This document shows, piece after piece, positions 1 to 64,000 of a DNA stretch of 64,000 bases (position 1 is its first letter; each line of letters begins with the position of its first letter). Location of the stretch: positions 62,001 through 126,000 of the forward strand of contig JAUIGE010000017.1 in the NCBI GenBank assembly GCA_030430205.1. Reading direction: 5' to 3'. The stretch comes from Bacteroidia bacterium. Lineage in GTDB: Bacteria; Bacteroidota; Bacteroidia; J057. The translations under genes and the position numbers were made by a program. Below the pieces are notes generated by a model. It saw nothing but the letters and a program-made list of their open reading frames with translations. It ran no database searches and was not told where the DNA came from.

Positions 1-190
1 GGGAAGGTTGGCCTAATTGTTTCTCGAAAGTTTCGCATTTGATTGCCAGGGAGACAATGTCATTGGCGTGAATTCCCGCTTTGGTAAATTCGGCGAGATC
101 GCGCGCGGCGCACACCATTTTCTCATTGCATACTGTGACTAGCTCTCTCATACTAAGTTGAGAAATCCAAGGCTGAACCGGAAAATCCAT
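1..190 (-). CDS. Partial hypothetical protein, N-terminal part only
   Basis: An open frame on the minus strand runs off the left edge of the window. It has two in-frame ATGs, at 190 and 151. I prefer 190, which gives MDFPVQPWISQLSMREL and then a soluble, mildly helical stretch with three cysteines in the 63 residues visible. No signal peptide or membrane segment is seen. I do not recognise the family. The leader is unusual: a hairpin followed by a U-rich tract lies 30 to 65 bases upstream of the start on the same strand, so expression may be attenuated. The rest of the protein is outside the window. Confidence 0.5.
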   Translation of the reverse strand, partial: MDFPVQPWISQLSMRELVTVCNEKMVCAARDLAEFTKAGIHANDIVSLAIKCETFEKQLGQPS

Positions 191-213
191 AGGCTTAAAG
201 ATTTATGAGTGGT

Positions 214-400
214 TAGAACAAAAAAAATAAGGCTCCACCGTCGGTTGGATGGAGCTATCAGCGTATCAACAATAATTAGATCTGCTTCCTATTTTAATAA
301 CTCCAGCCAAATTAAAAAAGGCGTTGTTTCATCCAATAATGATGAAATAGACAGAAATTAAACAGGTTTTTATGATTTGTTCTGATCTTCATGCAATTCA
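214..400 (-). ncRNA. Candidate small RNA or attenuated leader
   Basis: Between the divergent genes at 190 and 484 the minus strand carries, in order, a consensus-like promoter (401..429), a perfect 7-bp stem with 7-nt loop (327..347, TTTCATC/GATGAAA), and a hairpin with a U-tract (219..256). Read together this looks like a transcript of about 170 to 180 nt ending at the hairpin, or a leader that is attenuated before the gene starting at 190. No known RNA family is recognised. There is no open frame of note in it. Confidence 0.3.
219..256 (-). terminator. Terminator-like hairpin with U-tract, minus strand
   Basis: On the minus strand the stem GCTCCA/TGGAGC is extended by CC/GG around a single bulge, with the loop AACCGAC, followed by a run of T with one A. 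This is the form of an intrinsic terminator. It lies upstream of the leftward gene at 1..190, so it would end a small RNA or act as an attenuator, not as that gene's own terminator. Confidence 0.55.
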
Positions 401-429
401 ATTATACGGAAACGTTATGAGAATGTCAA
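401..429 (-). promoter_or_regulatory. Perfect TTGACA-N17-TATAAT match, leftward
   Basis: On the minus strand, TTGACA (424..429) is followed by exactly 17 bases and TATAAT (401..406). This is the textbook sigma-70 promoter of Proteobacteria and Firmicutes. The housekeeping sigma factor of Bacteroidota prefers TTG/TAnnTTTG, so the match may be chance in AT-rich DNA or a promoter of foreign origin. It points at the hairpins at 327..347 and 219..256. Confidence 0.35.
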
Positions 430-434
430 GCTTT

Positions 435-465
435 TTGTAGAATCAAGAAATCTTTGCAATTTTTG
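435..465 (+). promoter_or_regulatory. Probable Bacteroidota promoter for the SH3 protein
   Basis: TTG (435..437), 20 bases, then AATTTTTG (458..465), one mismatch from TAnnTTTG. The start codon follows at 484, giving a very short leader. Confidence 0.4.
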
Positions 466-483
466 CTAAATTAATTAGACAAC

Positions 484-1632
484 ATGAAAAAAATCATTTT
501 TATCGCCCTAATCAGCACCATCTGCTTGATTCTTTGCCCTGAAGCCTCCGCACAAGATCGTGGAGAAGGATTCGGGGAAGTTGCTGTCTGTGTTTACCCT
601 GTTGCCGGTATGCGGCTTCAGGCGGGAAAGAACGCACAGTACCTCGAACCGATAAAGTACGGCCAGGAAGTAACTCTCCTGGGTGATACTGCTTACGTAC
701 CCTCTGAAGCCAGGGTTTATATGCGGGTGAAATCTAAAAGTGGAAAAGTGGGCTGGGTCCATCGCCACTTATTTGAACTGCATGCAAATCAGGTAGTTGT
801 CACCCGTACCTCCCAGATTTATGGTAGCCCCGGAGCTGTGACTACCATTACTACCGCTAAATTTGAAGCGGGAGAATTAGCAGCTATGGCTGATTTTCAG
901 GAGGATTGGATTCTTTTGGTTGGGGCAAAGAAAGAAAAAAAGGGCTGGATCAAACGATCCGGTGGAGTAGAGCCAATCAGTGTTTCAAACACGGATATAG
1001 CGATAGCTGCCCTGATGGAAGCCGCCCTGGAGAATCCCGACATTACCGGGCAAATAACTTCGCTGGAAGCTATTCAGCAGCAGCCTGGATTCAGTAACTC
1101 TCCCATGAAGACGGTAGTCGTCAGCAAAATAGAATCATTGGTAATGGAGGCCAATCAGCAGGTCGCAGCTGAAAGCAGCAGCCAACAGGTCAATGAACCC
1201 CTGCCAGCGAATCAGTCATCCAACTCCCGGAATATGGCCAGTACCAGTGTCATGGCTGCTTCCTCTCAGCGCCTGGCCTCTACCTCTGTCTCTACTTCTA
1301 CCAATCCCAATAGATTGGAGGAGACGGTCTATGACAGTAATACAGGCCAGAATTATGTGAAAATAACTGAAAAGGGGACTGTCTATGTTGTAAAGGGCCC
1401 CGAAAATGCCAGGAGCATTTATTTTGCTTACCACAAAGACCTACCCAAAGGGGCAAAAATACTGGTCAATATCCCGGATAATAGCGGCTTTGTCGAACTG
1501 GAAGTGATCAATAAGTTGGGTGCTAATCGCCCCCAGATCATAGCCCTTTCGCAGGAATGTCTGGAAGCGATTTATGGTGAAGGCGTAAAGGATCCCCTGG
1601 TGGAGATCGTATACTTCATCAAGCAGCAGTAA
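484..1632 (+). CDS. Secreted protein with SH3-like domains and a C-terminal barrel-like domain
   Basis: A signal peptide (about residues 1-23, ending EASAQ) precedes two bacterial SH3-like segments. The first (about 35-98) contains GWVHRHLF and the second (about 104-158) contains KGWIKRSGG, the tryptophan turn usual in such domains. A low-complexity Ser/Thr/Gln linker (about 225-275) follows. The C-terminal 90 residues (KITEKGTVYVVKGPENARSI and on) resemble the double-psi barrel part of RlpA-like proteins, but I see no clear catalytic set. SH3 domains of this kind bind peptidoglycan or peptides, so a cell-wall or periplasmic role is inferred. It is monocistronic and convergent with the next gene; the two stops are 6 bp apart. 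Confidence 0.6.
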   Translation: MKKIIFIALISTICLILCPEASAQDRGEGFGEVAVCVYPVAGMRLQAGKNAQYLEPIKYGQEVTLLGDTAYVPSEARVYMRVKSKSGKVGWVHRHLFELHANQVVVTRTSQIYGSPGAVTTITTAKFEAGELAAMADFQEDWILLVGAKKEKKGWIKRSGGVEPISVSNTDIAIAALMEAALENPDITGQITSLEAIQQQPGFSNSPMKTVVVSKIESLVMEANQQVAAESSSQQVNEPLPANQSSNSRNMASTSVMAASSQRLASTSVSTSTNPNRLEETVYDSNTGQNYVKITEKGTVYVVKGPENARSIYFAYHKDLPKGAKILVNIPDNSGFVELEVINKLGANRPQIIALSQECLEAIYGEGVKDPLVEIVYFIKQQ

Positions 1633-1638
1633 TTTTTT

Positions 1639-2280
1639 CTAGAAATAATACCCCATATCGAAGGCTACGTAATTGATGCGGACGATGGTCCCTTCGTATG
1701 CGTTGGTTTTGTTGTTGATATTGGTAAGGCCTCTGTGAAAGCTCAGGCCAAAATCCAGGGTACCCCAGTCATATTCTTGCTCAATCCCACCGCCAACAAC
1801 AAAACCAGCGGTGAAAAAGTTCATTCTATTGGGGTTTCGGATGTCATCGGGGTCCATGCCTGTAGTCTGAGTTACGCCTTTATAGCCTACATTTGCTTCT
1901 AACTCGGCATTGAAAAGCGCTTTAAGGTGTGTACCTGAGCCAATTTCGCTGGAGCGAAGTTTGAATCCAAAGGGAACTTGTATGGCAGTATATCTAATGT
2001 CAGAAGAAAAATCTGCCAATTCAGTCTTGAATCCCCGATATGCGATGATTATACCTGAGTTGAGGCCATAGTTCTCTGAAAAACCATAGCTTCCCATCAG
2101 GCCATAGCTGTAGCCCAGGCGGGACATTTGACCGATATCCAGGCGGGATTTATCATCGTCCTGGATAACAGTGGCAAAAGATATGAGGGGCGAAAAACGG
2201 ACACCGATTTTCAGCCCTTCCTGAGCAGACAGGAAGCCAGAGAAAAAGATACAAACAGTTAGGAGCAAAACTCTTTTCAT
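1639..2280 (-). CDS. Outer-membrane beta-barrel protein (PorT-like)
   Basis: A signal peptide (about 1-19, ending FLSAQ) is followed by about 190 residues of alternating amphipathic strands. It ends in an aromatic residue (DMGYYF), the hallmark of outer-membrane barrels recognised by the Bam machinery. Repeated Gly/Tyr turns such as SYGLMGSYGFSENYG and the length of 213 aa fit the small eight-stranded PorT/OMP_b-brl family common in Bacteroidota. The function is unknown; PorT itself is a T9SS accessory, but this family is large. It stands alone, convergent with the SH3 gene and divergent from the GldB-like gene. Confidence 0.7.
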   Translation of the reverse strand: MKRVLLLTVCIFFSGFLSAQEGLKIGVRFSPLISFATVIQDDDKSRLDIGQMSRLGYSYGLMGSYGFSENYGLNSGIIIAYRGFKTELADFSSDIRYTAIQVPFGFKLRSSEIGSGTHLKALFNAELEANVGYKGVTQTTGMDPDDIRNPNRMNFFTAGFVVGGGIEQEYDWGTLDFGLSFHRGLTNINNKTNAYEGTIVRINYVAFDMGYYF

Positions 2281-2433
2281 AATCTTTATTTAAGGTTTTT
2301 TTACAAAAAATAATTTGACGTCACTTATTTGGCGAAGTAACAAAATTCCTCTTTTCAATCGTTATATCCGGGTGCGAATCCTTAAAAGAAAGGAGTGTAT
2401 CTCCCGTTTTATTGTCTAAATACTCTTATGTAC

Positions 2434-3531
2434 ATGCAAAAAATCAATAAACCCGTCCTTTTTCCCTTTATTCTCCTGCTGTTTTTGTCGAGTTTTTATG
2501 GCTGCGGCCCCAATGATCCCAATGCGGATATTGCTGATATTCAACTGGAACTTGACTTTAAACGAATAGATTTAAGTCTTTCTGATGCAGCTCAGAATAT
2601 TGCAGGTGGTGCCTCATATATGGAGGCATATACCCATGGACTGGAAGAAGAAAGGGCTTTTCTGTATCACTACACAGGGGTAGACCTGATCAATGAAGAA
2701 CTGAAACGGCGGGAAGAGCCGCCCATTCCCGGGCCCATGCTTGATTCTGTGATTGCCTTTAAATTAGGGCCGTTACTTCAGGACTCTGCTTTTCTGTGGC
2801 TACTGGACAGCATTCATCAGATTTTTCCTGAGCAAGATGTCTTTTTCTCCCAAAAACTGGAACCTGTTTTTAAACGCTATCATATCCATTTTCCAGAGGT
2901 TGATATTCCCCATATCCGAACCCATGTCAATGGCTATGACCCCTCAGGCCATCCGCAGTCGGTGGACCAACTCCTGATTACAGATGAGTTTTTTAGCATA
3001 GGCCTGCACTACTTTATGGGAGAAAACTTTAGCTATTATTCTCCCAATCTGCCTCAATATGTGCGCAGAAGGTTTGAAAGAGACTATATGGATGTAGTGG
3101 TGGCCCATCAGCTGGCCGAAGGGACCGTGCCGCAGATTAATCCACGGGAACAGCCTACGCTGCTGGCAAAGATGATCAGGGAGGGTATGAAGCTCTATTT
3201 GGTGGAAAAACTATTACCCAATAGCCCCGACAGCATGATTATCATGTATAGCCAGGAAGAAATGGATTGGGCAGAAACCTTTGAAAGAGATGTGTATAAA
3301 GACCTTACGCCTAAGTTTTTTTCCACAAATTTTATGGATCATCGCTCCTATTTGGCTGAAAGACCATTTACCCAGGAAGTATCGAGAGCCTCTGCCCCAA
3401 GGTTAGGACAGTTCACCGGATGGCGGATTGTACAGGCTTATGTGGATAAAAACAAAGACATCAGCCTGGCTGATTTGTGTAGTGAAACGGACTATCAAAA
3501 GATATTTCGAGAGTCAAAATATAAACCTTAA
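2434..3531 (+). CDS. gldB: GldB-like gliding motility lipoprotein
   Basis: The frame is open from a GTG at 2395, but the lipoprotein signal peptide starts at the ATG at 2434 (MQKINKPVLFPFILL, then FYGC with the lipobox Cys at about residue 24). An ATG at 2428 is equally close. The C-terminal third matches GldB: an M-I-x-E-G-M-K-L-Y segment, a YSQEEMDWAE segment, RLGQFTGWRIVQAY, and a terminal ESKYKP. GldB is an inner-face or periplasmic lipoprotein needed for gliding and T9SS function in Flavobacterium. The length (365 aa) is a little more than the roughly 320 of the family. Confidence 0.75.
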   Translation: MQKINKPVLFPFILLLFLSSFYGCGPNDPNADIADIQLELDFKRIDLSLSDAAQNIAGGASYMEAYTHGLEEERAFLYHYTGVDLINEELKRREEPPIPGPMLDSVIAFKLGPLLQDSAFLWLLDSIHQIFPEQDVFFSQKLEPVFKRYHIHFPEVDIPHIRTHVNGYDPSGHPQSVDQLLITDEFFSIGLHYFMGENFSYYSPNLPQYVRRRFERDYMDVVVAHQLAEGTVPQINPREQPTLLAKMIREGMKLYLVEKLLPNSPDSMIIMYSQEEMDWAETFERDVYKDLTPKFFSTNFMDHRSYLAERPFTQEVSRASAPRLGQFTGWRIVQAYVDKNKDISLADLCSETDYQKIFRESKYKP

Positions 3532-3569
3532 AGGCGAATTCGCCATTATAATCTTACGGAATCAAAGAT

Positions 3570-3860
3570 ATGAATGCCCCTGTATGTGAGTTGTGTGAAC
3601 GCCATGTTCCTTCTACTACTCAACATCATTTAATCCCCAGAACTGTTCATAAGAATAAATGGTTCAAAAAAAACTTCCCCAGAGAGCAACTGCACGAAAC
3701 CATTCCCTTATGCCGTGATTGTCATCGGCAGATCCATAAATTCATTCCTCATAAAGAATTAGGGCGTACCTATAACAGCAAGGAGAAGCTGCTTTCTCAT
3801 GAAAAGGTGGCTGATTTTGTGGAGTGGTTGCGCAAAAAAGCCCGTATTGTGGATAAATAG
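3570..3860 (+). CDS. Small HNH endonuclease-like protein
   Basis: This is a 96-residue protein. Two CxxC knuckles (CELC near residue 6 and CRDC near 48) frame a THHLIPR-type motif (QHHLIPR, 18-24), and CHRQIHKF supplies the last histidine of an HNH zinc-finger nuclease fold. The whole protein is essentially the domain, so it may be a stand-alone nicking or DNA-binding protein. It lies 38 bp downstream of the GldB-like gene on the same strand, but nothing links the two functions. Free-standing short HNH proteins like this are common in Bacteroidota; targets are unknown. Confidence 0.75.
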   Translation: MNAPVCELCERHVPSTTQHHLIPRTVHKNKWFKKNFPREQLHETIPLCRDCHRQIHKFIPHKELGRTYNSKEKLLSHEKVADFVEWLRKKARIVDK

Positions 3861-4176
3861 TTGATATTATATTTTAGTTTATCGTAAATAACAATTCATG
3901 TTGGTATAGAACTTGCCTTTTATAGATAGAAAGAATATTGCAGGAAGTTTTCTTACAAATTCAATTTTTGATGATTCGAAAGTAAAAAGGTAGAATACTT
4001 GTATTATTTGAAAAATCATTCATAATTGAAACTAAATAAAACCTCAAAAAGGTATTTGGAGATGTGGAAAACCTAAACTGGGAGTTTACGTACGTACCTA
4101 GATATTTTAGCCATGTAATGTTAGTATGACTTTTTGTTCTTTTTATCGTCCTAAGGCAGTAAGCGAAAATAATAAC
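3861..4176. other. Intergenic region without a visible gene
   Basis: About 315 AT-rich bases between the HNH gene and the promoter of the M23 peptidase. A 74-codon minus-strand frame (3961..4185) has no recognisable content and looks like chance. No hairpin or repeat stands out. Confidence 0.6.
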
Positions 4177-4207
4177 TTGAACCAATAGGTTATTTGTTGT
4201 ACGTTTG
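4177..4207 (+). promoter_or_regulatory. Bacteroidota promoter for the M23 peptidase
   Basis: TTG (4177..4179), exactly 20 bases, then TACGTTTG (4200..4207), a full match to the -33/-7 consensus. Transcription should start near 4214, leaving a leader of about 95 nt. Confidence 0.7.
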
Positions 4208-4310
4208 CAGCCGCTTTGAAAAAAGAGGTCTATAGTAGCTGTTCTCTATGCCAATACTATAGATTTATGTCAAACAATAACGAAAGACTAAATGCATAGA
4301 GAGACCGATT

Positions 4311-4913
4311 ATGAAAGCTTATGTACTCGGGATTTCATTTCTCACAGCAATTTTTTTGGGATCTTTTACCATCCCATCTCAACCTGGAGATAATCAGGTT
4401 CAATCTGGAGAAGAAATCCAACCATCGCAGAAAGCTTTTATGAAAGCACAGTTATCACACTTGCATCATCTACATCCTATAGATATCAAGCAAGTGCCAG
4501 CCATTTACCCTTTAGCCGAAACGGAGCATGTAAAAAGGACCAGCCCTTTCGGTATGCGGAACCACCCTGTTTTCAAAGTATTGAAAATGCATAAGGGCCA
4601 GGATTTCTCCGCCCCTCCGGGTACCGCTGTGATAGCTACCGCTGATGGTAAAATCATGAAAGCCAGTACTCTTATTGATAAGAGTGGATACGGAAAACAC
4701 ATCGTGATTGAACACGAAGAAGTTTTTCTGGATGAAAGTTACGCTACCCTATATGCCCACCTGTCGCGCATTGTCGTGAAAGAAGGTGAGCAGGTTGCAA
4801 GAGGTGACACGATTGGATTTACCGGCAATACCGGAACCAGTACCAATCCCCACCTGCACTATGAGGTCATCAAAAATGGTAAGCGCGTAAACCCTTCCGA
4901 TTACTTAATGTAG
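4311..4913 (+). CDS. M23 family (LytM-type) peptidoglycan endopeptidase
   Basis: An N-terminal hydrophobic segment (about 4-20) acts as signal or anchor. The LytM domain occupies about residues 80-200: SPFGMRNHP, the zinc ligands H and D in KMHKGQDFSAP (HxxxD), a GYGKHIVIEH strand, LYAHL, and the final HxH in NPHLHYEV. All zinc ligands and the catalytic histidine are present, so it should be an active metallo-endopeptidase cutting peptide cross-links in the wall. At 200 aa it is short, with no LysM or coiled-coil partner domain. It has its own promoter and terminator and so is a single-gene unit. Confidence 0.9.
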   Translation: MKAYVLGISFLTAIFLGSFTIPSQPGDNQVQSGEEIQPSQKAFMKAQLSHLHHLHPIDIKQVPAIYPLAETEHVKRTSPFGMRNHPVFKVLKMHKGQDFSAPPGTAVIATADGKIMKASTLIDKSGYGKHIVIEHEEVFLDESYATLYAHLSRIVVKEGEQVARGDTIGFTGNTGTSTNPHLHYEVIKNGKRVNPSDYLM

Positions 4914-4940
4914 TTTTTCTTTTGAAAAAGATTTTTTCCG

Positions 4941-4967
4941 AGCTCCCCCTTTCCGGGGGAGCTTTTG
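4941..4967 (+). terminator. Intrinsic terminator of the M23 peptidase gene
   Basis: A perfect 9-bp stem AGCTCCCCC/GGGGGAGCT with a 5-nt loop is followed by a T-run. It starts 27 bp after the stop codon. Because the stem begins with A-rich sequence on the left it may also work weakly for the leftward dapF transcript. Confidence 0.85.
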
Positions 4968-5055
4968 TATTTTTAGGGAAAATGTAACGCAGCTTGCTGT
5001 TGGCTTTGGTGCCACCCCTGTGGTTTAGGGTTATGAATGGCAGGCTAAAGCGCTA

Positions 5056-5853
5056 TCAATCCCCTGAGAGCGAAATATCGCCCTCATAAACAAAACTTGC
5101 CGGACCGATCAGGTATATTGCCTCATCAGGCTGTTGAAAGCGCTCAATAGCTACTTCGAGCTTGCCGCCTTCTGTCTGGACTTGTATCTGCGGAGCAGTC
5201 GCAGGATGTGAGCGGTGATAGGCATACGCACAGGCCGTGACACCGGTGCCACAGCTTAGGGTTTCTCCCTCCACTCCTCGCTCATAGGTTCTCACCTGAA
5301 GGACTGCATCTTCCAAAATATTGACAAAATTGACATTTGTCCCTTCTTGTCTGTAGGTATCGCTATTTCTGATCCTTCTGCCCTCCTGGTCAACATTGAG
5401 AGCGGAAACAGCTTCTGTCTGAAATTGTACATAATGCGGAGAGCCTGTATCCAGCCATACAGCATGGCTGGTGAGGGATTGGAATCCTTTGGGTTTACCC
5501 ATTTTAAGCTTCACCTGTGAAGCGAGTATGCTTGCTTCATGCAAGCCGTCTATGGCTTCAAAGGAACAGCTATTCTGTATGATACCCAGCTTTTGGGCAA
5601 AAGCGACGATACATCTGCCTCCATTTCCACACATGCTGCTTTCCCTTCCGTCTGCGTTATAATAAATCATTCGGAAGTCCTCCTCCGAAGAATCAGATAG
5701 CAAAATCAGGCCATCGGCCCCTATACCAAAACGGCGATCGCATAGAAAATGGATGTGCTTGGTTTCGAGCTTTTTTTCTAAGTCCAATCCCCTGTTATCC
5801 AGTAAGATAAAGTCATTACCAGTACCCTGGTATTTGTAAAAATGTAGGTTCAT
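5056..5853 (-). CDS. dapF: Diaminopimelate epimerase
   Basis: Converts LL- to meso-diaminopimelate for peptidoglycan and lysine synthesis in the cytoplasm. The start MNLHFYKYQGTGNDFIL is typical. The two catalytic cysteines are in SMCGNGGRC (about residues 73-81) and ETLSCGTGVTACA (about 197-209), and both are intact. The length of 265 aa is normal. Its start overlaps the stop of the upstream lipoprotein gene by the usual ATGA arrangement, so the two are co-transcribed and translationally coupled. Confidence 0.97.
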   Translation of the reverse strand: MNLHFYKYQGTGNDFILLDNRGLDLEKKLETKHIHFLCDRRFGIGADGLILLSDSSEEDFRMIYYNADGRESSMCGNGGRCIVAFAQKLGIIQNSCSFEAIDGLHEASILASQVKLKMGKPKGFQSLTSHAVWLDTGSPHYVQFQTEAVSALNVDQEGRRIRNSDTYRQEGTNVNFVNILEDAVLQVRTYERGVEGETLSCGTGVTACAYAYHRSHPATAPQIQVQTEGGKLEVAIERFQQPDEAIYLIGPASFVYEGDISLSGD

Positions 5854-6377
5854 AAATCTTCATCCGCTTCCTCAGGCGGCGCATTTTCATATAGCCGGGC
5901 GGCTATTTTGACTATCCCATAAATGGCATCCGATTCATTTGCATATACTTTCAATACATAAGGCGTATTGCTTTTCAGTATAAGTTCTGGAATGACAGTA
6001 AAGGTAAGGCTGTTATCCACCTGGTTGCCAGATGCCTGTCCTTGCCAATTTCCATCTTTCTTCAAAGGAACTGAAAAGGTGTACTCTGTGGGATAAGATT
6101 TGCTTACACTGTCTTTTCTTTCTACAAAGATAGCGAGTGGCAAAACATCCTGCCCAATGCTGCTAACATCATAGGTTACCTCAAACTCCAGCCGGGTATT
6201 GAGCTCGGGTTGAGGGTGGTCGAAACGAATTTCAAACTCACGAGCTACATTTCGGTAAAGCGTATAGTCACCAGACAGATTTACCTGTTCAGTCCATAGG
6301 GGAACGATCTCGCCGCACCCACTTAGCAGAATAAAAAAAAGAAAAGAGGGGTAAACAAATAGTGGTGGTTTCCTCAT
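5850..6377 (-). CDS. GldH-like lipoprotein
   Basis: A 175-residue lipoprotein: the hydrophobic signal (about 6-20) ends in LLSGC with the lipobox Cys near residue 21. The rest is a beta-rich domain with a C-terminal KIAARLYE strand and an acidic tail (EEADEDL). Length, lipobox and layout resemble GldH, a lipoprotein required for gliding and T9SS in Flavobacterium, but identity cannot be settled by eye. It is coupled to dapF by a 4-bp overlap and lies 71 bp downstream of nothing else on this strand except accA, whose stop is upstream of it. Confidence 0.55.
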   Translation of the reverse strand: MRKPPLFVYPSFLFFILLSGCGEIVPLWTEQVNLSGDYTLYRNVAREFEIRFDHPQPELNTRLEFEVTYDVSSIGQDVLPLAIFVERKDSVSKSYPTEYTFSVPLKKDGNWQGQASGNQVDNSLTFTVIPELILKSNTPYVLKVYANESDAIYGIVKIAARLYENAPPEEADEDL

Positions 6378-6448
6378 CTTGCTTTGAAAAGTCGAAAATT
6401 TCTGACCGCAAGCGAAAATACACTTTTCCTTTTACATAATAAAGTAAA

Positions 6449-7465
6449 TTAGACCTCTTCGCTCACCCGTGCGATTGTCTTTTTGGGGGAACTCTTAATT
6501 GCGCCAGATTCATCGCTTTGCCCCAAAGAGGTAAACTTATGAATACGTTGTTCAATCAATTTTTCCACCTTCAAAGCAGACAATTTTTTCAGGTCCTGTA
6601 GGATCTGTGCTTTTACATTTTCGAAAGCAGTTTCCGGATTTTTATGTGCACCACCGAGGGGTTCCTTGATGATGCCATCAATAATTTTGAGGCGGAGGTT
6701 GTCTTCAGCTGTAAGTTTCAGGGCCTCGGCGGCCTGTTCTTTTTGATCCCAACTTCTCCAGAGGATACTGGAGCAGGATTCTGGCGCGATAACAGAATAC
6801 CAGGTATTCTCAAGCATATATACCCGATCTCCCACACCTATGCCAAGCGCGCCTCCTGAGGCTCCCTCTCCGATAACGATGCAGATGATGGGGGTTTGCA
6901 AAACGGCCATTTCCATCAGGTTCCGGGCGATTGCTTCTCCTTGCCCTCGCTCTTCAGCTTCCAAACCAGGATAGGCTCCTGGCGTGTCTATGAGGCATAT
7001 CACAGGCATCCCAAATTTCTCTGCCATCTTCATCAACCGCAAAGCTTTGCGGTAGCCTTCAGGATTGGGCATGCCAAAGTTGCGGTATTGGCGCTCTTTG
7101 GTCGTGCGACCCTTTTGCTGGCCAATGATCATGACAGGCTGCCCGTCTATCGTGGCCATGCCGCCAATCATCGCTTTATCATCTTTGAAGTTTCTGTCTC
7201 CAAAGAGTTCGATGAAATCATCAGTAATGTGTGCGATATAATCGAGGGAATAGGGGCGATCAGGGTGGCGGGAGATCTGTACCCGCTGCCAGCGATTGAG
7301 GTTGCTATAGATATTCTTTTTAAGGTTCTCTATGGTTTTTTCCAATTCAGAGGTAGCCGGTCCCATCTCTGTGCTGGTATCCTCCGCAATGCGCTTCATC
7401 TCTTCAAGCTGGGTTTCCAACTCAATGATCGGCTTTTCAAAGTCAAAAACGTTATTAGGCTTCAT
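6449..7465 (-). CDS. accA: Acetyl-CoA carboxylase carboxyltransferase subunit alpha
   Basis: The alpha half of the carboxyltransferase that makes malonyl-CoA for fatty-acid synthesis; it works in a complex with AccD. Diagnostic stretches are [23 protein letters not shown], the oxyanion region [14 protein letters not shown], and [13 protein letters not shown]. The length of 338 aa is slightly over the usual 315-320, with a Ser/Lys-rich C-terminal tail (about 315-338). The N-terminus [13 protein letters not shown] is the family start. It follows gltA in the same direction after 193 bp that I could not assign. Confidence 0.97.
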
Positions 7466-7658
7466 ACAATTCCTAATTTTAGTTTTGATAAAACAACTGA
7501 GAGGCGAAATACCCTCCCATCAGGGAGATGATTCTCAGTGAAGATGCCTAATATACGCATCTCGCCTCTAAGTGCCAAAGGTGAAAGAATGAAGCCAGCC
7601 TGATTCAGATGAGCAGACTGACCGTGAATTTTTTGTATAATGGATTGAAAATCACCAA

Positions 7659-8948
7659 TTAGGAGCGATCCTCCATGGGCGTATAATCGCGCTTTGTATA
7701 GCCAGTATAAATCTGTCTGGGACGGCCTATGGCCTGGCCTGATTCGCGCAATTCTTTCCATTGAGCGATCCAACCCGGAAGCCTGCCCAGGGCAAACATC
7801 ACGGTAAACATAGGCACAGGAATGCCCAAAGCGCGATAGATAATCCCTGAGTAGAAGTCTACATTGGGGAAAAGCTTACGGCTGGAAAAATAAGGGTCTG
7901 CAATCGCTTCCTTTTCCAGGCCTTTGGCGATATCAAGTACCGGATCATCTATATTCAATGCGTCCAATACCTTGTCTGTATACATTTTGATGACCTTGGC
8001 ACGTGGGTCAAAGTTTTTGTAAACGCGGTGACCAAAGCCCATCAGGCGGAAAGGATCTTCCTTATCCTTGGCTTTGTCAATATACTTTTGGGTGTCGCCC
8101 CCATCCTCACGGATAGCTTCAAGCATCTCGATCACCTTCTGGTTGGCACCGCCATGAAGCGGCCCCCACAGGGCGCTATTGCCCGCAGCGATGGCTGCGA
8201 AGAGATTGACATGCGAAGAGCCCGCCATGCGGACAGTCGCTGCTGAGCAGTTTTGCTCATGATCTGCATGCAACACCAGCAAGGTGTCCAGAGCCTCAGC
8301 TACTTCGGCATTGACTTCGCCATACATCATGTGTAGAAAATTCTCCACATAGCCCAATGAAGGATCGGGGTCTATATAAGCCAGGCCCTGGCGGCGGCGG
8401 TATACATAAGCCACCATGGCTGGCATGTGTCCCAGCAAACGATAAATCGTGTTCCAGCGGATATCTTCATTTTTCCAGGAATCAACAGACTCAGGATAGA
8501 AGCCGGGCAAAGCTGAAATGATCGTACCGATCATGCTCATGGGATGTGCTTCACGTGGCAGGCTATCCAGAATAGCGCGCAGGCCGACAGGGGGCGTGGC
8601 ATTGTCTTTCAGCTTCTGCTCAAAGTGGGACAGTTCCGTTGCTGAAGGCAGCTCTGTATTTAACAGCAAAAACATCACTTCTGTAAAGGAAGAATGATCG
8701 GCCAACTGCTCAATAGGGTAGCCCCTATGCTCCAGGATGCCCTTTATTCCATCAATAAAAGTAATCGAGCTGGTTGTAGAGCCTGTATTTTTAAATCCTT
8801 CATCAAAAGTGACATGACCTGTGGTTTTCAACAGTTTGGAAATATCGATTCCTTTTTCCTGGTAACTGCCTGTAATGACAGGTAAGGAATAGCTTTCTTC
8901 GCCTATTTTGAGTTCCACGGTCTCCTGGGGTTCAGCAACGTCTGACAT
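7659..8948 (-). CDS. gltA: Citrate synthase
   Basis: Condenses oxaloacetate and acetyl-CoA at the entry of the TCA cycle. It is a type II (hexameric, NADH-sensitive class) sequence of 429 aa. Catalytic histidines are in GPLHGGANQ and GFGHRVYKNFDPRAK, and the HADHEQNCSAATVR segment is typical. The start MSDVAEPQETVEL is supported by a good promoter 60 bp upstream. An overlapping frame at 7462..7773 on the same strand is a shadow. Confidence 0.97.
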   Translation of the reverse strand: MSDVAEPQETVELKIGEESYSLPVITGSYQEKGIDISKLLKTTGHVTFDEGFKNTGSTTSSITFIDGIKGILEHRGYPIEQLADHSSFTEVMFLLLNTELPSATELSHFEQKLKDNATPPVGLRAILDSLPREAHPMSMIGTIISALPGFYPESVDSWKNEDIRWNTIYRLLGHMPAMVAYVYRRRQGLAYIDPDPSLGYVENFLHMMYGEVNAEVAEALDTLLVLHADHEQNCSAATVRMAGSSHVNLFAAIAAGNSALWGPLHGGANQKVIEMLEAIREDGGDTQKYIDKAKDKEDPFRLMGFGHRVYKNFDPRAKVIKMYTDKVLDALNIDDPVLDIAKGLEKEAIADPYFSSRKLFPNVDFYSGIIYRALGIPVPMFTVMFALGRLPGWIAQWKELRESGQAIGRPRQIYTGYTKRDYTPMEDRS

Positions 8949-9006
8949 ATATATTTGAGTTATTTAAATGTAAAGGATGTTTAATATTTCGAAAGAAAAC
9001 GATTTA

Positions 9007-9037
9007 CAAAAATACTGATTTGAAGAGATTTTCCCAA
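9007..9037 (-). promoter_or_regulatory. Bacteroidota promoter of gltA
   Basis: On the minus strand TTG (9035..9037) is followed by exactly 20 bases and TATTTTTG (9007..9014). The start of transcription should be near 9000, giving gltA a leader of about 50 nt. Confidence 0.7.
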
Positions 9038-9103
9038 TCAACTCCTATCATACTTGGGATTGATTGATGGTAAAAAGGGGATTTTCAGTTTTTTCGCAAA
9101 ATA

Positions 9104-10081
9104 TTAAGCCAATAAAAAATCTTTCCCTTCAGTAAGCTGCATTTTTTTTAAAAAATCTCTGATTTCTGCTCTTGCTCCTCTGTTGTTTACATAGGAAAGA
9201 ACAAAAATACCGGGATACTGTTTGAGCTTTTTGTAGGAAAAAACAGGAATTCCATCCAGTGCCTGTTGATCAAAAAGATCAATGAAAAAATCAGGCTTGA
9301 CGCCTGACTCCATCAAAGGCGCAAGGCGCCTCCTCGTTTTGCGACCCGCTCCCCAAACTGCCAGTTTGGGATGGCTATTGTGATCGCGCAGCCAGCGCGC
9401 CAGGTAGCGGGCCTTCACCCGCTCAAAAGCCATGAGGCTATATGCCTCACTTGTGCGCGAGAGCCTGTCGGGCGGATCATTCCACCGCAGCAGTACCTCC
9501 GGGACTTTGTCCATGATGACCCCTTTTTCGAGCCAGCGAAGCCAAAGCTCGTAATCTTCCGGGCCATCCTGCTCGCGGTACGCGCCATGCTGCAAGGCAA
9601 TCGCCTTGCGAAACATCACCGAAGGATGCGCCATAGGCGCATCTACAAAGCGATTGAGGGAAATGTCAGCAGGGCTGACAAGCTCATTGAGCCACCCGAC
9701 ATGGCTGGCATAGCCCTGCTGGCTGAGAGGATCTCCTCCATATTCGACCAGAGAACCCACAAGCCCTGTTTGAGGATGGGCTTCCATGTATTGCCATTGG
9801 AGGCGAAGGCGAGCCGGATAGGAGTAGTCGTCCGCATCCATGCGGGCGATATAATCGCCCTGGGCCATGCTGAGGCCATGGTTCAAGGCAGGGACGATCC
9901 CCTGATGGGGAAGGCTAAAACAGCGGATACGGGAATCCACTGCAGCATAGGATCGGAGGACTTGATTGCTGTTATCGCTAGAGCCATCATCGACAGCGAT
10001 AAGTTCCCAGTCGGTAAAATCCTGAGCCAGTATACTCTCAATGGCGATTGCCAGCGTTGAACCCGCATTGTATACGGGCAT
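9104..10081 (-). CDS. Family 2 glycosyltransferase with unusual start
   Basis: GT-A fold glycosyltransferase. It reads MPVYNAG, then AVDDGSSDNS (about 32-41) for nucleotide-sugar binding and RMDADDYS (DxD, about 79-86) for the metal. An ED.ELWLRW segment (about 175) would carry the catalytic base. The C-terminal 90 residues (KLAVWGAGRKTRRRL) look like a small nucleotide-binding or redox-sensor-like add-on. The ATG at 10081 lies inside the first beta strand. In-frame codons upstream encode ILSLFPTISVL, the normal family N-terminus, but only ATT (10114) or CTG (10111) could start them, right after an in-frame TGA. It sits just downstream of the carbonic anhydrase gene, last of the five-gene run. 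Confidence 0.85.
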   Translation of the reverse strand: MPVYNAGSTLAIAIESILAQDFTDWELIAVDDGSSDNSNQVLRSYAAVDSRIRCFSLPHQGIVPALNHGLSMAQGDYIARMDADDYSYPARLRLQWQYMEAHPQTGLVGSLVEYGGDPLSQQGYASHVGWLNELVSPADISLNRFVDAPMAHPSVMFRKAIALQHGAYREQDGPEDYELWLRWLEKGVIMDKVPEVLLRWNDPPDRLSRTSEAYSLMAFERVKARYLARWLRDHNSHPKLAVWGAGRKTRRRLAPLMESGVKPDFFIDLFDQQALDGIPVFSYKKLKQYPGIFVLSYVNNRGARAEIRDFLKKMQLTEGKDFLLA

Positions 10082-10122
10082 TAGAACGCTTATCGTGGGA
10101 AAGAGAGACAGAATTCAGCCTG

Positions 10123-10878
10123 TTAGTTGAATGATTTTAGGTCTCTTCCATTCAAGGGTTGTACCGGTCTGTAATTGTCATGAACGATTCCATGAATTTT
10201 GCTGATCTGTGCGCTGGATGCTTCAACGGCTGTTTGCATAACAAACCAGGTTACGATTTCAGAGCAGGGAGGAGTTGTAAGTGAACCTGCATAGGTGAAA
10301 TATCCGGGATCGGAAGGCAGCAAAGTAGAGATGTCAACCAGCGTTGAAGAAAAGAAATTTTTGTTTTCCTCCTCAGGCACATCATCAATAAACTTTGCCA
10401 GAAAGGTGTTTTCTGCCCCTTCTTCAAACAATATACCGACCACTGCCAGGTTGCCTGAAGTACTGCTTTTGTGGACGAGATGTGCTTCCATGGGAAAGCG
10501 AATACCATTTACGGTATGCTCTGAACCCGTGTGAAAGTGAACCTGTAGCAGGTCAAATGCTTCTCCATTGAGTGTCAGTGTACTTCCCATGTCATAATTT
10601 TGCTGAATGCTATGGCCATTGTTGACAAGGTTGATGGAACTGCTGGCATAGTCAGTATCCAGGCCCGAAAGGGAGGCATCCGCAACCGCCCCGACGATAT
10701 CAATGGGAGATTGATCAGAACCAGCGCAATCAGAATAACAACTTGGCCAGGTTTCTGGATTCGATTCCCCCTCATAAGTCCAATGAAATGCTTCACAGGC
10801 AAGTTCATCTTCTTTGCATGCAGAAAAAATAACTGAAATAAACAGGCAGCTAATTGCCAATAGTCGTAAGTTTTCCAT
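10123..10878 (-). CDS. Alpha-class carbonic anhydrase, lipoprotein
   Basis: Hydrates CO2 to bicarbonate, here outside the cytoplasm. The signal peptide ends at SACKED with a lipobox-like Cys near residue 20. Zinc ligands are the two His of QVHFHTGSE and the His of MEAHLVHK. QSPIDI, the buried SLTTPPCSE loop and the VHDNYRPVQPLNGR end are all family signatures, and the two loop cysteines could form the usual disulfide. The length of 251 aa is standard. It is 19 bp downstream of the CHAT gene, suggesting the same transcript. Confidence 0.95.
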   Translation of the reverse strand: MENLRLLAISCLFISVIFSACKEDELACEAFHWTYEGESNPETWPSCYSDCAGSDQSPIDIVGAVADASLSGLDTDYASSSINLVNNGHSIQQNYDMGSTLTLNGEAFDLLQVHFHTGSEHTVNGIRFPMEAHLVHKSSTSGNLAVVGILFEEGAENTFLAKFIDDVPEEENKNFFSSTLVDISTLLPSDPGYFTYAGSLTTPPCSEIVTWFVMQTAVEASSAQISKIHGIVHDNYRPVQPLNGRDLKSFN

Positions 10879-10897
10879 GTTGGTTTTTTTGTTAAAT

Positions 10898-13792
10898 CTA
10901 TAAAATTTTCCATATAACCAAAGCTCCTACCACGGAAAAAACGAGCACAAACATGGCAAGTAAATAGCGATGGGTAGGGTGGTTCCCCATCGGCATATCA
11001 TCTCCACTCAAAATAAAAGCTGCCCAAAAATAGGGATGTTTGAAAGGGCTGTTTTCCAGCATCTGCAGTTTTGCCTGCCTGAGGGCCTCATCTTTGGCCA
11101 TCCCTTTTTCTATATTTTGATAAAAACTTACCATCAAATCTGCTGTGCTTTGGTCATCTACCTGCCAGAGGCTCATCAGGATATTTTTGCAACCCGCATA
11201 CTGAAAAGAACGCGCCAGGCTCATGACGCCTTCTCCCCGGAGGATTTTTCCATAGCCTGATTCACAGGCGCTTAGGACGATGAGTTCAGCATCCAGTTTC
11301 ATTTGGTAAAGTTCATAGGCATAGAGAAAACCATCGTTTTGGGAAGTCAGCTTGTCCTGCTTGCTTTGCGAAAATACCAGGGCCGAAAAGAGGGGATTTT
11401 CCTCATCGAGTTGGCTGTGCATCGCCAGGTGAAGGATCCTACTTTCTGAAGCATGCTGCCAGAATGCTTGCTCTGTGGCAGATTCTGCCAGGAATTGCTG
11501 GCCGCCCATCATGCTGTGTATGCGCGTCACTTCCTTTCTGTTTTCGGAAAGCGGAACAAAATTTTTGTGAGAGGATACAAATGTGGCTACCGCTTCTCCC
11601 GGGGCAGCGGAGGATGAATAGATAGGCGCAAAGCCTGCAAATTTGTTTTGGGCCTGGGAAGAAAGAGCAGGCGTGAGCAACCACTCCGCAGAGGGGAGAT
11701 ACCGTATATGCATTTTTTTTAGCAAAAAAGGCCATTCAGCATAAGGCAAGGCAGGGGAAATGCTGTCGGCCAGCATCAATTCAAAGGGAAGATGGCTCAG
11801 GATGCCATCAGGAACGATAAGCAAAGCCTGGGGCTTTTCGGGCATTTGGTCCCAAAGGGGCTGTAGAATATGGGCGAAAAAAGAGTGTGCCTGAAGGGCA
11901 AGGTGCTGTTTTTCGGAAAGCAGGTTGGCTTGTTGCTTTACCCGGGAGCCATCACTCAGCTGCTGATAAAACAGCTCCAGGCTATCACGGGCTCCATCTC
12001 CAAAATCATTTTGGAAGGCTATGAGCTTCTGTTGACTCAGGGCAAAGCCATATAAACTTTTTTCACCTGTGAAATAAGAGATGAGCCATTCGCCTTTTTT
12101 GAGCTTTTGTTGAAAAGCAGTGATATCTGTGGAAGAGTGAGCGTAACGGAGTTGGTAGTAGGCAGGGTAAAGCTGCTCAATCTGGCGCTGGAGTGAATCC
12201 TTTTTCAGGTGAATGCGAAACAATTGCGCCTTGCTCTGATTGATTTGTGCGCTATCCCGCCCCTGCGCTACGCGCTGCTCCCACTGATCCTGCCGGATCT
12301 GGATCTGCTGCTCCAGATGAAGGACTTCATCGGGAATACCCGCGAAGTCGCGGGCCGCAGAAGCCTTCAGCGCACCGCGCAGCAAAGAAGCTTTGCTGCT
12401 TTCGTTATACGCGAAAGCCCGCGCCAGCTGTGTCTTGTCAGCTGTAAGCTGAAAAAGCTCCCAGGAGGCCTCTATGGCCCCTTCATACAACCTATGCGAA
12501 TGGAAACTCCCCCATTCCCGATCCTCCCTTTCCTGATAATTGAGGATGCTCAATTGACTCAGCCGAAGGCTGAAATCAAACAATTGCAGGGACTGCTGGA
12601 GCTTTTGGACAGGCAAATCTGCCTGCTCCGATAGCATCAATAGGCTCCATGCTTCATTTTCCATAATGGACTGGCAGGCCAGTCTGTGGATGGCCGAAAT
12701 GTCCTCTGCCCGTTTCTGAGCGGGAAAATCTGCCATCTCCGGCAAAAGTGCCTGCCGTGCCTGGCGGTAGGTGGAATAGGCCTTTGAAAAATGATCGAGC
12801 AGAAAATGAATTTCTCCTATTGCATTGAGAATGACAGCCATTTGCATACTATGAGGCCCATAAGCAGCTTCATAAACAGGAAGAATCTTTTGGTAATAGG
12901 AAAGGGCGACTTCCAGCTGGCCATCTCTTTTATACGCTTTCCCTATATAAAAATCAGCCCTCCCCAGTTGTATGGGATCTCCCGACAAATGCAGCCGGAT
13001 GTAGGCTTTGGCTTCTTCCAGATAAGCCAGAGCTTCTTGAGTATTTCCCTGGTTTTCATAGGCTAAGCCCAGGTTCTGAATGGCCATAGCTGTCCATTCT
13101 GCCCGATTGTTTTGTCTCCTTCGTACTTCCAGGGCTTTTTTATACCAATAAAGGGATTCTTCGTGCCGCCGGAGATCCCGTGAGATGAAACCCAGGATGT
13201 TGTAGCCATTTCCTAAAAAATGGATAAATGAATCAGCCTCTTTTTCCAAAATCCGCACCCCTGCCTCCGCATAATGATAAGCCTCCCGGAGGCGGTTTTC
13301 ATTTCGGAGCGTGATGGCAAGATTCAAATAGGATGTTGCTACTCGGTCACTTTGCTCTCCGAATACTTTTTTGCGTATTTCCAGGGCTTTGAGCCTGTTT
13401 TTTAGCTCCAACTTTGCCAGGCCGAGTTCTTGCTCAGTATTGGCGATGTCGTCATAGAGTTCGGCTGTTTCGGTATGGATTTCTCCCAGTTTTTCATAAG
13501 CGAAAATCAGGTCACTCTTCAACTGAAGGTAAGCCTGATTTTGCTTTTTGAAAGTGCGCAGGATGCGCGCCACATGTTTTCGGGAGTTGAAGTAGCAACT
13601 CCAGTTTTCCTGTGTAGCATAGGAAACTGCGGCAGCCTGATAAGCCAGGAGCGCCGCCTCCATTTGCTTGTTATCGCGAAGGCTGCGGGCATGTGCATAG
13701 AGGCTATCCTCTACGCAGGCAGGTAATATAGCCTGCGCATGTGCATACAGGCAATACCCCCCAAGCAAACAGACAAAAAGATACTTTTTCAT
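10898..13792 (-). CDS. Membrane-anchored TPR-CHAT protein (caspase-like protease)
   Basis: 964 residues. A signal peptide (1-20, ending YAHAQ) is followed by about ten TPR-type helical pairs (about 30-450, with repeated LGLAYENQGNTQEALAYLEE-like units), a helical linker (about 450-570), and a CHAT domain (about 570-930). The catalytic dyad is visible: His792 in LHLAMHSQ and Cys843 in LSACESG. A single membrane helix (about 942-962) ends the chain, so TPR and CHAT face the periplasm if the signal is real. CHAT proteins are cysteine peptidases of the separase/caspase clan. It lies in one run with the repeat protein and the FGE-fold protein, opposite an ECF sigma/anti-sigma pair; the substrate is not known. 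Confidence 0.92.
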   Translation of the reverse strand: MKKYLFVCLLGGYCLYAHAQAILPACVEDSLYAHARSLRDNKQMEAALLAYQAAAVSYATQENWSCYFNSRKHVARILRTFKKQNQAYLQLKSDLIFAYEKLGEIHTETAELYDDIANTEQELGLAKLELKNRLKALEIRKKVFGEQSDRVATSYLNLAITLRNENRLREAYHYAEAGVRILEKEADSFIHFLGNGYNILGFISRDLRRHEESLYWYKKALEVRRRQNNRAEWTAMAIQNLGLAYENQGNTQEALAYLEEAKAYIRLHLSGDPIQLGRADFYIGKAYKRDGQLEVALSYYQKILPVYEAAYGPHSMQMAVILNAIGEIHFLLDHFSKAYSTYRQARQALLPEMADFPAQKRAEDISAIHRLACQSIMENEAWSLLMLSEQADLPVQKLQQSLQLFDFSLRLSQLSILNYQEREDREWGSFHSHRLYEGAIEASWELFQLTADKTQLARAFAYNESSKASLLRGALKASAARDFAGIPDEVLHLEQQIQIRQDQWEQRVAQGRDSAQINQSKAQLFRIHLKKDSLQRQIEQLYPAYYQLRYAHSSTDITAFQQKLKKGEWLISYFTGEKSLYGFALSQQKLIAFQNDFGDGARDSLELFYQQLSDGSRVKQQANLLSEKQHLALQAHSFFAHILQPLWDQMPEKPQALLIVPDGILSHLPFELMLADSISPALPYAEWPFLLKKMHIRYLPSAEWLLTPALSSQAQNKFAGFAPIYSSSAAPGEAVATFVSSHKNFVPLSENRKEVTRIHSMMGGQQFLAESATEQAFWQHASESRILHLAMHSQLDEENPLFSALVFSQSKQDKLTSQNDGFLYAYELYQMKLDAELIVLSACESGYGKILRGEGVMSLARSFQYAGCKNILMSLWQVDDQSTADLMVSFYQNIEKGMAKDEALRQAKLQMLENSPFKHPYFWAAFILSGDDMPMGNHPTHRYLLAMFVLVFSVVGALVIWKIL

Positions 13793-13797
13793 TCAAA

Positions 13798-13818
13798 ACC
13801 ATGCTATCTCAGCATGGT
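13798..13818 (-). terminator. Hairpin between repeat-protein gene and CHAT gene
   Basis: A perfect 7-bp stem ACCATGC/GCATGGT with a 7-nt loop is followed on the minus strand by TTTTG, directly in front of the CHAT start at 13792. The T-run is short, so it may be a weak terminator that lowers CHAT expression relative to the upstream genes, or a structure that affects its translation. Confidence 0.4.
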
Positions 13819-13840
13819 CCTGAATATAAGGATAATTGCT

Positions 13841-14866
13841 TTACTTCTTTTGTATCCTGAGGCTAGTCTGGAGCTGGGTATCTTTATCAAAAATGCGAAT
13901 CAGGTAAAAAGCCTCTGTCAGGGGAGACATATCCAGCTGCACGGCATTGTCTGAATGCGGTTTAAGTGAAATAGGTATCTCACGCCCATGGAGGTCGTAG
14001 AGCTGGATGACAAGGTTTTCCTGCCTGATGTGTTGTTGAAAAAGGAGGGTCAGCAGGCCCGTAGTAGGATTGGGAAAAGCCTGTACCTCAGCCACATCCC
14101 ATGCGGCAAAATGCACCTCCACCCACTGGGAGGCTGTCGCCTCTCCATTGATGTCTACCGACATCAGGCGGTAATAGGACCTGCCGCTGAGCGGAGCGTA
14201 ATCCCAGCTCTCATAGCTGGCTGGCAGATCGGGGCTTCCCTGTCCGGGAAGTTGTGCTATCTGCTCGATTTGCTGCAAATCAGGACTTCTTTCCAGGAGG
14301 AAATGATCGTGATTGACTTCGCTCAGGGTAGTCCAAAGCAGTTGGACCTTGCCCTGAAGCGGTATCGCTTCAAAGCGCAACAACTCCACGGCGAAAGGCG
14401 CCGGGAAACGTGAGGGCAGCCCTAGCGCATAAAAATGCGCAGCTCCATCATCTATGCCCCCGGCAAAGATGCCGTTGTTGTCAGGAGAAGAGAAGCGCAG
14501 GGCGCTTCCGCCATCATCTACACCGCCCCCAAAAATGCGGCTGTTGTCTGCCTGGCTGTATGGCAGGCTGGCATAACCGTCTTCATTTCCCCCGCCAAAA
14601 ATCGGGTTGTTATCTGCCAGGGAAAAGTAAACGCGGGCATAGCCGTCTTCATTTCCTCCTGCAAAAATGGCATGATTATCCTGTATAGAGGTATAGGAAA
14701 TGCTTCCGCCATCCTCTGCTCCGCCGCCAAAAATGCGGTTCTGGGAAGGGATTTCGGCCACATCTATAGCGGCACCATCATCCACTCCTCCGGCGAAAAT
14801 GTAGTTGTGCTGGGCTGTAGCCCTCAGCAGGCACAAACTGCTTATGAGTAAAAGCAAGTATTTCAT
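13841..14866 (-). CDS. T9SS-sorted protein with six 22-residue IFxGG repeats
   Basis: The open frame extends upstream to 15022 but overlaps the preceding gene; the ATG at 14866 gives a clean signal peptide (MKYLLLLISSLCLLRATAQ). Residues 20-152 are six tandem copies of a 21-23-residue unit with core IF(A/G)GG(x)(D/E)DG and a closing D/N pair. A fibronectin-like segment follows (WTTLSEVNHDHFLLERS, about 185-270). The last 85 residues (VQAFPNPTTGLLTL, then QLYDLHGREI) are a type A T9SS sorting domain. It should therefore be exported and attached to the surface. The Asp/Gly-rich repeats could bind calcium, but that is inference. It is 26 bp downstream of the FGE-fold gene. Confidence 0.8.
   Translation of the reverse strand: MKYLLLLISSLCLLRATAQHNYIFAGGVDDGAAIDVAEIPSQNRIFGGGAEDGGSISYTSIQDNHAIFAGGNEDGYARVYFSLADNNPIFGGGNEDGYASLPYSQADNSRIFGGGVDDGGSALRFSSPDNNGIFAGGIDDGAAHFYALGLPSRFPAPFAVELLRFEAIPLQGKVQLLWTTLSEVNHDHFLLERSPDLQQIEQIAQLPGQGSPDLPASYESWDYAPLSGRSYYRLMSVDINGEATASQWVEVHFAAWDVAEVQAFPNPTTGLLTLLFQQHIRQENLVIQLYDLHGREIPISLKPHSDNAVQLDMSPLTEAFYLIRIFDKDTQLQTSLRIQKK
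14410..14809 (-). repeat. Six in-gene repeats of about 66 bp
   Basis: The DNA encoding the IFxGG units repeats six times with period about 66 bp (63-69). The codons for the I-F-(A/G)-G-G and D-G core are best conserved and the tails of each unit vary, which suggests old duplications under protein-level selection. Confidence 0.75.
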
Positions 14867-14892
14867 GGGATGAAGGTTAAAGTTTTGGCAAA

Positions 14893-16383
14893 TCAATTCG
14901 CGCTCCGAACGCCCCGCATCCCATGCCAGTTTTCCCTGTCGGAATTGTTGTAATTGGCGCCATAGCGCGTGCTCACCTCCGAACTCCGGTATCCTATACC
15001 GACGGCGCTGACAAAAGCCCAATCGGCCAGAAGCGTAAAGCTGCCATTGCCAGTACCGGTGACATTGCCGTCACCGTGCAGGCCGCTGAAATCGCGGCTT
15101 TGAGAATTCCCAACGGAAATCGTCATCTCATAGCAATTTCCGCTCATCTCCATGATGCCCCAGTAGGTAGCGCCGGTTTCTTCGCGGGTTTTGTGGGTGG
15201 CACTGGCGGCAAAGATGCCGCAGCGGACTGGGCGGCCAGAACCCACGTAAACGGAATTGGGGTTGGCGTTGCCAACATGCTGGCCGATGCCGGAAAGAAT
15301 GAGCTCTTCGGCTGTGCCTTCATTTTCGTAGGTATAATGATCTTCCAGATACCAGCTGGTATTGCCCCAGGCAAGTTCATTGGGAACGCCATCTAATGGC
15401 CCTCTGCAGGCTTTTTCGTACTCCAGCTCACTCATCGGCCGCAGACCCGACCAATCGAGATAGGCAGCCATATCAGCCCAGCTTATATAATGCATGGGAC
15501 GCCAGGGAAAGTCAGCAATTGCGTAGCCATTGCCATCCTGAACAGGGAAGACATCTACTGCATTGACATAAAAAGGGCCATCGCGATCTGTTTTTTGAGT
15601 CATATTGAGGTGAGCGAGGAAGTCGGCATATTGCTGTTGGCTTACTTCATACTTCATACAGTAAAAAGCTGCAAAGCCTTTGGGAAAGTCTGCCGGCAAA
15701 GTCTGGGTTTGACCATAATCAAAGTCATCCGCATTCAGCATATTGACCGCATCGTGATTGCTGAGGTTGTTGCTATTGGTGCCCCCGAGGGTGAGGGCGG
15801 CTTCGGATGTAATCTGAAAAGGCAGGCCTGTGTTTCCGGCTTCAAACTGCCCAAAATCTCCCTGTCCATCTCCAGCAAAAAATGCCCCCTGAGGTACATA
15901 TACCATCTCGATGGCATGCACGGAAATTTCAACGGCTTCATCATCTGCTATGCCATTTACGCCATAATTCCAGCGCAAACGCACATCCTGAAAATTGACA
16001 TGGCCAATACCAACCGCAGAGCGATAGATAAAAACGCCGATCCCATTGGTGGTGGTGCCGTAGGTGTTGTGGGCGGTTTGGATGATGCTGCCGGCCGGAG
16101 CTGTATGGCCGTCACTTGTTCCATTGACATAGTTGAGGGTGGCATGTTGCCAGTTTTCCTGGTTTTTAGGGGTAAATTTGATAAATACCCAGGCGGCATC
16201 CCAATTGCTTTCATAGGTGTTGGTACGCCAGGAGTTGTCCCATGACAAATCAAATTCTACCATGTAAAAGTCTGCAAATACATTTTGACTTGTCAGGCTA
16301 ACATTGCTGATTTGGATGTTGTTGGCAAAAAGCTGTGTACCAAAGCAGATGCCCAGGAGTAGGATAAGGAGTGATTTTTTCAT
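14893..16383 (-). CDS. Secreted FGE-sulfatase-fold protein, probably non-catalytic
   Basis: A signal peptide (1-20) is followed by a beta-rich domain (about 21-155) seen at the N-terminus of secreted Bacteroidota SUMF1 proteins. The formylglycine-generating-enzyme fold follows (about 156-496): MVYVPQGAFFAGDG, KYEVSQQQYADFL, RPMHYISWADMAAYLDW, GLRPMSELEYEKACRG, and WGIMEMSGNCYE. The final block of an active FGE has two nearby cysteines in a GGS..CR context; here the equivalent C-terminal stretch (about 430-496) contains none. A structural or ligand-binding role, as in C-type-lectin-like FGE folds, is more likely than formylglycine formation. It is the first gene of the leftward run and divergent from the sigma gene by 91 bp. 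Confidence 0.85.
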   Translation of the reverse strand: MKKSLLILLLGICFGTQLFANNIQISNVSLTSQNVFADFYMVEFDLSWDNSWRTNTYESNWDAAWVFIKFTPKNQENWQHATLNYVNGTSDGHTAPAGSIIQTAHNTYGTTTNGIGVFIYRSAVGIGHVNFQDVRLRWNYGVNGIADDEAVEISVHAIEMVYVPQGAFFAGDGQGDFGQFEAGNTGLPFQITSEAALTLGGTNSNNLSNHDAVNMLNADDFDYGQTQTLPADFPKGFAAFYCMKYEVSQQQYADFLAHLNMTQKTDRDGPFYVNAVDVFPVQDGNGYAIADFPWRPMHYISWADMAAYLDWSGLRPMSELEYEKACRGPLDGVPNELAWGNTSWYLEDHYTYENEGTAEELILSGIGQHVGNANPNSVYVGSGRPVRCGIFAASATHKTREETGATYWGIMEMSGNCYEMTISVGNSQSRDFSGLHGDGNVTGTGNGSFTLLADWAFVSAVGIGYRSSEVSTRYGANYNNSDRENWHGMRGVRSAN

Positions 16384-16402
16384 GACAGATTATTAATGGT
16401 TT

Positions 16403-16436
16403 GCTGTCACAGTCGAAATATTTTTGGGGCTGTCAC
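16403..16436. promoter_or_regulatory. Direct repeat GCTGTCAC in divergent promoter region
   Basis: GCTGTCAC occurs at 16403..16410 and again at 16429..16436, 26 bp apart, inside the 91-bp gap between the divergent FGE-fold and sigma genes. A TATTTTTG box (16419..16426, plus strand) lies between them but has no TTG at the right distance. The repeat could be a regulator or ECF-sigma site; this is suggestive only. Confidence 0.3.
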
Positions 16437-16474
16437 CCTTTTTCAAAAAAAATCAGTAATTCGCCTTAGAAATC

Positions 16475-17038
16475 GTGAAACCCATCTCAAAAATACATAG
16501 CGACGAAGCCATCATCCTGGAAATCCGCCTGGGCGGTATCCATGGAGAATTGGCAAAAACGAATCTTTTTCGTCAGTACGCCTATTTCGTGCGCAAGCGA
16601 CCGGCCAAGTATGGCTTGACGGAAGAAGATGCGTTGGACGCATATACAGATGCCTACCTGGCGGTGATAGACCACATCAAAAGCGGTCGCTTTCGGGGAG
16701 AGAGCAGCATCAAAACATACCTTTCCCGTATTTTTCGGAATAAATGTGTTGACAAGGCGCGCAGGAATGCGACTATGAAAGTAGACTGGGTGGAGGAGTT
16801 TCCGGATTTGCGGGATGAATCGCGCAATTTTTTGCAGACAATTATCAGTCGGGAGGAGCTGAAGGGCGTCAGGAAAAAACTGGCTTTGCTGAATGAAAAG
16901 TGTAGAGAAATGTTGCTTATGTCAGCTGAGGGCTATAGCCCGCTTGAAATCGCTCAAAAATTGAACCTTGCCACAGCAAGAAGCGCCTCCAGCCAGCGAT
17001 ACAAGTGCCTGGAGAAACTAAAAAAGATGATGAAATAG
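16475..17038 (+). CDS. ECF-type RNA polymerase sigma factor
   Basis: 187 aa starting at GTG 16475 (no ATG is available). Region 2 is about 35-100, with LTEEDALDAYTDAYLAVIDHI and the RGESSIKTYLSRIFRNKCVDKAR core-binding and -10 helices. Region 4 is about 125-187, with a helix-turn-helix at EGYSPLEIAQKLNLATARSASSQRYKCLEKL. This divergent type, with alanine/serine-rich region 4, is common next to CHAT or TPR genes in Saprospiria, from memory of the family. It lies 18 bp upstream of the anti-sigma-like gene and opposite the FGE/repeat/CHAT run. Confidence 0.9.
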   Translation: MKPISKIHSDEAIILEIRLGGIHGELAKTNLFRQYAYFVRKRPAKYGLTEEDALDAYTDAYLAVIDHIKSGRFRGESSIKTYLSRIFRNKCVDKARRNATMKVDWVEEFPDLRDESRNFLQTIISREELKGVRKKLALLNEKCREMLLMSAEGYSPLEIAQKLNLATARSASSQRYKCLEKLKKMMK

Positions 17039-17056
17039 AGCTCAAAACAACAAGCA

Positions 17057-17794
17057 ATGACCGAGTTAATAGATAAATACCTGAAAGGGGAGTTGAGTGA
17101 AGAAGAGCGAGTCGCTTTTGAAAAGCGGGTAGAGGAGGATCCCTATTTCAGAGGGGAGGTAAAAGGACAGATCAAGGCTGAATATGCCATTCGCACCAAA
17201 GCGAAAAAGGTCAAAAAACAAGCTTTAAAAGCGGAGTATGCCCGCCTTGTGGCGGAAACTGACGAGCTCAGGCGCATCCAGCCACTTTACCGTCGAAGCA
17301 GCTTTCTGATCGTCGCTGCCGCTGCGGTGGTCCTGCTGATAGTAGCCGTCCGCTTGTGGGGCAATAGCCCCAAAATGAATGCCGACGAACTTTTCGCGGC
17401 CTACATCCAGCCCGTGCCGCTTTCCTTCTCGCGCAGCGAGAGTGACACCGCCATGCTGAGCCTGGCCACCGCCTACCAGGGCGCATCCTATGCGCAGGCG
17501 ATCTCGGCAGCCGAAAGGCTGCTGAAGGATTCCGCATACGCTTCCTCCGCTCAACTTTGGTTGAGCCTCGCGATCAGCCAGCTGATGACCGACCAGCCAC
17601 AGGCGGCTCTGAGGAGCCTGAAGCAGATAGAGCCAGGCAGCGCCTATGAGGAGCAGGCGCTTTGGTATGAGGCCTTGGCTTTGCTCAAGGTGGATCCCGC
17701 GCTTGCGCGGGGGAAATTGGCAGAGATAGCCGATTCGGGGCATTATATGCAGAAGAAGGCGGGGGAGATGTTGGAGAGAATGGAGGAGGAGTAA
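17057..17794 (+). CDS. Anti-sigma-like membrane protein with periplasmic TPR-like domain
   Basis: 245 aa. The short cytoplasmic N-terminus (1-80) begins MTELIDKYLKGELSEEERVAFE, the pattern of Bacteroidota anti-sigma factors. One membrane helix (about 81-101) follows, then a helical Ala-rich domain (about 105-245) with repeats such as AISAAERLLKDSAYASSAQLW that read as TPR-like. It probably binds the sigma factor at the membrane through its N-terminus and senses a partner or cleavage through its outer domain. Translational proximity (18 bp) to the sigma gene supports a pair. Confidence 0.75.
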   Translation: MTELIDKYLKGELSEEERVAFEKRVEEDPYFRGEVKGQIKAEYAIRTKAKKVKKQALKAEYARLVAETDELRRIQPLYRRSSFLIVAAAAVVLLIVAVRLWGNSPKMNADELFAAYIQPVPLSFSRSESDTAMLSLATAYQGASYAQAISAAERLLKDSAYASSAQLWLSLAISQLMTDQPQAALRSLKQIEPGSAYEEQALWYEALALLKVDPALARGKLAEIADSGHYMQKKAGEMLERMEEE

Positions 17795-17795
17795 G

Positions 17796-17887
17796 GTTTT
17801 TTGACGCAGATTTATACTGATTTAACTGTTTCAAAATGTAAAAAGCAACAGTGCAAATCAGTCAAATCAGTGTTCTCCGTGTCAATT
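17796..17887. repeat. GACGCAGATTT-type imperfect palindrome
   Basis: The left arm (TTTGACGCAGATTTATACTG and on) and the right arm (ending GTGTCAATTC) are imperfect reverse complements that share ACTGATTT(A/G)ACTG. The element fills most of the gap between convergent genes and may act as a two-way terminator. Related copies lie at 20098..20218 and 48398..48515. Confidence 0.6.
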
Positions 17888-17909
17888 CTTCCTCCTAAAT
17901 CCATCGTCC

Positions 17910-19445
17910 TCAAAATACTTTTTCAGCCCATTCTTCAACCTCCTTTTTCTCAATAGAAAAATTGATCCCCACGCCAATCCGCTTTTTCTTCGAGTCCATA
18001 TAGGGCTTGAAATAGCCTTTTTCTCCAATTTGATTCACCGCTTCTTCAGCGGATTTACCCAATTTGAATTCGAGGATATAAATGGAATCCGGTGTCTCGA
18101 CTTTGGCATCGAGTCGGCCATTGGAGCTGTTGATTTCGGATTGGATGAAAACGCCCATGAGGGAGCAAAGCAGGTGGATGAGCGCGTGGTAAAAGGCTTC
18201 ATTTTCTTTTTGCCAAAGAGAGGCAGGAATAGATGCGAAAGCTGAATTGATGATCCGGATGAAAAGCTCCACATTTCCCTCCTCCAGCGCCTCTACAAGC
18301 TCCAAAGCTCTGACTTTTCCAGCGCCATATTCGTCATAGGCATAAGCGTTGAGCAGGCGTTCTTCCAGGGAAGCTTTTACTTCCTGGTTGGGATAATCTA
18401 TGATGTAAATGCCCTGACGATATTTTTCAAGAATGGTGACATAGCCTGTTTGGAAAAGGATCGTCAGCGGATTGAGATTTTCTAAATCGTAGCTGTTAAG
18501 GACGGAGTCCGAGGCTTTCATGGGTTCGATTTTGAAGAAACGGGTGTCCTTCATTTTTTTGACCAGAAAGGTCGGCGTGCCTGTCTCGAACCAGTAGTTT
18601 TCGAATTCTTCGGATCGCAAAAAGCTCAATAGCGAAAAAGGGTTATACACTTTGGTTTTGCCATTCCAGGAATAGCCGTTATACCAGCGGCGCATTTCCT
18701 CCATGAGTTCTTCCAGTTCAATCTGCTTATGGTCAGCAATTTCCTGGAGCTTTTTATCAAAATAATGGCGAATCTCCTTTTCTGTCAGTCCCAATAAATC
18801 TGCTGCCTGGAAATCCAATGTCAGATTTGTCAGGTTATTCAACTCAGAAAAAATGCTTGTTTTGCTGAAGCGGCTGACGCCTGTAAGGAATACAAATTCC
18901 AGATAGGGGTCACTGTCTTTAATGACAGAATAAAAGGTTTTGAGATGATCGCGGTTGATAGCAGCCTGATTGAGATGATCTAAATAATCAATGATGGGCT
19001 TGTCATATTCATCAATTAACAGAACAACTCTTTGCTGATATTTTTTATATGCTTCTTCAATTAATTCCTTGAGTGGATGATAATAATCACCTTTTTGAAG
19101 CTCAACACCCAGGCGGGTGGCCTCTTCATCCAATCCTGTTTCAATGGCTTTGGGTAAGGACTGTTCTTTATATTTGAAACTGGAAAATTTTACATGAATA
19201 ACAGGGTGTGATTTATTCCAATCCCACTGATCTTCAATCCACAGTCCTTCGAAAAGCTCTTTTTGGCCTTCAAACAAAGCCCTCATCGTAGAAAGCAAAA
19301 GCGATTTTCCAAAACGCCTGGGCCGGGAGAGAAAAAGGTATTTTCCAGTAGTAACAATCCGATGGATATGCTCCGTTTTGTCTACATAAACGTAACCTTC
19401 GTTCCGAATTTCACTAAATGTCTGTATCCCTAATGGTAGCTTCAT
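17910..19445 (-). CDS. AAA ATPase with C-terminal PD-(D/E)XK nuclease-like domain
   Basis: 511 aa of the AAA-ATPase-like/DUF1703 family abundant in Bacteroidota. The N-terminus MKLPLGIQTFSEIRNEGYVYV precedes a Walker A-like RPRRFGKSLLLST (about 41-53) and a Walker B-like VVLLIDEYDKPIID (about 140-153). The C-terminus has the restriction-nuclease-like core YILEFKLGKSAEEAVNQI with the D..E.K spacing. The biological role of these proteins is unsettled; defence or mobile-element links have been proposed. It is 20 bp downstream of the Uma2 gene and likely co-transcribed with it. Confidence 0.85.
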   Translation of the reverse strand: MKLPLGIQTFSEIRNEGYVYVDKTEHIHRIVTTGKYLFLSRPRRFGKSLLLSTMRALFEGQKELFEGLWIEDQWDWNKSHPVIHVKFSSFKYKEQSLPKAIETGLDEEATRLGVELQKGDYYHPLKELIEEAYKKYQQRVVLLIDEYDKPIIDYLDHLNQAAINRDHLKTFYSVIKDSDPYLEFVFLTGVSRFSKTSIFSELNNLTNLTLDFQAADLLGLTEKEIRHYFDKKLQEIADHKQIELEELMEEMRRWYNGYSWNGKTKVYNPFSLLSFLRSEEFENYWFETGTPTFLVKKMKDTRFFKIEPMKASDSVLNSYDLENLNPLTILFQTGYVTILEKYRQGIYIIDYPNQEVKASLEERLLNAYAYDEYGAGKVRALELVEALEEGNVELFIRIINSAFASIPASLWQKENEAFYHALIHLLCSLMGVFIQSEINSSNGRLDAKVETPDSIYILEFKLGKSAEEAVNQIGEKGYFKPYMDSKKKRIGVGINFSIEKKEVEEWAEKVF

Positions 19446-19465
19446 AAGGCTAAATTACGAAGAAA

Positions 19466-20053
19466 TTATTGCGCTCCCATTTCCATCTCCACCCGATCAT
19501 ACAAATCCCTCAAAGCCACCTCAACTCCTACAGACTGAAAAGCAATTTTCCCATCCAGGTCACTATATCTATTATATCGCCAACCTTTTTCATCTTTAGA
19601 AAATATCTCAACATTAACCTGATTCTGGGAAATCAGGACATATTCCTGTAAAGAAGGCAGCGTTTGATAAGAAAGGAATTTTTCGCCCCGATCTCGGATT
19701 TCGCTTTCTGGAGAGATGATTTCAATGATCAGGATAGGGTTATCGATCATATCGTTGCGACCTCGTGCATAAGAAAGATCTCCGCAAACGACCATTGCAT
19801 CAGGGTAATAAAAAGCTTTTTTGTGACCGATGGCGACTTTGACCTCACTAGAAAATACTTCAGAGCTTTTATTCTTCAATGAGAAATGAAGCTCTGAAAC
19901 AAGATTTCTTGAAATACGCTCAAGTGGAACACTCGTTCCTGCCATAGAAACAACGTACCCATCAATAAACTCACTCTTTTCCTGAGCCTTGTCCTCACGA
20001 ATTAAATATTCTTCAGGACTTATAGGATGTAGTTTTTCTACTACGTCGCCCAT
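19466..20053 (-). CDS. Uma2-family endonuclease (DUF820)
   Basis: 195 aa from the ATG at 20053; a longer open frame to 20170 runs into the palindromic repeat and is not protein-like. PEEYLIRE, FIDGYVVSMAGTS, YYPDAMVVCGD (active-site Asp), and LIIEIISPESEIRDRGEKF (E.. catalytic strand) followed by YVLISQ mark the PD-(D/E)XK fold of Uma2 proteins, many of which occur in multiple copies in Bacteroidota and cyanobacteria. Targets and role are not known. The tandem position with an AAA/nuclease gene is noteworthy. Confidence 0.85.
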   Translation of the reverse strand: MGDVVEKLHPISPEEYLIREDKAQEKSEFIDGYVVSMAGTSVPLERISRNLVSELHFSLKNKSSEVFSSEVKVAIGHKKAFYYPDAMVVCGDLSYARGRNDMIDNPILIIEIISPESEIRDRGEKFLSYQTLPSLQEYVLISQNQVNVEIFSKDEKGWRYNRYSDLDGKIAFQSVGVEVALRDLYDRVEMEMGAQ

Positions 20054-20097
20054 TTTTGTCTCTTTTCTACAATTTACAAAAAATTGACAAAGCTTTC

Positions 20098-20218
20098 TTT
20101 TTTGACGCAGATGAACGCAGATTATTATGATAAGAATTATGTAAAAAGAAGGATAATCGCCAATCAACATTCCCTCCCAAACATCTTAAATCATAATAAT
20201 CATCGAAGATCAGCGTCC
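20098..20218. repeat. GACGCAGAT-type palindromic repeat
   Basis: The left arm TTTTTTGACGCAGATGAACG and the right arm ending ATCAGCGTC are inverted, with an exact 12-bp inverted core GATTATTATGAT/ATCATAATAATC. It sits between metH and the Uma2 gene. It belongs to the same family as 17796..17887 and 48398..48515. Confidence 0.65.
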
Positions 20219-20227
20219 ACTCTTTCA

Positions 20228-20275
20228 TTCCCGCCATCCCGCTGTCTCGCCATCCCGCCTCTCCTCCCGCCTCTC
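20228..20275. repeat. GGCGGGA/GAGAGGC short-period repeat after metH
   Basis: On the minus strand, immediately after the metH stop, the sequence runs as near 7-8-bp units of GAGAGGC, GGGAGGA, GAGAGGC, GGGATGG, CGAGACA. The units match those at the end of the array inside the glycosyltransferase gene at 41550..41640. Confidence 0.5.
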
Positions 20276-23200
20276 AATACCCCAATATCGGCCCCAACCA
20301 CCTCTCCATCTCCTCCAAATCCATCCCCTTGCGTTCCGCAAGGGACTCGACCTGCTCCTTCGAGATTTTGCCTACGCCAAAGTAGCGGCTCTCAGGGTGA
20401 GAGAAATACAGCCCGCTGACAGAAGCGGCCGGATACATGGCCAGCGACTCCGTCAGGCTGATGCCTGTGAGTTTTTCTACTTCGAGTAGTTTGAAGAGGG
20501 CGATTTTTTCGGTGTGATCCGGGTTGGCCGGGTAGCCCGCTGCCGGGCGGATGCCCGCGTATTTCTCAGCGATAAGATCGCTGCTGGCGAGTTGCTCGTC
20601 TGGGGCATAGCCCCAGTATTCCTTGCGCACGAGCTCGTGCAGTTTCTCGGCAAAAGCCTCCGCGAGGCGGTCTGCGAGTGCCTTCAGCAAGATGGCGTTG
20701 TAGTCGTCATGCGCCTCCTCAAAGTGTTTGACCCACTTTTCGATGCCGATGCCCGTGGTCACGGCGAAACCACCGATGTGGTCCTCGTAGCCTTTGGGGG
20801 CGAGGAAGTCAGTCAGGCTGAGGTTGGGGATGCCGCCTTTGCGCGCGCCTTGCTGGCGCGGGTTGTAGAAACGGGCGATCACTTCCTTTCTGCTGTCATC
20901 AGCATAGACTTCGATATCATCCTCGCCAACGGCATTGGCGGGGTAGAGGCCAAAGACGGCTTTGGCGGTGAGCCATTTTTCGGCAACTATGCGCTTGAGC
21001 ATCTCCTGAGCTTCGTTGAAAAGTTTGGTCGCTACGACCCCTTTCTCAGGATGGCTGAGGATATCGGGGTAGCGCCCTTTCATCTGCCAGGTCTGGAAAA
21101 AGGGTGTCCAGTCGATATAGGGGAGCAATTCGCTCAGCGGAAAATCCTCCAGGGATTTGTTGCCGATGAAGCGGGGTTTGGAGGCGATGCCTGCCTCCCA
21201 ATCGATCTTCAATTTGTTTTCCCGCGCTTGTGCGAGGGTGAAGAGGTTTTTGGCGGCCTGCCGTTTGGCGTGACCTTCCCGCATTTGCAGGTATTCTGCC
21301 TTGGTTTCGATCAGAAAGTTGGTGGTGGTGTCTTCCTCCTGGCTGATGAGTTTCTGGGCGACAGGGACAGCTTTGGAAGCGTCCAGCACATGCACCACGG
21401 CATGATCGTATTCAGAGTCAACCTTGACGGCGGTATGTATGCGGGAGGTGGTAGCACCACCGATCAGCAGGGGCGTTGTCATCCCTCTTTTCTTCATTTC
21501 TCTCGCCACATAGACCATTTCATCCAATGAAGGCGTAATCAATCCGCTGAGTCCGATGATGTCCACCTGCTCTTTCTGAGCGGTATCCAGGATTTTTTCC
21601 AATGGAACCATCACCCCGAGGTCAATGACCTCAAAATTGTTGCAGGCGAGGACCACGCCCACGATATTTTTGCCAATGTCATGCACATCTCCTTTGACAG
21701 TAGCCATCAGGATTTTTCCTGCATTGCTTTTGCTGTCAGAAGTTTTTTCTGCTTCGAGGTAGGGGTTGAGGTAAGCGACGGCGCGCTTCATGACGCGGGC
21801 GCTTTTGACGACCTGAGGCAGGAACATTTTGCCTGAACCAAAGAGGTCCCCCACGATATTCATGCCGTCCATCAACGGCCCTTCAATCACCAAAAGAGGC
21901 CTTTTTAGCTTTTGGTAAGCTTCCTCTGTGTCTACTTCTATATAATCAATGATGCCGTTGACGAGGGCATGGGCCAGGCGCTTTTCGACCTCCTCTTCGC
22001 GCCATTTTTCGTCTTTGACGGTTTTTTTGCCGTTTTGCTTGACGGTTTCTGCGAAAGTGACCAGCTCATCGGTGGCGCCTTCTTTTTTGTTTAAAATAAC
22101 GTCTTCAACCTTTGCAAGCAGCTCTTTGGGGATGTTGTCATAGACTTCAACCATGCCTGCATTCACGATGCCCATATCCATGCCTGCTTTGATGGCGTGG
22201 TAGAGAAAAACAGAGTGCATGGCTTCGCGCACGGCATTGTTGCCACGGAAGGAAAAGGAGACGTTGGAGACGCCGCCACTCACCTGCGCACCGGGCAGGT
22301 TTTTTTTGATCCAGCGCGTCGCTTCGATGAAGTCGATGGCGTAGTTGTTATGCTCCTCAATGCCTGTGGCAATGGCGAAGATGTTGGGGTCGAAGATGAT
22401 GTCTTCGGGGGGAAAGCCGATTTCATCCACCAAAATCCGGTAGGCTCTCGCGCAAATCTCTTTGCGCCGCTCCAGGCTATCAGCCTGGCCGTCTTCATCA
22501 AAGGCCATGATGACCGCCGCAGCGCCATATTTCCGCACTTTGCGGGCCTGATCTTTAAATATTTCTTCGCCCTCCTTCATGGAGATTGAATTGACAATGC
22601 CTTTGCCCTGAATACACTTCAGCCCCGCCTCGATGACCTCCCATTTGGAGGAATCAATCATGATCGGCACCCGCGCAATATCGGGCTCAGCGGCCAGCAG
22701 ATTCAGAAAGCGAACCATAGCCGCTTTGGAATCCAACATGCCTTCATCCATATTGATGTCAATGATCTGCGCCCCATTTTCGACCTGCTGACGCGCCACA
22801 GAAAGGGCGGTATCGTAATCATCTTTCAAAATCAGGTTGGCAAATCTCTTTGAGCCTGTCACATTGGTGCGTTCGCCTACATTGACAAAATTGGTCTGGG
22901 GCGTGATGACAAGCGGCTCCAGGCCTGAGAAAGTTGGTCTTTTGGGCAAAACAGGCACTTTGCGCGGATCAAAGGCCGCCGCTACGCGGGCGATCTCCCG
23001 GATATGATCCGGTGTCGTGCCGCAACAACCGCCAACAAGGTTGACGATGCCTTCTTCCATAAAAGCCCGTAAATGCTCACGCATTTGCTCTGCCGTCTCG
23101 TCGTATTCCCCAAATTCATTGGGCAGGCCCGCATTGGGGTAGGCGTGCACATGCACGGGCGCTACACGCGATAGCGATTTGACATACTGGCGGAGCTGAT

Positions 23201-23954
23201 CGGCGCCCAGGGCGCAGTTCAATCCCACTGTCAGCAGGTTGGGCGCATGGGATACCGAAATGTAAAATGCTTCTGTCACCTGACCCGAAAGGGTGCGCCC
23301 GCTGGCATCGGTGATGGTGCCGGAAATCATCACAGGAACCTGATTTCCGCTTTCCTCTATATAATCATAAATGGCATAAATGGCAGCTTTGGAGTTGAGC
23401 GTATCGAAAATGGTTTCGACCAGGATGATGTCTGCTCCACCAGCCATCAGGGCTTTAATCTGCTGATAATAAGCGTCTTTCAATTGGTCGAAAGTCACAT
23501 TACGGTAGCCGGGGTCATTGACGTCCGGCGAAAGCGATGCCGCGACATTGGTCGGGCCGAGGGCACCCGCGACGAATCGCGGCTTCGAGGGATCTTTGGC
23601 GGTGAACTCATCCGCCGCCTCCCGCGCGATGCGCGCCGACTCAAAGTTGATGTCGTAGACATCCTTCTCATTCAGATGGTAATCGCCCTGGGCGATGATG
23701 GTCCCGCTAAAGGTATTGGTCTCGATGATATCGGAACCTGCCTCCAGATACTGAAGGTGGATTTCCTTCAAAATTTCGGGCTGAGTAAGGGCCAGCAGGT
23801 CATTATTTCCCTGTACAGGATGCGCATGATCTTTGAATCGCTCGCCGCGATATTCGGCTTCTCCCAGCTTATAGCGCTGAATCATGGTGCCCATGGCACC
23901 GTCGAGGACAAGAATGCGCTCATTGAGCAGGGAACGGAGTCTATCTAGTAGCAT
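20274..23954 (-). CDS. metH: Cobalamin-dependent methionine synthase
   Basis: 1226 aa from the ATG at 23954 ([20 protein letters not shown]). An in-frame ATG at 24035 would add residues encoded by repeat DNA and is rejected. The domains are complete: homocysteine-binding barrel (about 1-330, zinc ligands in GLNCALG and VGGCCGTTP); folate-binding barrel (about 350-625, [15 protein letters not shown]); cobalamin cap and Rossmann domain (about 645-880, with the base-off His motif GDVHDIGKN); and SAM-dependent activation domain (about 900-1226, YWGYAPDEQ and [15 protein letters not shown]). It transfers methyl from methyl-tetrahydrofolate to homocysteine. No cobalamin riboswitch is visible upstream; the leader is the inverted heptad array. 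Confidence 0.98.
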
Positions 23955-23959
23955 AAGAT

Positions 23960-24096
23960 GTTTCGAGTTTTGGGTTTCGGGTTTTGAGTTCTGGGTTTCG
24001 TGTTCAAAGTTCAGGCTTTCATTGATAGAAATCAATGCTAAAGGGTGGAAACCCGAAACCCGAAACCCGAAACCCGAAACCCGAAACCCGAAACGG
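23960..24096. repeat. Heptad repeat in two inverted arms between metH and a T9SS gene
   Basis: The left arm (23960..24001) has six degenerate 7-bp units of the GTTTCGG type. The right arm (24051..24092) has six perfect ACCCGAA units and ends in ACGGGTTTTG. The arms are reverse complements separated by about 50 bp, so the region can fold into a long imperfect hairpin. It lies between divergent start codons (23954 and 24167). Confidence 0.9.
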
Positions 24097-24166
24097 GTTT
24101 TGTTTACCTTTTTTCAAAAAGATCAGAGAATGTCAAAGCAAGTGAAATACCAAAACACAAATAATT

Positions 24167-25309
24167 ATGAAAAAGTTGACATTCCTTCTCGCTCTGATCG
24201 CTCTGCTGGCTGTGAATAGGCTTCACGCTCAAGTAACGGCTATGCTTACGATTGCCAACGAACAGGTTTCAGGTTCGGACTATCTTTTTGACATCTACCT
24301 TCATACGACCGCCGGTACGAGTGGCGATCTGTATCTGGGCAATGCTGATTTTGTGCTGAATTTTCAGCCTGCAGTTTTCAGCAATCCTGTCCTCAGTCTG
24401 GAATCCAGTACATGTACCCTGGTCCCCACCGATCCCGGTGCGGGAGGCCTCAACACCCTGGTGTTGCAGATTACTTATGCAAACAATACGGCTACCTCTA
24501 TCAGCGGAGGTGATCTGCTGGTGATCAACCTGAATGGCCCTACGCCGGGCGGCCAAAGCGCCTTTAATTCGGCTGTAGCCAAAATTGATGGCACGATAAA
24601 TAGCCATCGCCTGGGCCGCTATAAGATCAGCGGCTACCAAAGCGGCGCGGTGAGCCTCTCCTTCAAATATGCTGGAGCAGGCTTGAAAACGGAGGTGTTT
24701 ACCCTCGCGAATGATCCCATAGGCCCTCCGGCTTTTGCTTCTTCTGCGGTAACGCTTCAGACCTCTGCACTCCCTGTGGAGTGGGTATCTTTTCATGCCT
24801 ATGCGGAAAATCCGCAGAGCGTGCGTCTCGACTGGCAGGCCGAAGGCCTGGTGGATGGGGGCTACTTTGAGCTGGAAAAGCAGCGGGGAAATAGCGGATT
24901 TGAAAAAATCGCCGATGTGCGCCCTGCCAATAGTGCCAATACGAAATTCACTTACCTCGACCAGAGCAGCATGTCCGCTGTGAACTATTACCGCATTCGC
25001 CAGATAGATCCTGACGGTCGCTACACCCTGAGCCCGGTAGTAGAGGTGAGCATGGAAGTGGGCGAATGGGTGAAGATGTATCCGAATCCTGTAGAGGATA
25101 TGCTCAGGCTGGAATCCCTCAGCATGACAAGCCAGGATGTTCAATTCAGGCTATATGATGTCAGTGGACGCCTTGTCTTTCAGTCCGCTGAAAGGATGGC
25201 TGCTTCTCAGCAGATTCAGCTGAATCTCAGCAAACTTCCCGCAGGCATATACAGCTATCAGCTGATGGGAGATGCGCGCATGACTTCAGGCAATTTGATT
25301 AAAAAGTAA
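24167..25309 (+). CDS. T9SS-sorted protein with N-terminal cohesin-like domain
   Basis: A signal peptide (1-21, ending RLHAQ) is followed by a beta-sandwich (about 22-180): an expected-strand pattern YLFDIYLHTT, LGNADFVLNF, FKYAGAGLKTEVF as in cohesin and related carbohydrate-module folds. A linker domain (about 195-295, LPVEWVSFHAYAENPQSVRL) is the usual partner of T9SS sorting domains. The type A sorting domain ends the chain (VKMYPNPVEDMLRL, FRLYDVSGRLVFQ, GIYSYQL). It should be secreted and surface-anchored. The neighbour downstream carries dockerin-like repeats, so a cohesin-dockerin partnership is possible but unproven. Confidence 0.8.
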   Translation: MKKLTFLLALIALLAVNRLHAQVTAMLTIANEQVSGSDYLFDIYLHTTAGTSGDLYLGNADFVLNFQPAVFSNPVLSLESSTCTLVPTDPGAGGLNTLVLQITYANNTATSISGGDLLVINLNGPTPGGQSAFNSAVAKIDGTINSHRLGRYKISGYQSGAVSLSFKYAGAGLKTEVFTLANDPIGPPAFASSAVTLQTSALPVEWVSFHAYAENPQSVRLDWQAEGLVDGGYFELEKQRGNSGFEKIADVRPANSANTKFTYLDQSSMSAVNYYRIRQIDPDGRYTLSPVVEVSMEVGEWVKMYPNPVEDMLRLESLSMTSQDVQFRLYDVSGRLVFQSAERMAASQQIQLNLSKLPAGIYSYQLMGDARMTSGNLIKK

Positions 25310-25364
25310 TTCTCTCGAGAACCAGGCCCTTTTTTTTCTAAAACCTTCCCCCAAAAAGACAATC

Positions 25365-28300
25365 ATGAAAAAATATAAGTTTTTAACCCCACTTATCCTG
25401 GCCCTTTTGCTCATGGCCTTCTGCCTCCTTCCCACTGAAATGAATGCACAAACGGTGCATGAATGGAAAGGCGGTGAAGAAATCATTCCGGTTGGTGCTG
25501 CACCTCCTGGCCCCATAGAATTTAAGAATAAGTCCAAAACAGACTTTTATGACTTCACCATCGTCATTGAAAGCCAGAATGGGTTGCCATTGCCCTTTAG
25601 CATTGATACCGTAACCATTGATGGCAAAACCTACAATGAGACCCACAATACCGGTTCATTTGTCAGAATTGAGGCAGATACCAATGGGCATGGAGCCTAT
25701 GAGAGTGGCGAACGAATTCCCAAAAATAACAGCACCACACGGACCATCCGGGTTACGCTCACCTCACATCCTACGGTTCCTTACAATATCCGCATTCAGC
25801 CGACCAGCAACACGGCCAGCGCCGTTATGGTCTCAGCTGATGGTAATTTCGGGCCTTGCGGCAGCTATCTCACAACTTTTTCGCCCGAAGGTGTTTTAGC
25901 CAATACCTATGAAGGGATGATGTTTAATGATGTGAATACGACTGCCATAGAGCTCAATGAGCTTTTCCTCCAGCCCATGGGACCTCCCTTTTTCATTATG
26001 GATGCGGTATTGCTGGATGGCAATGGTCTGCCCGTTCCGGGCAGTATATTCAGCCCATCGGGCGGCGTGCTTAGCTTCCCTTTTCCGATCCTGCCCGGGC
26101 AGGAGTTTGGGGTGCAGATTTTCCCCAATCAGCTGATTCCCAATGCACCCATGATGGTGCAGGCTTGTCTGGGGCTTCCTCCTTTTCCGGAGCCGTTTTT
26201 TGAGATCAGTGCTGTCAACCAGATCGACCTCCACTTGCCCGGTGGCCAGGGCATCAATACCGCTGGCGAATTGCGCTTCAAATACGAAACACCTCTGACA
26301 AGTGCAGAAAGCTACCTGAACATCCTGTATCAACCCATCGCCTTTGGCGATACCAATATCTACTGGATTGGTCAAAATATCACGCTGGAGCATTTTTATG
26401 ATACCATGGAACTGAGTATGGGATTTGATATGCTGCCCGGGCAGGCCACATTACCCCCTACGGCGCCTTCCCTCTGCAACTTTGCCATTACGATTTCTGA
26501 TACCATCTACACAGATATATCACACTTTGGTCCCGTGTTTTTCAGCCCGTATATTTTTATCACAAGGGATATCCTTATCGGGCCCAATTTGCCCTTGCCT
26601 CCCATTCCCCCGATCACCTTTCCCGGTGGCATTATTCCCCCCTTACCTCCCCGGCATTGGGAAACGACAACTTCCAAAGGCGTGCTGATCGGTTGTAATA
26701 TGATCAATATTGACCTGGACTCCAGCTCGTACAGAAGTGGGGAGGGCGGCCCTTATGTGCCCAATGATTATGCGGGCGACTGGAATGCCTGTGGTCCGGT
26801 GGCTACCGCCAACAGTTTCAGCTGGCTGCGGAGCATCCATCCGGATATAGACGCAAAACTCGGTGCCGCATTTGGACAGGGAGATTCCGCTCAGCGGAAA
26901 ATGTTGGCTGAATTTAGCGAAATGATGGACCGTTTGGGCGAAGACCAGGTTTCCATCAGAGATTTTATTGAGGCAAAATTGGATTTTATTGACAAATACA
27001 AATTGCCCATGCGCGTCGCTTACCAATCCGTTTTTCTGGTTCAGGCAGGGGACTCTACCATTGATTCGCCCAATGATTGCTACGGCCATAAAGCCCGCAA
27101 CGAAAGCGTAAATCCTCCCAATCCTGCGCCTCATGGCCGTATTTCTCCGGATTGGGTATATGACAGGCTGGGTGAAAATTGTGATACAGAAATTCTGCTT
27201 CAGTGGATGAAAGTAGATGCCATGGGAAATATCACCTACACCAACGGCCACTACGTGACCCTGACGGGCATTCGCCAAAACAATGGCAACTGGCGTATCC
27301 GCTGGAAAGATGATACCGACCAGTCCGATGAAGGAGGTCTTCGTCATGGTATCTCAGATATGACAGTTGATAACCAGGGGATTGTATGGATTCCAGGTTT
27401 GGATAATCCCGCTTTGGGCAGATGCTTTGTAGAAGATGTGATCGTGGAATGCTACGATTCTACAGTGACACACAACTCTACCAAAGGCCGTGCCTTTGAA
27501 GATAGCAATGGAAGCGGCACGCAGGATCCCGGCGAAGGTGGCGTAGAAGGAGTGACAGTTAAATTGATGGATTCCAATACGGGTCTGGAGGTCGGCGAAA
27601 CGAAGACCGATAAGGATGGAAACTACCTTTTCCCAGACCTGCCTCCCGGCGACTACCATGTAGCTTTTTCCGATTTGCCTCCAGGCTATGACTACAGCGC
27701 AAAAGATGTAGGCGCAGATGACGAAATAGACAGTGATGTGAATATTTTGGGCGTAAGTGATCAATTCACCCTCAATGGTAGCCCCCAGGGCCACCTGGAC
27801 GCAGGATTAGTGCCTAACCGCATCGTCAGGATAGCTCCCAAAGTGATACTGCAAACCACCCTTGATCCTGCTACGCAGGAGATGATCCCACTGCTCGACA
27901 ACCAGGGCTTCCTGCCTGAGACAGAGCCTTTTACAGCGATGGGCATGTCATTGATGGCATATCGTTACGATAGCCTGGAGCGCTATTACTTCACGGTGAA
28001 ACCGATAGATTGGATCGTGATCGAGTTGCGGGATGCAAATGATTCGACGCTTATCCTGGGCGCATTGCCAGCGGTGATATTGCCGGACGGAACGATCGTA
28101 GGCGCCAATGGCCAGCCCCTGACCTTCTTTGGCATTCCTCATGGCAACTTCTTTGTAGTGATCCGCCCCCGAAATGGTCTTGCGCTGATGACAAACTTTG
28201 CCATCTACCTGGACAATGATCCCACCCAGATAGACTTTACAAGTCCCAGCCTGCCCGTCTACGGCACGGATTCCCGTACCCCAGTCGGCGGAAAGATGGC

Positions 28301-28481
28301 CATCACCGCAGGTGATGTCAACTTTGACGGCGTCGTCAACGCCGCCGACCGCAGTGGCACCTGGAACAACCGCAATGCGGTGGGTTATCTGCCCTGGGAC
28401 ATCAATTTTGATGGCGTAGTGAACGCTGCGGACCGCAGCGGGACCTGGAACAACAGGAATAAGCAGCAGGAACTGCCTTGA
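25365..28481 (+). CDS. Secreted papain-like protease with SdrD B and dockerin-like repeats
   Basis: 1038 aa. A signal peptide (1-27) precedes a large beta-rich region (about 30-460). The segment about 460-670 reads as a C39/papain-like cysteine protease: Cys476 in NACGPVATANS, His629 in NGHYVTLTG, and Asp649 in RIRWKDDTD are in the right order and context. Residues about 706-810 form an SdrD B-type domain (GRAFEDSNGSGTQDPGEGG). Two dockerin-like calcium loops end the chain (DVNFDGVVNAAD near 984 and DINFDGVVNAAD near 1012, each followed by RSGTWNNRN). There is no T9SS sorting domain, so surface attachment may go through the dockerin. It lies 55 bp after the cohesin-like gene. Confidence 0.8.
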   Translation: MKKYKFLTPLILALLLMAFCLLPTEMNAQTVHEWKGGEEIIPVGAAPPGPIEFKNKSKTDFYDFTIVIESQNGLPLPFSIDTVTIDGKTYNETHNTGSFVRIEADTNGHGAYESGERIPKNNSTTRTIRVTLTSHPTVPYNIRIQPTSNTASAVMVSADGNFGPCGSYLTTFSPEGVLANTYEGMMFNDVNTTAIELNELFLQPMGPPFFIMDAVLLDGNGLPVPGSIFSPSGGVLSFPFPILPGQEFGVQIFPNQLIPNAPMMVQACLGLPPFPEPFFEISAVNQIDLHLPGGQGINTAGELRFKYETPLTSAESYLNILYQPIAFGDTNIYWIGQNITLEHFYDTMELSMGFDMLPGQATLPPTAPSLCNFAITISDTIYTDISHFGPVFFSPYIFITRDILIGPNLPLPPIPPITFPGGIIPPLPPRHWETTTSKGVLIGCNMINIDLDSSSYRSGEGGPYVPNDYAGDWNACGPVATANSFSWLRSIHPDIDAKLGAAFGQGDSAQRKMLAEFSEMMDRLGEDQVSIRDFIEAKLDFIDKYKLPMRVAYQSVFLVQAGDSTIDSPNDCYGHKARNESVNPPNPAPHGRISPDWVYDRLGENCDTEILLQWMKVDAMGNITYTNGHYVTLTGIRQNNGNWRIRWKDDTDQSDEGGLRHGISDMTVDNQGIVWIPGLDNPALGRCFVEDVIVECYDSTVTHNSTKGRAFEDSNGSGTQDPGEGGVEGVTVKLMDSNTGLEVGETKTDKDGNYLFPDLPPGDYHVAFSDLPPGYDYSAKDVGADDEIDSDVNILGVSDQFTLNGSPQGHLDAGLVPNRIVRIAPKVILQTTLDPATQEMIPLLDNQGFLPETEPFTAMGMSLMAYRYDSLERYYFTVKPIDWIVIELRDANDSTLILGALPAVILPDGTIVGANGQPLTFFGIPHGNFFVVIRPRNGLALMTNFAIYLDNDPTQIDFTSPSLPVYGTDSRTPVGGKMAITAGDVNFDGVVNAADRSGTWNNRNAVGYLPWDINFDGVVNAADRSGTWNNRNKQQELP

Positions 28482-28483
28482 TG

Positions 28484-28655
28484 GTTTTGAGTTTCGGGTT
28501 TCGAGTTTGGGGTTTCGAGTATCTCAGCACCCGAAACCCGAAACCCGAAACCCGAAACCCGGAACCCGAAACCCGAAACCCGAAACCCGAAACCCGGAAC
28601 CCGAAACCCGAAACCCGAAACCCGAAACGGGTTTTGTTTACCTTTTTTCCAAAAA
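28484..28655. repeat. Largest ACCCGAA heptad array with inverted left arm
   Basis: The left arm (28484..28519) has five GTTTCGG-type units. The right arm (28529..28626) has 14 ACCCGAA units, with the fifth and tenth both ACCCGGA, a higher-order period of five. It ends in ACGGGTTTTGTTTACCTTTT, identical to the end of the array at 24093. The last unit plus ACGGG folds into a small CCCG/CGGG hairpin before T-runs, so it may terminate the upstream transcript. Confidence 0.92.
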
Positions 28656-28692
28656 GTCAGAGAAGGATGAAAGCAATTAAAAAAATCATCCC

Positions 28693-30369
28693 ATGCGTAC
28701 TTTCATCCTTTTCCTTCTCCTCTCTGCCAGCTCTGTTTCCCTGATTTTGGGGCAAAATGAAAATACTACTCCTAAACTGAATTACCATGGAAGCTTTGGC
28801 TTGCATGGTGATTTTTATAAAATGGAAGACGCGCCCGCAGGCTCGAACCTCGCCCGCCGCCCGGCCCAACTCATGCGCCTGCGCTATAGCTCCCGCCTGC
28901 AGTATGGCAGATGGGCCCTGCCCATAGACTTCATGCTCTCGACCGATGGTCGCAGCCTGGAGACCACTTTTCCTCAGGGCGAAGCCCTGAAGGACTATCT
29001 GCGGGATCCGCTGAACCGCCTCAGCCTGACGCCCCGCGTCGGTAACTTTGAAGCGCTGCTGGGCAGCCAGCAGCCACGCCTCTCCCGCCTGACGGCGGGC
29101 GATCTGCAGCTATTTGGCGCCGGCTTCCGCTGGCAGCCTGGCAAGTGGGTCTTTCAGGCCTTTCATGGCCTGGGACAGCGCGCCTTTGAGGCGGACAGCA
29201 GCCGCGGCATCGCGGCATCCTATGCCCGCAACTACAGCCTGATTCAGATCGGCTACGGCCTGGAAGAAAAATCTCACATTCGCCTGAATGTCGTGCGTGG
29301 AAAAGATGATGTCACTTCTCTGGAAAATCCTGAGCATTTGTTGCCGGCAGAAGGTCTGACGACTTCCTTGAGCTATCGCATGAATTTTGGCAAAGGCTTG
29401 TATTTCAGGGGAGAAGGCGCTGCCTCTCTTTTTACCAGAAATCTTTTATACAAGGGAAAATTTGAAGTGGAAGAAGTTCCGCTGATGACTGTGAACCTGA
29501 GCAGCCGCATGGATGGGGCAGCAGAAGCAGCTTTCGGAAGAAAAGGAAAAAACTGGGGCCTGGAGCTCAATAGCCTGTATGTCGGTGGCGGCTTTGAAGC
29601 CATGGGTTATCCTTTTTTGCAAAAAGACCGCCTGGATATGCAAGTGAAAGGAAATGCGAATTTGTTTGACAACAAACTGAATATCAATGGTTCCATCGGT
29701 CAGAGACAAAATAATGTCTCCGGTACCCAGTCGGCAGACAGCCGCCAGCTGATTGGCTCATTTCAGCTGCAGGCAGCTATCAGCAAGCAACTCAACCTCA
29801 GCGCCAGCTATGCCAATTTCGGTTTCCGAAATAGCCAGGTGGAGGACAGCCTGAAGCTGGAATTTATTTCCAACAGCCTGTCTGTGAATCCTTCCTGGCA
29901 GCGCCAGGGGGAGCGGCTGGGCCATTTCCTGAGCCTGGCTTTCCAGGCTGATCAGTTCCGGGATCTCAATCTCGTCAATGGCGAGATGCGGGACAATGAC
30001 AGCCGCGCTTATAGCGCGATGTACCGCCTGAGCCTGAAAACGCTTGTTTTCGATCTGTCGGGCAGCATGGTTAACAACCAACTTCCTACAGGCGCATTGA
30101 ATATTCGCAGAATACAAATAGGTGCAAGCTACAGCCTGAGGCAGCAGAAAGTGAAGCTGGGAACCAGTCTGACAGCATCTCTCAATACCTATGGCGAAAA
30201 TACACCAGACAAGCTTTTCGCCTATCGCTTGTATGCAAAAGTGAAAGTATCTCAAAAATGCAGTTTGCAAACGGACTTTCGCTTCAGAAACTACCACTAT
30301 GGCTCCCGCAAGTCCAACACTTCCTTTCAGGAAAGTTTGATAAGAAGCTCACTTATTTATAATTTTTAG
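28693..30369 (+). CDS. Outer-membrane beta-barrel protein
   Basis: 558 aa with a signal peptide (about 1-20, ending SLILGQ), then a chain of amphipathic strands with many aromatic girdle residues and polar turns (for example RLNVVRGKDDVTSLENP and KVSQKCSLQTDFRFRNYHYG). It ends SSLIYNF, an outer-membrane barrel C-terminal signal. About 22-26 strands would fit the length. No plug or carboxypeptidase-like domain is seen, so it is not a SusC type. It lies between the dockerin-like protein and the TANFOR protein on the same strand, only 14 bp before the latter, and could be the outer-membrane anchor or exporter for this locus (inference). Confidence 0.75.
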   Translation: MRTFILFLLLSASSVSLILGQNENTTPKLNYHGSFGLHGDFYKMEDAPAGSNLARRPAQLMRLRYSSRLQYGRWALPIDFMLSTDGRSLETTFPQGEALKDYLRDPLNRLSLTPRVGNFEALLGSQQPRLSRLTAGDLQLFGAGFRWQPGKWVFQAFHGLGQRAFEADSSRGIAASYARNYSLIQIGYGLEEKSHIRLNVVRGKDDVTSLENPEHLLPAEGLTTSLSYRMNFGKGLYFRGEGAASLFTRNLLYKGKFEVEEVPLMTVNLSSRMDGAAEAAFGRKGKNWGLELNSLYVGGGFEAMGYPFLQKDRLDMQVKGNANLFDNKLNINGSIGQRQNNVSGTQSADSRQLIGSFQLQAAISKQLNLSASYANFGFRNSQVEDSLKLEFISNSLSVNPSWQRQGERLGHFLSLAFQADQFRDLNLVNGEMRDNDSRAYSAMYRLSLKTLVFDLSGSMVNNQLPTGALNIRRIQIGASYSLRQQKVKLGTSLTASLNTYGENTPDKLFAYRLYAKVKVSQKCSLQTDFRFRNYHYGSRKSNTSFQESLIRSSLIYNF

Positions 30370-30383
30370 AAAACACATCAACC

Positions 30384-33300
30384 ATGAAAAAACTACAGTT
30401 AACCGCCGTATTGATGCTACTGGGCATCATTTCTCTCACAGCTCAGAGCCTGAGCCTCCGCCTCAACAGCAAGCCAAGTCCCTATCTTTCAGATTGGGAG
30501 GGCCATCAGGAAACTGTTCAATTGGTTATCAATCACAGTGGAAATGAGATAGAAGCGAAAATCAAAGCGCAGCTTTTTCGGAACGGGACGCTGGTAGCAG
30601 CTTCAGATCTGGCAGCCATGCCTGTGATGACTATAGAGCCAGGTGTGATGATCCTGGGACCGGAGGACCTGGTCCCTTTCAATTATGTGACTTACTACGG
30701 CAATGTCCGCGAGCAGGCCATCCGTACAGGTCGCCTTCCCGCAGGGGAATACCAGCTTTGCCTGAGCCTGGTGGAGCCTTTTAGCCTGGGAGCCATCACC
30801 CAACCGATGTGCCAGCCTTTCTTTATCCCGGATTATCAGCCGCCCGCCTGCCTTTTTCCCTTGAATCAAACGGAACTTTCTACTACCTCCCTTGCCGCTA
30901 CTACTCTCCGCTGGACGCCGGTGATGCCTTTGCCCAGCGACCATGATGTCCTCTATGAGGTGCAGGTATATGAAGTATTGCCGGGGCAATATCCTCAGCA
31001 GGCCATTCGCAGCAATCGCCCGATCGTGGCATTGACGGTAGAAAATCAGACTTTTTTGCCCTGGCCAACAGATTATGAATTGCCAGATTCCGGCAAGTAT
31101 GTATGGACCGTTAAGGCCATGGATTTGGTGGCGGAGCCCGTGGGATTTAGTGTGCAGTCGGCAGGGGGCAGTGGGCAGTTTGCAGTGGGAAGTAGTCAAT
31201 TGAGGTTTGGGCCCTGTCGCTTCAATGACATCGTCTTGTTGTTTGATTGTGAAACTTGCCAGTTGCTAAAAGGCGAATGCGGGGAAAGCATGGTGCCTGA
31301 GTCAAAATATGAGGAAGAGCCAGAAAGCGGTATTTCTGTCAGTTGGGGGGAAACCCCCACGGAAGTGCAGCAAGGTGCCTGGGTACAAGCTCAGGTAGAA
31401 ACCTCTGCCGATCCCCTGGTATTGGATTTTAGCTTTCGCTCTCTCGCTACTGGCAAAGCAAAAAAAATAGCATATACCTCTCAAGATTTTAGGTGGAATA
31501 CAACAGGCCTGGAGCCCGGTATGTATGAATTGCAGGCGAGGGTAGCCAATGGGCATAATGCTTCTAATATCAGCAGCTTTTACCTAAATATTTCGCCTGC
31601 CGCCAATACCGGAAACATTGCCTATTCAATGGATATAAGCGGCATGTCGGATCAGGAAGTTCGGGAAGAGTTGGGTCGGGTGCGTGACCGCATCAACCGC
31701 CTGCCCGGGCAGATATCGCGGGAAGAAAATGCCGCTGACAACTATTCCCGGGCTGTAGACCGATTGGAGGATGAGCAAATCAGAGATCGCCGTCGTCGCG
31801 ATGAACTCGCTGGAAGCGCCTGGCGCAATGGCAGAGTGTACCAGAAACTGTACGAAATTGACCAAAGGTTCAACCAGGTGCCTGTCGCCATTTACCCCAA
31901 AGTAGACGAACTGATCAAGCGCCTGGATTCGCTGAAGAATTTGGGTGTGGCGCCCAAGCCTGATCTGGCCGCATTGCGGGCAGCAGTGGCTGCTGCTCAG
32001 GCAAATCTCAAGGCTTGCCAGGATGCAAGAGATGCCGCCGAGCGGGCCCTCAACAATTTGAAAACGAGCAAATCTGACAAGCATGATGAACTCATGCAGA
32101 CAGCTACGGAGGTAACCGACATCATGAAAAATCATGGATGGTCTGCCGGTGTGCATCCGCACGACGACGGCAGGGTGGGTTTTGGTGGCGTCGGAGATGC
32201 AAATAACACCCTCCAACCGGGTCATTCTGATTACAATGCCTACAATGACGGCTTCAACAGAGGACGCCAGTTGAACCGGGAAATCAAAAGACTCAATCGC
32301 CAGATCGCTGCGGCTCAGGCTGCTTTTGATGCGATGGATGATTGCAAGGATGAAGAAGAAGCATTGGAAAAAGCGCAGCAGGCGCTGGCCAATGGCAATA
32401 TGAGCCAGGCTGCTCAAAACCAGCTGGACGATCTTTGCAAGCAAATCAAAGAATTGATCAAGCCCCTGAAAACATTTTGCGAGCAAAATCCGGGTGCATG
32501 CTCAGATTTACTGAAGGAAAAAGTGGAAAAAATGTTGGGTGATGACTGCCCCAAGCCAGAAGAATGGCGCATGCTGAAGTTGCATTTTCGCCAGCTGGTG
32601 CAGGAAAAAGAGCGGATTGAAAATCAGGCAAAAGCGCGAGCCGAAAGCGAAAACAGCCAAAGAGAAAGACTGGATGAGGAAATTGACCGCCGTCAGTCGG
32701 AGATAGATCGCCTGCGCGAGCAGGAGCGCCTGGCGCGTGAGCGCGCAGATGAAGCCCGTCGCCAATTGGCGCAGGATAACGCGGCCAAAGGGCCGCTGGA
32801 AGCAGAGGCCGAGGCGCGCCGACAATCAGCGGCCACCCGCAACATCAGACCCGCACAGCCTTATGCTGATCCGTTGGATCTGAGTGGCAGAGAATTAAAA
32901 GCACGCGCCTGGAGCGCTCTGCATGAGCTTTCAGGCCGGGTTGCCTGGGCAAGTGAAGGATCAGATTGCAGTTGCAAGATGATCGCGCTGCGCGCCGCCA
33001 AGCAGGTGAATAATACACCGGGAGAGATTATAGGATCCATCGGCATCGGCGTTATTTTCGCGCCCTTACAGGCCTTGCCGCTAGGCAAAGGGGGCGGTTT
33101 GGGGCTTGCTTTGCTGAAAGATTTTGCCACTTCCCTCTTTGGAGGAGGCGACTTTTCCGAAGATGCCTTCAACACCCTGATGGGATTTGCCGGAGGAGAA
33201 ATATTTGAACGCCTGATCAGGGATGATTTCCTCGCAGGAAAAGTCAATGAACTGGCGCTGGGCGCAGTCAATGAAGCCATGGGAGCCATGGCAGACGATC

Positions 33301-33527
33301 TTGAAAAGATGGGCTGGGAAGGCGAAACGACCGTTCGATGCAGCACGCCCCGCACTTTCGAAAAGAAAGTGAAAGTCACCGTCAATGGCTTATTCAATAA
33401 GCGCACGGGCTGGACAGTCCTCGTCATCAAGACCGATGACCCCAATTGCCCCAGCTACATGGTCAAATACAGGCTGGATGAAAGAGGAATCCTGATTTCG
33501 AATAGCATCCAGGCAAAAGCTATGTAA
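30384..33527 (+). CDS. TANFOR-domain secreted protein with long coiled coil
   Basis: 1047 aa. A signal peptide (1-20) leads to a TANFOR-type region (about 24-250: FNYVTYYGNVREQAIRTG, LPAGEYQLCLSLVEPF, YEVQVYEVLPGQYPQQAIRS). A low-complexity stretch at about 257-272 (AGGSGQFAVGSSQ) is encoded by degenerate heptad repeats. An Ig-like segment (about 310-405) and long charged coiled coils (about 420-560 and 640-840) follow. A Gly/Ala-rich C-terminal domain contains a paired-Cys stretch (DCSCK, about 853). TANFOR proteins occur only in Bacteroidota, often near gliding or T9SS genes, and their function is unknown. It is the last gene of the four-gene locus. Confidence 0.75.
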   Translation: MKKLQLTAVLMLLGIISLTAQSLSLRLNSKPSPYLSDWEGHQETVQLVINHSGNEIEAKIKAQLFRNGTLVAASDLAAMPVMTIEPGVMILGPEDLVPFNYVTYYGNVREQAIRTGRLPAGEYQLCLSLVEPFSLGAITQPMCQPFFIPDYQPPACLFPLNQTELSTTSLAATTLRWTPVMPLPSDHDVLYEVQVYEVLPGQYPQQAIRSNRPIVALTVENQTFLPWPTDYELPDSGKYVWTVKAMDLVAEPVGFSVQSAGGSGQFAVGSSQLRFGPCRFNDIVLLFDCETCQLLKGECGESMVPESKYEEEPESGISVSWGETPTEVQQGAWVQAQVETSADPLVLDFSFRSLATGKAKKIAYTSQDFRWNTTGLEPGMYELQARVANGHNASNISSFYLNISPAANTGNIAYSMDISGMSDQEVREELGRVRDRINRLPGQISREENAADNYSRAVDRLEDEQIRDRRRRDELAGSAWRNGRVYQKLYEIDQRFNQVPVAIYPKVDELIKRLDSLKNLGVAPKPDLAALRAAVAAAQANLKACQDARDAAERALNNLKTSKSDKHDELMQTATEVTDIMKNHGWSAGVHPHDDGRVGFGGVGDANNTLQPGHSDYNAYNDGFNRGRQLNREIKRLNRQIAAAQAAFDAMDDCKDEEEALEKAQQALANGNMSQAAQNQLDDLCKQIKELIKPLKTFCEQNPGACSDLLKEKVEKMLGDDCPKPEEWRMLKLHFRQLVQEKERIENQAKARAESENSQRERLDEEIDRRQSEIDRLREQERLARERADEARRQLAQDNAAKGPLEAEAEARRQSAATRNIRPAQPYADPLDLSGRELKARAWSALHELSGRVAWASEGSDCSCKMIALRAAKQVNNTPGEIIGSIGIGVIFAPLQALPLGKGGGLGLALLKDFATSLFGGGDFSEDAFNTLMGFAGGEIFERLIRDDFLAGKVNELALGAVNEAMGAMADDLEKMGWEGETTVRCSTPRTFEKKVKVTVNGLFNKRTGWTVLVIKTDDPNCPSYMVKYRLDERGILISNSIQAKAM
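31153..31201 (+). repeat. Degenerate GGCAGTG heptads inside the TANFOR gene
   Basis: Seven consecutive 7-bp units (TGCAGTC, GGCAGGG, GGCAGTG, GGCAGTT, TGCAGTG, GGAAGTA, GTCAATT) interrupt an otherwise conserved domain border and encode a Gly/Ser/Gln-rich loop. The units match the intergenic repeat at 40914..41008. Confidence 0.6.
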
Positions 33528-33530
33528 TCG

Positions 33531-33564
33531 AAACCCGAAACCCGAAACCCAAAACCCGAAACCC
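33531..33564. repeat. Short ACCCGAA array between convergent genes
   Basis: Four to five heptads (ACCCGAA with one ACCCAAA) fill the gap between the stop of the TANFOR gene (33527) and the stop of the lipid kinase gene (33565). There is a single arm only. Confidence 0.85.
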
Positions 33565-34476
33565 TCAAAGAGAAGCTATCTTCTTCACCGTCAGGGTGTT
33601 AGGTAAAAGCAGATTCAACGAATGTTCTTTTATATGAATGTCGATGAGGGACGGTGCGTCGAAAGGCTCACCGTCCATTTGTGCTTTTCCGGGTAAAGCT
33701 CTTTCGATACGGATGTTTTTTCCCTGGTAAAAATCAATGTGCTTGGATTTTGTCACATGGCCCCGAAATAATTTGCTGATAAGGTCGGGCGCTTTGATCA
33801 GGGGAAAAGGCTTAATGACTACTATATCCAGCAAACCGTCTGTTATACTAGCCAGAGGTGCAGCTTTTGCCTCATAGCCATATTGAGTTCCGATGGCTAC
33901 TTCTACTCCCAAAACATTTTCCAGGAGCAACTTTTCTCCATCAATTGTCAGCTGATAGGTTTCGGGTTTGTAGGACAGTATGCTCCTTGCGGAGCTTTTG
34001 AGATAGGGCCCCAGGCCCCTTTTTTTTGTATGTGCATAGGCGTGGGCCACCTCGGCTCCCAGTCCTACCCCTGCAATATTGAGAAATGCTTTCTCATTGA
34101 AGGAAGCGGTATCTACCGCAATGGCTTTGGCATCTACGGTCTGGCGGACCGCCAGGGATGTTTTGATGGAGAAACCGATGTTTCTCGCATAGCCATTGCC
34201 CGAGCCTGTAGGGATCACGCCAAAGTTCACATCCTTTTGGATAAGCTTTGCGCCTACGGCGTTGACGGTGCCGTCGCCTCCGGCGGCGTAGATGTTTTGC
34301 ACACCTGCCTCGATGGCTTCATCGAGGATGTGATCTAATTGACTGAAGTCAATTTCTTTTACCCAAACCTGTCCGCGCTCTTCAGCATAGGTACTATTTA
34401 CCCTTTCCAGTATTTCTGTAGCTCGTTTTTTTCTGCCTGAAAGGGGATTGGTAAGGAAAAGCGTATGCGGAATCAT
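33565..34476 (-). CDS. Diacylglycerol kinase-like lipid kinase (YegS/DagK family)
   Basis: 303 aa. The ATP-binding core AAGGDGTVNAVG (about 64-75) and PTGSGNGYARN (about 91-101) are the conserved glycine-rich motifs, followed by the beta-sandwich domain with ITDGLLDIVVIKPF and KAQMDGEPF near the C-terminus. It would phosphorylate diacylglycerol or a similar lipid at the inner membrane to recycle it. The product specificity within the family cannot be told. It starts just downstream of the ompA terminator, so it needs its own promoter. Confidence 0.92.
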   Translation of the reverse strand: MIPHTLFLTNPLSGRKKRATEILERVNSTYAEERGQVWVKEIDFSQLDHILDEAIEAGVQNIYAAGGDGTVNAVGAKLIQKDVNFGVIPTGSGNGYARNIGFSIKTSLAVRQTVDAKAIAVDTASFNEKAFLNIAGVGLGAEVAHAYAHTKKRGLGPYLKSSARSILSYKPETYQLTIDGEKLLLENVLGVEVAIGTQYGYEAKAAPLASITDGLLDIVVIKPFPLIKAPDLISKLFRGHVTKSKHIDFYQGKNIRIERALPGKAQMDGEPFDAPSLIDIHIKEHSLNLLLPNTLTVKKIASL

Positions 34477-34484
34477 GGGGGCGA

Positions 34485-34520
34485 AAATAAAAACTGCCTG
34501 CTTCTTGAGAAAGCAGGCAG
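34485..34520 (-). terminator. Intrinsic terminator of the OmpA-family gene
   Basis: On the minus strand a stem CTGCCTGCTT/AAGCAGGCAG with a small loop is followed by TTTTTATTTT. It lies 22 bp after the stop at 34543. Confidence 0.88.
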
Positions 34521-34542
34521 CATATAAAAATGTTTTCTTTTA

Positions 34543-36324
34543 TTATTTCACACACTGAAACTCTACGCGACGGTTGAGTTGGTGCAGGCGCTCGATCTCA
34601 CGGTTACCGTGGCGATCAGGCAATTCAGGAATGATGTTCTCTCTTTCACCTTTGAACTCAATGGTAAAGCGAGATTTGTCGATTCCGTAGGTATTCACAA
34701 GGAATTGAACGGCATTATTCACGCGACGCTTAGACAACTCATCGTTGTAGCTATCACTATTGCGAACATCCGCGTGACCAACAGCTTTGACTTTCAGGTT
34801 TGGATTTGATCGCATGATTTGGGCGATTTCCCACAGCTGAGGGTACTGGGTAGGCTTGATGTCATCTCCATTCAAATCATAATAAATGATAGGAAGGATA
34901 CAACCGCCATTGGGACCCATCTCTTCACGAACAATCTTGCGAACCTTCTCTTCATCAAAGTTATTGATGGTGATACCATTTCCGTCAACCTGTACACCCT
35001 GATCAGAGCCAAGCTCCTTGTCACGGTAGTCAGGAATACCGTCTTTGTCTTCGTCTATGGCACGGCCCTGCTCATCTACAAGCGCTCCGCGCTCAGTAAA
35101 CATCTCCATATCGTCACGGTCATTTACGCCATCACCATCGGTATCTCTGGTCTTACCTCTGTAATCTACAGGCATGCCTTCCGGGGTATCTGGCTCGATG
35201 TCGAAGAAGTTTTTCACTCCATCGTTGTCGTCATCTTTTTCAAATTCTTTGACAAGCTTGCGAGCTTCCTGAGAAGAAGCAGCCATTTCATTCAGAGGAT
35301 TCACTTTCCAGTGACCACCTTCTCTGCTGTTTCCGAGGTGGAAGTGCAGGCCAATGGTGAGTTGGTTCATATTGTCCCAGTTAGGAGACAGGTCACCTTG
35401 CTCAGTCCAGCGAAGACCGTCCAACATATCATCAAAAGAAACACCCAGGCGATACTCGCCTTCAATCTCCAGTCTGCGGCTAATAAAGTAGCTGATACCT
35501 GCAGCTCCTGTAAGGAGTACACGCATACGATAAAAATCGTCTCCTACTATAAAGCCCTGGCTTTTGGTATAGATCTCTGCTTCAGACTCGAAGTCCAATT
35601 CACTGGGGAAACTTCCGTATAGCGTTTGCAAATCGTTGAGTACACGGGTTTTTTCGTCTCTGAAATTACCGCGTGTAGGAGGGTTGGGTGGATCATAGGA
35701 GATACCAGAGAAGTCATAATTTTCTCCATTGGAGTCGAGGACGTCTACTTTGGTATTGATACCTATCAAACCCAAACCAAAGGCAGCATAGAGATTCCAT
35801 TTGGTGCTTTCCTTATAGAAGTTGACGTTGTTGAGGTTAAATACCCCCTGCATCGTCACATCAAAAGTTTTGGTCTGATAGTTCATGAATACAGGATCTG
35901 TATACCCTTCCTGCCTCCATGGGTTGTTGTTGGTAGAGTCAAGGGGAGTAAAACTGCCGAAAGCATAACCGCCACGTGGACGGTAGTCCAGTCCGAAGTT
36001 ACGGGTGTAATTGCCTTCCAGTCGGAGGGAGAACGCATGGCCAAAGGCTCTGCGTACGGAGAGGCCGATCGCTCCCGGAGGGGCAATAGGGAAATCAGAG
36101 ACGTCACCGGTGATAAAGGCTAGGCCGCCTTTTATGCCAATAGACATGTCACTCTTAGGACGAGGAGGAAACAAGGATTCGCCATCCTTGTACTTTTGCA
36201 AAGCTTCTTTGTCTTTAGCTTTGTACCATTTTTCGTCTAGACGATCGTTTGTTTGGGCAAATAGGCTGGTGGATATAAACCCCGCCAGTAAAACCAATAA
36301 CAGTAAGGGTTTGAACTTTTTCAT
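34543..36324 (-). CDS. OmpA-family outer-membrane protein with TSP3 calcium repeats
   Basis: 593 aa. A signal peptide (1-23) precedes an N-terminal beta-barrel (about 55-350). Thrombospondin-3-like calcium loops follow (about 365-455: DDDNDGVKNF, DTDGDGVNDRDD, DEDKDGIPDYRD). The C-terminal OmpA peptidoglycan-binding domain (about 475-593) carries VKAVGHADVRNSDSYNDELSKRR with the Asp and Arg that bind diaminopimelate. It should tie the outer membrane to the wall; such proteins are among the most abundant in Bacteroidota. It is a single-gene unit with a TACATTTG box upstream, but I could not find a -33 TTG at the right distance. Confidence 0.93.
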   Translation of the reverse strand: MKKFKPLLLLVLLAGFISTSLFAQTNDRLDEKWYKAKDKEALQKYKDGESLFPPRPKSDMSIGIKGGLAFITGDVSDFPIAPPGAIGLSVRRAFGHAFSLRLEGNYTRNFGLDYRPRGGYAFGSFTPLDSTNNNPWRQEGYTDPVFMNYQTKTFDVTMQGVFNLNNVNFYKESTKWNLYAAFGLGLIGINTKVDVLDSNGENYDFSGISYDPPNPPTRGNFRDEKTRVLNDLQTLYGSFPSELDFESEAEIYTKSQGFIVGDDFYRMRVLLTGAAGISYFISRRLEIEGEYRLGVSFDDMLDGLRWTEQGDLSPNWDNMNQLTIGLHFHLGNSREGGHWKVNPLNEMAASSQEARKLVKEFEKDDDNDGVKNFFDIEPDTPEGMPVDYRGKTRDTDGDGVNDRDDMEMFTERGALVDEQGRAIDEDKDGIPDYRDKELGSDQGVQVDGNGITINNFDEEKVRKIVREEMGPNGGCILPIIYYDLNGDDIKPTQYPQLWEIAQIMRSNPNLKVKAVGHADVRNSDSYNDELSKRRVNNAVQFLVNTYGIDKSRFTIEFKGERENIIPELPDRHGNREIERLHQLNRRVEFQCVK

Positions 36325-36596
36325 ATACTTCCGATTAAACTGTTTCGCAAATGTAAATTCAAGCTATTTTAGAATTGAGAACTGGTTGGAAAAAATAATT
36401 TTTTGTGACTGCTTCAATTATGTATGGAAAAAATGATGCCAAAAATATGAAATATTTACTCCCCCTAACATTTAGAGAAGTAAAAATATTTTGATTTGCT
36501 CCCGAATGTACAAATCCGGGGGTAACACACACTAAAGTCGATGAGGGAATCTTGCAGAAATGCTCGTTCATGGAGGAGAGCTGCGCAAAAAAGAAG

Positions 36597-36667
36597 AGGC
36601 GACAAGCGGATTCGAACCGCTGTACAAGGTTTTGCAGACCTTTGCCTAGCCACTCGGCCATGTCGCC
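36597..36667 (-). tRNA. tRNA-Cys (anticodon GCA)
   Basis: Minus strand. The acceptor stem GGCGACA/TGTCGCC, D-arm with GGCTAGGC, anticodon loop CTGCAAA giving GCA, and T-arm GCGGTTCGAATCCGC are all intact. The 71 bases exclude CCA, which is not encoded. A T-rich tract follows. Confidence 0.96.
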
Positions 36668-36687
36668 TTTTATTCTTGACGTGGCCG

Positions 36688-36717
36688 CAAAACTAAAGAG
36701 AAAGTTGATTAATTCAA
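36688..36717 (-). promoter_or_regulatory. Promoter of tRNA-Cys
   Basis: On the minus strand TTG (36715..36717), 19 bases, then TAGTTTTG (36688..36695), a full -7 consensus. It is placed about 20 bp upstream of the tRNA 5' end. Confidence 0.7.
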
Positions 36718-36753
36718 ATCTCTAAGAAGATATTTTAACCAGTTAATGGAGAT

Positions 36754-37110
36754 TCATTTTTGGGCAAAGGAAGCCTCCACGTAGGCACGTGTACATTTCT
36801 CCATCGCAAGGGGCTTTTCTTTACTGACTCTGACATCCACCTGGGCGGCCATGGGTTGGTTTTCGAGTATTTTCCAACCAATAAGCTCTACCAAAGTTTC
36901 GAGCAGGTTCACTGGTTTGCTCATGACTTCAAGTATCAGTTCATAGACCTTTGAGTAGTCTATGGTATGTGAAAGATCGTCCGATTTCCCCTCTATCCCA
37001 CTTTTTGTCTCAATATACACGTCTACTACAAAATGAGTGCCTTTTTTTCTTTCTTCAGGATAAACGCCGTGATAAGCGTAGATTTTGATGCCTTCTAATG
37101 CAATTTTCAT
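36754..37110 (-). CDS. folB: Dihydroneopterin aldolase
   Basis: 118 aa, the normal size. MKIALEGIKIYAYHGVYPEERKKG carries the YHGVYPEE signature. A DDLSHTIDYSKVYELILE segment (about 41-58) and the C-terminal VRVSKEKPL with its lysine complete the active site. It cleaves dihydroneopterin to 6-hydroxymethyl-dihydropterin, the substrate branch for FolP, whose gene lies 0.9 kb upstream on the same strand with only cdaA between. The three genes probably form a unit. Confidence 0.95.
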   Translation of the reverse strand: MKIALEGIKIYAYHGVYPEERKKGTHFVVDVYIETKSGIEGKSDDLSHTIDYSKVYELILEVMSKPVNLLETLVELIGWKILENQPMAAQVDVRVSKEKPLAMEKCTRAYVEASFAQK

Positions 37111-37164
37111 AGCTTTTGGGGATGATTTGACCGATTATTTAATTATAGGAAAATATTTTTACCC

Positions 37165-37968
37165 TCATTTATTTTCCTTCTCGCTGCGTATTGACCGCTG
37201 ATAATGTAGCTGAATAGCTTTGTCCAGTTTCTCATAATCCAGATCGCGGTTCAATTCTCCCAGAAAGGCGGTGGATATTTCCCGCCTTTCTTCAGACACG
37301 ATGATCACCAAAGCATCGCTTTGTTCGGATATACCCACCGCTGCGCGGTGTCGCATGCCGCACTCTGCAGGAATCTCCATAGACTTGCTGATCGGCAGTA
37401 TGCAACGAACAGCGACAATCTTGTTGTCGTGGATGATCATGGCTCCATCATGAAGCGGACTCTGCTTCTGGAAAATGGTATATATCAGGCGGGAAGAGAC
37501 TTCCGCATTGAGCTTGTCGCCGGTTTCCTGCACCTCCAGCATGGGATTGCTGCCTGTCAGGACGATGAGGGCACCATTGCCTGTGGCGCGTATATCTTTG
37601 AGCGCAGCTTCTATCTCCAGGTAAATTTTTTCGGAAACGACTTTGGCGGTCACATGCCGCACTGTGCGGTCAAAGATGGTATTGCGACTGGCGTCAGTGA
37701 TAAATTTGCGCAATTCCGGCGCAAAAATGATGATCAGTACGATCGCTCCCAGGCCCAGAAACTGGTCCAATATGGTTTTTAACAAAACCAAATCAAGCAC
37801 TTCCACGATGCGCCAGATAATGAATATCCCAAAGATCACCCACAAAACCCGCAGTGCCAGGCTGCCACGCAGCATGCCATAGAGCCGGTAAAGCAAAAAG
37901 CTTACAAGTGCGACATCTATGATGTCTACCAGGCGGATGGGGACGAAGCCTATTTCAAATAGTTTCAT
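37165..37968 (-). CDS. cdaA: Diadenylate cyclase (c-di-AMP synthase)
   Basis: 267 aa from the ATG at 37968. An in-frame start at 38043 would translate heptad repeat DNA and overlap folP, so it is rejected. Three N-terminal membrane helices (about 12-85) are followed by the DisA_N domain (about 100-255), with the catalytic DGA in SPLHDGAMIIHDNKI and RHRAAVGISEQSDA. It makes cyclic di-AMP, which controls potassium, osmotic and wall homeostasis. The location behind folP is common in Bacteroidota. Confidence 0.95.
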   Translation of the reverse strand: MKLFEIGFVPIRLVDIIDVALVSFLLYRLYGMLRGSLALRVLWVIFGIFIIWRIVEVLDLVLLKTILDQFLGLGAIVLIIIFAPELRKFITDASRNTIFDRTVRHVTAKVVSEKIYLEIEAALKDIRATGNGALIVLTGSNPMLEVQETGDKLNAEVSSRLIYTIFQKQSPLHDGAMIIHDNKIVAVRCILPISKSMEIPAECGMRHRAAVGISEQSDALVIIVSEERREISTAFLGELNRDLDYEKLDKAIQLHYQRSIRSEKENK

Positions 37969-37972
37969 AAGA

Positions 37973-38035
37973 GGTTTTGGGTTTCGGGTTTTGAGTTTCG
38001 GGTTATAACTCGGAACCCGAAACCCGAAACCCGGA
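37973..38035. repeat. Inverted-arm heptad array overlapping the end of folP
   Basis: The left arm (37973..38004) has four to five GGTTTCG-type units. The right arm (38008..38035) is ACTCGGA, ACCCGAA, ACCCGAA, ACCCGGA. Only three bases separate the arms, so the hairpin is compact. The folP stop codon (38003..38005) lies inside it. Confidence 0.9.
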
Positions 38036-38890
38036 ACTTTCACGCATAAAGGTATATATTTTACACATATTCATTGCTTCTTTCACATCATGCACCCGGA
38101 GGATTTTTGCGCCTTTTTCCAATGCTTTGAGGTGGAGAGCAGTAGTATAGGGAAGCACATCATCAGGTGTGGTGCCGAGCAATTTGTAGAGCATGGATTT
38201 GCGGGAAATACCTGCCAAAAGCGGCAGTTGGAGTTGCTGGAAGTGCTCCAGGCGATGTAATAGCTGGTAGTTGTGTTGCCATTTTTTGCCAAAACCGAAG
38301 CCCGGATCTACGATCAGATCGACGATGCCATGGGCTCGTGCCTGCTCGATTTTATGGATAAAATAATCCCAAACTTCTTCCACCACATCCCCATAAGAGG
38401 CTTTGCTTTGCATATTCTGAGGGTTTCCCTTCATGTGCATCATGATGTAAGGAGCGCCAAAACGCGCTACTGTGGGCATCATGGCCGGGTCAAGATCTCC
38501 GGCGGAGATGTCGTTGATGATGTGCACGCCTGCCTCCAGCATGCGCTGCGCCACCGCTGCGCGGAAGGTATCAATAGATATAATCGCTTCAGGGAAGCGA
38601 CTCATGATGGCGACTGTGATCGCCTCTATGCGCGCCAACTCCTCCTCAGGACGGATGTCCTGAGCGCCGGGCCGGGAGGAATATCCTCCGATATCGAGGA
38701 TACTGGCACCTTCGGCCAGCATTTTTTCTGCCTGGGCCAGCGCTTTGTCTGATTCATTGTACCTACCGCCATCCGAAAAACTGTCTGGCGTCAGATTCAG
38801 GATGCCCATCACGACGGCCTGGCTCAGGTCAAGCAAGCGACCGCGGCAATTCAGGCTGTATGGCTGTTGCGTTTCCAATAGGTTGTTCAA
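38003..38890 (-). CDS. folP: Dihydropteroate synthase
   Basis: 295 aa. VMGILNLTPDSFSDGG (about 28-43), ILDIGGYSSRPGA, INDISAGD, DPGFGFGKK and GISRKSMLYKLLG are the conserved pterin- and pABA-binding loops. It joins hydroxymethyl-dihydropterin diphosphate to p-aminobenzoate. The natural end of the family is near KIYTFMRES (about 285). The last ten residues (SGFRVSGSEL) are encoded by the heptad repeat array and are probably dispensable. Its start at 38890 is 69 bp from the divergent DUF1599 gene. Confidence 0.96.
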   Translation of the reverse strand: MNNLLETQQPYSLNCRGRLLDLSQAVVMGILNLTPDSFSDGGRYNESDKALAQAEKMLAEGASILDIGGYSSRPGAQDIRPEEELARIEAITVAIMSRFPEAIISIDTFRAAVAQRMLEAGVHIINDISAGDLDPAMMPTVARFGAPYIMMHMKGNPQNMQSKASYGDVVEEVWDYFIHKIEQARAHGIVDLIVDPGFGFGKKWQHNYQLLHRLEHFQQLQLPLLAGISRKSMLYKLLGTTPDDVLPYTTALHLKALEKGAKILRVHDVKEAMNMCKIYTFMRESSGFRVSGSEL

Positions 38891-38959
38891 CTATTTTTTT
38901 AGTTAATCTTTGTCCCCTGCGATTTTCCTCCTAAATTCGCTCAAAATTACAATATCCCC

Positions 38960-39502
38960 TTGAAAGACACGAATCAGCAATTTCAGCAAATAATCAGTCA
39001 GTGCAGGGAGGTTTTTCTTCGGAAAAATCAGGATTATGGCACTTCCTGGGCTATTTTCCGCCTTCCTTCCATCACAGATCAGATTTATATCAAGGCCCAT
39101 CGTATACGCACCCTTGAAGAAAAGAAAGCCAACAAGGTGGGCGAAAGTGCTGAAGAAAGCTACCTGGCGATCATCAATTATTGTATCATTGCCTTGATTC
39201 AATTTGAAAGATTCAAGCTGAATCAGGAGCTTCCTGCCGATGAAGCCCAACTTGCGGACATGTATGACAAGAAAGTCCAATTGGCTTTTGATACGCTTCA
39301 GGCCAAAAACCATGATTATGGAGAGGTTTGGCGCAGCATGCGGGTGAGTTCTATGACCGACCTGATTTTGGTAAAAATCGAGCGCATCAAGCAAATGGAA
39401 GACAATGCTGGCAAAAGTGCCAGCTCCGAAGATGTCGATGGTAACTATATTGACATCCTCAATTATGCCGTATTCTCACTGATATTACTCAATTTTGTAT
39501 AA
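38960..39502 (+). CDS. DUF1599 protein (nucleotide-modification-associated domain)
   Basis: 180 aa made of two copies of the same helical unit: REVFLRKNQDYGTSWAIFRLPSITDQIYIKAHRI (about 16-50) and DTLQAKNHDYGEVWRSMRVSSMTDLILVKIERI (about 111-145). The frame starts at TTG 38960; no ATG exists upstream before a stop, and family members begin at this point. DUF1599 is related to MazG-like/NTP-pyrophosphatase folds, but no activity is established. It is followed after 12 bp by the DoxX gene, an arrangement conserved in Bacteroidota next to folP. Confidence 0.88.
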   Translation: MKDTNQQFQQIISQCREVFLRKNQDYGTSWAIFRLPSITDQIYIKAHRIRTLEEKKANKVGESAEESYLAIINYCIIALIQFERFKLNQELPADEAQLADMYDKKVQLAFDTLQAKNHDYGEVWRSMRVSSMTDLILVKIERIKQMEDNAGKSASSEDVDGNYIDILNYAVFSLILLNFV

Positions 39503-39514
39503 AGAAAAGCGATC

Positions 39515-40912
39515 ATGACTAGCTATCAAATTATTGGAATTTTAGGCCTGCTGCTGGGATTAGCAGCAACTGTGGTGATGTTCAGGGAACATTTTCGCCC
39601 ACTCAGCCGGAAAAATCTTATCCGTTACGGTATTTTCTTTTTGGGTTCTGTGATTGTGATGGGCGCAAGCCTGTTTCAGATAGTAGCTACCCTCTCCGAG
39701 TACGGTATGCCCGGCATGAATGTGCTGGAAACCGAAGGCGGCTCAGGCCTTTTCGTGCCTACCATGGTCACCATAAGCTGGATTTTTCTGATGATCGCTT
39801 TCATGAAAAGGGCGAATAAAGAACCCGAGATGAAAGTGAGCGGGATGGGCAGAGAGCGTCTGCCTTTTACCCATCTCCTGGTGTGGGGCATTCGCATTTA
39901 TATAGCGGTGCTCTTTATTTTTTCCGGCTTTGTCAAAGCGAACGATTACATCGGATTCAGCTATAAGCTGGAAGAGTACTTCCAGGTTTTTGCGAATTAT
40001 ATGCCCGCATTGGAGGGATTCTGGCAGTTCTGGGAAAAGCTGTCTTTGCCCCTTGCATGGTTTATCAGCGTTTTTGAGATTGCTTTGGCGGTAGCGATCC
40101 TGGTTGGCTGGCGCATGCGCATCACAGCGCTATTGACCCTGTTGATGATGATCTTCTTCACCATCCTGACAGGATTTTCCGCCATCACAGGCGAAGTCAC
40201 CGACTGTGGATGCTTTGGAGATGCACTCAAACTGGAACCCTGGGAGTCCTTTACCAAGGACCTGATTTATATGGTCATGCTGATGCCTGTTTATTTGCTG
40301 CGCAAAGAGATTCAGGCTTTTCCTACGAAAAAGATAGCACTTGCCCTGACGGCTGCCGCCTTTATCATCTCTGGTGTTTACGCCTGGTATTGTCATGAAA
40401 ACCTGCCTCAGGTGGATTACAGAGCCTATAAAGTAGGCGTTGACCTCAATGTTTGTACCACACAGGAGGACGAAAAAGGCGAAATCAAGTGTAAAGATTG
40501 GTACCAAAATTACTATTTCGACTTCCGCGCCAGCGAGCAGGCGGCTCAGGATACCAATTTTGTCATGCCTCCTGAAGTAGACCCACTCGTAGGCAAGGTA
40601 ATGGCTGTTTTTATGGCAAAAATCGAAAAAGCCGATGCCGAAGCCATCAAAGAAAGTATAGCACTCGCAGGAGAATTGCAGCCTGCAGGTATTCAGGTTG
40701 TGGGCATGTCGTCTGCCTATCGGTCGCTTTTGGAGGAAAAAGACAATCAATTCAGGTTCAACTATCCGATTTCGCTTTGGGATGCAAAAATGCTCAAGAC
40801 AGTTGTGCGCTCCAATCCGGGCTATGTGCTGATGCAGGATGGGGTCATTTTGGGCAAATGGCATCATAATAACCAGCCTTCCAAGGCGGAGGTCGAGGGC
40901 TTACTTAAGTAA
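39515..40912 (+). CDS. DoxX/MauE-like membrane protein (BT_3928 family)
   Basis: 465 aa. Two membrane helices (about 4-24 and 37-60) and a third (about 82-100) precede a DoxX/MauE-type four-helix unit (about 125-270), with IFSGFVKANDYIGFSYKLEEYF and the DCGCFGD motif near 228, whose two cysteines resemble the MauE redox pair. A C-terminal periplasmic region (about 315-465) looks like a degenerate thioredoxin-like domain. It is inferred to act in membrane redox or disulfide chemistry. It is coupled with the DUF1599 gene. Confidence 0.85.
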   Translation: MTSYQIIGILGLLLGLAATVVMFREHFRPLSRKNLIRYGIFFLGSVIVMGASLFQIVATLSEYGMPGMNVLETEGGSGLFVPTMVTISWIFLMIAFMKRANKEPEMKVSGMGRERLPFTHLLVWGIRIYIAVLFIFSGFVKANDYIGFSYKLEEYFQVFANYMPALEGFWQFWEKLSLPLAWFISVFEIALAVAILVGWRMRITALLTLLMMIFFTILTGFSAITGEVTDCGCFGDALKLEPWESFTKDLIYMVMLMPVYLLRKEIQAFPTKKIALALTAAAFIISGVYAWYCHENLPQVDYRAYKVGVDLNVCTTQEDEKGEIKCKDWYQNYYFDFRASEQAAQDTNFVMPPEVDPLVGKVMAVFMAKIEKADAEAIKESIALAGELQPAGIQVVGMSSAYRSLLEEKDNQFRFNYPISLWDAKMLKTVVRSNPGYVLMQDGVILGKWHHNNQPSKAEVEGLLK

Positions 40913-40913
40913 G

Positions 40914-41008
40914 ACAGTTGGCAGTATGCCGTTGGCAGTATTGAAACCCTTTGAAAATCAAAGTATAGTCTAAGCTGCCAACTGCATACTCCTCACTGCC
41001 TACTAATA
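40914..41008. repeat. GGCAGTT heptads in two inverted arms
   Basis: The left arm (40914..40945) has 7-bp units GACAGTT, GGCAGTA, TGCCGTT, GGCAGTA. The right arm (40970..41008) reads the same on the other strand (GGCAGTG, AGGAGTA, TGCAGTT, GGCAGCT). An inner CTTTGAAAATCAAAG palindrome lies between. It separates the DoxX gene from the glycosyltransferase gene. Confidence 0.75.
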
Positions 41009-41009
41009 A

Positions 41010-42194
41010 ATGAGTCTGGAGAAAAAAATAACTCATCTTACGGTTTTAAATCCTGCGATCCACACGCGGATTTTTTACAAGCTGGCGCTCAGCCAGCGGG
41101 AGTTGGGCTATAGTGTCTCTATTATAGGACAGTCTGCGACAGTCGGTCGCTTTGAGCAGGAAGGTGTCCAGATTATTTCCACCGGAAAATTTAGCCGCCT
41201 GAGTTTCAAAAGAATTTTTGCGGGTTTCCGCATTTTTCGGCTTGCTTCCAGGGAAAAAGCTGACGCTTTTTGTATACACACACCCGAGCTTCTCTGGGTG
41301 GGGCTGTTGCTAAAAGGCCTCACAGGAGCAAAGCTCCTGTACGATATGCACGAGGATTATCGTGCGACGATCCGCCACGGCGGGCAATATGCCCGCCTGA
41401 TCCGCCGCCCGCTGGCGGCTGGCTTGCGTCTGTGGGAGCGCATCTGCATGCGCTGGATAGATGGACTCAGCTATGCTGAGATGAGCTATGAAAACGTCCT
41501 CCGCGCTGCGGAGGGGAAGTATGTGGTTTTGAGGAATACTTTTAGAGGTGAGAGCAGAGAGCAGAGAGTAGAGAGCAGAGAGCAGAGAGTAGAGAGCAGA
41601 GAGCAGAGAGTAGAGAGGCGAGAGGCGGGAGGCGAGATACTGCTTACTGCAAACTCCCACCTGCCAACTATGCTCTACACCGGTACTTTGGCGGCGGACT
41701 GGGGTATTTGGGAAACGATCTCCTGGTGGGAGAAATTCAACCAGATCAGGCCCTTGGAGTTGAAAATGGCGGGTTTTTCTTTTGACAAAGCATTCATTCA
41801 GGAGATTCGAACGCGCATTGCTGCGACTCCTTTTTCGGACCGCTTCGAACTGATCGGCGGAACGGAATATGTGCCTCATGAGCAGATTGTTGATCTGATT
41901 CGAAACTGTACCTTTGGCACCGCCTTTTACCAGCTCAAGCCACACATCATCGGCAAAATCCCGACAAAGTTTTATGAATACATGGCTTTTGATAAGCCTT
42001 TGTTATTTACACCTGAAGCCTGTTGGGAGGCTTTTGATCAAAAATATCAACTTGGGATTTCCCTTTCCGGAAATGAAAATCCTGCTGAAATCCTTCAGCG
42101 GCTGGACGCATGGCAGGCGGTGCATCAGCCTGCTGATTATAGTTGGGAAAATGATAAATGGATGATGGCGGATTGGTTGGAAGATGTGCTATAA
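41010..42194 (+). CDS. Glycosyltransferase (GT4-like) interrupted by an in-frame heptad array
   Basis: 394 aa. The N-terminal Rossmann half has LNPAIHTRIFYKLALSQRE and LYDMHEDYRATI (about 110-125). The C-terminal half has LYTGTLAADWGIWE (about 226-240), an EYVPHEQIVDLI segment and the donor-site GKIPTKFYEYMAFDKPLLF (about 314-332), typical of GT-B enzymes. Between them, residues about 181-211 are a repeat peptide built on ESREQRV, encoded by 13 heptads. A change by one repeat unit shifts the frame and truncates the protein. It is likely a surface-glycan enzyme; the acceptor is unknown. Confidence 0.85.
   Translation: MSLEKKITHLTVLNPAIHTRIFYKLALSQRELGYSVSIIGQSATVGRFEQEGVQIISTGKFSRLSFKRIFAGFRIFRLASREKADAFCIHTPELLWVGLLLKGLTGAKLLYDMHEDYRATIRHGGQYARLIRRPLAAGLRLWERICMRWIDGLSYAEMSYENVLRAAEGKYVVLRNTFRGESREQRVESREQRVESREQRVERREAGGEILLTANSHLPTMLYTGTLAADWGIWETISWWEKFNQIRPLELKMAGFSFDKAFIQEIRTRIAATPFSDRFELIGGTEYVPHEQIVDLIRNCTFGTAFYQLKPHIIGKIPTKFYEYMAFDKPLLFTPEACWEAFDQKYQLGISLSGNENPAEILQRLDAWQAVHQPADYSWENDKWMMADWLEDVL
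41550..41640 (+). repeat. Thirteen heptads inside the glycosyltransferase gene
   Basis: The units are GAGAGCA, GAGAGCA, GAGAGTA repeated three times as a 21-bp triplet, then GAGAGGC, GAGAGGC, GGGAGGC, GAGATAC. The 21-bp higher-order unit keeps the reading frame and the shorter 7-bp step breaks it. Confidence 0.92.
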
Positions 42195-42246
42195 TAATTT
42201 ACCTTGCATTAGCCAAATACAAATTCCGAATTTTCAAATCACTTCT

Positions 42247-43278
42247 ATGCTTTCATCCAAACTTCCTATCCTTATTCTGACTGTATTGTTTGTAATGAGT
42301 GCCTGTGCTGGCTCTGAAGGCACAAATGAGCAAAATTCAGAAGCTGACAAAATCCAGGAAAATATCACTGCGGAATTGGTTATACTGGATAAGGAAAAAC
42401 AAAATGCCATTCGTTTGGCAGGACCTATCCGCCAGATGGCGGATGAGTTACTCTTCACCGAAGGTCCTGTCTGGGTACCCGAAGGCTATCTGCTCTTCAC
42501 CGATGTGCCTGCTAACCGCATTTACCGTTGGGATGATCAATATGGACTCAGCCTGTATATGGAAGCCAGCGGCCTCGACCCAAAAGATGCAATTGACTCT
42601 ACTTATTTGGGTAATTGTGGCGCAAATGGTCTATTGCTGGACTATGAGAACCGCCTGCTGATTTGCCAGCATGGCAACAGGCGATTGGTGCGCATAGAGC
42701 CAGACAGCAGCATCACTGTGCTTGCAGACCGCTTTCGCGGCAAGCGCTTCAATAGTCCCAATGATGTGGCCATCCACAGCAATGGCGATTTGTATTTCAC
42801 GGATCCACCTTATGGATTGCCCCAGGGCGATCAGGACCCCGCCAAAGAATTGGCATTTAATGGCGTATATCGCCTTTCAAATGGGAAACTTTCCCTGCTT
42901 GACTCCACCCTGAGTCGCCCCAATGGCCTGGCTTTTTCACCCGATGAAAAACACCTCTATGTCGCCGTTTCTGACCCCCAGCATAAGGTTTGGTACCGAT
43001 ATGATGTCACTGCTGATGGGATGTTGGAAAACAAAAGCCTCTTCCACGATGTCACAGCTGAGACTGCTCCAGGCCTGCCTGACGGCATGGTAGTAGATGC
43101 TCAGGGCAGACTCTTTGCCACAGGGCCGGGAGGTGTATGGGTTTTTGAAAAGGACGGCAGCCTGCTGGCACGCATACAGCCTCCCGAAAGTCCTGCAAAT
43201 TGTACGTTTGGCGGAAAAGCGGGCAATACCCTCTTTATGACAGCACGGACTGGCCTCTACGCAGTAGAAGTCGAGTAA
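42247..43278 (+). CDS. SMP-30/gluconolactonase-like lipoprotein
   Basis: 343 aa from ATG 42247, which begins a proper lipoprotein signal (MLSSKLPILILTVLFVMSACAG, Cys near 20); an upstream ATG at 42184 overlaps the glycosyltransferase. The beta-propeller has the metal site residues in FTEGPVWVP (Glu), NGLLLDYENRLLICQHGNRR, SPNDVAIHSNGDLYFTDPPYG (Asn/Asp) and DGMVVDAQGRLFATGPGG (Asp). These match calcium-dependent sugar lactonases, so it may hydrolyse a lactone in the periplasm; the real substrate is unknown. Confidence 0.9.
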   Translation: MLSSKLPILILTVLFVMSACAGSEGTNEQNSEADKIQENITAELVILDKEKQNAIRLAGPIRQMADELLFTEGPVWVPEGYLLFTDVPANRIYRWDDQYGLSLYMEASGLDPKDAIDSTYLGNCGANGLLLDYENRLLICQHGNRRLVRIEPDSSITVLADRFRGKRFNSPNDVAIHSNGDLYFTDPPYGLPQGDQDPAKELAFNGVYRLSNGKLSLLDSTLSRPNGLAFSPDEKHLYVAVSDPQHKVWYRYDVTADGMLENKSLFHDVTAETAPGLPDGMVVDAQGRLFATGPGGVWVFEKDGSLLARIQPPESPANCTFGGKAGNTLFMTARTGLYAVEVE

Positions 43279-43284
43279 GCAGGC

Positions 43285-45492
43285 TTATCCTTCCCAGCCA
43301 TCCAGTCCCTGCGGGAGTTTATCGGGAGAAGCTTTACGCTTGTGGTACTCCACTTTTTCCTTCCAGCAATCCAGCTGCACATCATAGCCGGGAGGTTTGG
43401 TAAAATGGTTGCGGAGCAGGTTGAGGCGCTCATCGGCATAGGCCCGCTCTATGAAGCCACCGAATATCGGCCTGGCCATATAGGCCCCCTGACCATAGGT
43501 CATGGTTCGGAAGCGCATCCTGCGCTCTGCACAGCCTACCCAGACGCCTGCGGCCAGTTCGGGCGTGATGCCCATAAACCAACCATCGGATTGATCCTGG
43601 GTCGTACCCGTTTTGCCGCCTATGGCGACTTTTTCCTTTTGAATGCTTTTCAATTCACCTTTTAAGCCACAGGTACCGCCAGCTTTTTGCAAAAGCTCGG
43701 TCATGGTATAGGCCGTTTCTTTGGAAAGCGCCTGATGGCTTTGAGGGATATGTTTGTAGAGAATGTTGCCTGTGGCATCGCGGATTTCAGAAATAAAATA
43801 AGGAGGGATATGATCGCCCTGGTTGACGAAAGTCGTATATGCACCCGTCATTTCCAGCACACTCAACTCAGTAGTTCCCAGGCCGATAGAAGGATAGGGA
43901 GGGATTTCGGATTGAATGCCTATTTCCCGGGCGCTGGCAGCCACCACTTCCGGAGAAAGCTCCTTTACCAGACGGGCGGTCACTACATTGTAGGAATATT
44001 TGAGCGCCTGCTCCAGACTGACAATGCCACCCAGGTTGTCGCCTACATTTTTGGGCGACCAGTCCTCACTATCCTCCATTTCAAAGCTAACTCTCTGGTT
44101 GAGGTAGAGGTCGCAGGGCTTTGCTATGCCGGAGTTGATGGCAGCGGCATATACAAAAGGCTTAAAAGTAGAACCCGTCTGCCTCCTGCTCAACTCGACA
44201 TGGTCGTAGCGGAAATACTGATAATCCAGCCCTCCCACCCAGGCTTTGACGGCTCCGCTCGTCGGAGAGATAACTGACATCCCCGCTTCCAGGAAGCGGC
44301 TGTAGTACCTGATAGAGTCCATCGGACTCATCAGGGTATCCAATTCGCCTTCCCAGCTAAACAGCTTCATCGGCACCGGCGTCTCAAATATGAGTTTGAT
44401 TTCTGCTTCGTTTTTGCCCGCCTGCTTAGCCAGAATATAGCGGAGGGTCATCCGCTTCTGGCGGTCAAGAATGTCGGGCTCCTGCCGCCAGGCTTCCTGT
44501 CCTTTTATATGTTTGTCAAAAACTTTTTGAAGTTGGCCCATATAGGCTTTGACTGCCGCCTCTGCATGCTCCTGCATGCGGGTATCGATGGTGGTGTGGA
44601 TTTCGAGTCCGTCGCGGTAGATATCGTAGCCATTTTCTCTGCCCCATTTTTCCAGCCATAAGCGAGCCCTCTCTACAAAATAGGGCGCCAGGCGCTGCGG
44701 CTGCTCCTCCTGATCTGCCAGTAGGCTGATCGGAATGGCCTTCAGGCTGTCCACGATGTCTGCCTCTATCTTATGTTGTTCATTCAATAGATTGAGCACG
44801 GTATTGCGCCTTTTCAGCGCAAGTTCAGGCCGCTTATGCGGATGATAGGTGCCCTGGCCTTTGAGCAGGCCTACCATGAATGCGGATTCTTCCCAGCTGA
44901 GGTCCGCAGCACTCTTGCCAAAAAGCCGTTTTGCGGCGGTCTCCACCCCAAAGCAGTTGCCGTAGATGTTGACGGTATTGAGGTAAAGCTCAAGGATTTC
45001 TTCCTTGGTATAGTATTTTTCCAACCGCAGGGCGGTTGCGATTTCGCGCAACTTGCGGCGGATGCTGCGTTTTCTCCCGATTTCGGGATAGAGGTTGCGT
45101 GCCAGCTGCATGCTGATGGTGCTGCCTCCGCTGAGCTGATCCCGGCGCAGATAGCGCCAGCTAATAGAAGGCAATGCCTGCCTGTCAACACCCGAATGCT
45201 CGTAAAAACGCTTGTCCTCCGTCGCTATCAGGGCTAAGATAAAGTGGGGAGAAACCTCCTCCAGGCTGATGCTTTCGCGGTTTTCGCCCTTATGCAAATG
45301 CGCCAAAAGCTCCAGATTCGCTGAATACATTCTGCTGGACCGGTAGCTAAGCGGAGACTCTATCCTGTCAACGGAAGGGATGCTTCGCCAAATCCCTATC
45401 CCATAGGCCAATATCCAGGCGATGCCCAGCCAGATAGCGCCCCAAAATAGGATGCGTGGAATGCGGTAAGATGGCTTTTTTGGTTCGTTCAT
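43285..45492 (-). CDS. Class A penicillin-binding protein (PBP1A-like)
   Basis: 735 aa. One membrane anchor (about 12-32) leads to a glycosyltransferase 51 domain (about 55-240: IATEDKRFYEHSGVD with the catalytic Glu, GGSTISMQLARNLYP, EILELYLNTVNIYGNCFGVE). The transpeptidase domain (about 400-680) has the serine motif GSTFKPFVYA, the SYN motif in YSYNVVTARL, and KTGTTQDQSDGWFMG. Both activities look intact. It polymerises and cross-links peptidoglycan at the inner membrane. The C-terminal tail is short, with no accessory domain. It is convergent with the SMP-30 gene (6 bp between stops). Confidence 0.95.
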   Translation of the reverse strand: MNEPKKPSYRIPRILFWGAIWLGIAWILAYGIGIWRSIPSVDRIESPLSYRSSRMYSANLELLAHLHKGENRESISLEEVSPHFILALIATEDKRFYEHSGVDRQALPSISWRYLRRDQLSGGSTISMQLARNLYPEIGRKRSIRRKLREIATALRLEKYYTKEEILELYLNTVNIYGNCFGVETAAKRLFGKSAADLSWEESAFMVGLLKGQGTYHPHKRPELALKRRNTVLNLLNEQHKIEADIVDSLKAIPISLLADQEEQPQRLAPYFVERARLWLEKWGRENGYDIYRDGLEIHTTIDTRMQEHAEAAVKAYMGQLQKVFDKHIKGQEAWRQEPDILDRQKRMTLRYILAKQAGKNEAEIKLIFETPVPMKLFSWEGELDTLMSPMDSIRYYSRFLEAGMSVISPTSGAVKAWVGGLDYQYFRYDHVELSRRQTGSTFKPFVYAAAINSGIAKPCDLYLNQRVSFEMEDSEDWSPKNVGDNLGGIVSLEQALKYSYNVVTARLVKELSPEVVAASAREIGIQSEIPPYPSIGLGTTELSVLEMTGAYTTFVNQGDHIPPYFISEIRDATGNILYKHIPQSHQALSKETAYTMTELLQKAGGTCGLKGELKSIQKEKVAIGGKTGTTQDQSDGWFMGITPELAAGVWVGCAERRMRFRTMTYGQGAYMARPIFGGFIERAYADERLNLLRNHFTKPPGYDVQLDCWKEKVEYHKRKASPDKLPQGLDGWEG

Positions 45493-45632
45493 TTCCCCTT
45501 CAAGTTAGTGCTTTTGGAAATTTTTCCTCCTAAAACAATCAGCTTTTTCTTAAGAAAATAAAAAACAGTATAGTTTTTGTTTAAGGCAAAGTGATCTTCC
45601 AAAATTGGAAAAAATTTACGCTCGAATACTGT

Positions 45633-46811
45633 ATGGAAAGCACCCTGGTAGTTATTTTTTGGATTTGTCTTGCTGTTATTTTTTATGCCTATATCGGATA
45701 TGGAATTCTGCTATATGCTTTGCTTAAGGTGAAAAGATGGATGAGGGGAAAAGATAAAGCCTTTGATCCGGATTTTGTGCCGGAGGTGACGCTGCTGGTA
45801 GCAGCTTATAATGAGGAAGATTTCATCGCCCAAAAAATCGAGAATTCACTGGCTTTGGATTATCCCAAAGACAAATTGAAATTTTTGTTTGTCACAGATG
45901 GATCAGATGATTCAACGCCTGAAATCATTTCCCAATATCCTGAAATCAGGCTCATGCACTCGCCTGAGCGCGCCGGCAAAATCGCCGCCGTTCACCGGGC
46001 CATGCCCACGGTAGACAGCCCCATCACCATCTATACAGATGCCAATACTTTCCTCAATCCGGAAGCTGTGCGCAGGATCGTGCGGCACTATGCCGATCTG
46101 GAAGTGGGCGCAGTTTCAGGCGAAAAGCGCATCCGAAGCACCGCCAAAGATGCAGCTCAGGGCGCTGGAGAAGGCATTTATTGGAAATATGAGTCCACCC
46201 TGAAAAGGTGGGATTCTGAATTGTATTCGGTCGTGGGAGCTGCAGGAGAGTTGTTCTCCATTCGCACGGACTTGCATGAGGAGATCCCGCGGGATACTGT
46301 GATCGAGGATTTTTTCACGACCATGCGCATCGCCCAAAAGGGCTATCGGGTACGCTATGAGCCGGAGGCTTATGCCACCGAAGCGCCTTCGGCCTCTGTG
46401 AAGGAAGAACTTAAGCGCAAGGTGCGCATCGCGGCGGGTGCCATGCAGGCCATGTGGCGGCTGCGCAGCCTGCTCAACCCCTTTCGCTATGGCATGCTGA
46501 GCTTTCAGTATATCTCGCATCGTGTATTGCGGTGGACATTGGCTCCTTTGGGGCTGCTGCTGCTTTTTGCGAGCAATGTGCTTCTGGCGGCCGGAGGCAG
46601 CGTTTTTTTCCAATTCATCCTGCTTATGCAGATCGGTTTTTATGCCGCAGCTGTGCTCGGCTGGCTGATGGAGCGTCGCCAGTTGAAGGTCAAGGCACTT
46701 TTTGTGCCCTATTACTTTTGCGTGATGAATTATGCGATGTATGCAGGTTTCCTGCGCTATGTGCGCGGCTCGCAAAGCGTGCTTTGGGAACGCGCGAAGC
46801 GGGGGGAATGA
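45633..46811 (+). CDS. Membrane-bound family 2 glycosyltransferase (processive type)
   Basis: 392 aa from ATG 45633; a GTG at 45591 only adds 14 residues before the membrane helix. One N-terminal helix (about 6-28) and two or three C-terminal helices (about 300-380) enclose a GT-A domain: VTLLVAAYNEEDFI, FVTDGSDDSTPEI, IYTDANTF (DxD), and VIEDFFTTMRIAQKGYRV with the ED and a Q..R-like end (KRKVRIAAG) as in synthases of polysaccharides such as poly-N-acetylglucosamine or hyaluronan-like chains. The product is unknown. It is a single gene between repeats. Confidence 0.88.
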   Translation: MESTLVVIFWICLAVIFYAYIGYGILLYALLKVKRWMRGKDKAFDPDFVPEVTLLVAAYNEEDFIAQKIENSLALDYPKDKLKFLFVTDGSDDSTPEIISQYPEIRLMHSPERAGKIAAVHRAMPTVDSPITIYTDANTFLNPEAVRRIVRHYADLEVGAVSGEKRIRSTAKDAAQGAGEGIYWKYESTLKRWDSELYSVVGAAGELFSIRTDLHEEIPRDTVIEDFFTTMRIAQKGYRVRYEPEAYATEAPSASVKEELKRKVRIAAGAMQAMWRLRSLLNPFRYGMLSFQYISHRVLRWTLAPLGLLLLFASNVLLAAGGSVFFQFILLMQIGFYAAAVLGWLMERRQLKVKALFVPYYFCVMNYAMYAGFLRYVRGSQSVLWERAKRGE

Positions 46812-46889
46812 TTAGCAGATGAGAGGATTAGCAGATGAGAGGATTTGTTGAATCTGCAAATCTATTAATTTTCTAATCTACTAATTTCC
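46810..46889. repeat. GATTAGCAGATGAGAG repeat with inverted arm
   Basis: Two exact copies of the 16-bp unit (46810..46841) are followed, after a short spacer, by an inverted degenerate arm (46851..46889) that pairs with them (ATTAG-AGAT-AGA-ATTA pattern). It starts in the stop codon of the glycosyltransferase and may serve as its terminator. A related single arm lies at 61825..61875. Confidence 0.7.
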
Positions 46890-46985
46890 AAGTGACCTTT
46901 TACTAAGTCCTTGCATCTAAAGGGCGAAAGTGCGATTTTCACTTTTTATAAAATCACCACTAACTCAATAAAAAATTACACAATT

Positions 46986-47381
46986 ATGAGCTTACAAGAA
47001 AAATATCGTCCTGTATTGGACCTCGGCCAGGAATTTGAAGTAAAAGACGGCTATGTTAAAGAAGATGAGCTGACTGGCAAACTGAAAATTGGAGGCACCA
47101 CCAAAACTCAGTATGAGAAAGACAAGATGTGGGACAAAATCAAAGAAATCGGTGGAGATATTCCTACTGACCTTGTTGCCGACATCAAAGTAGAAGTGAC
47201 AGATTACTACCACAAGCATGTTGTACAGAAAGGTGAGTCTTTGAGCAAAATCGCTAAGCATTACCTGGGCGACTTCATGAAGTACAAAGAAATTTTTGAG
47301 GCAAATACGGATATCCTGAAAAACCCTGATATGATCCATCCTGGGCAGGAGCTGAAGATTCCTTTTGCCAAAGAGTCATAG
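46986..47381 (+). CDS. LysM-domain protein, Kbp/YgaU-like
   Basis: 131 aa from ATG 46986; the open frame upstream to 46911 lacks coding character. The N-terminal 80 residues form a small charged alpha/beta domain (KMWDKIKEIGGDIPTDLVADIKVEV) that resembles a BON-type fold. A single LysM follows (about 80-128: HVVQKGESLSKIAKHYLGD ... NPDMIHPGQELKIP). No signal peptide is present, as in the E. coli potassium-binding protein Kbp. A link to potassium is inference from that resemblance. A strong terminator follows. Confidence 0.85.
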   Translation: MSLQEKYRPVLDLGQEFEVKDGYVKEDELTGKLKIGGTTKTQYEKDKMWDKIKEIGGDIPTDLVADIKVEVTDYYHKHVVQKGESLSKIAKHYLGDFMKYKEIFEANTDILKNPDMIHPGQELKIPFAKES

Positions 47382-47404
47382 TTTCGCAAAAGATAATGTG
47401 AAAA

Positions 47405-47435
47405 AGCCGATGTTTTTTTAAGCATCGGCTTTTTT
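47405..47435 (+). terminator. Intrinsic terminator of the LysM gene
   Basis: The 8-bp stem AGCCGATG/CATCGGCT with a T-rich loop is followed by TTTTTC and more T. It lies 24 bp after the stop. Confidence 0.9.
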
Positions 47436-47447
47436 CTTTTTTAATCC

Positions 47448-47478
47448 TTGGGATAAAGAGGATAGATTCCTAAATTTG
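47448..47478 (+). promoter_or_regulatory. Promoter of rpmH-rnpA-yidD
   Basis: TTG (47448..47450), exactly 20 bases, TAAATTTG (47471..47478): a full match to the Bacteroidota housekeeping consensus. The leader to the rpmH start is about 15 nt. Confidence 0.8.
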
Positions 47479-47500
47479 CCCCCCGTAAAAAATATAGAAG

Positions 47501-47662
47501 ATGGCACAGAGAACTTTTCAACCCAGTAATAGAAAACGCAGAAACAAGCATGGTTTCCGCGCGCGTATGGCTTCAGCAACAGGCCGCAAAGTATTGGCAC
47601 ATCGTCGTGCCAAAGGTCGCAAAAAGCTGACTGTCAGTGACGAGCCTCGTCACAAGGGCTAA
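47501..47662 (+). CDS. rpmH: Ribosomal protein bL34
   Basis: 53 aa beginning [20 protein letters not shown], followed by [22 protein letters not shown], the standard bL34 sequence of the large subunit, with an eight-residue acidic/basic tail. It is the first gene of the rpmH-rnpA-yidD unit and overlaps nothing; rnpA starts 8 bp later. Confidence 0.98.
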
Positions 47663-47670
47663 GATATATT

Positions 47671-48114
47671 GTGAATGAGCTGCATCATTCCCCTATTATA
47701 AGAAAAACGTTAAAAAGGCGCGAGATACTTCGCGGCAAACGTGCAGTAACTTATTTATTTGAGCATGGCCAAACCTTTAGGATGGGCGTGCTCAAATTTT
47801 ATTTTGTATTTGATATACCCGAAGAATTGGTAGAAACGCTCCTGACAGGAGGTTTTTCCGTTCCCAAGCGCCTCCACAAGCGGGCAGTTGCCCGCAATTT
47901 GCTCAAACGACGCATGCGCGAAGCCTTTCGCCTCAACAAGGAAATCCTGCTTCCGGCTCTGCAACGAAATAACCAAAGGCTCGTTATCTTTGTAACTTAT
48001 ACCCGACCCTTTGTTGCAAAGTACAGCCAGATCGCAGGCGCCCTCAAGGCTGGCCTGCATCATTTGGCCCAAGAAATAGAAAAACGTGAAGCGGATTCTG
48101 ATATTTCTGGTTAG
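47671..48114 (+). CDS. rnpA: Ribonuclease P protein component
   Basis: 147 aa, GTG start at 47671. The central basic helix [22 protein letters not shown] (about 70-91) is the RNR signature that binds the RNase P RNA. FSVPKR and the preceding strands complete the fold. It acts with the catalytic RNA to mature tRNA 5' ends. Its 3' end overlaps yidD by 29 bp, so the two are translationally coupled. Confidence 0.95.
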
Positions 48115-48295
48115 AGCATACCAGGCAGCGATTTCTCCTTATTTCCCTGCCTCCTGCAGGTACACCCCCACCTGCTCACAATACACCATAGAAGCCATGC
48201 AAAAGCATGGTGCCCTCAAAGGCTTCTGGATGGGCCTCAAGCGCATCTCCCGCTGCCACCCATGGGGTGGGCATGGGCATGATCCGGTGCCTTAA
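48086..48295 (+). CDS. yidD: Membrane protein insertion efficiency factor YidD
   Basis: 69 aa from GTG 48086, inside the end of rnp[20 protein letters not shown] with its three cysteines and the C-terminal [13 protein letters not shown] are the family signatures. YidD helps YidC-dependent insertion of inner-membrane proteins. The start [13 protein letters not shown] is the usual amphipathic helix. No yidC lies in the window. Confidence 0.96.
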
Positions 48296-48397
48296 AAACT
48301 TGAACTCCAACTCGTGCTCCAACTGCAACCCTCTCCTCCTTCCACCCCATTATGCAGTAGCCCTTACAGGGAATTTTTGTAATTTGAACCTGGAAAT

Positions 48398-48515
48398 AAG
48401 AATAAGAGAAGATATAGACACTGAAATTTTACTGATAAGACAGATTTTCACCGTTTCTCTTTTTAACTTTTCAAATCAGGCTAATCCGTGTATATCAGCG
48501 TCCTCCTTCTTCGAC
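48398..48515. repeat. Palindromic GACACTGA/ATCAGCGTC repeat
   Basis: The left arm contains GACACTGAAATTTTACTGAT and the right arm ends ATCCGTGTATATCAGCGTCC; the two are imperfect reverse complements around an AT-rich centre. It belongs to the same family as 17796..17887 and 20098..20218 and lies upstream of the S41 gene. Confidence 0.55.
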
Positions 48516-48537
48516 TCAATTAAAATCATCATTTAAA

Positions 48538-50196
48538 ATGAAATTCAGAAAAGCGATCATCGGCTCCATAGCCCTGGCCATGGCCTTCAGCGTGGGTGCG
48601 ATCACCCAACACAACGACAACTACTTCGAGATATCTAAAAACCTGGACATCTTCGGTAAGATGTATCGGGAGGTCAATACCCTCTATGTAGATGGGGTTG
48701 ATCCCACCAAAATGATGCGAACAGGGATAGACGCCATGCTGGCGGAACTGGACCCCTACACCAATTTTTATGGTGAAAGTGAAATTGAGGATGCCAAGTT
48801 TATGCAGACCGGACAATATGGAGGCATCGGCGCTTCTGTAGGAAAGCGTGATGGCAAATTCATCGTTCTGGAGCCATATCAGGATTATCCTGCTGCAAAG
48901 ACTGGCCTGGTGGCAGGTGATGAAATCCTGAAAGTTGACGGTCAGAATGTGGCTGACACCAAAATGACAGTCCGTGAGCTACGCGACCTGCTTCGCGGAC
49001 AAAAGGGAACGAAGGTAAGGCTTACGGTTAAGCGCATTGGCCAGGAAGAATCAGAAGAAGTCAACCTGGAAAGAGATCGCATCAAGATAGATAATGTGCC
49101 TTATTATGGCCTGGCTACCGATAATATCGGATATATTTCCCTCACGGGTTTTACTGCAAATGCCAGCCAGGAAGTAAGAAATGCATTTGTCGCCCTCAAA
49201 AATGAGCATCAAATAACAGGTGTCATCCTTGACTTGCGGGGCAATCCCGGTGGCCTCCTGGGCGAAGCCGTTAAAATCTCCAATGTATTCATCCCCCGCG
49301 ACGAAAACATCGTCGAGACACGAGGCAAGGAGCCTACTTCTATCCGCCAGTATAAGACGCCGCTGGTACCTGCGGATATTGATATTCCCCTGGCTGTCCT
49401 GGTAAATGGCGGTTCTGCCTCAGCCTCTGAGATTGTGTCAGGCTCTATTCAGGACCTGGATAGAGGGGTTGTTATTGGAGAAAAAAGCTATGGCAAAGGG
49501 CTGGTTCAAAACATCCGACCTTTGAGTTATAATACCCAGATGAAAGTGACCACGGCCAAATACTATACGCCCAGCGGGCGCTGTATTCAGGCTATTGACT
49601 ATAGCAGCCGCAAGGACGATGGCAGTGTAGGCAAGTTGCCTGATAGCCTCAAAACGGCTTTTCAGACCCGAAACGGTCGTACCGTATATGATGGGGGAGG
49701 TATTGAGCCAGATATAGCAGTAGAAAGAGAAACCCTGCACACGCTCACTCGTGAGCTTAACCGCAAAGGCGTCATCTTCGATTTTGTGACTGAGTTTGTG
49801 ACGCAAAACGAAAGCATTGCTTCGCCACGTGAGTTTAAGGTGAGTGACAAAATCTACTCAGATTTTAAAGCTTTTGTCAAAAAACAAAACTTTACCTACA
49901 AGACAAATGCAGAGAAAAAGCTGGAAAGCCTGGAAAAAACCTTTGCAGAAGAAGAATATCAAAAGGATTTGAATAACGCTTTGGCGCAAATGAGAAAGCA
50001 GTTGGAGCAAAGCAAAGACTATGATCTTGACAAGCACAGAGACGAGATCACTCGTTTGCTGAGAGAAGAAATTATTCAGCGCTATTACTATAAGCAGGGA
50101 GTGATAGAGTCCTCTTTCAGCTATGACGAAGATATCAAAACTGCTATTGAAGTCCTGAATGACAAGGAGAGATATAACAAAATCCTGAAACCCTAA
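48538..50196 (+). CDS. S41 family C-terminal processing peptidase (CtpA-like)
   Basis: 552 aa. An N-terminal signal or anchor (about 5-22) leads to a helical cap, a PDZ domain (about 95-180: IGASVGKRDGKFIV, AAKTGLVAGDEILKVDG) and the S41 domain (about 195-390), with the catalytic Ser in GGSASASEIVSG and Lys in EKSYGKGLVQ. The helical C-terminal 170 residues (about 385-552) are longer than usual and charged. It would degrade or process periplasmic proteins. The stop codon overlaps the first heptad of the array that follows. Confidence 0.95.
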   Translation: MKFRKAIIGSIALAMAFSVGAITQHNDNYFEISKNLDIFGKMYREVNTLYVDGVDPTKMMRTGIDAMLAELDPYTNFYGESEIEDAKFMQTGQYGGIGASVGKRDGKFIVLEPYQDYPAAKTGLVAGDEILKVDGQNVADTKMTVRELRDLLRGQKGTKVRLTVKRIGQEESEEVNLERDRIKIDNVPYYGLATDNIGYISLTGFTANASQEVRNAFVALKNEHQITGVILDLRGNPGGLLGEAVKISNVFIPRDENIVETRGKEPTSIRQYKTPLVPADIDIPLAVLVNGGSASASEIVSGSIQDLDRGVVIGEKSYGKGLVQNIRPLSYNTQMKVTTAKYYTPSGRCIQAIDYSSRKDDGSVGKLPDSLKTAFQTRNGRTVYDGGGIEPDIAVERETLHTLTRELNRKGVIFDFVTEFVTQNESIASPREFKVSDKIYSDFKAFVKKQNFTYKTNAEKKLESLEKTFAEEEYQKDLNNALAQMRKQLEQSKDYDLDKHRDEITRLLREEIIQRYYYKQGVIESSFSYDEDIKTAIEVLNDKERYNKILKP

Positions 50197-50231
50197 ACCC
50201 GAAACCCGAAACCCGAAACCCGAAACCCGAA
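50190..50231. repeat. ACCCGAA array filling a convergent gene gap
   Basis: Six heptads (ACCCTAA, then five ACCCGAA). The S41 gene's TAA stop lies in the first unit, and the exonuclease stop starts at 50233, so the array accounts for the entire 36-bp gap between the convergent genes. Confidence 0.9.
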
Positions 50232-50232
50232 A

Positions 50233-50943
50233 CTACTCCTCAATAATCTCATAACCGCACATGCGCAACAGCACTTGTGCGGTTACTTTTACGTCTTTTT
50301 CGCAGTAGACCTGAATGCGCTCCACATCGCGTTTGCGCCAGTAAGTCTCACTTACCTGGCTACCGTCGATGTCATCTTTAGAGGTGGGGACATCCAGTAT
50401 AGCGGTAAGCAAATCCAGGCTTGTATAGGATTTGTAATCGCCAAATTTCCAGAGCTCCATCGTGTCCACGAAGGAGGTTTCCCAGGGCTTTTTGCCTTGC
50501 GTGCGCAAGGCGTAAGGGATCGGAAGCCGATTGATGATGTATCGCCTTCCCAGGTAAGGGAAGTCAAACTCCTTCCCATTATGGGCGCAAAGTCTGCGCC
50601 CTGCTTTTGACATGAAGGTATTCATGTCGCCGCCAAAATCCCGAAGGATTTTGCCTTCGTCGTCGCCCGAATAAGATTTCATCCTGATGGAAGCTTTGCC
50701 GGCTTCGTCAAAGCGAAGATATCCGCAAGAGATGCAGACGACCCTGCCAAACTCGGCATGGATACCTGCCTTTTCCCAAAAAAGCTCTTCTGTGCTTTTG
50801 TCGGGCTCTGCTTGCATGTAGCGCTTTGCCTTATGGTCCCAAAGGGCCTGCATACGAGGACTCAGCTCGTAGTAGTCTGAAACCGTGCAGGCTGTCTCGA
50901 TATCGAGAAAAAGGAGATTTGCGAGTTCTTCTTTGCTAAACAT
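50233..50943 (-). CDS. Predicted 3'-5' exonuclease (PolB-type DEDD domain)
   Basis: 236 aa. The acidic metal-binding motifs are in FLDIETACT (about 13-21, DxE), CAHNGKEFDFPYL (Asp near 126) and VYCEKDVKVTAQVLL (Asp near 220). This is the stand-alone domain related to the proofreading exonuclease of family B polymerases, present in many bacteria, with a role in DNA or RNA trimming that is poorly defined. No signal peptide is seen. It is co-directional with, and 23 bp downstream of, the second S41 gene's start region. Confidence 0.9.
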   Translation of the reverse strand: MFSKEELANLLFLDIETACTVSDYYELSPRMQALWDHKAKRYMQAEPDKSTEELFWEKAGIHAEFGRVVCISCGYLRFDEAGKASIRMKSYSGDDEGKILRDFGGDMNTFMSKAGRRLCAHNGKEFDFPYLGRRYIINRLPIPYALRTQGKKPWETSFVDTMELWKFGDYKSYTSLDLLTAILDVPTSKDDIDGSQVSETYWRKRDVERIQVYCEKDVKVTAQVLLRMCGYEIIEE

Positions 50944-50965
50944 GAAGGCAATATATGATCCCCAT

Positions 50966-52606
50966 TTATTTATCCAATACCAATTTGCCAGTTTGTTCCA
51001 GTTCCCTTGCCTTCGGCATCAGTTTTACAGCTTCCTGTAAGACCTTATCCATTTCATGGAAAACGGGATAAAAGCCATCATCCTGGTACATTTTGCGACC
51101 GATATAGGATTTGATTCGGTTGGCTATCAGCTCTTTGGAACGTTCATAGCCTTTGGCATCGCGCTTCACTTCGTGTTGCTCAGCGTACTGCTGAAATGCC
51201 TCCAACATGCTGTTGGTAACCTGGAAATTTTTCAGGAAGCTCTTTGCGTCTGGATATTTTTCCATTATATCCAAATGGTCGTCGGTATAGCTATATGCGT
51301 AGCTGCGGAAAATGTCTTTGATGGTGAGATTGGTCAGGTAGCGGCTGCCACCTGTGGTGTCGGATGCCACAAAGAAATCGGGATATATCCCGCCACCGCC
51401 AAATACTTTTCGACCGGATGTGGTATAGTAAATAAGCGAATCAGGAATTTCCATTTTTGACTCATCATAAATCTCACCAGACTCAAAGCGATGGGTTATT
51501 TCCCTTTCATATTCTTCAGAGGAAGTATTGTATGGCTTTTGGATGCAGCGACCGCTGGGAGTGTAGTATTCTGAAATAACTACACGGATCGCTGAGCTAT
51601 CGCGGAATTTGTGCTGAATCTGCACCAGGCCTTTTCCAAAGGAACGCACGCCCACGATCAGGCCTCTGTCGTGATCCTGTACCGCACCTGAGACGATCTC
51701 ACTCGCTGAAGCAGAGCCATAGTCTATCAGGACGATCAGGCCTCCTTTTTCAAACTGATTGAGGGCGGAAGTAGAGAGATATTGCTGCTTGCTGTCTGCT
51801 GTGCGACCATCTGTAGAGACAATCATCTTGCCGGAAGGCAAAAACTCATCTGCCATCTGGTAGGCACGGGTCAGGTAGCCTCCGGGATTGTTGCGCAGGT
51901 CAAGCACGAGGTTCTCCATGCCCTGATCGAGCAGCTCGCGGAGCTTTAAGGCAAATTCGGTATAGGTTTTATCTGCAAAACGGGAAACCTTGATGTAGCC
52001 GATCTTGTCATCCATCATATAGGCATAAGGCACAGAAAGGATGGGTATAACATCTCTGGTGATGTCAAATTCAAGTATTTCTTTTACCCCTCGCCTTTTT
52101 ATCCCTACTTTCACCTGTGTGCCTTTGGGGCCCTTGAGGTGGCGCATCACGTCACTATCTGTGAGGCCAATGCCGGCGATATTCTCACCGTCTACCTGGA
52201 CAATGCGGTCTCCTGCCTCTATACCCAGCTTTTCGCTGGGGCCACCAGCAAGCGGAGATACGACATAGAGTGTATCATCTATGATGCTGAATTCGATACC
52301 AATACCATCAAATCCACCGTTCATATCTTCATCCATCGCCAGCATTTGCTTTTTGGGGATATAGGTAGAGTGGGGGTCAAGGCCTTTGAAAATGCCGTTG
52401 ATCGCATCATCCACCAATTTCCCATTATCCACTTCTTTCACATAATTTCGTTGGACAAATGAAAGCGTCTGTTGGATCTTTTCTACTCCTTCTCCCAAAG
52501 AGATTTGTTGGGTGACAGGGGAGCGGTCGGTAATTTTAAAACCGAGCAGGAGGCCCAGCGATACGAAGGCCATACCAAAGATGAAATACTTGATACCTTT
52601 ATTCAT
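50966..52606 (-). CDS. S41 family C-terminal processing peptidase (second copy)
   Basis: 546 aa. The N-terminal helix (about 7-24) is followed by a PDZ domain (about 88-165: VSPLAGGPSEKLGIEAGDRIVQ) and the S41 core with YGSASASEIVSGAVQD (Ser) and RSFGKGLVQIQ (Lys). It is paralogous to the gene at 48538 but differs in the C-terminal region. The two lie convergently either side of the exonuclease gene. Substrates may include T9SS or outer-membrane proteins; that is inference. Confidence 0.95.
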   Translation of the reverse strand: MNKGIKYFIFGMAFVSLGLLLGFKITDRSPVTQQISLGEGVEKIQQTLSFVQRNYVKEVDNGKLVDDAINGIFKGLDPHSTYIPKKQMLAMDEDMNGGFDGIGIEFSIIDDTLYVVSPLAGGPSEKLGIEAGDRIVQVDGENIAGIGLTDSDVMRHLKGPKGTQVKVGIKRRGVKEILEFDITRDVIPILSVPYAYMMDDKIGYIKVSRFADKTYTEFALKLRELLDQGMENLVLDLRNNPGGYLTRAYQMADEFLPSGKMIVSTDGRTADSKQQYLSTSALNQFEKGGLIVLIDYGSASASEIVSGAVQDHDRGLIVGVRSFGKGLVQIQHKFRDSSAIRVVISEYYTPSGRCIQKPYNTSSEEYEREITHRFESGEIYDESKMEIPDSLIYYTTSGRKVFGGGGIYPDFFVASDTTGGSRYLTNLTIKDIFRSYAYSYTDDHLDIMEKYPDAKSFLKNFQVTNSMLEAFQQYAEQHEVKRDAKGYERSKELIANRIKSYIGRKMYQDDGFYPVFHEMDKVLQEAVKLMPKARELEQTGKLVLDK

Positions 52607-52624
52607 AAAACAAAGTTAAGTCAA

Positions 52625-53197
52625 ATGCCTGATAAACAAAACGATGCTACACGCTTATGTGAGTTGAGTCTAACTCAATGCATCAGCATTTTGTTGTGCT
52701 GCTGCGCCATCTATAGTTGTACACCTAAGCAGGCGATTACCCCCAAAGGAATCAAAATTGCCCGGCTGGGCAAAAAGATGCCCGCTCCTGCTTCCACCTA
52801 TGCAGGTTTTGCGACCCGGGATTCGCTGATCACAGAAGCGGGCTTCGAATGGCCTGTCCTTCGGGTTGAAATGCAGGAGGGGCATGTATGGATAGAAGGC
52901 GATTTTGCCGGAGGGGCAAGCATCAACCGCTTGCGGATAGAGACGCCGGAACTGGTCTATAAGCGGAAAATCCGCGTGGGAAGCAGCCTGACAGCGCTAC
53001 AAGCGCTGAGAGGAGAGTGGCAAGCCCTCTACCTGCGATCTTATCGCAGCGTGGATATCGAAGTCGGAGGCATCCACTTTCTGGTGGATGAAGAGGCGCT
53101 GCCGCAGGCAGCGCGGGGTGGCAAAGAAGCCGCCATAGTCGTGGATCCCACCTTGTTAAATCTGAATGCGAAGATTAAATCAATAGTCGTATTTTAG
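52625..53197 (+). CDS. Hypothetical lipoprotein
   Basis: 190 aa from ATG 52625; the longer frame starting at 52472 lies over the 5' end of the divergent S41 gene and is rejected. The hydrophobic stretch LTQCISILLCCCAIYSC ends in a lipobox-like Cys (near 32). The rest is a beta-rich domain with a DSLITEAGFEWPVLRVEM segment and a C-terminal KSIVVF strand. I do not recognise the family. It is followed after 69 bp by the LysM outer-membrane protein gene. Confidence 0.65.
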   Translation: MPDKQNDATRLCELSLTQCISILLCCCAIYSCTPKQAITPKGIKIARLGKKMPAPASTYAGFATRDSLITEAGFEWPVLRVEMQEGHVWIEGDFAGGASINRLRIETPELVYKRKIRVGSSLTALQALRGEWQALYLRSYRSVDIEVGGIHFLVDEEALPQAARGGKEAAIVVDPTLLNLNAKIKSIVVF

Positions 53198-53266
53198 GAA
53201 TATGGAAACTTGCACGGTATTTGTAGCTTTCCCTAACAATTTTTTCACCCTATTTCCCTTATTTCC

Positions 53267-54622
53267 ATGAACTTACGCTGCTTGCTTGTATGTATTCTTT
53301 GGACCTTGCCTGTTCTGGCTATGGCACAACTCCAGCCACCCGCCAAAGGCACCCGCCCCCTGAAAGTAGGCCTTAGCATGAGTGGAACCATGTATATAGG
53401 TGACCTGACGGATAAGGAAACCATGTTTCACCGGGTTTATCCCGGCTCCAATATCTCCCTTCAATCTGAAGGTTACCGCAACCTCAGGGCCCAGCTCAAC
53501 GCGGGTTTTGGCCGCTTCTCTGAGCAATATGATTCAGAGCCGCCCGAATTGCCCAAAGGCATTTTTCCCGTCAACTTCGTTGAGACTTCCTTCTTCTATG
53601 GAGACTTACGCCTCAAATACCGGCTGCTCAAGCGGCGGGAGATACAGCCTTTTGTAAGCGCTGGCGCGGGCTTTTTGATCTTTTCGCCACAAGATGCCCA
53701 GGGCAAATTTTTGAGTGACGCTATCCTGACCCGCCCCGAGGGCGAGTTTTACAATACTGCCGTGCCCCAGCTGCCTTTTTCGGCAGGTGTACAGGCCCGG
53801 ATCACGCCCCTGCTGTGGCTGGGAGCCGAATATACCTACCGCTATGTCCCCACAGACTACCTCGATAATATCGGGCAACTGGGCCGCCGGCCAGGCAATG
53901 ACCAACTGCATCAGTTGATGGTAACGGTCTATGTGAATATGTCTCAGCCAGAAGAGGACTTCTTCGTGCCCGATGATATAGATCCTGCTATGATAGCTCA
54001 GGATGACGACAAAGTACTGCCTCCGCCTCCTCCGGAGGTAGTCAACCGGAATGCCATTACGCTATTGCCTGTCTATCTGAGACAGCCGCCTCAGGGCAGC
54101 CTCAACAAACTGGCGAGGGCGCCAGGGAAAATCGACCTTCGGCCGGCAATGGACATAGAAGAGCTCAATGAGCTCAATGGGGCAGGACTTTGGGACGCGC
54201 TTGCGCGGGAGGCCTGGCTGGAAGGAAAGGTCTTTTACTACAGACCTGGGGAAGGGGACAGCTACGAAAGCCTTCAGGACCGCTTTTTTGTCAGCCCCGA
54301 GATCATCATCGAAATCAACCAGATGGAAGGGAAGGAGCTTTCAGCTCAGAAGGAGTTGATTATCCCGGATTTGAGAGAGTGGCTCAAAAAGAACATCTCA
54401 GAAGAGGGAATCATAGAATTGGAAAATGCCTCCCAAATTAAAAAGGAAGAAGATGCCATTCGTTTACGGAAATTCATTTACTACCATGTGAAAAAAGGAG
54501 ATTCGCTCGAATCGGTCGCTGTGGAGTTTCAGGTGAGGCCTTCCACTATCAAAAGATTGAATTCTTTGATTGACAACCATATATATGTAGACAGCTATTT
54601 GCGTCTGCCAGATATACAATAA
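53267..54622 (+). CDS. Outer-membrane barrel protein with two C-terminal LysM domains
   Basis: 451 aa. A signal peptide (1-20, ending LAMAQ) precedes an eight-stranded-type barrel (about 30-225: VGLSMSGTMYIGDLTD, PFVSAGAGFLIF, GAEYTYRYVPTDY). A Pro-rich linker (about 245-270) leads to two LysM-like domains (about 325-370: FYYRPGEGDSYESLQDRF; about 405-450: YYHVKKGDSLESVAVEF). It should bridge outer membrane and peptidoglycan, with LysM in place of an OmpA domain. A terminator follows. Confidence 0.85.
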   Translation: MNLRCLLVCILWTLPVLAMAQLQPPAKGTRPLKVGLSMSGTMYIGDLTDKETMFHRVYPGSNISLQSEGYRNLRAQLNAGFGRFSEQYDSEPPELPKGIFPVNFVETSFFYGDLRLKYRLLKRREIQPFVSAGAGFLIFSPQDAQGKFLSDAILTRPEGEFYNTAVPQLPFSAGVQARITPLLWLGAEYTYRYVPTDYLDNIGQLGRRPGNDQLHQLMVTVYVNMSQPEEDFFVPDDIDPAMIAQDDDKVLPPPPPEVVNRNAITLLPVYLRQPPQGSLNKLARAPGKIDLRPAMDIEELNELNGAGLWDALAREAWLEGKVFYYRPGEGDSYESLQDRFFVSPEIIIEINQMEGKELSAQKELIIPDLREWLKKNISEEGIIELENASQIKKEEDAIRLRKFIYYHVKKGDSLESVAVEFQVRPSTIKRLNSLIDNHIYVDSYLRLPDIQ

Positions 54623-54646
54623 ACCCAATCTGATAAGATTTTATGT

Positions 54647-54676
54647 GCCTCACAGCTTGCTGTGGGGCTTTTTTTA
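54647..54676 (+). terminator. Intrinsic terminator of the LysM barrel gene
   Basis: The stem GCCTCACA/TGTGGGGC (one G-T pair) with a 6-nt loop is followed by TTTTTTT. It lies 25 bp after the stop. Confidence 0.88.
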
Positions 54677-54925
54677 TTTATTCAAAAAAAGATTGCGCCT
54701 TCTAAGATCCACTCTGCCATTTATTCCGTAAGTAGGCCAAATTGTGGTTCAGCTTGCCCCAACTTATCTTATATTTCCTCAAAAAGAATACTTTGTTTAA
54801 TTTATGATAATAATTCATAAAACAAAATTGAGTAGGTTTTTGACTTATTTCGGTGTCTAAACATTGAGTTTGTTTGTTTTTGAGTGATTTTGGATAGGTT
54901 TTGAATAATTGTATATATAGTGCTC
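54677..54925. other. AT-rich intergenic region without a visible gene
   Basis: About 250 very AT-rich bases upstream of the carotenoid sigma gene. A 95-codon minus-strand frame (54702..54989) is Lys/Asn/Tyr-rich, lacks any motif and runs through the promoter. No repeat array is seen. Confidence 0.6.
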
Positions 54926-54973
54926 GTTTAAGCTGTGTGTAATGTTTAATGAAATATGATAAAAAGTTAAACA
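54926..54973. promoter_or_regulatory. GTTTAA/TTAAAC boxes upstream of the carotenoid sigma gene
   Basis: GTTTAA at 54926 and 54944 (18 bp apart), then the inverted TTAAAC at 54967, directly before the -33 element. TGTTTAA and TTAAACA form an inverted repeat with a 17-bp spacer. The same hexamer recurs upstream of crtB. It could be an operator for a regulator of carotenoid genes. Confidence 0.4.
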
Positions 54974-54978
54974 AAATA

Positions 54979-55009
54979 TTGCATTTCACCGAATGCTTCT
55001 TTACCTTTG
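54979..55009 (+). promoter_or_regulatory. Promoter of the carotenoid-cluster sigma gene
   Basis: TTG (54979..54981), exactly 20 bases, TACCTTTG (55002..55009), a full consensus. Transcription should start near 55016, about 25 nt before the ATG. Confidence 0.75.
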
Positions 55010-55040
55010 TTCCATCGCTTTCAGTTTAATCCCCAAAATT

Positions 55041-55550
55041 ATGAACACACGAGAATTTGATACAGAAGTCCTCCAACTCCAAAAGTCACTCAGGCCAATA
55101 GCCATCAAACTGACCCGGGATTCAGAAGAGGCAGATGATCTGATCCAGGACACTTTGTTGAAAGCCATCTCCAATCGTGATAAGTTTAGAGAAGGTACCA
55201 ACCTGAAAGCCTGGTTGTATACCATCATGAAGAATACCTTCATCACCAATTATCACCGATTGGTGAAAAGGAAAACTTTCATTGATACAACAGAAAATTT
55301 GCACTTCATCAATTCCTCCTCTCAGCAAGCTGAGAATCTTTCCGGCTCATCCCTCGCAATGGAGGAAATCAACAAAGCCATAGAAAAGCTTAGCGCTACC
55401 TATAAGACGCCTTTCCTCATGCATTTTAAAGGCTATAAATACCACGAAATCGCTGATATCCTCAACATTCCGATAGGTACCGTAAAGAATCGCATACACA
55501 TCGCCCGAAAAGAACTGAAAGAGGATTTGGTAGCATATCAAAACCGATAG
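55041..55550 (+). CDS. ECF sigma factor of the carotenoid cluster
   Basis: 169 aa from ATG 55041, placed after the promoter, so the in-frame start at 54993 is excluded. Region 2 has SEEADDLIQDTLLKAISN and NLKAWLYTIMKNTFITNY. Region 4 has YKTPFLMHFKGYKYHEIADI and IPIGTVKNRIHIARKEL. This subgroup is widespread in Bacteroidota and often sits beside carotenoid genes. No anti-sigma gene is adjacent. A terminator separates it from crtB, so crtB probably has its own, perhaps sigma-dependent, promoter. Confidence 0.93.
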   Translation: MNTREFDTEVLQLQKSLRPIAIKLTRDSEEADDLIQDTLLKAISNRDKFREGTNLKAWLYTIMKNTFITNYHRLVKRKTFIDTTENLHFINSSSQQAENLSGSSLAMEEINKAIEKLSATYKTPFLMHFKGYKYHEIADILNIPIGTVKNRIHIARKELKEDLVAYQNR

Positions 55551-55590
55551 ATCTTTAATTCATACAGTCAATTGGGTCAATTGAAAGGAT

Positions 55591-55618
55591 AGAGCGCTTC
55601 TTTGAAGGGCTCTTTTTG
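55591..55618 (+). terminator. Intrinsic terminator after the sigma gene
   Basis: The stem AGAGC/GCTCT is extended by TTC/GAA inside a small mismatch and followed by TTTTTG. It lies 40 bp after the stop. Confidence 0.8.
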
Positions 55619-55639
55619 TTTATATGAAATAAAATATTA

Positions 55640-55685
55640 TTAAACAATATATGGTATATCTTGTTGTATGTACTGTCTTGTTTAA
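55640..55685. promoter_or_regulatory. TTAAAC/GTTTAA boxes upstream of crtB
   Basis: TTAAACAA at 55640 and GTTTAA at 55680 flank the presumed crtB promoter. TTAAACAATATATGG here resembles TTAAACAAAATATTG upstream of the sigma gene (54967). No consensus TAnnTTTG box is seen, which fits an alternative sigma factor. Confidence 0.35.
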
Positions 55686-55704
55686 GAATATTAATAAAAA
55701 CTTC

Positions 55705-56538
55705 ATGCAGTTATACAAGGACACCTGCCTCAAATGCTCGCGCATCATTACCCAAAACTACAGTACATCCTTTAGTTTGGGCATTAAGGCATTGGCGAAA
55801 AAATTTCACAATCCTATCTATGCCATTTATGGCTTTGTGCGTTATGCAGATGAAATCGTAGATACTTTTCACGATTTTGATAAAAAGGAATTGCTTGAAA
55901 CTTTCCAGCGTGATACCTACACAGCTATCAGGCAAAAAATCAGCCTGAATCCGGTCTTGCAATCCTTTCAGGATGTCGTCAACACCTACCAGATAGAGCA
56001 TGAGCTGATCGCTGCTTTTTTGCATAGCATGGAGATGGATTTGTATTTCCAGCATTACAATGACAGCCGCTATGAAGAATATATCTATGGATCTGCCGAG
56101 GTGGTGGGCCTGATGTGCCTGCGGGTGTTTTGTGAAGGAGATGATGCTATGTACCAAAGGCTGAAAGCGCCAGCCAAAAGCCTGGGAAGCGCCTTTCAAA
56201 AGGTGAATTTTCTGAGGGATATGAAGGCGGATTTTGAGGAACGTGGCCGGGTATATTTTCCCGGAGTTGAGTTTTTGCAGTTTTCCAATGAGGTAAAAGG
56301 CCAGATAGAAGAAGATATACAAAAGGATTTTGATGATGCCTTTCAGGGCATCAGGGCCCTGCCCATAGGGGCCAAGATGGGCGTCTATCTCGCCTATGTG
56401 TACTACCGCAAGCTCTTTGACAAAATCAAAGGGATGCCCGCCTCACGGGTGAAGGCGGAGCGTATCCGGGTGCCGGACAGCCGCAAACTCACCTTGATGG
56501 TGCAAAGCTATTTTAAGTATCAGTTGAAAGCCATTTGA
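55705..56538 (+). CDS. crtB: Phytoene synthase
   Basis: 277 aa from ATG 55705 (MQLYKDTCLKCSRIITQNYS). It has the squalene/phytoene synthase aspartate motifs: VRYADEIVDTFHDF (about 49-62) and LRDMKADFEERGRVYFP (about 171-187), plus AEVVGLMCLRVF. It joins two geranylgeranyl diphosphates to phytoene, the first committed step of carotenoid synthesis. Its stop overlaps the next start by one base (TGATG), so it is coupled to the cyclase gene. Confidence 0.96.
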   Translation: MQLYKDTCLKCSRIITQNYSTSFSLGIKALAKKFHNPIYAIYGFVRYADEIVDTFHDFDKKELLETFQRDTYTAIRQKISLNPVLQSFQDVVNTYQIEHELIAAFLHSMEMDLYFQHYNDSRYEEYIYGSAEVVGLMCLRVFCEGDDAMYQRLKAPAKSLGSAFQKVNFLRDMKADFEERGRVYFPGVEFLQFSNEVKGQIEEDIQKDFDDAFQGIRALPIGAKMGVYLAYVYYRKLFDKIKGMPASRVKAERIRVPDSRKLTLMVQSYFKYQLKAI

Positions 56539-57245
56539 TGAACTTTGGCCCCTATACATATCTGTTGCTGAATGTCATGACCCTGCTGGGGCCACTGGCT
56601 CTGTCTTTTGACAGGAAAGTCGCTTTTTTCCGTTCCTGGAAAGCCCTTTTTCCTGCCATCATCCTGACGGGTGCCGTTTTTCTGATCTGGGACATTTTGT
56701 TTACTGAATGGGATGTCTGGCATTTCAACCCGGACTATGTCCTGGGCGTTTATCTGTTAGGCTTGCCGCTGGAAGAGTGGCTGTTTTTTTTCACGGTGCC
56801 TTATGCCAGTGTCTTCATTTACGCTTGCTTACAGGCCTATTTCCCTTCCTGGGAGCTCAAAGAAGCTTACTTAAGGGCAATAAGTTGGGTTTTGCTTGTC
56901 TCCATGTTTTGGGTGGGGATATTGTTTGCAGAGAGAATGTATACGAGTGTGACGGCTTTCCTCCTGACACTTTGGTTTATCGTTCTTATCTTAAAAGGAA
57001 AAGCAAAATACCTGGGACATTTTTTCCAGGCCTGGCTGGTCGTTTTGATACCGCTATTTATCATCAATGGGGCATTGACGTCCTTACCTGTGGTGATATA
57101 TAACGATGCCGAAAATCTGGGAATAAGATTGGGCACGATTCCTTTGGAAGACCTTTTTTATAATATGTTATTATTGTTGATGAATGTTAGTCTCTTCGAA
57201 TTATTCAGGCAGCGAGGGCAAATCAAGCCATCGCTCACATCCTAA
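56538..57245 (+). CDS. crtY: Lycopene cyclase (CrtYcd-type membrane protein)
   Basis: 235 aa with seven or so membrane helices. Two homologous halves each carry the cyclase motif: LGLPLEEWLFFFTVPYASV (about 71-89) and LGTIPLEDLFYNMLLLLMN (about 196-214). This is the fused two-domain lycopene beta-cyclase type shared with Bacteroidota and archaea. It would make beta-carotene, the substrate for CrtW. The ATG at 56538 overlaps the crtB stop. The phytoene desaturase that should act between CrtB and this enzyme is not in the window. Confidence 0.93.
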   Translation: MNFGPYTYLLLNVMTLLGPLALSFDRKVAFFRSWKALFPAIILTGAVFLIWDILFTEWDVWHFNPDYVLGVYLLGLPLEEWLFFFTVPYASVFIYACLQAYFPSWELKEAYLRAISWVLLVSMFWVGILFAERMYTSVTAFLLTLWFIVLILKGKAKYLGHFFQAWLVVLIPLFIINGALTSLPVVIYNDAENLGIRLGTIPLEDLFYNMLLLLMNVSLFELFRQRGQIKPSLTS

Positions 57246-57264
57246 AGGCTCCCTCCAACTGGAT

Positions 57265-58101
57265 GTGGAGATAGACAGCGGCTCAGGCTTCTGCTTTGGT
57301 GTGGTATATGCCATCGAGATGGCTGAAGAATACCTGCGCGAGCATGGCAAACTGTACTGTCTGGGAGACATCGTCCATAACGATGTGGAGGTAGATCGCT
57401 TACGCAAAATGGGTCTGGAGATCATCAGCCATGATGAGCTCAGGGAGTTGAAGGACGCCAAAGTCCTGATTCGCGCCCATGGCGAGCCGCCTTCTACTTA
57501 CCAGATCGCTATGGAAAACAATATCGAGCTGATAGATGCTTCCTGTCCGGTGGTCCTTAAGCTGCAAAACCGCATCCGCAATTCGCACGATAGCGATGAG
57601 CAGATTCTGATCTATGGCATGCAGGATCATGCCGAGGTAATCGCGCTGCGCGCGCAGACAGGCGATAAGGCCATCGTCTTTATGGACGTCTCGGAGCTGG
57701 AAATAGACAAATTGCCTAAAAATGTGACCCTCTATAGCCAGACGACCAAGAGCAAGGCGAAATTTTACCACATCACCCAGCAGCTAAAAGCTGCCGGCCT
57801 CGAAGTCAAAGCCCACGACACCATCTGTCGTCAGGTCTCCAATCGGGAGGAGGAGTTGCGCGCTTTTGCGCGCGAGCATGACAAAGTTGTCTTTGTCGCC
57901 GGCAAAAAATCCTCCAATGGACGCATGCTTTACGGCATTTGTAAAGAAATCAACGAACATACCTACTTCGTTTCCCTGCCAGAGGAGGTGGACGAAAGCT
58001 GGTTTAGCAAAGAAGACAAAGTCGGTATCTGCGGCGCTACCAGTACCCCTCAGTGGCTCATGGAAGAGATTAAGGCGAAACTGGAGAGGATGTGTAGTTA
58101 G
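57265..58101 (+). CDS. ispH: 4-hydroxy-3-methylbut-2-enyl diphosphate reductase
   Basis: Last step of the MEP isoprenoid pathway, an iron-sulfur enzyme giving IPP and DMAPP. The three cluster cysteines are in GFCFGVV, DASCPVVLKL and VGICGATSTPQWL. RAHGEPPSTY, HNDVEVDRL and QTTKSK are also typical. The only ATG (57184) would overlap the cyclase gene by 62 bp and add atypical residues. GTG 57265 gives MEIDSGSGFCFGV at the expected family start, so I chose it; an ATG start is possible. Placement in the carotenoid cluster ties precursor supply to pigment synthesis. Confidence 0.95.
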   Translation: MEIDSGSGFCFGVVYAIEMAEEYLREHGKLYCLGDIVHNDVEVDRLRKMGLEIISHDELRELKDAKVLIRAHGEPPSTYQIAMENNIELIDASCPVVLKLQNRIRNSHDSDEQILIYGMQDHAEVIALRAQTGDKAIVFMDVSELEIDKLPKNVTLYSQTTKSKAKFYHITQQLKAAGLEVKAHDTICRQVSNREEELRAFAREHDKVVFVAGKKSSNGRMLYGICKEINEHTYFVSLPEEVDESWFSKEDKVGICGATSTPQWLMEEIKAKLERMCS

Positions 58102-58102
58102 G

Positions 58103-58151
58103 GAGAAGCGAGAAGCGAGAAGCGAGAAGCGAGAGGCGAGAGGCGAGAAAA
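58103..58151. repeat. GAGAAGC heptad array between ispH and crtW
   Basis: Seven perfect-period 7-bp units: GAGAAGC four times, GAGAGGC twice, GAGAAAA. It begins directly after the ispH stop and ends 15 bp before the crtW start. It is related to the GAGAGCA/GAGAGGC array inside the glycosyltransferase gene. Confidence 0.92.
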
Positions 58152-58166
58152 GAAAAACGATTCTAC

Positions 58167-58841
58167 ATGCGGAAAACTGGACTTTTCATTGCATTTCTGA
58201 TCATTGGCCTCTGGGCGGCTTGTCTGGTATATAACCTGACTTATACTGTGGACTATCGTTCTCCATGGCCTTACTTATTGATTTTGCTCCAAACCCATCT
58301 GTATACCGGCCTTTTTATCACAGCCCATGATGCCATGCATGGCACCGTTTTTCCTTCCCACCCCAAAATAAACCACTTCATGGGCCGCCTTTGTGCCCTT
58401 TTGTTTATGTATAACAGCTACAGCAAGCTGTTTCCCAAACATCACGAGCACCACCGCCATGCGGGCACAGATGCCGATCCTGACTTTCACAAAGGCAATG
58501 AAAACTTCTGGGTCTGGTTTTTTTCTTTTGCCAAAGAATACGTTACCATCTGGCAAATACTGGCTGCAGCCATCACTTTCAACCTGTTGAAACTGTTTAT
58601 CCCCACCGAAAATCTGATCCTGTTTTGGATCATTCCTTCTTTCCTCAGCATGCTGCAACTCTTCTTTTTTGGGACCTATCTGCCGCATCGCGGCGAGCAT
58701 AAGCCTGAAAACCCTCACCACGCGCGTTCACAGCGAAAAAATCACCTCCAGGCTTTTCTCAGCTGCTACTTTTTTGGCTATCACTACGAGCATCATGACT
58801 CGCCAGGAACGCCCTGGTGGAAGCTGTGGGAGAAGGTTTAA
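58167..58841 (+). CDS. crtW: Beta-carotene ketolase (CrtW-type, fatty-acid desaturase family)
   Basis: 224 aa with four to six membrane helices. The three histidine clusters of the di-iron site are present: TAHDAMHG (about 53-60), HHEHHRHAGTDADPDFH (about 92-108) and GYHYEHHDSPGTPWW (about 204-218), with the extra GTYLPHRGEH. The HDAMH and DSPGTPWW forms point to the 4-ketolase CrtW over the hydroxylase CrtZ. It would put keto groups on beta-carotene (echinenone, canthaxanthin). It is probably expressed with the upstream genes, unless the heptad array intervenes. Confidence 0.9.
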   Translation: MRKTGLFIAFLIIGLWAACLVYNLTYTVDYRSPWPYLLILLQTHLYTGLFITAHDAMHGTVFPSHPKINHFMGRLCALLFMYNSYSKLFPKHHEHHRHAGTDADPDFHKGNENFWVWFFSFAKEYVTIWQILAAAITFNLLKLFIPTENLILFWIIPSFLSMLQLFFFGTYLPHRGEHKPENPHHARSQRKNHLQAFLSCYFFGYHYEHHDSPGTPWWKLWEKV

Positions 58842-59056
58842 ATCTGGAAAGCAGCCCTTAGAGTGATTGTATCAAATGGTCGTAATACTTTGGGTTTTTT
58901 GTTCCATTTTCAACTGTCCATTTTCTTCATTTTCATTGCCAAGATCCTGTGTTCAAAGCGATGTAAAGCTTAGGGCATCTTCATCAGAATAAAATAATAT
59001 GTTGAAATATGGATGCAATTGCCCTGTAAACAGATCACGATCTGTCCCTATTTGCA

Positions 59057-61474
59057 TTATTTTACTTCCAGTAAAATTTCCTGTCCTTTCCATCCTTTAG
59101 CCTCAACCTTCAGTTTCACTTCTCCTGCTTCAGCTCCCGACTTCACAATGATCATCGCTTTTCCATAAAAAAGCTTCACCAGGTTCGCCTGAAAAGGCTC
59201 AAAAGACTGCGGATTGCCATTGCCTACGCCAGCGATGCTGCCAGCACCTTCGATGGATATCGAGAGTTGATCTGCTGCAAGGGGAGCAGGATTTCCTGCT
59301 TTATCGCGGGCCTCCACGAGGATGTAGGATAAATCCATTCCGCCTTTTTCAATCACCTTCCGATCTGCCGAAAGGTACAGCTCCGCAGCGCGTCCCGCTG
59401 TTTTGAGCACTTTTTCGCCCAATACTTTTCCTTCCTTATAAGCAACTACTTTGAGTTCCCCTGCTTCATACACTACCTCCCGCCACATCAGACGAAATCT
59501 TTCAGGGGAAACATCAGAAGTAGGCTTTTTGCACTGCGTCCCCTGGGATTTTCCGTTGAGGAAAAGCTCCGCACAGTCGCCATTGGTATACACAAAAACG
59601 GGTGTTTTTTGCCCCACACGATCCGGCCAGTTCCAGTGGGGAAGGATATGAATGGTTGTTTCATCCTGTTTCCAATAGCTTTTGTACAGGTAAAAACGAT
59701 CCTTGGGGATGCCCACCAGATCTACGATCCCGAAGTAGGAAGAACGCGAAGCGTCCCGGTCGGTCATGCCCATTTGCCTGACGGCTCGGTTGTCATAGGG
59801 CGTAGGTTCGCCCAGGTAATCGAAACCTGTCCAGACAAATTCGCCTGCGATATAGGGCTCATCCTGTTGCCACATGAAGTCATCATCGGCGATCTCTGCC
59901 CATTCGGGCGCATTGAGATCATAGGAACTGACCTGTAGGGATGGGGTAAAATCGGTTTGTTTTTCGGGCAATGGGAATTCATAAAAACCGCGTGTACTCA
60001 CCGTGGAAGCAGATTCGCTGATGATAACGGCTTTGTTGGGTTCCATCTGCCGTGCCAGGCGGTAGCGGCGGGTATAGTTCCAGCTATGCACATCGTAGAG
60101 GTCAAAATGGCGCAGGGCTGCGCTTTTCCAACTGTCATTGACAAGGGTGGTGGGGCGGCTGGGGTCGTATTTGTTGACATAGTTCAACATGGTATGCAGG
60201 CGGTGAAAACCGTTGTCTTTATTCCATTGCACATCACCGATCTCGTTGCCGACACTCCACAAAATCACCGAAGGGTGATTTCTGTCCCTCACAACAAAGT
60301 TGTGGATATTGCGCTGCGCGAAAGCTTCAAAATCGGTCTCCGGACCGATATCGGCTTTGCCGTCGTACTTGTCGAAGACTTCGTTGAGGACGAGCAGACC
60401 CATGCGGTCGCAGAGTTCCAGCAGCTCCGGAGCTGCGGTATTGTGGCTGTTGCGGATGGCATTTGCGCCCATCTGCTGCATGATCTCCAGCTGGCGCTCC
60501 ATGGCGCGGGGGTAGAAGGCCGCGCCCAGCGGGCCCTGATCATGGTGGAGGTTGACTCCCCGGAGCTGGACCCTTTTGTCATTCAAATAAAAACCATGAT
60601 CCGCGTCAAAGCGAATCGTCCTGACGCCAAAGGGCGTGCTGTAGCGATCTTTCACTACTCCATTGACCGTGATCGTGCTTTCTACGCGATAAAGGGTCGG
60701 ATTTTCAATAGCCCATCTTTGGGGATTGAGCAGGTCAAGGCTGCTTTCCAGCCTGGCGCTTTTGCCTGCAGCAATGACTTTGCCCACATGTCCTTCTGCT
60801 ACCATCATGCCTTCCGGGCTGAGGATACGGTGAAAAAGGCTGATGGAGTCACCTTGCTCAGAGGTGTTCCTGACGTTCGTCGCAATCCGTACTTCCGCAT
60901 AATGCGGCTTGACGATAGGCGTGGTCACATAGGTGCCCCAGATATCAACATGCACGGGATCGACCATGAGCAATTGCACCTTGCGGTAGATGCCGGCACC
61001 GGGGTACCAGCGGCTGTCGTGCTTGCGGGTATCCGCCTGCACGGCAAGCAGGTTTTGGCCACCCACATTGACAAAATCGGTGATATCGACATAAAAGGAG
61101 TTATAGCCATAATCCCATTCGCCTACCAGGTGACCATTGAGGTAGACTTTGGGAAAAGCCATGACGCCATCAAAAATCAGGTAAAAATGCCTGGCATTTT
61201 CGGTAAGAGGGATGACCAGCCTGCGGCGGTACCAGCCTTCGCCCTGCCAGGGTAATTTCCCTGTATTGCCGTTTCCTTCCAGGATAAAAGGGCCTTTGAT
61301 AGCCCAGTCATGCGGCACCGTGACACTTTCCCAACTGGCATCATCCAATTCCGGAGAAGCACCATCTTCCTGCGCCCCCTGGAAAAATTTCCAGCCATCA
61401 TGTAAAAGCGTAATTTCTCGTTCCTGCGCGAAACTGCCTGCCATCATACCAACAGCCAACGTCAGGAGAATCAT
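59057..61474 (-). CDS. GH2 family beta-galactosidase/glycosidase, secreted
   Basis: 805 aa from the ATG at 61474 (signal peptide MILLTLAVGMMAGSFAQ); the frame is open to 61732, but that part is the palindromic element. Sugar-binding and Ig-like domains (about 20-310) precede the TIM barrel (about 310-620), with the acid/base Glu in ILWSVGNEIGD and the nucleophile Glu in VIISESASTVST. C-terminal Ig-like domains follow. RGVNLHHDQGPLGAAF is the family signature. It is likely a periplasmic exo-glycosidase cutting beta-galactosides or related sugars. No SusC/D pair is nearby. Confidence 0.94.
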   Translation of the reverse strand: MILLTLAVGMMAGSFAQEREITLLHDGWKFFQGAQEDGASPELDDASWESVTVPHDWAIKGPFILEGNGNTGKLPWQGEGWYRRRLVIPLTENARHFYLIFDGVMAFPKVYLNGHLVGEWDYGYNSFYVDITDFVNVGGQNLLAVQADTRKHDSRWYPGAGIYRKVQLLMVDPVHVDIWGTYVTTPIVKPHYAEVRIATNVRNTSEQGDSISLFHRILSPEGMMVAEGHVGKVIAAGKSARLESSLDLLNPQRWAIENPTLYRVESTITVNGVVKDRYSTPFGVRTIRFDADHGFYLNDKRVQLRGVNLHHDQGPLGAAFYPRAMERQLEIMQQMGANAIRNSHNTAAPELLELCDRMGLLVLNEVFDKYDGKADIGPETDFEAFAQRNIHNFVVRDRNHPSVILWSVGNEIGDVQWNKDNGFHRLHTMLNYVNKYDPSRPTTLVNDSWKSAALRHFDLYDVHSWNYTRRYRLARQMEPNKAVIISESASTVSTRGFYEFPLPEKQTDFTPSLQVSSYDLNAPEWAEIADDDFMWQQDEPYIAGEFVWTGFDYLGEPTPYDNRAVRQMGMTDRDASRSSYFGIVDLVGIPKDRFYLYKSYWKQDETTIHILPHWNWPDRVGQKTPVFVYTNGDCAELFLNGKSQGTQCKKPTSDVSPERFRLMWREVVYEAGELKVVAYKEGKVLGEKVLKTAGRAAELYLSADRKVIEKGGMDLSYILVEARDKAGNPAPLAADQLSISIEGAGSIAGVGNGNPQSFEPFQANLVKLFYGKAMIIVKSGAEAGEVKLKVEAKGWKGQEILLEVK

Positions 61475-61514
61475 TATTTTTTTCTTCAGTACTGGACAAT
61501 TTTTCAGGAAAGTC

Positions 61515-61708
61515 CCCCAAAGTCCCGAAGGGACGCTATAATTTAGCATGGGGCAAAGCCCCATGAAGGTAAACGCCCCCAATAGAAGTCCTGAAAGGAC
61601 GTCATACCTAATATATCGCCCTTCCAGGGCTTTAAGACCAGGTGTGAATGTCCGAATGATCGGGCTTTGCCCGATCGTGGCATATGGCGTCCCTTCGGGA
61701 CTTTGGGG
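61515..61708. repeat. 194-bp element with perfect 22-bp inverted ends
   Basis: The ends are CCCCAAAGTCCCGAAGGGAC+GC (61515..61536) and its exact reverse complement (61687..61708). Inside lie four more palindromes: CATGGGGCAAAGCCCCATG (61547..61565), GTCCTGAAAGGAC (61588..61600), GCCCTTCCAGGGC (61618..61630) and ATCGGGCTTTGCCCGAT (61659..61675). It has no coding frame of its own. Its layout is MITE- or REP-cluster-like; it lies in the 5' region of the GH2 gene, starting 40 bp before the start codon. Confidence 0.9.
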
Positions 61709-61761
61709 ATGTTCATCATTCATGCGTTTCATTTTTTGTCCTGTACTAAGATTTTTTTCAT

Positions 61762-61811
61762 AAAAAAAGGCTTTGTCAATTTGTGGTTAAACCCACAAGC
61801 TAACAAAGCCT
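61762..61811 (-). terminator. Strong terminator of the PorU2-like gene
   Basis: On the minus strand the stem AGGCTTTGT/ACAAAGCCT encloses an inner stem TTGTGG/CCACAA and is followed by TTTTTTT. It lies just downstream of the gene ending at 61866. Confidence 0.8.
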
Positions 61812-61824
61812 CGTCTTTTCTTCA

Positions 61825-61875
61825 ATCCTCAAATCTGCTAATCTGCAAATCTGCACATCAGCACATCATCTCATC
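61825..61875. repeat. AATCTGC short-period repeat at the end of the PorU2-like gene
   Basis: The 7-8-bp units AAATCTGC, TAATCTGC, AAATCTGC, ACATCAGC, ACATCATC, TCATC run into the last codons and stop of the PorU2-like gene. On the minus strand they match the GATTAGCAGAT units at 46810..46889. Confidence 0.65.
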
Positions 61876-64000
61876 AAATACATCTTCCCCCAACCCTTAT
61901 TGAAGTACTGAGAAGTGCCTTCATCCCGCAGGCTGTGATTATCGCCGGCTGACTCCAATACCACTCGGTAGAGGTAAACGCCATTGCCGAGGGGATCACC
62001 GTATTGGTCGGTGCCATCCCAGGCGTAGTTGGTGATATTTTGCCCGATGGCCACATCGCCTTCTGCCAGCAGGTCAATGACTTTGACAAGCTTGCCTGCG
62101 ACGGTAAAGATGTGAATCTGAAATTTGGTTGGGATATCCTGCCCGGTGAGGGTATAGACAAAGCGGGTAGAAGTGGAAAAAGGATTGGGATAATTCACCA
62201 CATGTGTGATAGTGGCCTCATTGATCACTTTGAAGCTGATCTGGTAGTAGGAATTATTGCCGGAGGAATTGCCTTTTTGATCCCTGCCCTGAACAGCCAG
62301 AACGTATTCGCCATCTTCGAGGGCCTCTACAAATCCCGGGCGGAAAAGGACTTCCGCTTTATTCTCCGGCAGATTTGCCGGCCTCCATTCCACCAGTGGA
62401 TTATTGCTATTGATCGCAACGCGGTTGTTGCTATTGGGGCTTTCTCCCGGGCGGCTTTCGTAGAAATATACCTCGAAATTGGAGGTGTCATTCATCGCGA
62501 TGTAGGGATTCTCATCATTCACCTGAATGAGGATTTCCGGCCTTGGAGAGACGATATCGCCATCTATGATGCGCTTGCCATCGAAGGTCACATCGAGGAT
62601 GGGATTGAGTTTGTCAACCAATACATGAAACGGCTGGATATAGGTATTGTTAAACGTATGACGTTCGGGTTGATCGTTGTCTGGATTGATTGCCACGACC
62701 AGACTCACATCTCCTTCCAGCTTTTTTGCCAGGGTATTGAAAGTGTACTCAAACTCTAGGCGGCCTCCGGCAGGCAGTGGTGCTATGCGTATGCTGTCCA
62801 GGGTCACCGTATTCCGATCAGGTCTGATAGCCGAAAACTTTACTTTCAGGCTGTCCATATTCAAATCTGACACATTGAGTGCGCCCATCCGGATATAAAT
62901 ATCCTGTCCTTCCTGTACCGTATCGCTTTCAAAAGCGAAGTTGTTGAGGGGATCTACCACTGCATCAGGTGCGGGTAGGAAGAGTACATGCCAGTTGTCC
63001 AACTGAGGAGCAGTGCGGTTGACACTGTCTTTCAGGTATGCCTGAAGGCGCAGATAGGGAAACCTCTTGGCATCTATCATACTCAGGTCAACGCTATTTC
63101 CCGGCTCAGCGCCGGAGATAAAGAGCGTGTCTGTGTTGTTATTTCGAATACCGACTACCTGGAGTTGGATTTCTTCCCTTACGGGCTTATCGAGGGATTT
63201 CCATCCCCAAAACATCTGCTCCCAATTTAAGGCAGGGCCTATCAGCGTGGAGAGGATTTTGCCATCACTTAGAGGTGTTTTGAGGTCCTCATCAATTTTG
63301 TATTTCACGCCACTGTTGGGAGCCAGGACTTCGATAGCACTAGCGGGGAAATTATTTTTACCCATAATCAGGAAAGTGCCGCCATTGGGGAGGTTGCGAA
63401 TGGCAGATGTGCCGCCAATATCTTCAACGATGTCAAAAAACTCCTCAGGCCAGGTCGAAATATTGGGTATTTCAGCGCCCGCAAGGATGACATAGTCGCC
63501 ATCTTTGAGGCCCCTGATGACATTTCTCAGTTGATACAGCTCATCGTCAATGTCTCCTATGAGACGCATACGCTGAAGCACAGGGACTTTAGAAAAAGTA
63601 GGTTTCAGGCTATCCTTGCTGATGACTGTATAGTACAAAAAGCCTCCTCCCATGTTGATATCCGTGGCGTTTGCATTGTCAAAACTAAAGGTAAACTGGT
63701 TGACACGGGGATCGGATTTTGGAAAAATCTCAAAGGTATAATTTCGGCTAAACAGATCGAAATCCCAGCTTTGCTGGATGAGGTTGAGTTCTACTCTTTC
63801 TGATTCATCCTTGATGAATTGGGGAGCCTGTGATTGCGCCCATCCATCGCGGTTGGCGATGTACTTGAATGAGGAAGTCCCCCAGATACTGGGCTCCACA
63901 TCCATCAGGCGCACGCGCCAATAGTATACCTGGCTGTCAGCCAGGGTAAAGGGGACATCCCAGCGGGCATAAGTGGCATTGCCTTCTACAGGCGATGATG
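61866..64000 (-). CDS. PorU2-like T9SS protein, C-terminal 710 residues (5' end outside window)
   Basis: The frame stays open to the right edge, so only the C-terminal part is seen. It contains an Ig-like segment with YYWRVRLMD, a region LYQLRNVIRGLKDGDYVILAG, repeated beta-sandwich domains, and a final FlgD-like/T9SS-associated end (VVNYPNPFSTSTRFVYTL, IFTVAGKLVKVIDL, NGVYLYRVVL). This pattern fits the large gingipain-fold PorU2 family tied to type IX secretion; the protease part would lie outside the window. An ATG at 63914 is internal. It is followed by a terminator and repeat. Confidence 0.7.
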   Translation of the reverse strand, partial: SSPVEGNATYARWDVPFTLADSQVYYWRVRLMDVEPSIWGTSSFKYIANRDGWAQSQAPQFIKDESERVELNLIQQSWDFDLFSRNYTFEIFPKSDPRVNQFTFSFDNANATDINMGGGFLYYTVISKDSLKPTFSKVPVLQRMRLIGDIDDELYQLRNVIRGLKDGDYVILAGAEIPNISTWPEEFFDIVEDIGGTSAIRNLPNGGTFLIMGKNNFPASAIEVLAPNSGVKYKIDEDLKTPLSDGKILSTLIGPALNWEQMFWGWKSLDKPVREEIQLQVVGIRNNNTDTLFISGAEPGNSVDLSMIDAKRFPYLRLQAYLKDSVNRTAPQLDNWHVLFLPAPDAVVDPLNNFAFESDTVQEGQDIYIRMGALNVSDLNMDSLKVKFSAIRPDRNTVTLDSIRIAPLPAGGRLEFEYTFNTLAKKLEGDVSLVVAINPDNDQPERHTFNNTYIQPFHVLVDKLNPILDVTFDGKRIIDGDIVSPRPEILIQVNDENPYIAMNDTSNFEVYFYESRPGESPNSNNRVAINSNNPLVEWRPANLPENKAEVLFRPGFVEALEDGEYVLAVQGRDQKGNSSGNNSYYQISFKVINEATITHVVNYPNPFSTSTRFVYTLTGQDIPTKFQIHIFTVAGKLVKVIDLLAEGDVAIGQNITNYAWDGTDQYGDPLGNGVYLYRVVLESAGDNHSLRDEGTSQYFNKGWGKMYLMR

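What the first reader, a model, noticed from the sequence alone, without database searches (positions are those of the whole stretch)
9104..17794. TPR-CHAT protease opposite an ECF sigma/anti-sigma pair: possible protease-controlled sigma switch
Seen: a signal-peptide-bearing, C-terminally anchored TPR-CHAT protein with intact His792/Cys843, in a run with an FGE-fold protein and a repeat protein, divergent by 91 bp from an ECF sigma gene and a one-helix anti-sigma-like protein whose outer domain also looks like TPR. Known: in type III-E CRISPR (Craspase) a TPR-CHAT protease cleaves a protein that restrains a sigma factor; classic ECF systems use site-1/site-2 proteases. Inference: here the CHAT domain would cut the periplasmic part of the anti-sigma, or a surface partner, to free the sigma factor, which may control the divergent run. 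No RNA-guided part is present.
Basis: partly seen in the sequence, partly recalled or inferred. Interest (0 to 1): 0.75.

Follow-up and report, generated by a model that had tools for sequence, protein, structure and literature searches.

The report
Caspase-like protease paired with anti-sigma factor
In many Bacteroidota, a membrane-tethered caspase-like protease is encoded next to a gene switch and its membrane-bound lock, and the lock carries a site whose key residue changes in step with the protease's cutting pocket, so the protease probably opens the lock by cutting it.

Summary
In detail: a signal-peptide, C-terminally anchored TPR-CHAT protein (10898-13792 -, His792/Cys843) lies divergent, across a 91-bp gap, from an ECF sigma (16475-17038 +) and a one-helix anti-sigma with an outer TPR domain (17057-17794 +). 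The linkage is conserved: 10 of 15 anti-sigma paralogues in this genome and 30 of 40 sigma/anti-sigma pairs with 7 kb on both sides have a CHAT within 7 kb; starting from CHAT, 42 of 80 loci carry the anti-sigma family. New here: the anti-sigma has a juxtamembrane linker with a conserved Arg (R126). Over 95 pairs, Arg/Lys there goes with CHAT Glu754 in 76 of 76 and Asp880 in 74 of 76; other residues in 4 of 19 and 7 of 19. In a scan of 9,656 column pairs the top three join R126 to E754, S841 and D880, which by position fit the three S1-specificity elements of clan CD peptidases. I conclude that the CHAT protein is probably the site-1 protease of its neighbouring anti-sigma, cutting after R126: a non-CRISPR, envelope version of the Csx29/Csx30/sigma logic. 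Cleavage, trigger and regulon are not shown.

The parts
10898..13792 (-). TPR-CHAT protease, 964 aa: signal peptide, helical repeats (about 28-541 in the model), CHAT 639-931, C-terminal TM 943-961; candidate site-1 protease
   Evidence: AlphaFold model pLDDT 86 resembling Csx29, separase and DdvA
11417..11419 (-). codon of catalytic His792
   Evidence: invariant in the 20 proteins; His in 96 of 96 linked CHATs
11264..11266 (-). codon of catalytic Cys843
   Evidence: invariant in the 20 proteins; Cys in 95 of 96 linked CHATs, the other one truncated
11531..11533 (-). codon of Glu754, predicted S1-pocket residue on helix alpha1
   Evidence: strongest partner column of anti-sigma R126
11270..11272 (-). 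codon of Ser841, predicted S1-pocket residue two before Cys843
   Evidence: second partner column of R126
11153..11155 (-). codon of Asp880, predicted S1-pocket residue 37 after Cys843
   Evidence: third partner column of R126
16475..17038 (+). ECF sigma factor, 187 aa
17057..17794 (+). anti-sigma, 245 aa: cytoplasmic helical domain, TM 82-100, juxtamembrane helix 109-116, linker 117-130, TPR 131-243
17432..17434 (+). codon of Arg126, predicted P1 residue (cut between R126 and S127), about 26 residues after the TM
   Evidence: R conserved at 78% in 107 relatives; covariation with the CHAT pocket
14893..16383 (-). secreted FGE-fold protein, first gene of the divergent run; role unknown
   Evidence: close homologue in the same order in L166 of genome G005
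13841..14869 (-). secreted repeat protein with T9SS sorting tail, start reassigned; role unknown
   Evidence: close homologue in L166

Best explanation
This is an envelope signalling switch. An ECF sigma factor is held by a one-helix anti-sigma whose outer part is a short juxtamembrane linker followed by a TPR domain. A TPR-CHAT cysteine protease, exported and anchored in the membrane by its C-terminal helix, docks on the outer domain and, when triggered, cuts the linker after Arg126 (P1 Arg, P1' Ser), leaving a stub of about 26 residues. An M50 intramembrane protease would then complete release of the sigma factor, as in the RseA pathway. Shown: gene content, conserved linkage, predicted topology, intact dyad, TPR outer domain, conserved linker Arg, and covariation of this Arg with three CHAT positions that fit the clan CD S1 pocket. 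Inferred: docking, cleavage, its direction (activation), the second cut and the existence of a trigger. Unknown: signal and regulon.
For: Linkage from the anti-sigma side: 42 of 70 sigma/anti-sigma pairs have a full CHAT within 7 kb, 30 of 40 where 7 kb is held on both sides; in a later set 14 of 20 stretches hold a CHAT. From the CHAT side: of the best 80 of 534 CHAT relatives, 42 stretches carry the anti-sigma family and 46 a sigma. Layout over 95 pairs: 46 divergent, 28 convergent, 21 same strand, so the link outlives rearrangement. Topology: C-terminal TM in 91 of 95 CHATs, N-terminal hydrophobic stretch in 72 of 95, one TM in 91 of 95 anti-sigmas, median site-to-TM distance 26. Co-diversification within genomes: CHAT distances follow the anti-sigma (r 0.41, no shuffle of 2000 reached it), in particular its outer part (r 0.38, p 0.001) and not its inner part (r 0.10, p 0.22). 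Residue level: P1 Arg/Lys versus E754 76/76 against 4/19 (Fisher 3.5e-14; Pagel test 7e-8 on the CHAT tree, 3e-10 on the anti-sigma tree), S841 76/76 against 7/19, D880 74/76 against 7/19. Scan: top 3 of 9,656 column pairs; over 87 pairs with a sigma, top 3 of 305 columns of the whole CHAT protein, while the best of 58 sigma columns has p 2e-3 and the best anti-sigma column other than the site itself 1e-3. Partner shuffling within 8 genomes: 42 of 49 concordant against 29.9 +/- 3.0, 0 of 20000 as high. All 14 pairs fetched after the hypothesis agree, though 13 are the common type. The three positions fit the clan CD S1 elements alpha1, L4 and L5; Arg-specific MALT1 has Asp365, Asp462, Glu500 there (PMC4357240). 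The linker is coil in the model. M50 peptidases are in the genome.
Against: No cleavage has been observed and no complex was predicted. Of 19 non-basic sites, 7 pair with D880, 7 with S841 and 4 with E754 (L131, L136, L163, L233). I explain L131 and L136 as wrong partners and L233 as misalignment, but only after the fact. 28 of 70 pairs have no CHAT within 7 kb (10 of 40 with full flanks); in 29 of 39 distinct unpaired anti-sigmas the site is still R or K (10 of 15 with full flanks, the other 5 Met), so CHAT may act in trans or another protease may serve. The E/S/D pocket is also usual in CHATs without an anti-sigma in view (55 of 67), so Arg preference is not special to this role. Parsimony gives only 4 changes of E754 on the CHAT tree, so independent events are few. 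The outer part of the anti-sigma tracks the sigma (r 0.47) even better than CHAT, and sigma tracks the CHAT domain too (r 0.26, p 0.007).
Confidence: 0.82

Rival explanations
1. Pseudo-substrate lock, securin-like: the linker Arg sits in the CHAT S1 pocket without being cut, so the anti-sigma restrains the protease (or each restrains the other) and release of CHAT, not of sigma, is the output.
For: Covariation shows a residue-pocket relation, not a cut. Separases are among the closest folds, and their inhibitor binds the active site (recalled).
Against: P1' is Gly or Ser in 76% of the 74 pairs of the common type, as expected of a scissile bond. The stub length varies little, as expected for a two-step release. 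The His/Cys dyad is kept (95 of 96, one truncated).
Confidence: 0.08
2. CHAT is an output, not the regulator: the sigma factor switches on a run of surface proteins plus CHAT, which cuts T9SS-type surface partners; another protease releases the sigma.
For: In 5 loci T9SS-tail proteins of about 300 aa lie between sigma and CHAT; FGE, repeat protein and CHAT keep their order in L166; 46 of 95 pairs are divergent.
Against: Does not explain why the anti-sigma linker residue follows the CHAT pocket and little else in CHAT, sigma or anti-sigma. No shared promoter dyad was found. Can be true in addition (feedback).
Confidence: 0.07
3. Hitch-hiking: duplicated blocks keep CHAT and sigma genes together without functional contact, and the residue pattern marks clades.
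For: Large paralogous expansions in single genomes; few independent pocket changes.
Against: Three layouts, distant taxa, significance on trees and at 64 clusters of 35% identity (E754 49/49 against 2/15), and the hits fall on positions that fit the S1 pocket.
Confidence: 0.03

Closest known systems
Type III-E CASP/Craspase: Csx29 (TPR-CHAT) - Csx30 - CASP-sigma
   Same: TPR-CHAT protease, an inhibitor of an ECF sigma factor as substrate, sigma encoded nearby (PMC10028731, abstract and passages seen). Best fold match of the window CHAT (Z 29.8 with 7y9x_B, rmsd 7.4 over 580).
   Different: Csx29 is bound to Cas7-11 and switched on by target RNA; here CHAT has a signal peptide and a membrane anchor. 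Csx30 orthologues are cut at non-conserved A|S, L|D and M|K sites (PMC11106740, abstract and passages); here a conserved Arg precedes the predicted cut.
Myxococcus xanthus DdvA/DdvS (PDB 8ROT, 8RW5)
   Same: Transmembrane anti-sigma with an outer TPR-CHAT fold; best PDB match of the CHAT profile by sequence (E 5.4e-9), Z 21.1. Its inactivation frees the ECF sigma DdvS (PMC4374960 passages). The structure paper's title was seen only in a reference list (Sci Adv 2024).
   Different: TPR-CHAT is part of the anti-sigma polypeptide (as the PDB titles imply); here protease and anti-sigma are two proteins and the anti-sigma has a small TPR domain of its own. I recall, without having read it here, that the DdvA active site is described as incomplete.
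DegS/RseP cleavage of RseA (and RsiW in B. subtilis)
   Same: One-helix anti-sigma of an ECF sigma, predicted outer cut near the membrane, then an M50 protease (genome has M50). The known pathways are cited in PMC10028731 passages.
   Different: The outer protease is a clan CD cysteine protease with TPR, not a PDZ serine protease (recalled for DegS); many modules have their own copy.
Separase and MALT1 (clan CD, P1 Arg)
   Same: Fold (separase Z up to 27.7), His/Cys dyad, acidic S1 residues for P1 Arg (PMC4357240 section and passages, PMC4626109 passages).
   Different: Eukaryotic, other substrates.

Membership tests
CHAT peptidases (Pfam PF12770, clan CD) | CHAT profile over the cut-off | tested here: met
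   208 bits, cut-off 24
CHAT peptidases (Pfam PF12770, clan CD) | His/Cys dyad | tested here: met
   H792 and C843 invariant in 20, both present in 95 of 96 linked CHATs, one truncated
CHAT peptidases (Pfam PF12770, clan CD) | Peptidase activity | not testable with these tools
   needs an enzyme assay
ECF sigma with transmembrane anti-sigma | sigma regions 2 and 4 only | tested here: met
   Sigma70_r2 31-99, r4_2 133-166 (the latter below its cut-off), sigma70-ECF over the cut-off
ECF sigma with transmembrane anti-sigma | next gene codes for a one-helix protein with an inner helical domain that binds sigma | tested here: inconclusive
   one TM and helical inner domain; anti-sigma profiles only weak; binding not tested
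Type III-E CASP/Craspase | TPR-CHAT protease with Csx29 fold | tested here: met
   Foldseek E 1.3e-15, Z 29.8
Type III-E CASP/Craspase | Cas7-11 and CRISPR array beside it | tested here: inconclusive
   no PADLOC match among 7 genes of the locus except a TPR model; genome and arrays not searched
Type III-E CASP/Craspase | protease acts in the cytoplasm with the RNA-guided complex | tested here: not met
   predicted signal peptide and C-terminal TM; C-terminal TM in 91 of 95; location itself not measured
DdvA-type anti-sigma | TPR-CHAT fused to the anti-sigma | tested here: not met
   separate genes
RseA-type regulated intramembrane proteolysis | site-1 cut of the anti-sigma, then M50 cut | not testable with these tools
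   only prerequisites: linker site, M50 genes

The most novel reading that the evidence does not exclude
Bacteroidota run many parallel, insulated membrane signalling channels (10 or more in one cell), each with its own separase-like TPR-CHAT protease that frees its own ECF sigma by cutting a P1-matched linker; this membrane system is the older form, and the RNA-guided type III-E Craspase is a soluble derivative in which Cas7-11 replaced the envelope sensor.
Probability: 0.3. Interest if true: 0.92.

Novelty: new variant of a known kind. Interest (0 to 1): 0.82.

Why it matters
TPR-CHAT genes are numerous here (22 strong matches in this genome), and I found no paper in my searches that gives such non-CRISPR proteins a substrate. 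This work names a substrate, a predicted scissile bond, and a specificity code (E/S/D pocket with Arg; other pockets mostly with Met or Leu) that can be tested with two small constructs. It would also place Craspase and DdvA in a wider class of CHAT-controlled sigma factors, and give part of the Saprospiraceae expansion of CHAT genes a function.

Tried and rejected
Promoter motif shared by sigma genes and the divergent genes: upstream of 122 sigma genes GGTAACC occurs in 16 against 6 of 390 control genes, and the best dyad TAAC-N17-CATT in 9 against 0, but this dyad occurs in 0 of 83 divergent-gene upstream regions (GGTAACC was not counted there). Autoregulation is possible, control of the divergent run unproven.

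A conserved companion besides CHAT: clustering of neighbours found none in more than 7 loci; the two largest clusters were T9SS-tail proteins and response regulators, 7 loci each.

Sequence search of the CHAT domain alone against PDB found nothing; the profile did. Foldseek for the anti-sigma listed TPR-type proteins, none at E <= 0.001. In one search several plain TPR proteins also score Z 19 to 26, so part of the Z of the CHAT model comes from its repeats. In the weak alignments the Sb TPR-CHAT has Gly and Ser at the positions of S841 and D880 and seems to keep Glu at E754; I make nothing of it.

Literature for a non-CRISPR CHAT/ECF sigma system: searches (listings only, apart from the papers named) showed none. 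The DdvA paper is not held. ECF group classifications were not read.

Limits of the counts: gene calls are my own longest-ORF calls. In some searches I fetched 60 stretches, favouring full-length matches, out of the longer list. Of 135 distinct anti-sigma ORFs in all stretches, 96 had a CHAT within 7 kb and entered the pair tests; one (L150, CHAT cut by the end of its stretch) was dropped, leaving 95; 39 had none (which corrects the counts 41 and 68, where L150 and repeats were included). In one search at most 9 candidates per genome were scored. D880 was proposed before the scan, E754 and S841 came from it.
Full report
What is there. The window (contig C6, 62001-126000, of genome G000; 7.2 Mb) carries on the minus strand FGE protein, T9SS repeat protein, TPR-CHAT, carbonic anhydrase and GT2 glycosyltransferase; 91 bp away, on the plus strand, lie an ECF sigma and a 245-aa one-helix protein.

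The genome has 29 CHAT matches, 22 of them at E below 1e-38. The 245-aa protein has 16 matches, two of them pieces of one gene. The alignment of 15 paralogues shows an inner helical domain, one TM and an outer domain with an invariant Trp203; its profile matches solved TPR proteins over roughly positions 127-239. AlphaFold with 107 sequences (pLDDT 91) gives TM helix 80-102, a short helix 109-116, coil 117-130 and TPR helices from 131.

Linkage. The 15 anti-sigma paralogues each sit next to a sigma gene, and 10 of the 15 lie within 7 kb of a full CHAT gene. Of the 13 sigma hits that lack this anti-sigma beside them, one (C20:182781) lies near a CHAT. In 40 genomes, own included, 24 have a match to the anti-sigma family at 1e-10, and the strong ones are concentrated in the window's own family. 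I took 60 stretches around its matches in other genomes (and none chosen for CHAT). Over all 70 sigma/anti-sigma pairs, own genome included, 42 have a CHAT within 7 kb; of the 40 with 7 kb on both sides, 30. Starting from CHAT in the GTDB collection (best 80 of 534 relatives), 42 stretches carry the anti-sigma and 46 a sigma, among them Aquimarina, Fulvivirga, Agaribacillus, Splendidivirga, Roseivirga, Phaeodactylibacter and many MAGs; 31 have neither, and many stretches are short. At class level 52 of 296 genomes have the anti-sigma at E <= 1e-30; 14 of 20 stretches fetched from these hold a CHAT. Layouts vary: 46 divergent, 28 convergent, 21 same strand in 95 pairs, including sigma-anti-sigma-CHAT operons.

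Co-diversification. For 75 linked triplets, distances between anti-sigmas of one genome correlate with those between their CHATs (r 0.41; no shuffle of 2000 reached it), somewhat less than with those of their sigmas (0.53); sigma against CHAT is weaker (0.19, p 0.05). Split at the membrane, the outer part follows the CHAT domain (0.38, p 0.001) and the TPR part (0.29, p 0.009); the inner part does not (0.10 and 0.14, p 0.22 and 0.15) but follows sigma (0.31, p 0.002). The outer part also follows sigma (0.47), and sigma the CHAT domain (0.26, p 0.007), so the division is not clean.

The site. Conservation in 107 relatives shows, between TM and TPR, the pattern L-F-A-x-Y-F-x-P-Y-P and then an Arg (78%, Met 10%) mostly followed by Gly or Ser. 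In the window this is R126-S127, in the coil, about 26 residues after the TM; the distance varies little (5th-95th percentile 22-33). Clan CD proteases most often want a basic P1 residue (PMC4357240, S1 section read), so I asked whether the site residue follows the CHAT pocket.

Covariation. With both proteins aligned to their own profiles, blind to each other, 96 pairs within 7 kb were formed and one with a truncated CHAT dropped. Arg/Lys sites: D880 in 74 of 76; others: 7 of 19 (Fisher 7e-9). Shuffling partners within 8 genomes: 42 of 49 concordant against 29.9 +/- 3.0, none of 20000 shuffles as high. In the window's genome all 7 Arg/Lys pairs have D880 and all 3 Met/Leu pairs lack it. I then scanned variable columns of the anti-sigma (71) against those of the CHAT domain (136): of 9,656 pairs the first three are R126-E754 (1.4e-13), R126-S841 (2e-10) and R126-D880 (2e-8); R126 also holds ranks 6 (A790, two before His792) and 10 (M887). 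Over 305 columns of the whole CHAT protein the same three lead, while the best of 58 sigma columns has p 2e-3 and the best anti-sigma column other than the site itself 1e-3 (87 pairs). Tree-aware tests (Pagel): E754 p 7e-8 and 3e-10 on the CHAT and anti-sigma trees, S841 6e-6 and 2e-7, D880 8e-4 and 5e-5; parsimony changes on the CHAT tree 4, 5 and 7, and 8 for the site class. At 35% identity clustering (64 clusters) E754 stays 49/49 against 2/15 and D880 47/49 against 5/15. All 14 pairs of the stretches fetched last agree, 13 of them R with E/S/D and one Leu with D/G/P.

Where the three positions lie. E754 is on the first helix after the first strand of the catalytic fold (749-762), S841 two before the catalytic Cys, D880 37 after it. 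PMC4357240 names three S1-determining elements in clan CD, alpha1, L4 and L5; in Arg-specific MALT1 they hold Asp365, Asp462 and Glu500; that MALT1's Cys is residue 464, which makes the spacings -2 and +36, is recalled. In separase and gingipain-R an acidic residue at or near alpha1 serves P1 Arg (PMC4626109 passages). The correspondence is my reading of positions in sequence and predicted secondary structure; no coordinates were superposed.

Exceptions. Non-basic sites with an intact E/S/D pocket are L131, L136 and L233. In L131 six genes lie between; in L136 the CHAT stands beside another sigma gene; in L233 an Arg lies two residues off. These explanations are after the fact. L163 (Val, E/S/S) is a real exception. 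R with E/S/E (L159) and E/S/S (L170) occur. Distinct anti-sigmas without a CHAT within 7 kb keep R or K in 29 of 39, and in 10 of the 15 with 7 kb on both sides, where the other 5 have Met; distinct CHATs without an anti-sigma in view have E/S/D in 55 of 67. Four CHATs of G000 form a Q/A/G class.

Mechanism. The simplest account is a site-1 protease and its substrate; release of sigma would then need an M50 protease, and the genome has such genes. Cleavage and trigger are inferred, the regulon unknown. A securin-like pseudo-substrate contact would give the same covariation and is the main rival.

Comparison. The window CHAT is nearest in fold to Csx29 (Z 29.8), separases (up to 27.7) and DdvA (21.1; plain TPR proteins also reach 19 to 26); by sequence profile of the CHAT domain the best solved match is DdvA (E 5e-9), then TPR-CHAT/Csx29. 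Csx29 cuts Csx30, an inhibitor of CASP-sigma (PMC10028731 passages); DdvA is an anti-sigma with its own TPR-CHAT. So the principle of a TPR-CHAT acting on an ECF sigma is known in two forms. What appears new is a stand-alone, membrane-anchored protease with a separate TPR anti-sigma, widespread in Bacteroidota and multiplied within genomes, with a readable P1/S1 code. No paper listed in my searches describes it.

Noticed in passing
L087 (G000 C32) 9276-12495 and 17044-19292: Two sigma/anti-sigma pairs in tandem; one anti-sigma (10700-11920, 406 aa) is fused to an FGE domain, and an FGE gene and repeat gene related to those of the window lie 5-7 kb away, without a CHAT in the stretch.
   Followed up: partly
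L166 (G005), around 9645-16900: The order anti-sigma, sigma, FGE, repeat protein, CHAT of the window is kept in another genus.
   Followed up: partly
L064, L079, L132, L137, L165: The five loci with a related T9SS-tail protein of about 300 aa between sigma and CHAT all have a Met or Leu site and a pocket without Glu754 and Asp880: perhaps a sub-system with a third partner.
   Followed up: partly
L069, L070, L074, L075 (G000): Four related TPR-CHATs with a Q/A/G pocket and no sigma in their stretch; three of the four stand behind a gene of 267-335 aa that matches the T9SS repeat-protein model: perhaps another substrate class.
   Followed up: no
L143, about 5510-8900 (G001): A shorter protein (599 aa) with a weak CHAT match directly divergent from a sigma/anti-sigma pair.
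   Followed up: no
L192, L196, L198: Anti-sigma family members divergent from CHAT with no sigma gene recognised directly at their side.
   Followed up: no
upstream of sigma genes, several genomes: Palindrome GGTAACC in 16 of 122 sigma upstream regions against 6 of 390 controls; perhaps an autoregulatory element.
   Followed up: partly
17910-20170: AAA-ATPase_like/PDDEXK_9 protein and an unexamined 234-aa ORF behind it, convergent to the anti-sigma.
   Followed up: no
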